Source of the DNA: Zingiber officinale
Lineage: Eukaryota > Streptophyta > Magnoliopsida > Zingiberales > Zingiberaceae
NCBI RefSeq assembly: GCF_018446385.1
Contig: NC_055991.1
Coordinates: forward strand, 118,587,794-118,651,793
DNA: 64,000 nucleotides
Direction of reading: 5' to 3'
Shown here: one piece after another, positions 1-64,000 of the stretch
How positions within the stretch are numbered: the stretch's first letter is position 1
Layout of the letters: every line of letters starts with the position of its first letter
The notes under the pieces: generated by a model
Database searches by the model: none
Seen by the model: only the letters and a program-made list of their open reading frames with translations
Told to the model about the DNA's origin: nothing
Made by a program: the position numbers and the translations under genes

Positions 1-1590
1 TAATGGACAAAATCTCCTTTTTGAATTTGTATATGTCCACACTATCGTGGCATACAAAATTCATGGAGATTTTAAAGTATTGGTCTTGACCAAATATTTT
101 TTTGATTCTTAAGATTTTAAATGTTTGTCAATCCCCTAGTTGTTATACTATAGAAAAGACTTAGTAGTCCCAATTATAATGATTGGAAATAGGACTTGGA
201 CATTAAGGTAGACTGTCCTCTTAGAACTGAGAACAATATAGGTGTATTTAATTCATTAGTTGTTGAAATATGTTTAGTGGTATTATCTACCAGTACCTGG
301 TGTGTAGATATGGGAGCCACTGATCATGGCTACAATTTATTGCAGGGGTTCTAAGAAACCTGACAACTATATGAAAGGGAAATCATCGTCTATATGTGCA
401 TTACTACAAAAGTAGGAGCTATCGCAGTGGGAGATGTTTATCCTCTGATAGGAATAAAAAGTGGATTTTGAGAAAATTGTCTTTACATACCAAGTTTAGA
501 AAGAACCTGATTTCGGTTTCTAAACTATCAAAGAATAGATATTCTGTCTATTTTGATAACAAACTTGTTATCAAGAAAAATAGGGAAGTTATTTGTTCTG
601 GTACGTTGGTTGACAATTTATAATCCAATAACTCCCACGATGCAATAAATGAAAATTAATAAAACATTTTCTAAATAAGAGAAAGTAACCTTCAGAGATG
701 AACCAATCATATTTTTGGCATCTAAGGCTAGGTTATATTAACTTGAGTAGGATTCAAAGGATAATAACCAATGAACTCTTGGGTTCATTGGTAGTGGAAA
801 TCTTTCCAACCCGCGAGTCTTACTTGGAAGGAAAAATAACCAAGAAGCTTTTAAGTCTAAGGGGTATTGAACCAAAAATATGATGGAATTGGTTCATTTT
901 GATTTGTGTAGACCTTTGACTATCCAGGCAAGCGGTTGTTTCGAATATTACGTCTCTTTTATAGACGACTATTCAAGATAAGGATACATTTACTTGATGC
1001 ACCACAAGTCTAAGTGCTTTGATTAGTTCAGAGAGTACTAGGCTGATGTGGAGTAACGTCAAAGTAAAAGTATCAAGACACTATGGTGAAATCGTAGTAA
1101 CAAATACCTCTTAGGAGAGTTTAGGAGTCACTTATTAGAAGTCGGGATTCAATCCCAATTAACTGCACCTGGTACACCCCCAACAAAATGGTGTAGTAGA
1201 AAGAAGGTATAAGGCTCTTATGGAATAATTAGATCGATGATGAGTTATTCAGAAAATTACCAAATTCGTTTTAAGGATATACACTGGAAACGGAAGTGAA
1301 CATAGTACCTTCTAAGTCAGAACTCTCTACTCCCACGGAATTGCAGAATGGGCGTAAGCCTAGTTGAAGCATATTCGGATTTGGGTGGTCTAGCACATGA
1401 GAGACACTGATAAGTTGGACATGAGTTCACTTGTTTGTGAGTTATCCTAGAAAAACGAAAAGAGATTTATAGTCCTTAAAATTGAAAGGTCATTGTTGGC
1501 ACAAATGCCCGATTTTAAAAAAGGACTATACTATGAACCACAAGCCCATGAGTAAAAATTATTCTTAAGGAAATTAAAGGACACGTTTAA
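1..1590 (+). pseudogene. decayed Ty1-copia polyprotein (protease to integrase)
   Basis: Short open stretches in several frames read as successive pieces of a copia pol. Around 300-330 is a protease active-site-like stretch, with Asp-Met-Gly-Ala where Asp-Ser-Gly-Ala is usual. At 396-623 is the segment ending in the typical 'KNLISVSKL' and 'ICSGTLVD' phrases. At 698-883 is the GAG-pre-integrase zinc region (HLRLGYINL, SCLEGK-like), and near 955-985 an integrase 'FIDDYSR'-like stretch. Stops and frameshifts interrupt every part, so the copy is dead. It continues after the insertion at 1591-4662 and is cut again at 4961. No LTR of this copy is visible in the window. Family assignment rests on the order of motifs; the lineage within copia is not resolved. 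Confidence 0.8.
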
Positions 1591-2467
1591 TGTAACGACC
1601 ACCCTTCTCCCTACTATACTACTCTCTAAGGATGACCGTTACTTAACCGGTAAGATCGAAACCACGAGGAGTCTCTACCGAAAAATTTCGGCAGCATCTA
1701 CCCTGTACCGGTGACCATAAACTGAAATACATACATAGTATACATCAGCCACAGGCGGCTGGAACATATATTAAACATCCACGCAGTTAAATAAGTGTCA
1801 AACACCAAAAATGCATACTTACTATACTGAATTCATCTTAGCATACTATCTAAAACAATCTCAAATGACATGGAACTCAAAATACAATCTCAATATTTAT
1901 TAATCACTAAAATGCGGAAAACTCAACAACATCCCAAGTCTCTCCCATAGTCCTGGCATCACACACCATCCGCACCTCCTCGTCATCTTCCTTTATCTGC
2001 AGTAAGAGGAAATGCAAACTATAAGCGAAACGCTTAGTAAGCGCTATCTAACTCACAAAAACTCGAATATGCATGTAAACATACTGAAATCCAAGAACTG
2101 AAAACTCTAAGGAAACTACTACACATGCTCATCTAATAGCAAAAGAATAATGCATACTGGAATGCTAAACATGTAAAGCTAATCAGAATAACATGCTAGC
2201 AGAAGGAAAACTAAAATTTGTTGAATTCTAAACACTTTCTGAAACTTATTTCGTTTGCTTAAAAACTTATTCTTTTATTCCACTTGCTTACAACTTATAC
2301 TTTATTGCTTTTATACTTATGTGAAAACTTATTTTACTTGTTCAAAAGCTTATACTTATAATACTTCAAAATAATAATCAACTTTCTTCTTGGGCCCGAC
2401 AACTGTACTTGCTATGCGCGCATCCCTAACTAGACCCGAGATAGCTAGTCCTGAATCTAGTAGGGTT

Positions 2468-2599
2468 TACTAGGTTATCTAAACCTAGAGACGACTATGG
2501 GAGCCCAGCCCAAGGACAACTGAGAGTCCAACATACTAGGTTATCTAAACCTAGGGACGACTATGGGAGCCCAACCCAAGGACAACTGAGAGTCCAGTA
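2468..2599. repeat. 66-bp tandem duplication inside the Tekay-type LTR
   Basis: Two head-to-tail copies (2468-2533 and 2534-2599), each starting TACTAGGTTATCTAAACC and differing at a few bases. Confidence 0.9.
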
Positions 2600-4284
2600 C
2601 AGTGCCACTGATAAAAGTAAAATACTTGTTATCTTTTAATACTTCTAATATATAATGCCTCGGCATCTTCTTTAGCACCTTGTGTGTCAAAATCCCTAAA
2701 GTCTTGACTTTGGGATCTACTTAAGGCCTTGGCCTTTTTCTTGCTTTTCTTTATCTTTCTTATACTTGTTAATACTTCTAAAAGAATGCTTCTTTAAAAA
2801 GAAATTGAAATGTTTAAGAAAATTCTAACTTTGAAATGCTTAAACCACAAATCTGCCTACTATGCTAATCAAATTCTGCATATTAAGCTTAACAAAAATC
2901 TGATCTAAGATTAGAGTTCTGCATGCAACACTTATCAAAATCTGCAAGCAATACTTATGAAAGTCTGCATATCATACAGGGTAAACTAAATCTAAAACTT
3001 ATTGGAATTAAACCCTTAAATCTTGCTACAACATAGATAAAAGAAAGAGAGCAAAGAATGCATGCTACTCAAAAATTCTCTAACTATTCCAATGCTGTAC
3101 AGAGATAAATCAATACTGCTCATGCTATAATCAATAGCAAATGAAAACTAAAGAAACTAATATACTACCCAACTTTTCAAAACTACACAATTCGAATTGA
3201 GTTTCATGGCAGCAAAGGAAATTATTTATGCTCAACTAATAGCTAATGGACACTACTCATTATACAATCTGCTCATGCCCAACAGCTCTATAAAAGATCT
3301 ATAACCGATATGCAAAAGAAATCTAAAACCTGAACTACTAAAAATAAACTGCATTACTTAACCATATATTCTGAAATCCCAAAAGAATCTCAAATCAAAC
3401 TCGGATCCTTTGAATCCCAACCAAATCCACATCTATTTGGAAAAACAGAACCACGTTAAATTGTATACACATAGTTCAAATCTGACCGGCATTAACACCA
3501 AGAACACGATCGTGATACGGAAACGAATCTGAAACTAACTCAAACCAACAATCCTGTAGAAGCAATACAGGGAACACAATTCAGATTCGAAAACTTCTCA
3601 AATCTATTCAATAGAAATCAAACCGTTATACCAAAACAAAGCTGCAACAGAAACCTACCACAACTTCCAGTCAAAACAAATCATTCATAGTGGCAACAAA
3701 TTGAATTCAAGCAAGTTCTCCAGCAACCTAGCAAACTCGAGCATTAAACACTAAGTTCGACTGAATCATTCCTTAGGAAATCATCACAAAGCTTAGTTGA
3801 AGAAGCAACTACTAAATCCTGAAGCAACCAACCACATGCTAAACAATGAATCTACACAATTCATATCCTTTCTTAAAAACATGCTTCGAAATCAACAACA
3901 AGAAGCTACCTGAATCCAAACTACTCTTCTGCAGGTGAGGAAGCACTTACCTTTGCATTCTTGGGCTTACAACCGAAGAGGAGTAGCTAGGGCTTCGGGA
4001 AGAACTCGAGCTCTCGACCTCTCCTTGCGCCCACTTGCTCTTCTCGACGAGAGGAGTTCGATGGTGCGAAGACTTCACGGAGAGGGGTGCTCGCCGTCCG
4101 CCGGAGATGCTGGGCTGCTTGCTGCGGTTTTGCCCGAGAAGAGGAATGACGTCGCGCGAAGAGAAGAAGGGAAAGAGGAATTAGGGTTCTCGGGCCCAAA
4201 GTTCCTTTTAAATTCCCAAATTCTGTTAACTTCCTTAAGTAAATTTTCCTACCTTTTCTAAACAGAACCGACGGCTGGAGCACT

Positions 4285-4500
4285 TGGTCAGCTGCGCGTT
4301 CTGCTTAAGACTTGGTTCTGGTTGGAGTCGCGTGTTTGAATCCTGCTGAACCTCCTTTTTCCCATTTATTTTCTGTATCTACTATTGCATAAATATAATT
4401 CGTCCCTTATATGGTCAGTAATGACCGCTTGCCCACTTGGTTAGCCGGGTTTTGACCGAGTCAGAGGTTGCTGGTTTGAACCTCGGCTTGGACATTATTT
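4285..4500 (+). repeat. two tRNA-like (Pol III box-like) modules in LTR
   Basis: Two successive stretches look like tRNA-derived heads. One, about 4285-4345, has an A-box-like TGGTCAGCTG and a B-box-like GTTTGAATCC. The other, about 4435-4490, has TGGTTAGCCGG and GGTTTGAACCTC. Neither folds obviously into a complete tRNA. They may be fossil SINE heads or an intrinsic feature of this LTR family. Confidence 0.4.
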
Positions 4501-4662
4501 TTGTCAAAACTTCTTTCGTTTAGTAAAAATACCAAATGACCTCCAAAAATTACATAAAAATACTCTAAAAATTTCTAAAAATCCCTAGAATATTTCTATA
4601 GCATTTTTAAATATTTTTAAATTACCTTTAGGACTCTAATTGAGGAAATTTGGGGTGTTACA

Positions 4663-4960
4663 TCTAACCTAGTACCAACTGTACAAGATGAAATATCACA
4701 AAAAACTGTAACACGTATCACAAATGATACACAATTGCAGAAAGTGCCTCGTCGTAGTGGGAGGGTTGTTAGGCAACCTAAAAGATTCATATTTTGGAAG
4801 AGTCTTTGGACTTGATCCCTAGTAGACATGAACCTGATCCCCAGACATATGACGAAACACTCCAAGATAAAGATGTAACATCTTTGTAAAGAATACAGAA
4901 TTAGAATATATGTATTCTAATAGAGTTTGGGAGCTTATAAAATCACCAAATGGTGTTAAA
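4663..4960 (+). pseudogene. continuation of the decayed copia pol (integrase end to RT start)
   Basis: The broken reading frame resumes after the solo LTR. Around 4745-4790 it reads as the conserved copia phrase 'RRSGRVVRQPKRF', and near 4905-4945 as 'MYSNRVWEL', which precedes the reverse transcriptase in this superfamily. Stops are present. At 4961 it is cut by the next LTR element and its continuation is not found in the window. Confidence 0.7.
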
Positions 4961-6466
4961 TGTTGGTGCAGGAAGCATCCGATGATCGACCATTGTTTTG
5001 ATAATGGCAAAGGGCCCCCACGGGCTGGATCAGCTGGTTAGGTGCCTGCAGCTTGCCAATGAAGTCGTGGGGTCGAAGGTCGCCAGTTGCACTCGGGGAT
5101 AAAACCCTGGTCTGCTGCGCCAAAAATTCCTTCGACCCCCAGTCACCTATCCTGCCTAGCATTAACCGTGATTTACTCCCTCTGGAATCTTGTGGGGCCG
5201 AGGCCAGGGGGCCGCTAGGGTGGCGGTTCCACCTTTTGCCGATAATGACAAAGGAATTAAAAGTTAAGTTGTTTTGTGATCTAATGCACTTGATTGAGTG
5301 TTTCAGGAAAGTCCTAGCTGCGGTTAGGCAAAGGAAAAACCCAAGGGGGTGGTAACCCTAGGTCATAGGGGGTGGTAACCCTATGCGGAAAGTCTTGGCG
5401 GGTCGTGAGCTTCAGGCAAAAGTCCTAGGGGGGTAACCCTACGTGGAAAGTCCTGGCGTCACGAACCAGGTGAAAGACTGGACCAACCGGGAAGCGGAAG
5501 TCCAGCAGAAAGTCCGGAAGCTTCGAACGCTGAGCAAAAGTCCAGTCGATCTGGAGGATCACACTGGCAATAGTTAAATCTCCTGAGTGGAGTAGGTGAT
5601 GACGCGTTCCCCGTAGAGGAAACAGTAGGCGTCGGGTCGACCTAGGGTTTCCTGTCGAAAATCCGAAGTCAGACCGGGGTAGTCCGATGACTGTCGACAA
5701 TTTCATTTATCATATTATTTCTGTGCTAACTTGGTTTTGCAGGATGTGTTTTGTATTTGCGGACTAACATGTTTTGCAGGGCCAAAATTCAGAACTCAGC
5801 CTCGGATGAACAGTGTCCGAGGCGACTCCATGGAGCTTGGAGGTGCCTCGGGTGCTAGCCGAAGACAGCTGTCCAGAAATGCTGGAGGCGCCTCAGAAGG
5901 GCTTGGAGGTGCCTTAGAGCTGGGGCTCAAGGCGCCTTGGACTGGCCTGAAGGCGCCTTGAGGAGGATAAGCACAGAAGGAGTCTACGCTGATCCGTGCG
6001 ACTGACTCGCTGAGTTTAAGGCGCCTCGGAGGGGTTTCAAGGCGCCTTGAGCACTGTTTAAAAGGGTGTTCCGAGCAGCAGCTTAAAACAACGATTTCCA
6101 AGCCTTCTTTCTTAAACGTGTTGCTCCAAAAGACGCCCGAAAGTGCTGCTACAAGATCCCGACGACTCGAAGCTCCGAAATATTGTTCTTGTCGTCGGTA
6201 TAATTAGTCTTATTATTGCTTTTACTTCACTTGTACTTCACAACTGTAATTCTTCTTGTGATACTATAGTTTTTGCCCACCGAAAGCGATCAATGACCGC
6301 GGGCCTTCGAGTAGGAGTCTAGATAGGCTCTGAACGAAGTAACTTCTCGTGTCTTCTGTGTGTTTGTGCATTTTACTATTTCCGCTGCGTTATTACTAGT
6401 ATTTTACAAAATCGATTGTGAAAGCCACGAGCGCTATTCACCCCCTCTAGCGCTTTCGATCCAACA
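4961..6466 (+). mobile_element. 5' LTR of SIRE/Maximus-like copia element (subfamily A)
   Basis: It starts TGTTGGTGCAGGAAGC and ends GATCCAACA, directly followed by a primer-binding site. It carries internal short repeats of the 'GGTAACCCTA' and 'GGCGCCT' kinds. Part of its length is a nested SINE (5014-5240). A minus-strand LTR of the same subfamily lies at 15602-16199/23471-24206. Confidence 0.8.
5000..5254 (+). mobile_element. tRNA-derived SINE with 14-bp target duplications
   Basis: The body (about 5014-5240) has a Pol III A-box-like GGATCAGCTGG (5027-5037) and a B-box-like GGTCGAAGGTC (5071-5081). It is flanked by GATAATGGCAAAGG (5000-5013) and GATAATGACAAAGG (5241-5254), direct repeats with one mismatch. 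The same LTR subfamily on the minus strand (near 24,160-24,200) lacks the insert, which supports a recent insertion into this LTR. Confidence 0.7.
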
Positions 6467-6482
6467 ATTGGTATCAGAGTGG
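6467..6482 (+). promoter_or_regulatory. primer-binding site, initiator-Met tRNA type
   Basis: TGGTATCAGAG (6469-6479) immediately after the LTR end is the complement of the plant initiator tRNA-Met 3' end used by copia elements. Confidence 0.85.
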
Positions 6483-6721
6483 GGTCATTTTGAATTGGTG
6501 CAACCACCATTCAAAGCAATTTTTCATGGTCATTTTAATCTTTTCGGAGTCAATTAGAATTAGCTTTGTAGCTACATTCTAATTCTTTTTTACGAATTGG
6601 CTTTGCTCGAATCTGGTGCAACACCAATCGAGTTCGTAATATTTTCTCTTTTCTTCCGCACTACTAATCCAAGACTTAGTCTTGGAATAGTTTGTTTTTG
6701 TTTTTGCCACGCAAGGTTTCA

Positions 6722-8345
6722 ATGGCCCAACAAGAGGGTTATAACATCGTTCGTCCCCCACTTTTCACCGGAGAGGATTTTGAATATTGGAAGGGATGAA
6801 TGAAGAATTTTTTGAAGATCCAATTCGATACTTGGATGATCGTAAAGACTGGACTTCAACTACCGACCAATGAAGATGGCGAACCAACTCCCTGTGAAAA
6901 ATGGGAACCAACCCTAATCAAGAAGGTGGAAGCCAATGCAAGAGCTACTTGCACCCTCCAGTGTGGACTGACCAAGGAGGAGCTCAACAGAGTTGGTCCA
7001 TTCTCAACGGCAAAGGAGCTGTGGGAGAAATTAATTGAACTACACGAGGGCTCCTCCGAAACCAAAGTAAGTAAGCGTGATCTATTGTTTAATAAATTGT
7101 ATAATCTAAAAATGCAGGAAGACGAGATGGCCAGTCAACTTCACGCTCGAATACAAGACATCCTAAACTCCCTCCACGCGATCGGGCAAAAGGTCGAGAA
7201 CAGGGACATCATGAGGTACACACTTAATGCTTTTCCGAGGAGCACATTGTGGGCATCAATGGTAGATGCCTACAAAGTCTCCAAGGATTTGTCTTCAATT
7301 AGATTAGATGAATTATTTTGTGAATTTGAACTTCATGAGCAGTCTAATACACAGCCACCCGAGAAAGGTGTAGCTTTGCTTGCAGGTACAAGTAGAACAC
7401 GCGAACCAAGATCACGACGAAGAACCGAGCCAGAGTCGGAACCAGAACCAGACTCAGACGATGAAGATGACGAACTAACAAACGAACTCGTGAATTTGGT
7501 AAAGAAGCTCTACAAGAAGAAGAAGGGCTTCAACAAGAAAGACCTAAAGGAGGCAGTTCAATCCAAGGAAGGTCAACCGAGCTCAAAGGTCAAATTTGAG
7601 GTGATCTGCTACGGATGCAACCAGAAGGGGCACATCAAGGCCAACTGCCCAAACCAAAAGGATGCAAAGAAGTAGAGGAAAAAGGAAGGTACTCAAAGTG
7701 ACTTGGGAAGAATCCTCAGAAGAAGACACCGACGATGAACTCGATCAGACGAGTCTACTTGCCCTGATGGCCCGGGACCAGATTGAACTGTCCAAGAACG
7801 AGAGCGAGTCAGAAGCCGAGTCCGAGCGAAGCCACGGATTCGTATCCGTTTCTGAAGGGCCTGACCCCTCTGTAAATATCCCTCGACTAAACAATCTAGT
7901 TAATTACTTGTTACGAAAATTAGCTAAGTCTAATCTAAGAATTAAGTCACTTCTAAAGGAAGTAGCTATCCTTAAAGAAATGACTAACTCCGAATCTTTA
8001 ACTGAACCAGTTCAGACTGGAAACTCAACTCAAGTCCAAAAACTTGAAAAAGAGAATTCCAGCCTGAAAACTCAGGTCAAGAATCTGGAAAAAACATTAG
8101 AACAATTCTCTTTGGGTTCCAAGAACCTTGACCTACTTCTTGGAACACAAAGGGCAATCTACAATAGAAATGGACTAGGATTCAAATCAAAAAGGAAATA
8201 TAAATCATATTTATCACTTATACAAAGAACAAATAGAAAAATGGTCCAAGCATGGGTCGCCAAGTCCAACCTGATCAATCAAGTTGGACTTGGACAATAT
8301 TGGGTCCCTAAGGATCAAATACATTACCTCGATAAACCATATTGA
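6722..8345 (+). pseudogene. copia Gag (UBN2-type) with nonsense codon and frameshift
   Basis: Capsid protein of the SIRE-like element, packaging element RNA into particles. The start reads MAQQEGYN and is followed by the conserved 'RPPLF.GEDFEYW' stretch. A TGA at about 6797 replaces an Arg codon seen in the related minus-strand gag (GRMEVY versus G*MKNF), consistent with CGA to TGA. The frame then runs to a zinc knuckle (C-Y-G-C-N-Q-K-G-H-I-K-A-N-C, about 7608-7650), stops at 7675, and continues in another frame from 7662 to 8345. That part has an acidic Ser/Glu-rich segment, a predicted coiled coil (about 8030-8100) and a WVAKSNLINQVGLGQYWVPK-like segment. Protease, integrase and RT do not follow. 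Confidence 0.85.
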
Positions 8346-9458
8346 GGCTATGATCCAGGGGGAGCTAGAAGAAAAATAATAAAAATAAAACTAGATTCAA
8401 ATTGATTTAAAAATTCAATTAAATTAAACTCAAGTCCAAATTAAATTAAATTAAATTAAAATTAAAATCAAATCAAACTAAATCAAAATCCAAAGGAAGG
8501 CTCCAGAATAGCTGGCACCTTCGAAATTAATCCACCCGATTAGGGTAAACAAGAGTAGACTACCCGGATGGGTAATTAAGGTTAGATTAAAATGAGCTAG
8601 GTTTAACTTGAAGGCATGGTTACTTTAATGATGTCCTTGCGACTCACCATAGCCCAGAAGTTTATCCAAAGAATGCCTACTTGTTGAACCCAAAGCTAAA
8701 CCTGAATTTAACACAAAGTTAAACTAAACCCTTAAATTGAACCATAATTCATCTCACAACAATTATAGGATTCCCTGATTGAAAATTTAGATCAGCTGAG
8801 ATGACTAAGAAATTAAATTAACTTAAAATATTTTTCAATATTAAATTAACTTAAAATATTTTTAAAAATTAAATTAACTTAAAATATTTCTCAAAATTAA
8901 ATTAACTTAAAATATTTCTCAAAATTAAATTAACTTAAAATATTTTTCAAAATTAATTAACTTAAATTATTTTCTCAAAATTAAATGAACTTAAATTATT
9001 TTTTCAAAATTAATTAACTTAAATTATTTTTAAAAAATTTAATTAACTTAAATTATTTTTCAAAATTAATTAACTTAAATTATTTTTCAAAATTAATTAA
9101 CTTAAATTATTTTTTTAAATTTAATTAACTTAAATTATTTTTCAAAACTTAATTAATGTTCTTCAAAATTTAATTAACCTCATGCAATTAAGATGATATT
9201 ACCTCAGAAATTAATCTGATAATTAAATAAACAAATAAATTTAAAAAAAAAAACAAGTGGCGCTTAATAGAGGCGCCTCCCACACAAGGGAGGCGCCCTA
9301 AAAAGCGGCGGGAAAACTCTCGCTGACTTACCTAAGGCGCCTCGATCTGATGCTTCAAGGCGCCCTTATCGGGATCTAAGGCGTCTTCAATCCGACTTAT
9401 TGCCACGAACAGAAGCATTTATGTTCGTGTTCCTGCCGACGCCAAACACGGGAGTCTC
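8346..9458. repeat. AT-rich spacer with 28-bp minisatellite (8806-9172)
   Basis: Where pol should follow gag there is AT-rich DNA. From about 8806 to 9172 a roughly 28-bp unit (core TTAAATTAACTTAAAATATT) repeats about 12 times, with later copies drifting to AACTTAAATTATTTTTC. After it, 9250-9458 holds GGCGCC-rich sequence resembling the LTR arms. No coding potential is seen. Confidence 0.85.
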
Positions 9459-10841
9459 GTGCGATTTCTTCCCATAAGGCGCCTTCAAACCTTCCAACCT
9501 TCTTTATTTCCCCTACAATGCCACCTAGGTATATCTCAAACCTCTCTATTGTCCTTATTTATAGCTGTTTCTGTATATTTTTCTTATATTGTCAAAAATA
9601 GGAAGCATCGCATTGTGGATCCTACACCGGCTAGGGCCCCTTCCACGAACCCTAGATTCCCCTCGGAGCAACATAGGATAGATTTTGCTAGGTTCACCTT
9701 TGAATCCATTAAACCTAGGTATATAGGTAGGGAATATTTTGCCCAATTTTGTCTCCCCGCAGTCCAGATGATAGACTACTATCATCTAGATAAACTGGTT
9801 AACTGATAGACTACTACAGTGAATCAAGACCTGTGTGCCCAGTTCTATCACAACCTTGAAAAGGTTGATGATAGCACCTATTCCACCAGAGTTGGTGGCA
9901 CTGACCTTTAGTTTACTCTCTCCCTGCTTCGCACTAGCTTAGAGCTTAGGGAGTCTCAGTGTACATTTTTGTGTTACCCGAGTAGGGAGCTACCTTTTGG
10001 TGATCCCTATTCCCACATTACCTTAGATGACATCTACATGTATTTTTTTGGGGAGGAGAGACCCTTTGGCCTGACTGAGTTCAGGTCTACCCTTCTTCGA
10101 GTTCAGGACTATGTTATGTACAGAGTTCTGACAGCATGCATCCTACCCATCACATCTCGAGACGTCTCGAAGATGCGATCATCCCACTCATTCTTTTTGT
10201 TCACCCTTAGCCAGTGCCTAGATATAGACATTGCACTGCATATGTTTCATAACATTATTCATGCATCTAGTACAGTCACGACTGGAGTGATCCATATGCC
10301 CTACTGCCATATCCTGACCCAGATTTTCTCCTCCTCTAGGATAGACACTACCAGAGGGACACTCATACCACTTACTATATATGATGAGTTAGGTCAGCGT
10401 AGTCTTAGATTAGCGGGTGCAGAGGTCACTGCCGAGGGGATACTGGCCTGGAAGGGTCGGCCACTGCCAGTCGCTGCTCCTGGTGCTCCAGAGGCCGAGG
10501 ACTTACTAGGTGAGGGTGAGGAGTGGCCCGACTTCCTGGCAGAGGAGTTCTTCGCAGATCCTTCCACCTCTGCCGGACCCTCCACATCAACCGGGCCTTC
10601 GACTTCGACCCCTCCTTCTATCGAGGACAGACTTACTCGGCTCGAGATCCAGTCCATTCAGACGCGACGGGCTGTGCTAGATAGCCACCGCTTCCTCCGA
10701 TCTCTCCGATCTGAGATAGCTGCAGGGTTCACGTCTCTCCGAGGTGAGATACGACGCCAGGGACAGCCTCAGCCGGTACCCGAGCAGCCTCTTGCACCAC
10801 CTCCAGCTGATGATCCCGCTCTTGATGATCCTGCCTTTTGA
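9459..10841 (+). pseudogene. SIRE-type late ORF ('putative plant transposon protein'/env-like)
   Basis: Two open stretches, 9459-9806 and 9969-10841, with an interrupted frame between them, read as one protein. The first has the 'RIDFARFTFESIKPRYIGREYF' type of phrase and the second 'LRVQDYVMYRVLTACILPITSRD'. The pattern recalls the region called putative plant transposon protein that lies 3' of pol in SIRE-like and some Ty3 elements. The C-terminus is Pro/Ser/Thr-rich (about 10560-10620), followed by a helical stretch and a Pro-rich tail ending ALDDPAF. The function of this ORF in plants is not established; 'env-like' is only the traditional label. The assignment is by resemblance and moderately secure. 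Confidence 0.55.
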
Positions 10842-12137
10842 GACTATCACTTGATGTATCTTGGACAAACACCTATTTGCCTTCTCAGATTGTATTAGTA
10901 TTTGGTTGACTTTTACTTACTCATGTTTTTAGTTGCTTACTGAAATAGGAATGTGTTGGGTAGAATAGTTTCTGATTTTCAAATCAGCTTCGTACAATTT
11001 TCAAAATCATCTTATGTTTTAAAAAATCTAGGAAAATATTGTTTTTAAAATTCCAATTTTACTAGACTTTCAAAAGTATGGAATTAGCTTAGGCACTACC
11101 CTAAAAATCGTTCTCCCCTAGAATTCAGCCAGAGCATCTTACAAACACCTAGGCTTACCTTGCTTGTGTTTGAAAAACATAGAACGACGTGAGATGTATA
11201 GGGTACAACCTGGACTCAAGAATGCTTATATCTGTGCATCAATATGAGTCTGGGCGTTAAACACATAGTCAACAGTAATCAAGTCAAGTCTTCCAGCACT
11301 AGTCAAATCTAAACTGGATCTAGTGACTTAACTTGACTAACCAAGTGAAAGTTATTGCCCTCTAGGTAATAGCTAGTAGCTAACTGGTTAGACATGTGGC
11401 CGCAAATCCAAGTGCTTGATTGTTAAATTTTTTTTGGCATGAACATTAAGCTCAATTAACTAATCAACAATCAATCTAACTCAACTCATGCTTGGACATT
11501 AGGGCTCTGATACCTTACTAAATTAACTAATTTACAATACATTTAACTCATGCTTGGGCATTAAGGTTTTAAGCTCCTCCCCTGCCTTTAAAAAGTTTTA
11601 AAATTAGTTATTCCTCCAAATCTCTTCTAGATTAGTGTTTTCAATATCATTTCAAATTTTGGCTAAGAATTGTTCAAAAACTAAAATTGAGCTTCCACTT
11701 CCCAAAATTTCCTCTTGTTCTTTTTAGCCTTAGCTTTTCTTAAAAGTTTTTTTTGATATCTTTGAGTTGGCAAATTCATCTAATTTTACAAAAATTACTC
11801 AAAATATACTAAGTTATGTTGCTAAATTAGATATTTTTTCAAAACTTAGTTATGTTACAAAAGTTAAAGTACTATATGGTGAAATTTAAAACTTCCCCAA
11901 ATTAACTTGACATCATTTCTTATAATTTTTACTTTGTCTGTATTCAGTATTTTTGATTGCTTGACTTATGTCCTTGTTTGATGAATGCCAAAGGGAGAGG
12001 GATAGGTGGTTAAGTTAGAGAAACAAAAATGTCAAAATTAAAAACTAACTTAAACCCTAAAAAACATGCTGGTTTTGTTACGTGCATACTTTTTCACTAA
12101 CTTAACCAGATTGTCATTCCATAAAAAAGGAGGAGAT
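10842..12137 (+). other. 3' untranslated internal region of the SIRE-like element, with polypurine tract
   Basis: No open frame is recognised. The stretch ends in AAAAAAGGAGGAGAT (about 12123-12137), a polypurine tract directly abutting an LTR that starts TGTTGGTGCGG. Short A/T-rich inverted tracts are present, but nothing else is supported. Confidence 0.6.
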
Positions 12138-13285
12138 TGTTGGTGCGGTTAGCACTAACGGTCTAACCCAAGTTTTGATGAATGACAAATTAGGTTAAGT
12201 TAGGTTTGTCGTTATCTAACACTCTGATCGAGTGTGCAGGCGAAGTCCAGACCGGTCGACAGGCTGACCGGATGTCTGGCACGAAGTCCAAGCGGGTTGA
12301 CGGGCTGACTGGATGCTTGGCACGAAGTCCAAATAGGTCGACGGGCTGACCGGACATTTGACACGAAGTACAAGCGGGTCGACGGGATAACCGGACGCTT
12401 GGCACGAAGTCCAGCTAGGTCGAAGGGCTGACTAGATAGCTGGCGAGAAGTCCAGACGGGTCGAAGGGCTGACCGGACGTCTGGCAGGTGAGTAAAGGTA
12501 AGTCACTGGAGGGGAGTGACGGTGAGGACGTGTTCCCGGGAAGGGAACATTAGGCGTCGATCCGGCCTAGATCTATTTCGGATATCTAAGTCGAGATCGT
12601 GACTAGATTCCGGTCTCGGAAAAATGAAATCTAAGTCATACTTTTTATGTTGAACTTATAAATTGTGCTAACACTTTATTTTACAGGATATACATTATCT
12701 ATTTGCCTCGAACTAATCTTGTCTTGCAGGAAAGATGTTCCCTGGAGAAAGGTGGTCCGGGCGCCCGGAGGTTTGGGCGCCCGGAAGGGATCCGAGCGCC
12801 CGGAGGCGAATTCTATCCTGATCGGGACGTCAACACGTGGAGCTCACTAGTTGGACCTGCTACGTCACACCAGGGCGCTCGGAAGGGATCCAGGCGCCCC
12901 GAGCATCATATAAAAGAAGGGTCAGGGCTGGAGCTTTAAAACAAAACTCTGAATTGAAGAACTCGCTCTCCTGTGCTCTTGCGACGCTACAAAGCTCCAA
13001 CAAACGCGCTGCTTCTTTTTTTAAGTCTCTTATTTTGTCGGTATTGCTTTAATTCTTTCATTAGCATTTTCTGTACTTAGTTTATAATATCTTTTGAACT
13101 ACTAGTGAATTTCCCATCAAAAGCACCCTTGTGTGCGGGCCTTGGAGTAGGAGTCGCCAAAGGCTCCGAACCAAGTAAATCCTTGCGTTCTCTTTGGCTT
13201 GTTCTTTTCTTTTCCGCTGCGCTTATTCGCTTCGAAATTTTTGTAATCGATATTCAACCCCCCTATCGAAATTCACGATCCAACA
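12138..13285 (+). mobile_element. LTR, SIRE-like subfamily B (+), 3' LTR position
   Basis: It starts TGTTGGTGCGGTTAGC, ends GATCCAACA and is preceded by a polypurine tract, so it sits in the 3' LTR position of a plus-strand element. It is architecturally like the LTR at 4961-6466 but clearly diverged, so the two are not a simple pair. From 12241 to about 12486 it holds about six copies of a 41-bp unit (AAGTCCA...GGTCGACGGGCTGACCGGA). Confidence 0.75.
12241..12486. repeat. 41-bp tandem repeat in LTR B
   Basis: About six imperfect copies with the core GAAGTCCAG, GGTCGACGGGCTGACCGGA and TGGCAC. A related degenerate array in opposite orientation is in the minus LTR at about 14500-14660. Confidence 0.8.
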
Positions 13286-13736
13286 CATTGTTCCGGATCA
13301 AGTAGATTTCCAGAGTTGTCAACTGGTGGTCTATAGGCTTTTGTGACGCTGAGTCATTGGTCGAAGTCCGTCTTCAAGTAGACCTCCATCCTTTTCTTCC
13401 AGTACGAAAAATCATCCCCGTTGAATAGGGGAGGATGCACTGTACTGAAGCCTTCGATTTGAGACATCCTGCACACAAGAGAGTAGCTAGATAAGCAAAG
13501 TCCCAAGACTTGGTCTTGGATTAGTAGTGCGGGAAGAAATAGAAATAATAAAGAAAACTAAATTGGTGTTGCACCAATTTAGATTAACTGCAACGAGAAA
13601 ATATTTCCTAAAAGGTAATTGTACCAGTTTGGAATTATGCGAAAAGCTGAAAAGTCGAAAAAAATAAAAAAAATGTCACCCCCTTGTCTGACTGGTGGTC
13701 GCACCAAATCAGAGCGGTACCGCCTCTGATATCACT
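13286..13736 (-). pseudogene. 5' gag stub of a minus-strand SIRE-like copia element
   Basis: Read on the minus strand, a Gag start (MSQIEGFSTVHPPLFNGDD-like) lies near 13,470, followed by 'YWKKRMEVYLKTDFD' and a stop. A primer-binding-like GATATCAGAG complement sits next to the LTR at 13737. The stub ends abruptly at 13285, where the plus-strand LTR B begins, so the rest of the element is missing. Confidence 0.7.
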
Positions 13737-14766
13737 TGTTGGATCGTGATCGTTCGATAGAGGGGGGGGGGGGTGAATATCGAAAAACTTTCGTAAAGAG
13801 TTAAGCAGCGGAAAAAGAATAAGCGAAAAGAACAATGCTGACACAGTTCGATTTACTTGGTTCGGAGCCTGTGTCGACTCCTACTCCAAGGCCCGCACAC
13901 AAGGGCGCTTTCGATGGGCAATCACTAATTAATTCGAAAGATTATTACAGGACTAAGTACAGAATTAATTAGGAAAAATAAAAACCGACAATTAGTAAAG
14001 AAAGAGCGAACTAGAACTTTGTCGGAGAGCTTTCGCAGCGTCGCAGGAGCACCAGAGATCGAATTGAGAGTTGTTGTTGGAGCTTCAGCCTTGACCCTCC
14101 TTATATAGGAGGTCCGTGGCGCCTGGAGCCTTCAGGGCGCCCTGGTTGTGACGTAGCCGAGCCAACCAGCGAACTCCACGCGACTCAGTGACGTTGGGGA
14201 TAAGTTCTCGCCTCCGAGCGCCCAGGTACCTCCTAGGCGCCTGGACCTTGATTTCCAGCAGCTTCCTTCCTGCAAGAAAATGTTAGTCCGAGGCACTTAT
14301 ATCTCCTACAAAATAGATTATTAGCACAATTCATAGTTTAACAGAAAGATTATTAATTAGATTCCGTCTCTCCGAGACTAGAATCTAGTCAAGATCTCGA
14401 CTTAGAGCTTCGAAATGGTTCTAAGTCGGATCGGCGCCTAAGTTCCCTTCCCGGGAATGCGTCCTCTCAGTCACTCAACTCTAGTGACTTACCTTCACCT
14501 ACCTGCCAGACGTCCGGTCAACCCTTCGACCCGTCTGGACTTCGCGCCAACTATTCGGTTAGCCCGTCGACCTAGCTGGACTTCGTACATCTGGTCAGCC
14601 CGTCGACCCGTTTGGACTTCGTGCCAAATATCCGGTCAACCCGTCGACCTGTCTGGGCTTCTCCTACACACTCGGTCAGAGTGTTAGATCAACAACAAAA
14701 CTAACTTAAACTATTTTGTCATTCATCAAAACCTAGGCTAGACCGTTAGTGCTAACCGCACCAACA
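13737..14766 (-). mobile_element. LTR, SIRE-like subfamily B (-), 5' LTR position
   Basis: On the plus strand it runs from TGTTGGATCGTG to GCTAACCGCACCAACA, the reverse complement of the LTR at 12138-13285 with some divergence and fewer internal repeat units. It interrupts a subfamily A gag just after a Lys-rich segment (14767). Confidence 0.75.
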
Positions 14767-15242
14767 GCCTTTAACGCCTTCTTCTTTCTTGTACCTGCAA
14801 CCAACGCAACACCTTCCTCGGCCAGAATAGTATCAGTCTGCTCAAATAATCCGTATATTAAATCATTTTTACTTACTTTCGTATTAGAAGTACCTTCGTG
14901 TAACTCAATTAGCTTCTCCCATAATTCCTTTGCACTTGAGAAGGGGCCGACGCGGTTCAGCTCCTCCTTGGTTAGGCCACATTGAAGAGTGTACGTCGCT
15001 TTGGTGTTCGCTTCTACCTTTTTGATAAGAGTCGCGTCCCAGTTCACGTACGGTAGTGGCTTGCCGACACCGTCAATTGTTATCTCCAGCCTGATTTTGA
15101 CGATTATCCAGACTTCAAAGTGAGTCTGGAGATACACCTCCATTCGGCCATTCCAGTAATTGAAGTCATCTCCGCTGAAGAGCGGTGGGCGAGCAGTGCT
15201 ATACCCTTCTTGAAGAGCCATTGAAACGAATCTTGCACACAA
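14767..15242 (-). pseudogene. Gag stub (subfamily A, minus strand), truncated and internally deleted
   Basis: From an ATG near 15220 the frame reads MALQEGYST and then the same conserved blocks as the gag at 6722 ('TLIKKVEANTKATYTLQCG', 'TKEELNRVGPFS', 'AKELWEKLIELHEG'). After 'KVSKNDL' it jumps directly to 'EEGVALVAGTRKKK', skipping roughly 100 residues present in the plus-strand copy, so there is an internal deletion. The 3' part is replaced by the LTR at 13737-14766. Confidence 0.8.
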
Positions 15243-15601
15243 AAAGGAAAAAAAGACAAATATTCAAAGACTTGGTCTTGGATTAGTAGTGCGGGAGAAA
15301 GATAAAAATAACAATTCACTAATTTCAGGAAAAATAATAGAATCTTAATAAAATATTAATAAAAAATTAATAAAAACTAAAAAAATATTATTTCAAACTT
15401 TTGGAAATGCGATATTTCGCTTATGCCGACCAATGATGAAAAGATGAAAATGAATTTTTTGAAAATGATTTTGGAGGGAAAAAAGGAAATGCGTAAGGTT
15501 TTATTTTTAACACAAATAATATCTAATTTTCTTTCAAAATAGGAACCCCCTGCTTGATTGGTGGTTTCACCAAATCAGAGCGGCTTAGCTCTGATACCAA
15601 T
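15243..15601 (-). other. leader between LTR A (-) and its gag, with PBS
   Basis: AT-rich untranslated leader on the minus strand. GCTCTGATACCAAT (about 15588-15601) is the reverse complement of the initiator-Met primer-binding site TGGTATCAGAGC and sits against the LTR end at 15602. Confidence 0.75.
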
Positions 15602-16199
15602 TGTTTGATCGAGAAGCGCTAGAGGGGGGTGAATAGCGCTCGTGACTTTCACGCATTTCATATTCGAAAAACTCGACGAGTAAAGTAGCAGAATAAGAAA
15701 TAAAGACAAGACACAAAGACACCAAGATTTACTTGGTTCGGAGCCTTGGGCGACTCCTACTCCAAGGCCCGTGATCGTTGATCGCTTTCGGTGGACAACA
15801 ACTATAATATCGCAAATTCAGTACAATAAGTGTTTACAATTAAATGTAGAGGAAACTTATATCGACAATAATAAAACATAAAATAGTAGTTCCAGGTTGT
15901 TGGGGACTTGTCATAGTTTAGTCGGAACATCTCTTTAGCAGCTTGTTGCAGAAGGATTGCTTGTTGATTAAATACCCAAGCTACTGGTCGAGATTTTCTT
16001 AAATAGGCTATTGGAGGCGCCTCAAAGCCCCTTATGGGCGCCTCCACAGTGCCGAGTCAACCATGCGGATGAGCGCTGAATCCTTCGCAGCTTATCCAGT
16101 TGAAGGCACCTCCATACACCTAGAGGGTGCCTCCAAGCTTGTCTGAGGCGCCTCCAGCTCCGTCCTAGGCGCCTCCAGCCCTGCTACGTGCGCTGCATC
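15602..16199 (-). mobile_element. LTR subfamily A (-), proximal part, split by a nested element
   Basis: It begins TGTTTGATCGAG, the reverse complement of an LTR 3' end. It contains GGCGCCTCC repeats like the plus-strand LTR A and breaks at the target site GCATC (16195-16199). The remaining part resumes at 23471. Confidence 0.8.
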
Positions 16200-17674
16200 T
16201 GTTAGGACCAAAAGTAGCTAGAGGGGGGGGTGAATAGCTCGTCGCATTCGCTCGTTGCTCGACGTTGCTTGGCGTTGTTTGTTTCTTCAAGAATATGCAG
16301 CGAAAAATACAGAAACAAAACACTCAACGCTAACACTAGGATTTTACTTGGTATCCACCTCTAAAGGAGGTGACTAATCCAAGGATCCACACCACGCACA
16401 CACCCTCCACTATGAATAACACTCCTTTATGGTAACTACCAAAGGCGGAGAAGCCTTACAACACTCTCAATACAAGAAGAAGAAAGGGAAATACAAGATA
16501 AGCAAAAGCTTACAAGATGTGCAGTAAAAACCCTAACCCTAACTTCTCTTCTTGTTGTTGATCCGCCTCTTGACTTGGAAAACCTCCAAGATCCTTCAAG
16601 AACTGGCGATCTTAGCTTCAAGAGCGTTGTGGAGGAGCTGGTGAGAGATCTAGAGTGAATCGGAGAAGAGATGCCGAAGGAATAGTGCGCCTGCGGCCTT
16701 TATCGACGCCAACGGTCGGATCCCGATCGATTCGAATGTTCCCAATCGATCGGGGAGGCTTTGGATCGATCCACGGATCGATCCAGCGCCTATCGATAAA
16801 CGCTGGATCGATCCATGGATCGATCCGGCGCTCCGGGATGCATCCCAATCGATCCACCGATCGATTGGGACATCTGGATCGATCCACGGATCGATCCGAC
16901 CTCTGTTCGCTAGAAAGGCTTGGATCGATCCATCGATCGATCCAGATTGGTTTTGCCCAAAACCAAGTCCCAAGCCTACCAAACCAACACCGGTCAACCT
17001 TGACCTGTTGGTACACCATGCCTAGCATCCGGTCACTCCTTTGACCTGCTAGGACTTCCCACCAAGTGTCCGGTCAATCCCTTTGACCCACTAGGACTTT
17101 TCTATTCATGCCAAGTATCTGGTCACTCCCTTTGACCTACTTGGACTTCCATCAGATGTCTGGTCAATCCCTTTGACCTATCTATATTTCCTCGTGCCAA
17201 GTATCCAGTCAACCCTTTGACCTACTTGGACTTCCCAACACCAGATGTCCGATCATCCTTGATCCATCTGGATTTTCCCTTGCCTGGCTTCACTCACCAG
17301 GACTTTCACCTAGTTTCACTCACTAGGGTTTTCCATCTGCCTAGCTTCACTCACTAGGGCTTTCACCTGGCTTCACTCACCAGGACTTTCACCTAGCTTT
17401 ACTCACTAGGGTTTTCCATCTGCTTAGCTTCACTCACTAGGGCTTTTCTTCTGCCTGGCTTCACTCACTAGGGCTTTTCTTCTGCCTGGCTTCACTCACC
17501 AGGACTTCCCTTCTACCTAACATCCCAGTTAGGACTTCCCAGTCAAGTATCCGGTCAACCTTGACCTACTTGACTCTTCTTCAATCAATTTCTTATTGTC
17601 AAACATCTAAACTCAAACCAAGACTCAGCTTGGTCAACCAGGTCAACCTTGACCTGAGGGATGTTGCACCAACA
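16200..17674 (-). repeat. 3' LTR of the gag-only element
   Basis: On the plus strand it starts TGTTAGGACC and ends GCACCAACA. It contains a telobox-like AAAACCCTAACCCTAAC (about 16528-16543), a GGATCGATCC palindrome array (about 16722-16948), and arrays of 'TTTGACCTACTTGGACTTCC' and 'CTTCACTCACTAGGG' units (17030-17570). Confidence 0.85.
16722..16948. repeat. array of self-complementary GGATCGATCC motifs
   Basis: Many copies of TGGATCGATCCA-like palindromes in pairs separated by short GC-rich spacers. Homologous arrays lie at 22429-22763 (longer) and 18541-18725. Confidence 0.9.
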
Positions 17675-19994
17675 ATCTCCCCCTTTTTGATGTTTGACAA
17701 TACCACAATAACACTTACAATACCACATGTAAGTTAGGCAAATCCTATAGCCTCAATCTTCATGCCACTAGGCAATGAACACATAAATTAGGCTCTTCAT
17801 TCTCCCCCTAAGAGGGCACACTCCCTCTAGGTAATGAAAGCCTAACTTACACCCATTCACAGGTCCTTTCATTCTCCCCCTATTGGCACACATCAACCCA
17901 TCTTTGGGCACACATCAACCCATGCCCCAATTTTGGGTACACATCACCAAATCCATTTGTTGACGACTCTCCCCCTGAAGAGTTGCTCATCGTTGTTCAC
18001 AACATCACTCATTGTGATCAACACGATAATGAAGGTCCCATACCCTTCATTTATCCTTAACTTCTCCCTCAATGTAGACAAATACCCAACCTTGAGCATT
18101 TTCTAACCACTTGAGTTCCCACTTGAAATAATGAGGATATCCACTCCCTATTTCAAGTTCAAAAGCTCATACATGAGCATTTTCTTTACAGAAGGTTAAC
18201 CACCTTCCAAGGTTCATGAAAAATAATTTTTCATGTCTTTAAAGAGTCCCTCCCCCTAAAGACATGGTGGTAACTTCTGTCATTGCACCAATAATGACTT
18301 GGAATCCCTAAACCTTTAGGAAACCCAAATTTAGAAGTTTTGAGGTTCAAATACTCAAAATTTGAAACAAACCTCAACCTAAACTTCAATGAAGTCTTCC
18401 TTAACCAATCCATCCTTGTTTTCACATGAAAACACCCTTTGTATGTATACACATGTATTTTAGGGATTTGGAATGGTTACCTAGACTCAAAGAGGTTCAA
18501 AGGTGCTGAAATCAGGCCTTCCCAGCCCAAAATCAGCAACTTGGATCGATTGGAGTTGGGTTCCAATCGATTGAACCTTTCTGAATCGATCCGCTGATCG
18601 ATTCAGACTACCTGGATCGATCGGCTGATCGATCCAGCGAGCTTCTGCTCGCGGGTGACTTGCCTTTTGAATCGATCCATGGATCGATTCAGGCACTCCA
18701 ATCGATCCATGGATCGATCGGAGCTCTGATAGTTGCTGAAATTCCATTTCAGTCAACTTCAGAAATCCTTAGAAAATTCTACAAAAATCCAAAAATCATG
18801 AAATTTCGTGTAGACATTATTTAGGCCATATACTATCAAAGAAAAATAGTTTTCTATGAAAATACTTCATATTTTCAAAGATTGACACAAACTTGAAATC
18901 TTGCAAAAACTTTAGTGTTTTCTTCAAGTTTGTGTCTAACTATTCAATGGTGATTACTATCAAAAGATAGCCTTCACCAAGGTTTTCCAAAATCTTTTTA
19001 AAACCTTTTAAAAACCAATATCCCATCATGTTCCTTGGGCTTAATGCACATGACTTGTACATTAGCTTTCCCAATGATGGGAAAACACATAACTATGTGT
19101 TTTAATGAACCTAAAAACTCAAAAGAATGCACTAAATCAACATCTTGAGCTTTGTTCATCATCCTAACATCTCACTTGTATCTAATGTGCATTAAACCAC
19201 ATACAAGTCACCTTATAGTCTTTGTGAGATGTAGATTTTGGTTTTGCCCTAATCTAGGGATCATGCATATCTATCTAGGCATTTTAAAGGTATTAGACAT
19301 CCACCTAGGATGTCACTTGTTAATAAGTGTTGCTAAAATGTCATTTGTCCTTAATTACAAGGAATTAAACTAATGCATGATAATGTTATGGCATACATCA
19401 AAATAAAATAACTTTCAAAAGAAAGATTCCTATAACTACATGATGTATGAATGTCATGACATGGTATTTTTGGATTTTGCATAATAAAACATGAATGCAA
19501 AAATAAACATGATGTCATGGCATATGATGAGCAAACAATCATGGCAAAATTTAGCATAAATAAAATATACTTAGATCAACTACCTAAGTATCCTTAAAAT
19601 CTTAGCTAAACTTACAACTTAAACCTAGATTGCCCAATTTCCTTAAGAAAATGTCAAAACCCAACTTGACATTTCTTTAATCTCTTGAATTTATTTTGCC
19701 AATTAAAATTAAGCATATCCTCAAATATTGGCATATTTCATTTTTCCTCAAGAGTAATCCTAAGAAAATACCAAAATCTCAACTTGGTATTTCTTATATT
19801 TTTCCAATTTGTGCCAATTACAATAAAATCAATTTTTCTCAAATTTTGGCACATTTTACTCTTTCAAAGAATAAACAATAATTCCATTTCATTTTCAAAG
19901 GTTAACAAAAACCTTGAAAATGCTTCTTGAGTGTCAATTTCCTCAAAGTTGGGTTAACTACCCTTCTAATCGGAGTTGACACTCTCTAACTCAT
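17675..19994 (-). other. non-coding internal region of the gag-only element
   Basis: This lies between gag and the 3' LTR. It has no domain I recognise and holds only short ORFs. It carries a third GGATCGATCC-type array (18541-18725) and many AT-rich stretches. Near 17,675 the minus strand carries the purine tract that primes plus-strand DNA. Confidence 0.7.
18541..18725. repeat. internal GATCGAT palindrome array
   Basis: At least eight ATCGAT-centred palindromes (for example AATCGATCCATGGATCGATT), of the same type as the LTR arrays but outside the LTRs. Confidence 0.85.
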
Positions 19995-21832
19995 CTATGG
20001 GGTAGAGAAGATGCTCCTAGGAACCCAAAACCTATTGGTGCTCCTTGGATGCTCTAGGTACTCACTAGGAATAACTTCCCTAGATACCTTCCTAGTGACC
20101 TTGTTGAGCTTCTTAGAAGCCTTGGTCACATTTTCTAGGTCAACCCTAGGGATTTCTTCCCTTGTGACCTTCTTTGTGACCTTCTTTGACTTCTTAGAGG
20201 TCTTAGTCACATTTGTTGCAAAAATACTCTTAGGGATGACTTCCCTAGTATTTTTGACTTGGCCACTAGACGTAGGGTTTGTTCCATAACTATATGGAAC
20301 CCTATGGTAAGAGGGCACATCCTTCTTAGCCTTGGGTTTGTATCCCAAACCTCTATGGCCATTAGATGACCTATGTGCTCCTAGACCTAGGCTATGCTCA
20401 TTTTTCCCTTTTAGGATATTTTCCATCCTTTTTAGGGTCTTTTCCATTTTATCAAGTCTTGACCTCAAGACTTGATTTTCCCTCACTAAATCCTTAGGCT
20501 TTGGTCCATGAGCATTTTTGTTTCTAGGCTTGTAACTATGGTCCTTAGTGTGATTGCCTAGATTTTTATCTACACTCCTAGCCTTAGGGGTAGTAGTTTT
20601 GGCATGTAGGGCCACATGCTTTTCCTTAAAGCCCTCATGCTTCCTATTCTTATGGTAAATCGCATTAAAATGATATAAGTTAGAACTATCATGCTTTCTA
20701 CCATAATTTAACGGGGTAGGCTCAATAAAAGTTACCTTCATTTTTACCTTAGAGGCTCCCCCTTGACTTGAGCTTCCTCCTTGAGCCTTGACCACCTTTT
20801 TCCCTTTAGGGCATTGACTCCGATAATGCCCCTTTTGATTGCAAGAGAAACACACAATGTGCTCCTTGCTCTTCTTTGTTCCGGGGATGGTCTCCTTGGG
20901 CTTCACCTTACCTTTTTGTGCCACTTGGCCCTTCTTCTTGGCCAATTTAGGGCACTTGCTCTTGTAGTGCCCATGTTCCCTACACTCAAAGCATATAATA
21001 TGATTTTTATTATTAATTGAAATATTTATACCTTTGCTGTAGGGGTGGCATCTTTTCCTTTGGATCCGGAGGTAGAAGCTTCCTCTTGATCGGACCTTGA
21101 TTCTCCTCCATTTGATTTTTCTTGACTTGTGGAGGTAGAATCTTCTTCCTCCTCTTTGTCTCTTGACCCGGATGTAGAAGCTTCTCCTTCTTCTTGATCC
21201 GGCGTCACCAAGGATTGCTCCCCCTCAATCCTAGAGGTGGAGGCTTCATCATCTTGAATATGAAACAAGGAGTATGCTCCCTCCTTGTTCCCTTCGTTAC
21301 ATTCCCTTGAGGATGAAGCTTCTTGGATTTCCTCTTCTTCGGAGGTTGAGCATCTCTCAACCTCGGAGTCCTCCTCTTGGTCTTGCTCCAAAGAGTCACC
21401 CTCTCTGGATACTTCTTGCTCTTGTATAGTGGAGGGGATCTCTTCATGAAGCTTGGCCAATTTGCTCCATAATTCCTTTGCATCTTCAAATTCTCCAATT
21501 TTGCAAAGGATGGTGCTTGGCAATAAATTGACCAAAAGCTTGGTCACTTTGTCATTTGCATCGCACCTTTGAACTTGCTCTTGGTTCCACTTGCTCCTCT
21601 TGAGAACTTTGCCCTTTGAATTTTTTGGAGCCTTGAAGCCTTCCATTAGAGCAAACCATTGCTCTATCTCCATCATAAGAAAATTTTCGATTCTTGATTT
21701 CCAAGAATCGAAGCTTGTGGATGTGTACGGTGGAGCCACCCTTGTGTCAAATCCAAGTCCATCTTGGAATTGCATCTTGAAGTTGAGCTTGATAAAGTCT
21801 TGAACTTGAAGAATTTGCTCCAACTTCTTCAC
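19995..21832 (-). pseudogene. Gag of the non-autonomous element, with one frame break
   Basis: Two long open frames on the minus strand: 21832-21026 (268 aa) and 20945-19995 (316 aa, open further upstream). The first has the capsid part (start MKKLEQILQ; 'FDSWKSRIENFLM', 'AKELWSKLAKLHEE') and a Glu/Ser-rich tail. The second carries two zinc knuckles: C-F-E-C-R-E-H-G-H-Y-K-S-K-C just before 20945 and C-F-S-C-N-Q-K-G-H-Y-R-S-Q-C near 20850. It ends in a Lys-rich, nucleic-acid-binding tail. The frames are offset by one base near 21030. The second frame reads YSKGINIS through to the first knuckle without a stop. Either a single-base indel or a frameshift site joins them. Confidence 0.75.
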
Positions 21833-21907
21833 CCTCTAGCTTTTCTTGTTATGCTTGACCCTTCCGGCGATGATTCCGGTGAAGAGCGGCCTCGCTCTGA
21901 TACCACT

Positions 21908-23465
21908 TGTTAGGACCAAAAGTAGCTAGAGGGGGGGTGAATAGCTCGTCGCGTTCTCTCGTTGCTCGACGTTGCTTGGCGTTGTTTGTTTCTTCAAGAA
22001 TATGCAGCGGAAAATACAGAAACAAAACACTCAACGCTAACACTAGGATTTTACTTGGTATCCACCTCCAAAGGAGGTGACTAATCCAAGGATCCACACC
22101 ACGCACACACCCTCCACTATGAATAACACTCCTTTATGGTAACTACCAAAGGCGGAGAAGCCTTACAACACTCTCAATACAAGAAGAAGAAAGGGAAATA
22201 CAAGATAAGCAAAAGCTTACAAGATGTGCAGTAAAAACCCTAACCCTAACTTCTCTTCTTGTTGTTGATCCGCCTCTTGACTTGGAAAACCTCCAAGATC
22301 CTTCAAGAACTGGCGATCTTAGCTTCAAGAGCGCTGTGGAGGAGCTGGTGAGAGATCTAGAGTGAATCGGAGAAGAGATGCCGAAGGAATAGTGCGCCTG
22401 CGGCCTTTATCGACGCCAACGGTCGGATCCCGATCGATTCGAATGTTCCCAATCGATCGGGGAGGCTTTGGATCGATCCACGGATCGATCCAGAGCGCCT
22501 CTGTGCTCTGGGAAAAACGCCTGGATCGATCCATGGATCGATCCATGGATCGATCCAGCGCTTATCGCGCGAAGCAGCCGCGTCCCAATCGATCCACTCC
22601 CAATCGATCCACTGATCGATTGGGACATCTGGATCGATCCACGGATCGATCCAGAGGCTCTCTGTTCGCTAGAAAAGGCTTGGATCGATCCACTGATCGA
22701 TCCAGCTCCTGGATCGATCCACTGATCGATCCAGCTCCTGGATCGATCCACTGATCGATCCAGTACTTGGTTTTTGCCCAAAACCAAGTCCCAAGCCTAC
22801 CAAACCAACACCCGGTCAACCTTGACCTGTTGGTACACCATGCCTAGCATCTGGTCACTCCTTTGACCTGCTAGGACTTCCCACCAAGTGTCCGGTCAAT
22901 CCCTTTGACCCACTAGGACTTTTCTATTCATGCCAAGTATCTGGTCACTCCCTTTGACCTACTTGGACTTCCATCAGATGTCTGGTCAATCCCTTTGACC
23001 TATCTATATTTCCTCGTGCCAAGTATCCAGTCAACCCTTTGACCTACTTGGACTTCCCAACACCAGATGTCCGATCATCCTTGATCCATCTGGATTTTCC
23101 CTTGCCTGGCTTCACTCACCAGGACTTTCACCTAGTTTCACTCACTAGGGTTTTCCATCTGCCTAGCTTCACTCACTAGGGCTTTCACCTGGCTTCACTC
23201 ACCAGGACTTTCACCTAGCTTTACTCACTAGGGTTTTCCATCTGCCTAGCTTCACTCACTAGGGCTTTTCTTCTGCCTGGCTTCACTCACCAGGACTTCC
23301 CTTCTACCTAACATCCCAGTTAGGACTTCCCAGTCAAGTATCCGGTCAACCTTGACCTACTTGACTCTTCTTCAATCAATTTCTTATTGTCAAACATCTA
23401 AACTCAAACCAAGACTCAGCTTGGTCAACCAGGTCAACCTTGACCTGAGGGATGTTGCACCAACA
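21908..23465 (-). repeat. 5' LTR of the gag-only element
   Basis: Same termini as the copy at 16200-17674. It differs mainly by a longer GGATCGATCC array (22429-22763) and fewer CTTCACTCAC units. A telobox-like AAACCCTAACCCTAAC lies at about 22235-22250. On the plus strand its left edge adjoins the PBS complement. Confidence 0.85.
22429..22763. repeat. expanded GGATCGATCC palindrome array
   Basis: It contains about a dozen palindromes, including three near-identical CTGGATCGATCCACTGATC units in tandem (about 22678-22763). The homologous array in the other LTR is roughly 100 bp shorter. Confidence 0.9.
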
Positions 23466-23470
23466 GCATC

Positions 23471-24206
23471 TGCCTTGCACCCGAGGTGCCTCAAGCTCCA
23501 TGAGGGTGCCTCGGGTACTGTTCATTCGAGGCCAAAAGTGCCCTTTCGCCCCTGCAAGATAGGTTAGTCCACAACACAACCACATATCTTGCAAAACAAT
23601 GTTAGCACACATAATAAACATAATAATAAAAAAGTTTGACAGCCACGGACTGTCCGGTTCTGACTTCGAATTTTCGACCGGAAACCCTAGGTCAAACCGA
23701 CGCATACTGTTCATTCTTCCGGGGAACGCGTCCTCACCTACTCCACTCAGGAGAGCATACCTTATGCCAGTCCGGTCCTCCAAACCAACTTGACTTTTTG
23801 CCTAGGGTGACCACCCCCTTGGACCTAGAGTTACCACTCCCTAGGGTTTTTCGCCACTTAGGGTTACCTCCCCCTATGACCTAAGGTTATTCCCCCCTTA
23901 AGAATTTTCACCACCTAGGGTTACCACCCCATAGGATCTAAGGTTGCTGTCCCTTAGGGTTTTTCTCCACCTAGAGTTACCACCCCTAGGACTTAAGGTT
24001 ACCGTCCCTTGGAGTTTTCAACCACCTAGGGTTACCACCCTCTAAGACCTAAGGTTACCGCCCCTTAGGATTTTCCACCTGCCTAACCGCAGTTAGGACT
24101 TTCCTGTAAACTCATTCAAGTACATTAGATAACAACACAACTTAACTTGAACCCTTTGACATAATCAAAACATAAGTTCAATTGTCAGATGCTTCCTGCA
24201 CCAACA
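23471..24206 (-). mobile_element. LTR subfamily A (-), distal part
   Basis: Continuation of the LTR begun at 15602. It ends GCTTCCTGCACCAACA, the reverse complement of the TGTTGGTGCAGGAAGC start of the LTR at 4961. It holds about eight copies of a degenerate 'ACCTAGGGTTACCACCCC' unit (23,800-24,090). Confidence 0.8.
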
Positions 24207-24482
24207 CACACTAATTTTGCTTTTCCTTATTGTTGTCGGTATCTTTTCTTTAAAAAATCTTGTACTTTCGCTTGTAATATTTTAACGAATTGTTAGTGGA
24301 TTGCACATCGAAAGTACTCAACAAATGCGAGCTTGGAGTTAGAATCGACGAAAGCTTCGAACCAAGTAAAATCGGTTCATGTTAGCTTTGCTCTGATTTT
24401 ATTCTTTCGTTGTGCACTCTAACTCGATAAATGATTTTATTTTAATCGCTATTCACCTCCCTCTAGCGAATTCACGATCCAA
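24207..24482 (+). mobile_element. 3' end of a plus-strand SIRE-like LTR (remnant)
   Basis: It resembles the last 270 bp of the LTR at 12138-13285 (GTCGGTAT...CGAAAG...GAACCAAGTAAA) and ends TTCACGATCCAAC. Its 5' part is cut by the minus-strand element. Confidence 0.65.
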
Positions 24483-25588
24483 CCTAAATTATGAAGGTTT
24501 ATTCAACCTTAACAAACGATCTTCATGTCTACATGAGATATGAGATAATTTGAAACAGTATTTACCGAGAATCGAACCATATTATCTGATGGTAAATCTT
24601 GTTCAAATACTAACTTGGCTACACCCGTAGGGGTGACAAATAAGAAGAAATCTTGTGGCAAAAAGATAAAATGATCATCCAGCACTTTCGAAAAATAGAT
24701 AAATCATCGGCATTGTATCTAGTACGATGACCTGTTTTATAAGAAAGTCAGACCTTTTATATTCACTTGGAATTGATCACAGAGATCAAACAAATAAATA
24801 TACAGATAGATAACAACCGCGTGCCAATCGAGAAAGCAAATAAGAAATCTCGAAAGTTATGTGCGTGGTTCTCCAATAAAATGCTATCTTACTCTTCAGT
24901 CTTACATGGCGGATCAGGAATAAGCTAAATAAGACAAACAAAATCTAGTTTTCTAAATACCAAAAATGGACGAAACAGAAGTGGCAACACTGGAAAATGC
25001 TGAAAATACTCGCTAATTCTGCACAGTTTCCCCATTTAAGTGTTCGTTCATCATTGCGTAAAGTGATTCGATACTCCCAAGATCACTTTTCGTTTTATTC
25101 TTATTAAGTTTTAAATATGATTCGCTTGTCCAGCTTTTGTTAATCTGTCTTAGATGAAAAAATAAATCGATTACTAATTATTAGTATAGATCATCAAGAT
25201 ATAAAAAAAAATATATACAAATGCGCAGAATTTCTATCCATAATCTCATTTAACAACATCTATATATCGTCCCACGAAAATATCTTGAGTTTTAAATGGC
25301 AACCCTCATCCGAGATCGCGTTCAATCAGACTTCGTTTTCAATAATAGAAAATTATCCCGTGACAGCAGCTGTTCGCCTAAATCGCCCTGTCTTTCCTTC
25401 TTTCCGTCGCCGGAGCTCCGGTGGAAACAATAAAGATCGCAGTTCGGCGCCGCTCTCGTGATCGTCGATCAGATCGAGGCACCGCGATCTGCCTCTTCCC
25501 TCAGCGACGGTTCAGATCGAGGATGAGTCTTGTGGCCAGCCATCCGTCGTACAATCAATAATTACGTTGTCTTCTTCCCTCTGTTCCA
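24483..25588. other. intergenic region upstream of GH3
   Basis: AT-rich DNA with no coding signal. The last 300 bp becomes GC-rich and would be the GH3 promoter. Confidence 0.6.
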
Positions 25589-25598
25589 CTATAAATAC
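25588..25598 (+). promoter_or_regulatory. TATA box of the GH3 gene
   Basis: ACTATAAATAC lies about 90 bp before the ATG at 25679, a plausible spacing for a 60-bp leader. Confidence 0.6.
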
Positions 25599-25678
25599 GC
25601 ATTGATTTCGTCGGCTTCCATTGATTCGAACCCTGTCGCTTGCTCCTTCCTTCCTCCCTTCCTTCCCCTGTTTCATTC

Positions 25679-27833
25679 ATGGCCGGCGGCGACGCGTGGC
25701 GGGATTTCCCGGCGGAGGACGCCGACGGCGCGGCCGTGCTGGGCTGGTTCGAGGAGGTGGCGGAGAACGCCGGTGAAGTGCAGGCGGAGACGCTGCGCCG
25801 CATCCTGGAGGCCAACCTCGGGACGGAGTACCTGCGGAGGTGGCTCGGCGGCGCGGCGGACGGCGTCGGCGGGATGGGCGCCGCCGAGCTCGAGGCGCTT
25901 TTCGCCTCCGCGGTTCCGCTGGCTTCGCACGCGGACTTCGAGCCGTACATCCGACGAATCGCAGGCGGCGACGCCTCCCCACTGCTCACGGCCGACCCCA
26001 TCACCATGCTCTCGCTCAGGTAATTCGTGCAGTTGTTTAATGACAAAATTATCCCTTATAATAAGCCCTAAATCTCGAACCTAAACCCTAAAAGATCGTC
26101 TCTGATAGATTTGGCATCCACTGCTCCCCTCCAAAAAAAAAAAAACCATCTCTCTCTTTCTCGTCTCAAACTATTCTAGTGCGTTCTTTAATTGTTGTAA
26201 GTAGATGTAAAATTATTCTTCATTAGTTTAAATTTTCAATTGTATATATTTAACTAACCAATTTTGATCATTTGCAGCTCAGGAACTACCGATGGCCGGC
26301 CAAAGTACGTGCCCTTCACACGCTTCAACTGTCAATCTACTCTCCAGATCTCAAGATTGGCAGTTGCTCACATATCAAGGTGTTCTTGATCTTAACTCGC
26401 AGATCGAATTTTGAAGTAATTAATTGTTGAACGTTTATTTTTTTTAAAAAATAAATTATTCTTGTAGGATTTTCCCGACCAAGGCCGGCGGTAGAATCTT
26501 GGAGTTCATCTACAGCAGCAAGCAATTTCGTACTCCGGGCGGCGGCATCCTGGCTGGAACGGCGACGAGCCACTACTTCGCCAGCGAGGAGTTCAGGACA
26601 AAGCAGAGAACCATCAAATGCTTCACCTGCAGCCCCTACGAAGTGATCGCCGGCGGCGACTACCAGCAGTCCCTCTACTGTCACCTCCTCCTGGGCCTTC
26701 TCCTCCTCCACGACGTCGAGTGCGTCTCCTCCACCTTCGCCTACTGCATCGTGCAGGCCTTTGCCGCCTTTGAAGCCAAGTGGGAGGACCTCTGCTCCGA
26801 CATTGAACAGGGGAAGCTAAGCGCCAATATCACCTCGCCGGAGATGAGGAAGGCTGTCGCGGAGCATCTCCGGCGGCCGGAGCCGGTTCTCGCGTCGGAA
26901 ATTAAGAAGAAATGTGAGAAGTTGAAGGAATTGGGGTGGTTCGGATTGATCCCGGAGCTGTGGCCCAACGCCAAGTACGTGTCCGCCATCATGACCGGCT
27001 CGATGATTCCGTACACGAAGAAGCTGAGGCACTACGCCGGCGGCGAGGCGGTGCCATTGGTCTCCGCCGGCTACGGCTCCACTGAGAGCTGGATCGGAGC
27101 GAACTTGGAGCCGGAGAACCCGCCAGAAAAAGTGACCTTCACGGTGATGCCCACCTTCGCATACTTCGAGTTCATTCCCCTGCTCGACGAACGGGATAAA
27201 AAAGGAATTTTGGAGGCAGAGCAACCGGTGCCGCTCGCCGGCGTGGTGGTCGGGCGGAAGTACGAAATTGTCCTCACCACCTTCAACGGACTGTACCGTT
27301 ACCGACTGGGGGATGTGGTGGAGGTCACCGGATTCTACAAGCGCGCGCCGCGGCTGGCGTTCGTCTACCGTAAAAATCTCATCTTGACGGTTAACATCGA
27401 CAAGAACACGGAGCGGGACCTGCAGCAGGCAGTGGAGACGGCGGCGGGGTTGCTGTCGGAATCGGGGGCGGAGCTGGTGGACTTCACGAGCTACGCCGAC
27501 GTCGTCGCCGCGGGGGAGTGCTCCGGGCACTACGTGGTCTACTGGGAGCTGAAGGGGAAGGCGGCGGAGGGGGTGTTGAAGGAGTGCTGCGCCGCCATGG
27601 ACGCGGCCTTCGCGGACCAGGGGTACGTGGTGTCGAGGCGGACGAGGTCGATCGGCCCGCTGGAGCTCAGGGTAGTCGCCGCCGGGACGTTCCGGGAGAT
27701 AATGGAGCACTACGTCGGTAACGGCGCGGCGGTTAGCCAGTTCAAGACGCCGAGGTGCACCACCAACGAGGCGGTGCTTCGAATCCTCGATCGAGGCACC
27801 GTTAAGCGTTTCTGGAGCACTGCCTACGGCTGA
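25679..27833 (+). CDS. GH3.10: GH3 acyl acid amido synthetase, GH3.10-like
   Basis: Adenylates an acyl hormone and couples it to an amino acid in the cytosol. I build three exons: 25679-26019, 26278-26379 and 26468-27833, all with GT/AG borders and matching phases, giving 602 aa (family about 575-612). ATP-binding motif 1 is SSGTTDGRPKYVPF (about 114-127), motif 2 YGSTES (350-355) and motif 3 YRYRLGDVV (424-432). The stretches 'TRFNCQSTLQ', 'GGRILEFIY', 'GWFGLIPELWPNAK' and 'GPLELRVV' resemble Arabidopsis GH3.10 (DFL2) more than the IAA-conjugating group II. GH3.10 is linked to jasmonate conjugation in Arabidopsis, but substrate cannot be read from sequence. Exons 1 and 3 are strongly GC-rich. 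An upstream in-frame ATG-less extension is ignored; MAGGDAWRDF is the first ATG after the TATA box. Confidence 0.95.
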
Positions 27834-29394
27834 ATCAATTTGCAAGAATGACCAGACCTTTAATTCTTGCTAATAATGGAATATTAATATGGAAAGTTTC
27901 TATGGGATAAATCTAAAATATAATTTATAAACACTTAAAAATCAAATTTTAAAATATTTATTCTAATTAAAATTTAAATTCTGACTATTTTATTACTTTG
28001 TTGTTTTCTAAAGCACTTCTGACTATTTTATTTCTGTGTTCATAATATATTTCCTTTAGTGATGCCAAATAATTACATCTAAATATCTTTAAAATAAAAT
28101 AAAATAATGACATTAAAATACGATAACAGAGCCAAACCCTAAAAATTTATTTTCCAGGGAGAGTTCAAATTCAAATTAGGACGGTAAACAATGCAAGTAG
28201 CTAAATTTTATGGTATTTGATAAAGTAGATAAGTTAAGTCTAAAATGAATCAATATGTAGAAATGAATATGTTTGATTTTTTTTAACTTAACTTTGGTTC
28301 AAGTTTGACTTGAGTTTAATTTGTTTAAATTTGATCAAATTCTCAATTCAAATTTATTTGATTGTTTGAAACTTTTATATTTAAACTTGTTTGATCTGTT
28401 ATTGAGTTTGACAAAGTAAATTTATTTATTTATTTTGAAAGTTTGCTTGTTTATTTATTTAGTATATTGATAAGAATTTTATTGATGAATATGGTTCACG
28501 AATATTTTCATGAACATTAACGAGTTGAACACATGTGTTCAAACATGTTTATTTAGTTTAGCGAATTATTTAAATTTGTTTATTAATTGATCTTATGTGT
28601 ATCAAACTGAATGTCAAACTTGTTCATCAAATTTATTCACAATAGTCTGATTAATTTACCATCCTAATTCAAATTTCTCTAGTTTCATCTTCCATAGTTG
28701 GGTCCCTAAAGTTTTTGATTTCATCATTTGAATGTTCCTCCATTGTTAATAGTAGTCATATTGAGATCCTAAGCGAGAAGGCATCATTTGCGCTTTGGTG
28801 CGGAGGAGGCTCTCTCCTGTTAGGTGGAAATTGAGCTTGCAGTTTCGACAATATATGGAGTTAGCTGTGAAATAATGGGGGATAAAACTTTGCTAAATCT
28901 GAATTTTCCCCACTGGATGTTTATGAGAAAATGAAACATGATCCAAATAGGAACTACAATAAAACAAAAAAAAACAAAAAAAAAAAAGAGAAAAGAGACA
29001 ACTATAAAGAAAAAGAAAAAGTAGAAGAATAACTAGAAGAGGCATGAATATGTTCTATTCATACTGAACAATTTGAACTAGATATACACAATACCACACC
29101 ACATTTTTTGGGCGAAAGCAAACCCTTGTGCAACCTAATGTACAAACTGTGCATGAAAGTTTTGTTATTTTACATCCATCCCTAGTCCTTCTTCACATAG
29201 TTCTTACCAAAGTTTTCGCTATCTCTAGCTCTAACTGATCGCAATGCTGCTGCAGTCAAAGCCAAGAAAGAAGAAAACAACGATGCCCACAGTGGCTCTT
29301 GATAAAGCCTGAGATATGTCGGGGAGAGGAATATAGGCGACAATAAATCTGCCAACCTTCGACGGTGTTCCTTTCCCTCGATCGACAAAGCAAG
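27834..29394. other. intergenic DNA between the convergent GH3 and CPK genes
   Basis: AT-rich, with the 3' ends of both genes. The 28,270-28,640 segment, rich in TTTGATT/GTTTATTTA, looks like an old dispersed repeat. A 68-codon minus-strand ORF (29182-29388) just downstream of the CPK stop is probably part of its 3' UTR. Confidence 0.5.
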
Positions 29395-40582
<11,188 letters not shown>

Positions 40583-42477
40583 TCTGCTCCGATCTGGCGA
40601 CCTCGCTAACCATCAATGGATAGGGGAAGCCGAGGCGAATATAAAAAAAGGGGATCCAACGGGGCCACAATTTTGGAGAAGGAAGAGGGAAAGGTGTAGG
40701 AAGATGGGGGGAAGGAAGGCAGGGGGTGCTGGTGGTCAAAGGAGGAGACCGTCTTGGATTCAAGGCAACCCCTCCATTTCTTTCCCTTTTTCACCCTCTC
40801 TTTCTCCCTCGAACATGAACACGTCCAGGATCGGATAGAACACCATCGAGATGGGAAGAACAATTTTTTTACGAGCAAAATCGCCATAAAAATCGCTTCT
40901 TTTTTTTTTTAATCGAAAGAAGAACTGGATCTTTGATTCTTAGTCCCGTTCTCCCCACAAAATGGCTAACTAAATCAGCTTTACGGCGGCAGTGGGTCCT
41001 CCTTCGCCCGCCCTTGTGATTTGCTGGTGTCAGCATGGGTATGTTCTATACGCGTAAATTTGTCTCTACCCGCCCAGCTTCAACCTGCCACGCGTATTTG
41101 GACAGATCAAAAGGAAATATGTTTCATTTTGCACCCCAACATTTTAAATATATTTTAATATATCCCTTGGAACTTTTTAAAAACGTACCTGTACAATTTA
41201 AAAACTCAGGTCTCTACCTCGACACCATAAATTTAACCTCATTGACTATTCCTACGATGATTAATCCGATCCAACGGAAATTTCCCATCGACCACTAAAA
41301 TAAATCAGGAAACGTAAGTCGCGACCAACCTAGAAGTCCAATATCCTTTAATTACGTCTCTCATTTAAAGAAAAAATTCTTATAAATATATTACGTCGAT
41401 GTCTGGATGACAATTTAAACATCCAACCATGAAACTTTAGCCCCAGATAAAAAAATAATATTATAGATAATTGAGATGATCAACCTTGTGATCAATTTTG
41501 ATGATTAAGATCTTAAAATTGTTTATTTGAAAGTCTAATAGTTGACTAAATCAGATGTTTATTTATTTATTTTTTATAATTTAAGTGCCCAGGCTCCTTG
41601 GTTTATCTATTTTTTCAAAATATTCGTCCTATTTTGATATATTAATAACTTCAATCTTATTATTTTATGAAAAAAATCTAGATTTTTTTATAATTTTAGT
41701 AAAATCTAATATAAAATTACATTTACATCCTTTTTCTTCCCACACTCAAAATAATTTTAATTTTATCTGCTTAACTTTTATATAAAAAATATATAGTGTC
41801 TTATTTCACTTTAATTTCATATTTTATGATTGACAATACGATAAGTAAAAAAATTTTTATAAAGATTTTGGACGATGTATAAAAAAAATATATTTCTCAA
41901 TCTTTTTGATTAAAATAAAACGTAATATTTATTCATGTCAGTTAATATTTAATATAAAAAAAATTAATTTTTTATAAAAAAAATCTATTACAGCAACTTG
42001 ATACATTTAAGTATTAATTAAAATTATCCAAATTTAATTAAAATTAATTAAAATGCTCTTCGAAACCTGATCAACACTGAAGATTTAAAATAATTTGGGC
42101 CAAAATGATTACAACAGCATTTTTGAAACATTGACGCTCTTTTTGTCTTTTTTGGAAGAAAAAATTAAAATCGTGAGGGATTAAGAAACATGTCGATCAA
42201 TCAACTGATTACTGTACCATAAGAAAGTCATCGCCAAGTTTTTTTGGCAACTGGAGACCGAGACAACTCGGACGACAACACACGGTTTGACTCGGTCGGC
42301 ATCCCCCGACAAGTTTTACACTTCGCATCACAAAAATGAATCGGCGTCATGCGCAGCGGGTTGACTTGACAGTTGGTCCAACGCAGAAAACCCTAAAAAA
42401 ATTTAGGTCCAAGTGAAATTTAATTAATTAGCTAATAAATTATTACTTTTTGTGGTAAAGAAAAGATAAATATGTTC
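40583..42477. other. intergenic region upstream of CPK
   Basis: The first 400 bp is purine/pyrimidine-biased and GC-rich, fitting the CPK 5' UTR and promoter. From 41,100 it is AT-rich with no gene signal. Confidence 0.5.
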
Positions 42478-42620
42478 GTCCCCAGTATCCTTGTCAACCC
42501 ATCTCAAGGTCAACACGAAGAAAATAAATAACGAGCGGTTACTAGTCTTTGGAATAATGACTAATACATAAGAGAGGTATTTATCTCGACTTTATCGAGA
42601 TTCGAACCTCAGCTAATAAA
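42478..42620 (-). repeat. SINE-like fragment, copy 1
   Basis: GTCCCCAGTATCCTTGTCAACCC up to CGACTTTATCGAGATTCGAACC matches the better copy at 43498-43735. On the minus strand GGTTCGAATCTCG is a Pol III B-box. The A-box end is missing. Confidence 0.55.
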
Positions 42621-42782
42621 CTATTACGCAGTTTATATGAGAGGAAGGAAATAGCTCCATAATGAAAGATTTTTTTAATGAATAATGGATTTGAAAATAT
42701 TGATTGTCAAAATGGACCTTCATATTTACTTTCTCAATTTATCTTAATAATTAATGAATAATTTTCGTACAGCTAGATAGTA

Positions 42783-43120
42783 GATGAGATCCTCTGTCCT
42801 ATTTTTTTATATATCCATGTCCCATTCATGATCAGATGAATCACATCAGATCATGCATCCTTGAGATTTGACATGATCTGATATTATCCGTCTGATTAGT
42901 GAATGAGACACGGGTACACAAGAAAAAAAGATGAGATCCTCTGTCTCGAAAATGCCGTGTCCCAGCGCCGATCGGATGAACTAAATCACATCTCAAGGAT
43001 GTAATGTACATCATGAAAATGTCATAGCCGTCCGATTGACGCTGGGACACGAAGACACGTCATTTTCGAGATAGAGAATCTCATCTCCAAGAAAAATGGG
43101 ATACAGGATCCCATCTCGTC
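42783..43120. repeat. two adjacent hairpin MITE-like units
   Basis: GATGAGATCCTCTGTCTCGAAAATG with CGTGTCCCAGCG at about 42930-42970 is mirrored by CGCTGGGACACG and CATTTTCGAGATAGAGAATCTCATC at 43040-43086. A second, weaker copy of the same termini starts at 42785 (GATGAGATCCTCTGTCC). Confidence 0.65.
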
Positions 43121-43497
43121 AGACAAATCATCCCAAAATTAATAGACATGAAGATTTAAATACTAAAAAAATAATAGAATGGAATAAAAACTTCACAAAG
43201 ATGTTTCCCGTGTTTTTTATTTTCACATTGAATTCTTTTTCTTCTTGAATCCGTTTGATGCAACGTTTGATATAAACGATGATTAAGCTTATGGCGCTTC
43301 TTCATGTCCGTCCCAAGATATAAAAAAGATAAATTACTATACCGCATGATATGTAAGAGAAACCAATTCTATAAGGAAATGGATCTTAGAGGATTCAAAT
43401 CTTACTCTTTTGATATAATTCTATCATTCAAGTACTAATTCAATTACGTCCCTAAGAACTTTTATTCTTGAATCAATTGGGTAAAAAGTCTATTATG

Positions 43498-43735
43498 CTT
43501 GTCCCCTTATCCTCGTCAGCCCACTATGGTGATAAAAAAAGACGAATACGCTCACCCTCAACGCCCCCACCAACCCGTCCCAAGGTCAACACGGAGAAGA
43601 TAAATCACGGACGGCTATTAGCCTTTGGAATAGTAACTAACACATAAGAGAGACATTTACCTCGACTTTATCGAGATTCGAACCCCAGACCTCATGATGA
43701 CAACACCTCATCCACTAGACTCATCCGAGGAGACC
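43498..43735 (-). mobile_element. tRNA-derived SINE-like element, copy 2
   Basis: On the minus strand it reads GATGAGTCTAGTGGATGAGG (A-box-like region), then GGGGTTCGAATCTCGATAAAG (B-box), then a body shared with 42478-42620. Target duplications are not clear. Confidence 0.55.
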
Positions 43736-45707
43736 ATCATGAGAGAGTAAATCATAGTATGATAACATGGATAGAAGGACGAGTTATACCAGGATACCGG
43801 AATTTATGCCCTATCAGTCCTAGAATTCGACATTACTCGTGGGATAAATCTACCCTCTACTAACTCACTATTTCAGCTAAGTCCGTTGGGGCTCCCACCC
43901 GGTTGAGTGATTAAGTGAAAAAATATAATGTCTCACGAGAGAAGTAAGAAGTTTCAAAGCATCCAATAAATTCAATTTAAAAATAAATTAAAATAAATCT
44001 AATTTCATTATTTTAATGACAACATTAACAAAACACGACATGCATTAATAATTCCAATAAGATTTGGTCCCCGTGGTCTTGGTCATACGGCGGCTGGGAT
44101 TAATGATCAATACTAATTGGTACTCTTTTTCCTGATCGCCAATTAATGACTCTCTCCTCTTTCTAATGAACTTGACTTTTCCAAGATTTCAAAGTTCAAA
44201 GGAATCAAATTGTCTTCTTTTACATTTTTTAAAAAGGTAAACAAAACCAAGTCGTCGATGTGAATTATGACGATGTTAATTGGTCGCTAATTAGGGAGAA
44301 GAAGATGAACCGATGGATTACGATTGTTTAAGTGTGATTGTTGAAGCTGAATGAATCGAGCGAGCTAGGTAAGTTTCGCTGACCCGACCGATTGAGAGTT
44401 CGGACGAGTGAACAAAATCAAAGGCTTAGAAAGACTGAGCTGATTAGGAATCGACAAAACCGAGCAAATCTAAAGGTCAAACAAATCGAGTAGGGTGAGA
44501 AAACTAAGTATGTTGCACTAGTATAATCAAACAAACCGAATCAATTGTTCGGCCAAATATGCAATGTTTCATAGCAAGATCACCAATTGGCTGCACACTA
44601 ATTCAGGTTCAAATTGAAGTTGTGAATTTTGAACTTTTGAGTCAGAAGAAGTAGAGTTCGGATTAGAGTTAACAATCAAAGACCTCGCGGGCAATTGAAC
44701 CCAACCACCGCTCTTGGTTTGCTCGCGAGGGAGTAGCCGATGCCGTGGTCTGAAAAAGAAGATACAAGCAACTTGGCCCTTTCTCCTTCCTACCTCTTTC
44801 CTTTCTCTCCTCTCCTTTTCTTTCCTTTCCATACTCTTCCTCCCCCTTATCGCGTCCAACATAATCAAGGCCTTAGTTATCGATCAATTACGCTAACTCA
44901 ATCTTCACTCCCTAAATATCAACAACTAGTACTAAGAACACACTGATCACTTTGAACAGCTATAGCATCTATATCAAACGTCTATACTTCACCATCAAAC
45001 TAGTCTTGTTGATCGGCCTTACCGAAAAAAAGATGCAATATTACAATGGAATTGATATAGACGGCTGCTATCACAATTATGAGAATGTTGTAGTGCAAGA
45101 CAGAACTGTAAACTAGAATGATATAACTTTGTTGTATTTGTCTCATTCATATTTCTCACGTCAACCATGAATTCAACATTTAAAGAATGATTAGATTCAC
45201 TAACAAAATTTATATATAGGCACAAATTTCATATCAAACTTATTCAATGAAAAAGAAAGAACTTGTATTTGACAATACATATGACTGGGAAAGGCGATTA
45301 GAACATACCACTGCGAAACTAAGCTCCAGGGAGTCTCCGTATCTAGTTCGGTGTTGAATTGTAATGTTTAGTACATATTCGAGCTTCCGAATCAAGTTTT
45401 CTCCTTGCTGCTATTGTTTCTCTCACAAAGTCCATTGCCGTGTGTGCTAAATTCCAAGTGTAAACAAACATTTCCTCCCTGATGTTACTTAAGTGATGAG
45501 CTAAATTCTTGTACTCCGTCCAGCTATTTAGTCTATCAGTTAGGATATCTTTGTCTTTATCAGATTCCTCGTCTCTTGGTTCTTCAATCAAACCACAATT
45601 TGGATGATGTAGAAGGGATGACAAGAATATGTGTATCCACAATATCAATACGAGACTGACCTTATGAAGGATATCTAACTTTTAAGAGATACTCAAACTC
45701 CAAACAC
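43736..45707. other. intergenic region, CPK to PPR
   Basis: AT-rich, no gene recognised. A 101-codon minus ORF at 45343-45648 (Asp/Glu- and Lys-rich, start MILWIHIFLSS) has no family I know. It could be part of the 3' transcribed region of the PPR gene. Confidence 0.4.
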
Positions 45708-45898
45708 ATTCACGACCTTTGCATACATTCGAACCAGAGTCTGATCATGTCGACCAAGGAATTAAGCTGATTGTATTCTCCCACATCTTCTTTCAATCCT
45801 TTCACATCCATTAACTTTCTTACTTCAACAACTTCATTCCAAAAGCCAGCATTGTTTCAAGTAAATACTCGAAAACTTTATCTTTTGACCGAACAGGC
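45708..45898 (-). pseudogene. duplicated 3' end of the PPR gene (E-motif fragment)
   Basis: On the minus strand it reads AGFWNEVVEVRKLMDVKGLK and then EDVGEYNQ, closely parallel to AGLWNEIGEVRELMKVKGLK and then KDVGHSQV at the end of the adjacent gene. Both units end with TCCAAACACATTCA on the plus strand, so this is a diverged tandem duplication of about 190 bp. Confidence 0.75.
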
Positions 45899-45910
45899 AT
45901 CCAAACACAT

Positions 45911-47257
45911 TCAAACTGAATCGTAACCATTTCGTAGGCTGAAGGAATCAACCTGACTGTGCCCCACATCTTTCTTCAATCCCTTCACTTTCATTAATTC
46001 TCTTACTTCACCAATCTCATTCCACAAGCCAGCAGAGGCATACAAGTTAGACCACTCCACATGAATCCCTGAATTGTAAGGATCGAATTCCAGAGCCATC
46101 TTAGCAGCAATCTTCCCTATCTCGACGTTCCCGGAGTTTCTGCAAGCACTAAGCAAAGCACCCCAAACACTGACATTCAAATTACCACCACCAGATTTAT
46201 TTTCCATCATCATCATCTCATTGGCAAACTTCCATGCCATCTCCAAATTCCCTGCTTTGCAAAGCATATCAATCACACATCCATAATGCTCAGCTCCAGG
46301 AACCATACCGTGCACACGCAAGATCGAATTGAAAAAGTTGAGACCCTTGATCACATTACCCGAGTGACTACAAGCTGAAAGAACAGCCAACAAAGCAATC
46401 TTATCGGGTTCGATCCCTTCAAGTAGCATTTTCTCGTATGTTTCTACAACCTCAGCAAACTTCCCATTCCGGCCGTAAACATTGAGCATCGAAGTCCATA
46501 GCACGACGTCCTTGCGTGTTACATGTGCAGCCATATCGAACACCGAGTGAGCCTTGGCTACAAGGCCGCACCGTGCATACATTTCCACCAAGGAGCAAAT
46601 GAGGACAGCGTTCTCGGTGAAGGCACTCCTGCGGAGAAGGTATGCGTGCGTTTGCAAGCCCAATGGGGTGGCCGGCGCCTCGGAGCAAATCTGCAAAACG
46701 GCGGACACGGTGAAGCCGTCGGGCTCCAGTGAGAGCTCGCGCATTCTGCGGAAGAGGCGGAAGCCCTCCGTCCAGCGCCGGCTCTCGACGTATCCGCCGA
46801 GGAGGGAATTGGCGCAGACCGTGTTTCTGTGAGGCATTTCGTCGAACACCTGGGAGGCATCCTCCACGGCGAGCGATCGGGCGTAGCAATCGATCAGAGC
46901 GCCGCAGACGAAGACGCTGGAGAGACAGCCGGAGGTGAGCCCGCGGGCGTGGATCTGACGAGCGAGGTCCGGGGAGGCGACGGTGAGGGCGGAGCAGAGG
47001 GAGTAGGAATCGGAGGGAAGGCCCAAGCTGTTGAGGATTGCGAAGGAGAGTAGCGCCGAGGAGCGAAAGCCGTGGCGGGCGAAGGCGGCAAGGAGAGAGT
47101 TCCAGCGGGAAGCGTCGGCGGGGTGGCGGAGGAGGAGGAGGAGTTTGGGGTGAACGGCGGCGTGGGGGAGGAGGTGGGTTCGGAGTAGGCGACCGTGGAG
47201 GGCCTTAGCGGCGGTGCCGGCGGCGGAGATCCGGGTTGCTGGTTGGATTTGCATCAA
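45911..47257 (-). CDS. PLS/E-class pentatricopeptide repeat protein
   Basis: Sequence-specific RNA-binding protein, presumably of plastid or mitochondrial transcripts. A single uninterrupted frame of 448 aa, intronless as usual for the family. Repeats are recognisable from about residue 50: 'ASRWNSLLAAFARHGF', 'FVCGALIDCYARS', 'NTVCANSLLGGYVESRRWTEGFRLFRRM', 'VLICSLVEMYARCGLVAKAHSVFD', 'DVVLWTSMLNVYGRNGKFAEVVETYEKM', 'DKIALLAVLSACSHSG'. The E-like tail 'VWGALLSACRNSGNVEIGKIAA' and 'NLYASAGLWNEIGEVRELMKVKGL' follows. No DYW domain; the frame ends NGYDSV, shorter than many E/E+ proteins. The N-terminus is Arg/Ala-rich with few acids, compatible with an organelle transit peptide. It starts 540 bp from the divergent SRT1 gene. 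The editing or processing target is unknown. Confidence 0.9.
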   Translation of the reverse strand: MMQIQPATRISAAGTAAKALHGRLLRTHLLPHAAVHPKLLLLLRHPADASRWNSLLAAFARHGFRSSALLSFAILNSLGLPSDSYSLCSALTVASPDLARQIHARGLTSGCLSSVFVCGALIDCYARSLAVEDASQVFDEMPHRNTVCANSLLGGYVESRRWTEGFRLFRRMRELSLEPDGFTVSAVLQICSEAPATPLGLQTHAYLLRRSAFTENAVLICSLVEMYARCGLVAKAHSVFDMAAHVTRKDVVLWTSMLNVYGRNGKFAEVVETYEKMLLEGIEPDKIALLAVLSACSHSGNVIKGLNFFNSILRVHGMVPGAEHYGCVIDMLCKAGNLEMAWKFANEMMMMENKSGGGNLNVSVWGALLSACRNSGNVEIGKIAAKMALEFDPYNSGIHVEWSNLYASAGLWNEIGEVRELMKVKGLKKDVGHSQVDSFSLRNGYDSV

Positions 47258-47797
47258 AATTACAAAGATGTCTCGAATCGAATCTTTTGATAAATTTGCG
47301 AGGGGCTCATAGATATTACACCTTTATAGATTTCACCCCCAAAATTTCTTATTTTCTCATTACCCCTTTTTTGGGTTTAATGCTCAACCCAATTTCTTAC
47401 CAGAATTTCAATTGGCTATCATTCTGGACCCACTTGAGAGCCTGTCTCTTAAGCAGACGTCAAGTATCTACAGTGTAAATTCTCCGTTCTCGCAACTTTT
47501 ACGGACTTCGATGTTCTGTTTCTTCTTTTGCCAGCTTCGTATTTCTCTTCGGAAAATAGCGAGAGTGCCTTCCTGTTTTTTCGATCATTTATTTTACTAT
47601 CTTCTTTTGCCATCTTCGTAGTTCTTAGGGGAGAAGAAGGTAGAGGAGGGCAAAAACGTTTTTTGATCAGTTTTTTTAAAATGTTTATTCAGTTCTTAGG
47701 GTAGAAGAAGAGGGAGGGACAAGGGTTCTAGATTGGGTTTTGTACGAGGTGAAGGAAGAAGAAAACAGTAGAAGCAGCGGAGGAGAAGGTTGAAGTC
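47258..47797. promoter_or_regulatory. shared divergent promoter region, PPR (-) and SRT1 (+)
   Basis: 540 bp between two divergent start codons. The SRT1 side is purine-rich (GAAGAAGAGGGAGG, GGAAGAAGAAAACAG) and probably transcribed leader. No clear TATA box for either gene. Confidence 0.5.
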
Positions 47798-50700
47798 ATG
47801 TCTTTAGGCTACGCCGAGAAGCTCTCCTACCGGGAGGACATCGGCACTGTGGGCATGTCGGAGATCTTCGACCCTTCCGACATCCTCCATCAAAAGGTAT
47901 TCTTGCTTTCCCTGTCCTCCTTTTTGTCTCCTAAATTGCTGCTCGTGTTGATTTATCCATTATTGTAATTTTAGCAATAGGAAAAAGAGAGAGAGAGAAA
48001 AATGTGAATGTGCTGTAATGTGCTGCTTTGAGAAGCAAAATAAGACCCATTACGGATGCTTCTTTTGTTTTTTGTTCATTCTCTTGCCATCATCATCAAG
48101 CAGTATCCATTCCAATTATTTGACATCAGTTACACAAATTCAGCTCTCTATTGAGCTTTTTGAAAGACTATCACTATTCAAATTGATCATAGTTTTTTTA
48201 ATTATATTTGCTCTAGATGCAAACAATAGTAGATCAATTTAAAATAAATCAGTCCAATGGTTCCTAGTCCAAACACTACCTATGACAATTAACTCCGCCA
48301 TGGCTGATCCCAAGCCCGGATAAAGGAGGAGAGTTACGCTAGGTTAGGTTGTCAGCCAATGCCAAAGAAAGACAAATGTTATGTATAGATTCATCAAACT
48401 ATTGTTATTAATCGTTCAGAGACCGCATATTGTTGTCCATATAAAAGAGATTCCGAGCCACTTGTTTCATTAATTTTATTTTAAACTTTTTGATTCCTTT
48501 ACAATTGCTCCCTCTTTGTAAGTAATCAACTGCATCACTTTATAGCTTTTACACCTATTTTTCACGTCGTCTCTACTTGTTTTTCTTAGCTTATCATCTA
48601 TTAATGCTACACATTATTGCATTGAGATTATAATTGTTTCTTTTTTACATTTATTTTATGGCAAAATGTTTTTAAATTATTTTGGTTTCCTGTAGATTGA
48701 AGAGCTTGCCTTGATGGTAAAAGAGGTAAGAAAATGAGGGTGTAACTCAAATCTTTAAGATTTTTGAGTCTCATCTTTTTCTTAAACAGAACATCTATTA
48801 TGGCAGAGCAAACATTTAGTGGCATTCACAGGAGCTGGGATTTCTACTTCAAGTGGCATTCCTGATTTTCGAGGACCTAAGGGCGTTTGGACTCTTCAGG
48901 TAATGTCATCTCAATTATACCAATGTACATTCGCTGACTAGCACCTTCTCTTTCTCTTTTACGACTTATTTATGTTATTTGAATAATTCCTAGTGGTTTA
49001 CTAGAAGTTTTTTTTGTTAATCAATAGAGAATTTTGGCTGCAGATGAGTTTGAAATCAGAACTGAGCTTGTCTCATTCAATTATATCTCTAAAAAGCACT
49101 GTTCCTTATTTCTTTTCATTTTGCCCCCATTTTTACATCATGAAGAAGTGAAAGGTCTTACTGTCAATAGAGGAGCCTGTGCATAGAAACAGAACATTGT
49201 GCATTTCATTCACTTTCTGATACAAACACATTTGGAATTTGAAAAATTCTTATTGTGTATCAAGGTTTGAAATCTTGTTTCCAACCGGGGTTTCGGTTTC
49301 CGGTCAAAAAGAGATGTGTTGGTACCATGCTCACAATGCCAACACACGGTGCTGAAGACACCTCAAAAGGAATTGGATAAGAGGAGGAAAAAGAAAGCCC
49401 TAACCTTATTGTGCAGTTGGCGCAAAGCTCGCGACAATGTCATCAAAGGCCTGTGCATTTGTGGATGTCGTTATAACAGTGGAAACCTCTAGTCGCATTG
49501 CCTCGAATAATGGAAACCTCAGCTTTCTCTCAAACAATGGAAGTTTTGAACGACTTCATCATCTTGGACCAAAAAAGCCTCAAGCTATTTTGTCATCTCA
49601 AATAGCTTGATGAAGCTTAACTGTCACAGGCTGAAGGATTCAAGATGCCACTTTGACAGAAGGGAAACAATGATGAGCGGTTTCTGGTCCAAGTCTTGAT
49701 CGAGCATGTACCACGTGCCACTCAACGGGTGGAAAGAGATGTTTCACCCATACCGACTAGCATAGAACGGGACTTAAATCCTTGTGTGCATTCTTGTTAC
49801 AATAATTATTTTCATAGAGCATGAATCTAGTTAATTTTACTAGAATGCCATATTTAACCAATTCTGTAAGGGTTATGTTTTTTGGATAATCTATCAATTT
49901 CAGTAATGCTAGGAGTATAATGAGTTGCTGGCTAAATAGGCTGTGTATTCAAAACGTCGTGCATCCACATTTGCTTTATTTGTACAATAACTTGTTTTTT
50001 CGTCTATAATATAGTGGTTCAAGCTGAAGTATTCCTTTTTCCCTTTTGGTACTTCTTTGTTTTCAACTTAATGGGTCATTCTGTTACCTCTAGTTTATAG
50101 TGACATCACATTTTTCACTGTGTTCATGTGGCTTTTCCACAGATCCAGAGTCATTTTTCTGATCCAATTACAAAGATTTTCTTATGGATAAAGTAACATA
50201 AGAGGTCTCTCTTGTTAGAGGGGTGAATGATGAAATTTCCAGTTATTGTCAGACACTGGAAGCTGATTATACTAGCTAGTACTGAACTTTGTGGACTCAT
50301 TCTTAGCACGCTTCAATTCTTTTGATCAGTGCAATCTATGCAGATGCATTTGCTACCACAATTCCATTAGCAACTGCTATGTATAATTAACTAATTCTTT
50401 CATCTCATGTCCAGCGTGCAGGCAAGGGGTTGCCTGAAGCATCACTTCCTTTTGATCGTGCAATGCCAAGTTTGACTCATATGGCTTTAGTTGAATTGGA
50501 GAGGGTTGGTATCCTTAAGTTTGTTATCAGCCAGGTAATTGGAATCTTCTTGTTCATACCTTGATATCTCGAACAAAAATCATTATTGTTTTGTATGTGA
50601 GGGAATTGATTTTACATTCTGAAAATCACATGCAACAAAAATAAAAATTGACAATAGGAGAGATTGGAGCTTTCTCATCTGGAAGTATGGATGTTCATTT

Positions 50701-53700
50701 CAAATAAACAAGAGTTATTTAATTGACTAATCGTTTTGTTTTTTTGTGTACTATTGTAGTTGACTGAATAACCACTTGTCCCAAAAGCCTGAATTATTAA
50801 ACAAGAGGCCAATCTATATATTTATATTCTTAATACTCTCCCTTTATGTGTGGATGAGTATACTTGACTTGATTGGAGATAAACTAATGGGATAATATTA
50901 CCACCTATTCCAAAAGCGTGAGTTATGAGGAAAGAGATAAATCAATATATTTCTATTCTTCATATGAATTGTACATGTGGTTGTCATTTCTTCCATCATC
51001 ATCTGAGCCATTTCCTACTAATGTCATTTGCAATCACTAAGTTCATATAAGACTGACAAGCAAAATGCTAATGCTCACTGACACCAACAACTTAAATATA
51101 TGATGGCTCCTAAATTTCTAGCATAGACACGACTAAACAGAAAAATAGAAAAATCAGAAGATAAAAAATTCTCTATGGTTATGCTATTTATGGTGTTAGA
51201 CTTCTGCAATGCCTTCGGATCCATTACACCAGTTAAATTGGTTAAACTAGCTATCTGTATGGTTCCAAGACATTGGTAATACCTTGTACAGCCAATAGAT
51301 GAGTTACTTTTTATTACATTGGCAAGCCCTAAATTCCTCTCTGTATAGGATATTTAGTTATAAGATCCTTTAACTATTTACAATTTGCATCTAAGTATTC
51401 ATTTAGACTTACATATATAACAGCATAAAATAAATACAATTTTGGCCCAAAGTGGCACTCATCAATGCTGAGACTGTTTTAAGTCTATGCCAGGAAGTTC
51501 TTTTCTTGTTTTGTTTTTTGAGGTATTATGTTCACATACCATATCCAATGTCACTGAGATTAAGAAGGTCCTCTAGAATGAAACCTACTCGTGATTAAAG
51601 CAGGCTGTTGAAAGGGCTGTTGCATATTGCAGGGTCTCCATTTTGCCCACCTTACCCATGAATAAGGCAATTAAATGAGTTGGAAATTGATTCTCTGGTT
51701 AAGCCTCTCATGAATAACACCATCTTGGCTATTTTCCTAGGTTTCTCTATGATCATTTATTGTTCTTCAATTCAGGGTATTGCAGTTTTTCCTATGTTTC
51801 AAGTGCATGCTTTTGATTGCGACTTCTAATATTAACACACCATGTTGTAACTTTTTTGCTAGAATGTAGATAGTCTTCATCTGCGATCAGGAATACCTAG
51901 AAAAAAGTTAGCTGAATTGCATGGAAATTCCTTTCGGGAAGTTTGCCCTTCTTGTGAAACTGAGTATGCTTTCACCACCATCCTTATTTCTTTTATAAGC
52001 TATTTCTTTGCTCCTGATTTTGTCACTTTTTTAACCAGTATGAACACAGTGTTTTCCACTAAGATTTACAATATCTTGCTCGTCTTTTGTAAAAATGTAT
52101 AATTTTCTCATTCAATATAGTTTGTAAACCCTTCTAGGTATGTACGGGATTTTGAAGTTGAAACCATTGGGATGAAAGAGACATCAAGGCGTTGTTCTGA
52201 TACAAACTGTGGTGCAAAGCTTAGGGATAGTGTTCTTGATTGGGAGGTGATAAGCTGTTACATTGTCTGGTTGTTTGAATATTGCTAAAATTTCTACTTC
52301 TTGCAAGTGCATGCTATATTAGAGCTAGTACTTCTTGAATGTGCAATTTCTGTAGTTTATTTCTTCATTGCTCACAGATATACTTTGATATATGTACGGA
52401 CATCTATCTTATAGCTTTTTTATGCTGCTTCTTAAAAAAAAGTACGTTATAGCAACCAACATCCTCAAACAATTTGTATAGCCATTCTTTTTAAATAAAA
52501 ATGACACATGGACTTGCTCATTTGTTCCAGTAATGTGCTGATGTATCCTCATTTAATATGTAAGAAGAACAATTCATGTATCCCATATGATTGCTTGTCT
52601 GTTTCATTATCGTTCAAATGCTAATGTTTCTGGTATCTTTTTCATGAGAAGTTTGTTTTCACGCCTTTCACAACCTGCAGGATGCTTTGCCCCCTAAAGA
52701 GGTGAATGCTGCTGAGAATCACTGCAAAACTGCTGACCTTGTATTGTGTTTAGGGACTAGGTAATCTTTTGCTCTGCGGGCATCTGGAAGATCATAAATT
52801 ATGATAAAAAGTACTTATGCTGCGACACTTGCTAATATCGTGTTTTCCTAACTTCAAAAAATGTTTGTTTGTTTTTTTGCTTATTCTTTACAATGTTAAT
52901 GAAGAAAGAAAGAATTTCCATACATATAGGGAGAGCTTCAGAGTTTTATGTTTTGAATTACACTACTAATTTCTAAAGATTGTGTACTTTTTTTTGTTCA
53001 ATAATGTTGTAGTTAAGCTTTCTGATTGCTATGTTGTTCCACGTAGTTTGCAGATAATGCCCGCTTGCAACTTACCTTTGAAATGCATCCGAAACAATGG
53101 AAAGATTGTGATTGTAAATCTTCAGGTATCAAAGTATCTAGTCATGGTGGGATATATATTCTCATTTTGCTCTATCCACATTGGTGTTAATATTTGAGTG
53201 TTATAACATCTAAATGATGTTATAAACTAATGTGGATAAGTGTCATAAAAGCTACACATTAACAATGTTGAATTCTTTGATTGTTGTTAATGAACACATT
53301 TTATATAAAAAAAATTCAAAAATTAAGAAAATAAATTTTGAATAAAATAATAAAAAACAATAAATAGATAGTGGGACACACAAATAATTAATATTAATGT
53401 TAAAATGAATGTGAGTGTGTGTTAAGAAAAGAAAGTATTAATATAATGGGTACGTGGTATGCTATTTGAAGAGGTGACGTATATTAACGGTCAAACCAAT
53501 GCGGATGCTTTGCATAAAAACGACATTAATGCAGAATAAGGATGTTTTTCCTTGTCAACTTAATCATATTTCATGCAGAAATGACAGACTAATAAGCATA
53601 TATATAAATCAATTATCAATGAAGATAGAACGGGATATGTAACTTCATACCACTCTAAGATAATAAATAGAAACTATTTTATTTCTAAGACATCAATGAA

Positions 53701-56700
53701 TTGATTAATTAACAGAAAATGAAAGATGTAATTTTTTCAAGAATATTGTTGAACTGAACCTGCAAAATGTTCTTTTGATATGAAGGAAACAATGACAGGC
53801 TATACAGTTCCCTAACCATTATCATCCATTGCATACTTCCTCCTAAGTGTTTTTTCTTTTTTCACCTTTTACTTTTCACAATACATGGATATAAAGGAAA
53901 AAATTACATAGATTATACGTCATTTAACAATACATTATTTTGTTAAGTTCTCAATAGACTTACATAACTTACACTTCTAAGCTATTAGGTTAGCAATTTT
54001 TTAATCATTTTATAAACACACACTTGTGATTCTAACACTATAGACAATGCGAAATTATTGCATATGACATGATTGTATCAAAACATTTTCTTCATCGTAG
54101 TGATACCACATGTATCCTACTTCTCAAGTTTTGTCCTATAGCATTTGAAGGACATTTCTACCATATGATATTAATATCCTATAGCCTTATATTCATACTC
54201 TGTATTAAACAAAGCACCTCCAAATGATTAGCAAGTGCAGAATTAGTAACCAAATAAGACTTGTTATAATCCGAAACTTAATTAGACTCTACATGTATGT
54301 TATGAAGGTTTAATTATGATTTATTGGGAATAAAGTAGTGTTTATTGCTGAACCAAATAGTTTAAAGGTTTGATTTAGTGATTTCAATTTAATTTCAGTT
54401 TGGGCTTGGAACAAACTCAAATCAGATTTAAAATGGACTTATTGGTTTGGACCAAGGTGAACTAAACCGAATGTATCCAGCTGATTGGGTTAGAATAAAG
54501 TATAGGTTGGTTGAATTGTTAAAATCACCTTTCTCCTAATGCTTCCATCGGATCACATGCCCTTCATCTCGCTCTAGGGTCGGCGATGAGGGGCGCTCGA
54601 TCTTAGCGAAATCACCTTTGCTTCATTCTATCGGATCACATGGGCACCACCTCTCTCTCCCATTAGGTGTAACATCAGAGCTACCTTCTTCCTCGTCTGC
54701 AAGTTACCGCCACCCACTCTGCTCACAATTGCATTGACTTCCTCTCCTGTCCAAATGCCACTGCTCACCTCAATCTCTCCCTATCCTCTTCCTCACTCTC
54801 ATGATGTTGCTCAACGGGCAGCTTATTCAACTATGCGTTGCCTGGCTACCACCGCCAGAGGCATCACATAATCATAGTTGTGTCACCAACTGTAGTTGTT
54901 TCCTCTTGTATTGATCAAGCTATCTAAGTTAGTTGTTTACCCAGTCACATGGCCTTACTAACACAAAATGATTTCAAATGTTATAGAACACAAGATTAGT
55001 TGATGAACATTCTTCTCGCCTAAGTGTGCTCAACTTTTTGAACACCAGAAACAAACTTTTCAAAAAGATGAAAAGCTAGCATTAGAGATGCTCGAAGTGC
55101 AAGATTTTTAACACCCTTCTCGCTTTCTAAGTTCTCCCCTAGCATCAACGGTGCTCCAATTCTCGAGCCCCCTGACTTTCATTCTCTCAAGCTTGCATTT
55201 ATATAAATCGAGTTAATGGGGCGAATTGATCCGATTCACCCATGTCGTTCAAACATTTAAGTAACAAGAGAAAGAAGAGTGACTCACCCAACGCCCTATC
55301 TGAGAAGATGGAAGCAAAAGAAGAGGCAACAAAGTGGACGACGGTGAGGTTAAAACTCCATCTCCTCCGTTGCATTCTGTGTTATGGCCATCTCACCCCA
55401 CCTATCTACCAGGTTAAGATCTTCTTCTTGAGTTCAATTGTTATCAATATCTTACCTTATGTAGTTGATATTTTGCTGTCTCAGTGTCAAAATGGACATT
55501 AACTTTTTATTATCTCGGTTTGAAAAAGGATTCGTAATTACATGTTGTAAATGCCAGAGGAGCTCCTCCTCAATGATAGGATTTAACTGAAACCATGCTC
55601 TAGAACAGATGATAGAGTCTTTATCCATCTCGTGTTCTCATTCTACCCACGGATGCAACAAATATGTTCCTTACCTCAAGGATTCAATAGCAAACCACAA
55701 GGAGGATTGTAGCTATGCACCTCGCCCTTGCTTTATCAAGGAATGCACATTCAAAGCACCAAATGGAGCCCTTGTACGACACCTCACAACCGAGCACCAC
55801 TTCATGATTCACAACTTCAACTATGATGTTCCGCTACGAGTCTCCATGGACTTAGCGGAGCCATTGCTAGAACTCAAAGAAAGTGACGATGGCGTCAACT
55901 TCGTGCTTCTTAATACTTTCGATAAATGTTCAGACCATAGAAACTTCTTAGTTGTGTTTTGTAGTCAATCTCGTCGTTCCAAGAAGTTGTTTAGCAAGCT
56001 GGTAACGTTGTTGGACGAGGGAATGGAGCTTCGACTTAAGGTTCTCGTCAAACAATGGAAAAGATTTTTTTCCAAACAAGTCTTTCTTTTCATTCCGGGT
56101 ACCTTCTATGGTCAAGATGGAAAACTCGACTCATATGTATGTCGAGGTATAATCCTTTCTGCATTTTGCTCATTGGAGAAAAAGGTAATTTCGCTCACCC
56201 AAGCGAGCAGTATTGTCGGCCCCACAGCAAGATACAGATATGTAAATCATGGGGGTATTTTGTGCTAGCGCAAAGGTCATTTGCATGGGAAAGTCACGCA
56301 TCCAACGAGATATTTTGCACCTACAGGAAATTGACCCCAAGATCTATTAGAGCAAACATCCATACAACTTATTCAACTACGCGTTGTCTGACTGCCACTA
56401 CCAAAGGCATCACACAATCATAGTTGTGTCATCGACCATACTTGCTTCATCTAGTATTGATCAAGTTATGTAAATTAGTTGTTACCTAGCCAAATGACCT
56501 TACTGACACAAAATGATTTCAAAAGTTGTAGGCAACAAGATTAGTTGATGAACACCCTTCTCGTTTAAAAGTGTGCTCAACTTTTTAAACACCAGAAACG
56601 AGGTTTTCAAAAAGCTAACATTAGAGATATAAGTATTCAGCTTATCAACACCCTTCTTGCCTTCTAAGTGCTCCTTTAGCATCTAGGGTGCTCCATCTCT

Positions 56701-59700
56701 TGAGTCCCTTGATCTTCATTCTTTCTAACTTGCATCTATATAAATCCAGTTAATGGGGTGAACTGATCTGCTCCACTCATGCCAGTCAAATATTTAAGCA
56801 ACAAGAGAAAGAATAACGACTCATTCAGTGCCCTAACTGAAAAGATGGAAGGAAAAGAAGCGGCAAGTGGACAACGGTGTGGTTGAAACTCCATATCCTC
56901 TATTGAACTCTATGCGACGACTGTCTCACCCCACCTATCATCAACCCCTTACATTATGTAGTTGATCTTTTGCTATCTCAGTATCAAAATGGATATTAAC
57001 TTTTTGCGGTCTAAGTTTGAAAAATGATTTGTCATTACATGCTGTAAATGTTAGAAGATCTTCTCAGGATTGATCTGAAACAACGTTCTAGAATAGGTGA
57101 TAGAGTCTTTATCCATCTCCTGTTCTTATTCTACCCACGGATGCAACAAATATGTTCCTTACCTCGAGAATTCAATTGCAAACAACGAGGAGGATTGCAG
57201 CGATACGCCTCGCCTTTTCTTCGTTAAGGAATGCGCGCTCAAAGCACCAAATGGAGCCCTAGTACTACACCTCACGACGAATCACCACTTCACGATTCAC
57301 AACTTTAACTATAAAGTCTCGCTACGAGTCTTCATGGGTCCAACTGGGCCATTGCTATACTTAAAGCGAGTGACGACAACGTCTGCTTCGTGTTGTTTAA
57401 TACTTTTCGATAAATGTTCAGACCATATTAACTTCTAAGTGGTGTGCTGCAGTCAATCTCGTCCTTCCAATAAGTTGTTTTGAAAGCTTAGCGAGATCGG
57501 ACGAGGGAATGGAGTTTCGGCTTAAGGGATTATTTTTCAAATAAGTCTTTTTTGTGGTTCCATGAAATAATCCTTTTCATTGTTGGACGGGAGCCTTAAG
57601 CCGAAGCTCCATTCCCTCGTCCGATCTCGCTACTAGCTTTTGAAACAACTTCTTGGAAGGACGAGATTGACTGCAGCACACCACTTAGAAGTTAATATGG
57701 TCTGAACATTTATCGAAAGTATTAAACAACACGAAGCAGACGTTGTCGTCGCTCGCTTTAAGTATAGCAATGACCCTGTTGGGCCCATGGAGACATGTAG
57801 CGAGACTTCATAGTTAAAGTGGTGATTCGCCGTGAGGTGCAGTACTAGGGCTCCATTTGGTGCTTTGAGCGTGCATTCCTTAACGAAGAAAAGGCGAGGC
57901 GTATCGCTGCAATCCTCCTCGTTGTTTGCAATTGAATTCTCGAGGTAAGGAACATATTTGTTGCATCCGTGGGTAGAATGAGAACAGGAGATGGATAAAG
58001 ACTCTATCACCTGTTCTAGAACGTTGTTTTAGATCAATCCTAAGGAGATCTTCTAACATTTACAGCATGTAATGACAAATCATTTTTCAAACTTAGACCG
58101 CAAAAAGTTAATATCCATTTTGATACCGAGACAGCAAAAGATCAACTACATAATGTAAGGGGTTGTTGATAATGATTGAACTCGGGAAGGAGGGCCTAAC
58201 CTGGTAGATAGGTGGGGTGAGACGGTCGTCGCATAGAGTTCAATAGAGGATATGGAGTTTCAACCACACCGTTGTCCACTTTGCTATCGCTTCTATCTTC
58301 TCAGTTAGGGCACTGAATGAGTCGCTATTCTTTCTCTTGTTGCTTAAATGTTTGATTAGCAAGAGTGGCTCAGATCAGTTCACCCCATTAACTGGATTTA
58401 TATAGATGCAAGTTAGAGAGAATGAAGATCAAGGGACTCGAGAGAGCACCCTAGATGCTAAGGGAGCACTTAGAAGGTGAGAAGGGTGTTGATAAGTTGA
58501 ATGCTTATGTATGTCTAATGTCAGCTTTTTGAAAACCTCGTTTCTGGTGTTTAAAAAGCTGAGCACACTTTTAGACAAGAAGGGTGTTCATCAACTAATC
58601 TTGTTACCTACAACTTTTGAAATCATTTTGTGTCAGTAAGACCATTTGACTGGGTAACAACTAACTTGATCAATACTAGATGAAGCAAGTATGGTCGATG
58701 ACACAACTATGATTGTGTGATGCCTTTGGTAGTGACAGTTAGACAATGTGTAGTTGAATAAGCTGTATGGATGTTTGCTCAAATAGATCTTAGGGTCAAT
58801 TTCCAGCAGGTGCAAAATATCTCGTTGGGTGCGTGACTTTCCCATGCAAATGATCGTTACACTAGGACAAAATACCCTCATGATTTACTTGTCTGTATTT
58901 TGCTGTGGGGCCGACAATACTGCTCGCTTGGGTGAGCGAAATTACCTTCTTCTTCAATGAGCAAAATGCAGAAAGGATTATAGCTCGACATACATATGAG
59001 TCGAGTTTTCCATCTTGACCGTAGAAGGTACCCGGAATGATAAGAAAGACTTGTTTGGAAAAAAATCTTTTCCATTGTTTGATGAGAACCTTAAGCTGAA
59101 GCTCCATTCCCTCATCCGACATCATTACCAGCTTGCTAAACAACTTCTTGGAACGATGAGATTGACTACAAAACACAACTAAGAAGCTGTTATGGTCTGA
59201 ACATTTATCGAAAGTATTAAGCAGCACGAAGTTGACGCCATCGTTACTTTCTTTGAATTCTAGCAATGGCTCCGTCGAGCCCATGGAGACTCGTAGCGGA
59301 ACATCATAGTTGAAGTTGTGAATCATGAAGTGGTGCTCGGTTGTGTGGTGTCGTACGAGGCCTCCATTTGGTGCTTTGAACGTGCATTCCTTAACAAAGC
59401 AAGGGCAAGGTGCATAGCTACAATCCTCCTTGTGGTTTGCTATTGAATCCTCAATGTAAGGAACATATTTGTTTTATCCGTGGGTAGAATGAGAACATGA
59501 GATGGATAAAGACTAGCATCTGTTCTAAAGTATGGTTTCGGTTAAATCCTGCCATTGAGGAGGAGCTCTTCTGGCATTTACAACATGTAATTACGAATCC
59601 TTTTTCAAACCGAGACAATAAAAAGTTAATGCCCATTTTGACACTGAGACAACAAAAGATCAACTACATAAGGTAAGATGTTATTGATAACGATTGAACT

Positions 59701-62700
59701 CGGGAAGAAGATCTTAACCTGGTAGATAGGTGGGGTGAGATGGCCATAACACAGAATGCAATGGAGGATATGGAGTTTTAACCTCACCGTCGTCCACTTT
59801 GCTGCCTCTTCTTTTGCTTCCATCTTCTCAGTTAGGGTGCTGGGCGATTCACTCTTCTTTCTCTTGTTACTTAAATGTTTGAACGACATGGGTGAATTGG
59901 ATCAATTCGCTCCATTAACTTGATTTATATAAATGCAAGCTTGAGAGAATGAAAGTTAGGGGCCTCGAGAGTTGGAGCACCATTGATGCTAAGGGAGAAT
60001 TTAGAAAGCGAGAAGGGTGTTAAAAATCTTGCACTTCGAGCATCTCTAATAGCTTTTCATCTTTTTTGAAAAGCTTGTTTCTGGTGTTCAAAAAGCTGAG
60101 CACACTTAGGTGAGAAGAATGTTCATCAACTAATCTTGTGTTCTATAACATTTGAAATCATTTTGTGTCAATAAGGCCATGTGACTGGATAGATAGCTTG
60201 ATCAATACAAGAGGAAACAACTACAGTTGGTGACAACTATGATTGTGTGATGCCTCTGGCGGTGGTAGCCAGACAACGCATAGTTGAATAAGCTGCCCGT
60301 TGAGCAACATCATGAGAGTGAGGAAGAGGATAGGGAGAGATTGAGGTGGGCTACACCTAATGGGAGAGAGAGGTGGTGCTCATGTGATCCGATAGAATGA
60401 AGCAAAGGTGATTTCGCTAAGACCGACGCCCCTCATCGCCTGCCTTAGAGTGAGATGAAGGACATGTGATCCGATGGAAGCATTAGGAGAAAGGTGATTT
60501 TAACAATTCAACCAACCTACACTTTATTCTAACCCAATCAGCTGGATCCATTCGGTTCAGTTCACCTTGGTCCAAACCAATAAGTCCATTTTAAATCTGA
60601 TTTGAGTTTGTTCCAAGTCCAAACTGAAATTAAATTGAAATCACTAAATCAAACCTTTAAACTATTTGGTTCAGCAATAAACACTACTTTATTTCCAATA
60701 AATCATAATTAAACCTTCATTACATATATGTAGAGTCTAATTAAGTTTTAACAAGTCTTATTTGGTTACTAATTCTGCACTTGCTAATTATTTGGAGGTG
60801 CTTTGTTTAATACAGAGCATGAATATAAGGCTAAAGGATATTATTATCATATGGTAGAAATGTCCTTGAAATGCTACAAGCCAAAATTTGAGAAGTAGGA
60901 TACATGTGGTATCACTATGATGAAGAAAATGTCTGTGTAATATGCAACAATTTCGCATTGTCTATAGTGTTAGAATCACAAGTGTGCGTTTATAATATGA
61001 TTAAAAAATTGCTAACCTAATAGCTTAGAAGTGTAAGTTATATAAGTGTATTGAGAACTTAATAAAATAATGTATTGTTAAATGACCTATAATCTATGTA
61101 ATTTTTTCCTTTATATCCGTGTATTGTGAAAAGTAAAAGATGAAAAAACACTTAGGAGGAAGTATGCAATGGATGATAATGGTTAGGGAACTGGATAGCC
61201 TGTCATTGTTTCCTTCATATCAAAAGAACATTTTGCAGGTTCAGTTCAACACTGTTCTTGAAAAAAATTACATCTTTCATTTTCTGCTAATTAATCAATT
61301 CATTTATGTCTTAGAAATAAAATAATTTTCATTTACTATTTTAGAGTGGTACATGAAGTTACATATCCCGTTGTATCTTCATTGATAATTGATTTATATA
61401 TATGCTTATTATTCTGTCATTTCTGCATGAAATATGACTACGTTGATAAGGAAAAACATCCTTATTCTGCATAATTAAATGTTGACATTTTTTATGTAGG
61501 GCATTCACATTGGTTTGAACGTTAATATACGTCACCTCTTCAAATACCATACCACGTACCCATTATGTTAATAACTTTCTTTTATTAACACACATTCATT
61601 TTAACATTAATATTAATTATTTGTGTGCCCCACTATCTATTTATTGATTTTTATTATTTTATTCAAAATTTATTTTCTTAATTTTTGAATTTTTTTAATA
61701 TAAAGTATGTTCATTAACAACGATCAAAGAATTAAACGTTGTTAATGTGTAGGTGTTATAACACTTATTCACATTAGTTTGTAATACCATTTAGATGTTA
61801 TAACAACTTCATATTAATTGCAGATAATTGCTATCACATATGTCAAGTTAATTGATTTTTCCTTAAAATTAGTTGAGAGACACAATAGGGATTTAGCTGG
61901 AAGTGATATGAAACTTGGAGCATCGTGCCACTACCAATCATCTAAGATTTGGTTTTAAAAAAGAACACCTGTTCAACCTTGACAAACAAAAGTCTTTTGG
62001 ATTTCTGTACGAATAATAAAAATACACGCAAGATGTGCATAAATATACCTTGTTATGACATGAACAGTTTGAATCTTGTGCTCTTGGAAGGCAATAATAA
62101 TCTTATGCTGAAGTGGATGAACCACAAAAGTCAATACTATGATCTGGATCATGGATTTTTTGATTGTTCTACCAACTTGCAACAATCTCTCCTGAAGTTC
62201 GTTTCAGTTTGAGAGATTAAAATTGTAGGTGAAACTTTGCAAGATCTGCCTTACGCTGCTTTAAAATACAAAGATAGAGATATCGAGGTACAAGGTAATG
62301 CAGAATGATAGTGGTTGAGTGGAAGATCCATGCCTTAACCTGTTAATACTTTGTTTGAAGAAAACTTGAGATTTAAACCTGAGAGCTAAATGCTTTACCG
62401 AAGAAATCTAAGCTGTGATATAAACAACAAAAATCTAACATATCTGAAGATACTTAATTCCAGTTCTTGCCTACAGATAGTTATCTCCTATAAATCTCTT
62501 CACATTTGTAGCTAGAAGCAGAGATTGAGAGTAAACTTCTATTTTGAAATTGAAATTATTGTGCAAAATGAATTCTGATTTTTGTCCTTTTATCAGTTTC
62601 GACAATTAAATTATGTTTTCTAGTTGGAAACCTTATGCATTCAAAGTAAGAAATAAAATAAGTTGATGAATTTCCTCGGTTCAATTATTACTTATTCTTC

Positions 62701-64000
62701 TGCTTCTGTTATCCCGATTTTGGGTACTGATGAGTCTCATCTTTCATTTTTTCGCATCTGACTTTTGACAGCCAACTCCGAAGGATAAAAAGGCTAGTCT
62801 GGTGATTCATGGGCTTGTGGATAAGGTGGTTTCTTTTTTCTCTACTTTTGCTCACTACCTTCTGGGATTATCTATGGTTTATTACCATTGTATCTTTTTG
62901 AAAATTGACTTGTGGATAAGGTGGTTTCTTTTTTTCTACTTTTGCTCATTACCTACTGGGATTATCTATGCTTTATTACCATTGTATCTTTTGAAAATTG
63001 ACTTATGATAAGTAAAATGTTTCGGTGCTGCTTTTGTTTTGCAGTTAACTCCCCATAAAGGATGGTTTTAACTCAAGTTAGGGATTATTCTTAAAAAATT
63101 CGGCCTTAGAAATGTGAATCGTCCTTGGACACAATTTTCAATATCAATGTAGAAAAGTGAAAAACCTTACCTCTAACGCTTCTCAGACACCAAAAAACTA
63201 TCCTCAGAAGAAATCCTTTCTCTACAAGTTTCTTGGTCTCCCACAACTTCAAACCAAAATGCTCCTTTGGTGAGATATTTGTAGCCCTACCAGTTACCGT
63301 AAAAAACATGCTGAAAATCATCCAAAAATCCTAAAAAAAGATTTATTTGTGCTTGAGCTATAGTTGGCCCTATTGGGTCGTATATGTTAGCGAACTCAAC
63401 ATGATATTGGTTACATTTTTGCTGAGCAAGATCAATTGTAATTGTTTGTTCTAGTCTTAAAACACTAATGCTGAATGCCATCCTAAAGAACTATCACACT
63501 CAATTTGATTATTACACTTGCTCTATGTTTCCATAGATTTTTGCACATTCAGTTTCTATTTTCTTCCACTGTACACTTCTTCTGTTAACTTAGCAGCATT
63601 TGGCTTCAATCTTACAGTAGCTTGGCTTATGGGTCTGTCTACTTTAACTCCGCAAATTCTACTATACTTTGATTTTTTTATTCTACCATAATGCTAATCA
63701 CGGTGTGAATTATAACAGGTCATTGCAGGTGTCATGCTCTTTCTTAATCTGCGAATTCCTCCATATATCCGCATCGACTTTGTTCAGCTTGATCTGTCTC
63801 ATTCGCCAAAAAGTAAGATTCAAGTGTATTCTTTCTCTGGTCGCAAGAAAGTTCCTACTAGGCCAGAGTAATATATACTCTGTCGATATAAAATGATTGT
63901 TGAACTTTTTGCTCTTTGATACTTCAGAGAACACTTACGTCAAATGGACAATGAGGATTATGAGCATACATGGACCTAGAGCTCCATTACCTTTTCTCAA
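47798..64000 (+). CDS. SRT1: SIRT6-type NAD-dependent deacylase, SRT1 (3' end outside window)
   Basis: Class IV sirtuin; plant SRT1 proteins are nuclear histone deacetylases. Exons: 47798-47896, 48696-48725, 48807-48899, 50415-50534, 51863-51963, 52138-52246, 52681-52760, 53047-53125, 62772-62825, 63719-63812, 63928-64000 and on. Phases agree throughout; about 310 residues visible of an expected 470. The start [16 protein letters not shown] matches the family. NAD loop [20 protein letters not shown] (52-71), QNVD (114-117), catalytic His134 in ELHG, zinc Cys142/145/167/172, GTSLQI and 'GKIVIVNLQ'. Odd points: residue 118 is Ser where NVDG is usual, and intron 8 (53126-62771) is 9.6 kb because of a giant inverted repeat. 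The last visible exon reads '[20 protein letters not shown]'. An alternative donor copy lies after exon 9. Confidence 0.95.
53173..53508. mobile_element. MITE-like element at the left edge of the inverted repeat
   Basis: Terminal inverted repeats TATCCACATTGGTGTTAATAT (left) and ATATTAACGGTCAAACCAATGCGGAT (right) pair with a short gap. The interior is AT-rich and non-coding. The homologous copy on the other side (61501-61804) lacks the outer TIR. Superfamily not determined; no clear target duplication. Confidence 0.5.
55242..56268 (+). pseudogene. SINA/SIAH-like RING E3 ligase, copy A
   Basis: SINA-like proteins pair a RING with a SIAH-type zinc finger and a substrate-binding fold. Exon 1 (55242-55412) starts [12 protein letters not shown] and ends '[16 protein letters not shown]', the first half of the RING. 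A GT/AG intron leads to 55485 with 'CQNGH' and then a TAA at 55500-55502. Another frame continues with '[17 protein letters not shown]'. From 55609 to 56268 a 219-codon frame encodes the SIAH zinc finger (C-x6-G-C-N-K, H-K-E-D-C, C-F-I-K-E-C, H-x5-H-type spacing) and the C-terminal domain ('[11 protein letters not shown]', '[13 protein letters not shown]'). The middle RING cysteines are not found, so ligase activity is unlikely. It lies within intron 8 of SRT1. Confidence 0.8.
56779..57530 (+). pseudogene. SINA-like copy B, truncated
   Basis: A second, more decayed copy in direct orientation to copy A, about 1.5 kb downstream. The SIAH-finger frame 57097-57438 ([19 protein letters not shown]) is homologous to copy A, but the frame breaks at 'CSDHINF'. 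The sequence is cut at the loop of the inverted repeat. Confidence 0.75.
57536..57564. other. loop at the centre of the giant inverted repeat
   Basis: About 29 unpaired bases lie between GGATTATTT and AAATAATCC, so the two arms almost touch. Confidence 0.8.
57574..58352 (-). pseudogene. SINA-like copy B' (mirror of B)
   Basis: The SIAH-finger frame 58010-57633 starts [19 protein letters not shown] and matches copy B, including the '[18 protein letters not shown]' block. It has a small deletion relative to copy B ('[10 protein letters not shown]' versus '[15 protein letters not shown]') and is cut at the loop. Confidence 0.75.
58862..59889 (-). pseudogene. SINA-like copy A' (mirror of A)
   Basis: Exon 1 from 59889 reads [16 protein letters not shown] and ends at 'LTPPIYQ' before a donor at about 59719. 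The RING centre is again missing. The frame 59663-59451 reads '[17 protein letters not shown]' and the C-terminal part is 59326-58862 ('[20 protein letters not shown]'). Stops and a frame break separate the pieces. Confidence 0.78.
61501..61804. mobile_element. MITE-like element at the right edge, outer end missing
   Basis: It starts GCATTCACATTGGTTTGAACG, the same TIR as the inner end of the left copy. Its outer TIR is absent where the palindrome ends. Confidence 0.5.
62814..63003 (+). repeat. 95-bp tandem duplication spanning the exon 9 splice donor
   Basis: CTTGTGGATAAGGTGGTTTC occurs at 62814 (real exon end, donor at 62826) and again at 62909 (copy donor at 62921). The following 70 bp are also repeated with a few differences. 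Confidence 0.9.

Follow-up and report, generated by a model that had tools for sequence, protein, structure and literature searches.

The window is a stretch of 64,000 nucleotides from ginger (Zingiber officinale). It contains a SIRT6-type gene, presumably SRT1, which reads open within the window. Exons 1-8 are found at 47798..53125 on the forward strand, as placed by exon peptides with their adjacent bases, a Pfam SIR2 match in exon 3 and the sirtuin-6 match of the joined peptides. When the peptides of exons 1-9 are joined, their best match is to sirtuin-6 chains (E 4e-83, residues 1-255 of 256). Intron 8 (53126..62771, forward strand, 9646 nt) begins with GT after CTTCAG at 53125 and ends with AG before 62772. 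Exon 9 follows at 62772..62825 on the same strand; it is supported by its exon peptide, and its putative end lies between AAG and GTGGTT. Most of intron 8 is occupied by a foldback of 8.6 kb. Eight exon peptides precede this foldback and exon 9 starts beyond it, and it therefore lies within intron 8, on the transcribed strand of SRT1. The exon peptides thus bear out a sequence-only reading that had placed it on the transcribed path of this intron.

Comparing the window with itself by BLAST confirms the foldback and gives two inverted blocks at E=0, a value at which a chance repeat is rejected. In the first block, 53199-54671 pairs with 61805-60352 at 91.9%. In the second, 54763-60351 pairs with itself inverted at 90.5%, with gaps. 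Together with the arm alignment, these blocks define a left arm at 53199..57527 (forward strand) and a right arm at 57565..61805 (reverse strand). The loop between them (57528..57564) is as short as the sequence-only reading had claimed, but its size is 37 nt rather than about 29 nt. Counted over the 4099 columns that are ungapped in all four arms of two haplotypes, the arms differ from one another at 233 (5.7%). They are thus about 94% identical, forming near-perfect inverted gene copies around a short centre. Exact 21-mer partners exist in the right arm for 1343 of the 4309 left-arm 21-mers, and the longest perfect helix between the arms is 107 bp. No known RNA family matches the hairpin at the Rfam gathering score.

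A Tourist-like MITE forms the outer end of each arm. It is followed inward by 1.2-1.3 kb of upstream DNA and then by a tandem pair of SINA-like pseudogenes, of which the inner one is truncated. The SINA-like identity of the arms had been recognized from sequence alone, but the copies are damaged, there are two in tandem per arm (four in all) and the outer 0.3 kb is MITE. In the left arm, the upstream, non-coding part (53513..54818, forward strand) is recognized by its matches to C17/C18 and C3. Larger pieces of 53511-54886 match C17/C18 at 75-81%, and parts of 54170-54460 match DNA upstream of the SINA-like pseudogenes on C3.

Tandem unit A (54819..56364, forward strand) was delimited by self-BLAST, Pfam and copy comparison. 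It has 225 open codons at 55591-56265, where Pfam Sina_ZnF scores 33.6 bits (cut-off 32), and a stop just before 55591 severs the 5' part. The truncated unit B (56365..57527, forward strand), found by self-BLAST and copy comparison, is 78% identical to A. In the right arm, where B', A', upstream part and MITE follow in this order, A' has an open stretch at 58865..59473 (reverse strand) whose Sina_ZnF score of 17.3 bits is below the cut-off. Protein database matches of the SINA-like copy at E<=1e-3 are five Curcuma longa proteins, at 63-66%.

The left MITE (53170..53512, forward strand) has both terminal repeats recognizable in an alignment of 12 copies with their flanks; the family repeat is GAGCATCCACATTGG. 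The right copy (61493..61817, reverse strand) lacks about 20 nt of the outer terminal repeat, as judged by the MITE alignment and comparison of flanks. With 40 of 799 candidates scored, the family is present at no fewer than 25 other genomic sites, and it has the terminal inverted repeats, 3-bp TWA duplication and high copy number of Tourist-like MITEs. Strict TAA/TAA or TTA/TTA pairs flank 5 of the 12 aligned copies, which the flanks reduce to about two independent sites. Neither foldback copy has a clear target-site duplication of its own.

In the second haplotype (C5), the two arms lie at C5:145132444-145141193 and are flanked on either side by SRT1 exons. Exon peptides of the window haplotype (C6) recur exactly in C5 for 7 of the 10 typed. 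A misjoined palindrome, or any other misassembly, is held unlikely because both haplotypes carry the foldback at the same gene, each with its own mutations. Arm-specific sites number 127, against 13 haplotype-specific sites; by this comparison, the inverted duplication is older than the haplotype split, which a crude clock puts at about 3-5 million years. Judged from the aligned copies, the order of events is tandem duplication, inversion, then haplotype split. Ten of the 13 sites common to both arms within one haplotype lie in 56799-57527, adjoining the loop (p=3e-6), which suggests gene conversion between the arms mainly near the loop.

The differences between the haplotypes are not of the same kind in the foldback as in the gene around it. 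For the count, any column with over 4 differences in 11 was dropped and the right arm was taken from 57600; the Fisher tests treat sites as independent. Transitions and transversions number 169/53 in the arms and 65/55 in the SRT1 flanks (p=5e-5). C/T-type change is more frequent in the arms at CHG (37/345 vs 12/408 in flanking SRT1, p=2e-5) and at CHH (93/2479 vs 36/2211, p=9e-6). No difference is seen for CG (39/392 vs 17/220) or for transversions (53/8403 vs 55/7976). Taken per kilobase, non-CG change runs at 0.012-0.019 from 47300 to 52999 and at 0.039 in the left arm, climbing to 0.071 toward the loop; it is 0.028-0.035 in the right arm, and 0.023, then 0.015, beyond it. Polarised changes amount to 21/152 at CHG, 18/174 at CG and 59/1157 at CHH, with A/T transitions at 37/2467. 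The excess of transitions is weak in the outer arms (27/19 arm-fixed, 37/19 later) relative to the inner arms (66/15 and 98/33; p=0.01). In the gene units, the ratio goes from 75/44 before the inversion to 137/34 after it (p=0.002), a contrast confounded by coding constraint prior to the inversion.

At methylated cytosines, base-calling errors of nanopore sequencing could look like C/T differences. Arm-fixed changes are common to both haplotypes, an observation that speaks against such an artefact. The ginger assembly is described as polished (PMC8342452).

An excess at CHG and CHH with equal transversions would be the footprint expected of non-CG methylation. The explanation regarded as probable, though not strongly so, takes the foldback for a natural inverted repeat that is made of SINA-like pseudogenes, lies within an open-reading gene, is non-CG methylated in cis and is decaying by deamination. 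As at PAI1-PAI4, the inverted repeat itself may trigger the methylation, either by DNA pairing or through siRNAs and a hairpin RNA. Both hairpin transgenes and PAI1-PAI4 are reported to have dense methylation that is largely retained in RdDM mutants (PMC9263138). Intron 8 would still be spliced out, and trans effects would be absent or confined to related pseudogenes. The CHH sub-contexts (CWA 33/671, other 60/1806, p=0.07) do not tell siRNA-directed methylation apart from the CMT2 type. Since its mutations resemble those of long-term DNA methylation, the foldback is more likely to be a silenced patch within the gene than to act against genes elsewhere.

Alternatively, pseudogene and MITE DNA may be methylated like any intronic repeat, with the inverted arrangement being irrelevant. 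This is a less likely explanation, but the best of the others. A MITE is indeed present in the foldback, and intergenic DNA at 38405-42446 has a raw CHH rate (59/975) above that of the arms, although all divergence is higher there. The single-copy relative on C17/C18, used as a matched control, has a CHG excess of its own (6/79) similar to that of the arms (CHG relative to transversions, p=0.79), and for all non-CG sites the upstream part of the arms differs from it at a borderline level only (33/774 vs 11/484, p=0.08), so repeat or pseudogene DNA may suffice. However, CHH alone is lower in this relative (25/679 in the upstream part vs 5/405, p=0.02). CHH relative to transversions peaks in the arms, at 5.9 against 1.5-3.2 in five other regions (each p<=0.016). 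The transition/transversion ratio reaches 3.1-3.2 in the arms, compared with 0.6-1.4 for six regions elsewhere, and in the gene units it increases after the inversion.

The sequence-only reading had proposed that SRT1 pre-mRNA contains a very long double-stranded intron, diced to siRNAs of 21-24 nt that silence SINA-like E3-ligase genes in trans. The first part stands to the extent that the foldback lies on the transcribed path and that the SRT1 strand would be able to pair with itself at length and almost perfectly. Silencing in trans is improbable. Copy A does have 39-60 of its 1016 21-mers at no more than 2 mismatches to each of 14 pseudogene segments on C3/C4, some of which represent the same gene twice. 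These nearest non-allelic copies are broken or fragments, however, and none of the pseudogenes compared matches a 21-mer of A, B or A' exactly, at least 1 mismatch being present in every case. The search of ginger's own genome for intact relatives complementary to the arms found no close one among the candidates (110/110 scored). Among the distant SINA-like matches with an open frame, two stretches (C12 and C17, 801 bases each) were compared with the 21-mers of 54819-57527, and in each of them 0/2689 matched at no more than 2 mismatches. Nor is pairing on the SRT1 strand clearly favoured by selection: changes that keep G:U and changes that break pairing as A:C number 94:83 in C6 (p=0.45) and 98:67 in C5 (p=0.02).

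It is equally doubtful that the intron received the whole structure as one unit, in the form of a composite or foldback transposon with a Tourist-like MITE in inverted orientation at either end. Inverted MITEs do lie at both outer ends, each bordering a SINA-derived segment. However, the right one is incomplete at its outer terminal repeat, the flanks of the unit differ and have no matching target-site duplication, and no full-length copy besides the allele was found among the candidates scored (40 of 799).

Least credible is a small RING-less protein still encoded by the SINA-like copies: the 225 open codons and the dN/dS of A compared with A' (0.50 in C6, 0.36 in C5) would favour it, but these counts are small (22 N and 11 S in C6), the stop cuts the open stretch off from its 5' part and all 8/8 copies carry a stop, frameshift or truncation. 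As a cause of arm similarity, coding constraint is unconvincing: when like copies were compared between arms or haplotypes, eight comparisons gave dN/dS of 0.30-0.92, the counts are small and the copies damaged.

The sequence-only reading knew of no described locus with this arrangement, and none appears among the literature matches listed, a scope outside which most subscription journals fall. Several known systems share some of its features. Plant MIRNA genes can be modelled as originating by inverted duplication. In both cases an inverted duplication of a gene fragment provides raw material, but the ginger arms are 4.3 kb long, match no Rfam family and have no intact target found.

Another example is intron 7 of the demethylase gene IBM1, where the methylation of a 150-bp repeat is described as regulating IBM1 and as a heterochromatin sensor (PMC11265718). 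The ginger repeat, too, is intronic in a gene for a chromatin modifier, and its mutations suggest methylation; in contrast to the IBM1 repeat, it is not known to affect its host gene, SRT1. By analogy, SRT1 could be gated by methylation, with full-length SRT1 needing heterochromatin-tolerant processing of intron 8 and deacetylase dose reporting the silencing of the gene's own repeat, but this is improbable.

VIM4-VIM2 of Arabidopsis Cvi is an inverted repeat of about 6.4 kb with a 50-bp centre, in which head-to-head VIM genes are accompanied by measured siRNAs and silencing in trans (PMC13213937). Like it, the ginger foldback is a kilobase-scale inverted repeat with a short centre. Unlike the ginger foldback, VIM4-VIM2 is not inside another gene's intron.

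PAI1-PAI4 of Arabidopsis Ws and Cvi resembles the ginger locus in having tail-to-tail inverted gene copies and non-CG methylation, the latter being suggested in ginger by mutations. Its endogenous homologues are reported to be silenced in trans (PMC13213937; PMC9263138). The ginger copies differ in being pseudogenes within the intron of another gene, with no intact close homologue found.

Inverted repeats that occur naturally are known to trigger methylation, and the PAI and VIM4-VIM2 examples are described as varying between Arabidopsis accessions (PMC13213937). The ginger foldback is older than a haplotype split, lies inside an open-reading gene and has a mutational record resembling that of non-CG methylation. 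It could thus be used to test if an inverted arrangement of DNA is enough by itself to maintain methylation for millions of years inside a transcribed gene. In hairpin transgenes, C-to-T changes are reported to end methylation eventually (PMC9263138), and the foldback also tests whether deamination finally terminates it.

The foldback (53199-61805) lies in a gene whose exon 1-9 peptides find their best matches among sirtuin-6 chains, here called SRT1. Eight exons precede it, exons 9 and 10 lie beyond it, and the gene is still running at the window end (64000). Its neighbour, a PPR protein, matches a Zingiber officinale protein at 99% identity over 95%. It takes up about 8.6 kb of the 9646-nt intron 8. 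SRT1 exon 9 ends, together with its probable donor site, inside a tandem duplication at 62814-63012 (offset 95 nt, 93% identity).

Each arm consists of four parts. Outermost is a Tourist-like MITE of about 0.34 kb, followed inward by 1.2-1.3 kb of non-coding DNA, the upstream segment; then come unit A, SINA-like and 1.5 kb long, and unit B, which is truncated and 78% identical to A. A 37-nt loop separates the innermost units. The MITE family is found in at least 25 other places of the diploid assembly (3.09 Gb, 211 contigs; window on C6) at 77-84% identity, allelic pairs counted. Both terminal repeats of the left MITE are still recognisable. The right MITE has lost about 20 nt from its outer end, so arm-to-arm homology stops within a MITE; as the whole foldback also has no target-site duplication beside it, it is not classed as a transposon. 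On contigs C17 and C18, a relative of the upstream segment is present in single copy and starts at the inner edge of the MITE, and parts of 54170-54460 are also found upstream of SINA-like pseudogenes on C3.

Other repeats occur in the window. A second inverted repeat (12138-14766) has arms at 12138-13285 and 13737-14766 that are 74-84% identical. A direct repeat of about 1.5 kb (16200-17674 and 21908-23465; 82% identity, 5.7 kb apart) possibly represents LTRs. On C5, the other haplotype, equivalents of 38405-53765 are doubled head to tail (C5:145110001-145118190 and C5:145118188 onwards). The first copy is observed from 45574, the start of the piece examined, to 53765, and the second from 38405 on. 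Over 8.2 kb the two copies have 99.7% identity, and they meet 567 nt into the left arm, without N. This reflects either a tandem duplication of recent date or else a contig end left uncollapsed at the hairpin.

The order of events can be read from sites aligned across all four arms: at 127 the left arms differ from the right ones in both haplotypes, at 13 the haplotypes differ in both arms, and one is crossed. The inversion thus came earlier, and the haplotype split postdates it. The A/B tandem duplication is older still: across 1080 columns, 119 fixed differences between A and B predate the inversion. A ginger-Musa Ks of 0.7 at 63.57 million years, the calibration given in PMC8342452, provides rough ages: from the flanks, the haplotypes date to about 1.4 million years, and the arms to about 3 million years by transversions or 5 by all sites. 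Of the 13 sites common to both arms within one haplotype, 10 adjoin the loop, at 56799-57527, which suggests that conversion between the arms took place mainly near the loop.

Base-by-base comparison of the two haplotypes reveals a footprint that may be a trace of non-CG methylation. Arm transitions are 3.6-fold as frequent at CHG and 2.3-fold at CHH as in flanking SRT1, with no difference in CG transitions or transversions. Per kilobase, the non-CG excess coincides with the foldback; in the left arm it climbs toward the loop, and in the right arm it is level. Transitions/transversions reach 3.1-3.2 in the arms. The ratio is 0.6-1.4 in the six regions compared with them: intergenic 38405-42446, two flanks of SRT1, and the C17/C18 segment with its own two flanks. 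The shift arises after the inversion in the gene units and is small in the outer arm part (27/19 and 37/19). Of the foldback's own segments, the SINA part has a non-CG rate of 94/1916 and the upstream part one of 33/774.

The raw CHH rate is not unique to the foldback (intergenic 59/975; C17/C18 flanks 30/861 and 23/854). Those regions have two to three times the transversions, and CHH relative to transversions is highest in the arms (5.9 versus 1.5-3.2). The C17/C18 segment, which is single-copy and serves as the best-matched control, separates from the arms only in part (p=0.08 with all non-CG sites, p=0.02 for CHH) and also has a CHG excess (p=0.79 versus the arms). This is the chief weakness of the footprint case.

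The foldback copies match the Sina zinc finger, and their nearest proteins are SINA-like proteins of turmeric, Curcuma longa (63-66%). At least seven turmeric proteins belong to this subfamily (P0001-P0005, P0126, P0127). The subfamily has a degenerate RING: in the five of seven scanned, the Sina RING falls under the curated cut-off or does not score. A profile search returned eight proteins, and the one from ginger is a chimeric gene model at the C3 cluster. The cluster (C3:395001-485000) is a repeated array of SINA-like pseudogenes, with divergent pairs among them, and there annotation ZIOFF_008974 fuses a SINA-like piece with other exons. One frameshift is common to all five C3 copies in the codon alignment.

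A six-frame search of the ginger genome (all 110 candidates scored, 42 matches listed) yielded the copies in the foldback itself, broken or incomplete ones on C3 and C4, and distant matches with an open frame on C11, C12, C15, C17 and C18 (30-34% identity); for the subfamily it found broken copies only. Of the distant matches, the C12 and C17 stretches were compared with 54819-57527, and in each 0 of 2689 21-mers occurred at two or fewer mismatches. The sequence-only reading had the foldback silencing an E3-ligase family in trans. No such target was found in the ginger genome, and the related C3/C4 pseudogenes are the only candidates. The boldest reading, which would give intron 8 a role like that described for IBM1 in PMC11265718, is very improbable.

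According to PMC9263138, perfect inverted repeats in plants attract dense methylation, which two RdDM mutants mostly keep and which C-to-T substitutions end. In the natural cases PAI1-PAI4 and VIM4-VIM2, siRNAs occur together with non-CG methylation (PMC13213937). As those cases are described there, the ginger foldback resembles them in structure and, as the footprint suggests, in methylation. It differs in having no intact target found, and in consisting of broken gene copies within the intron of a sirtuin gene.
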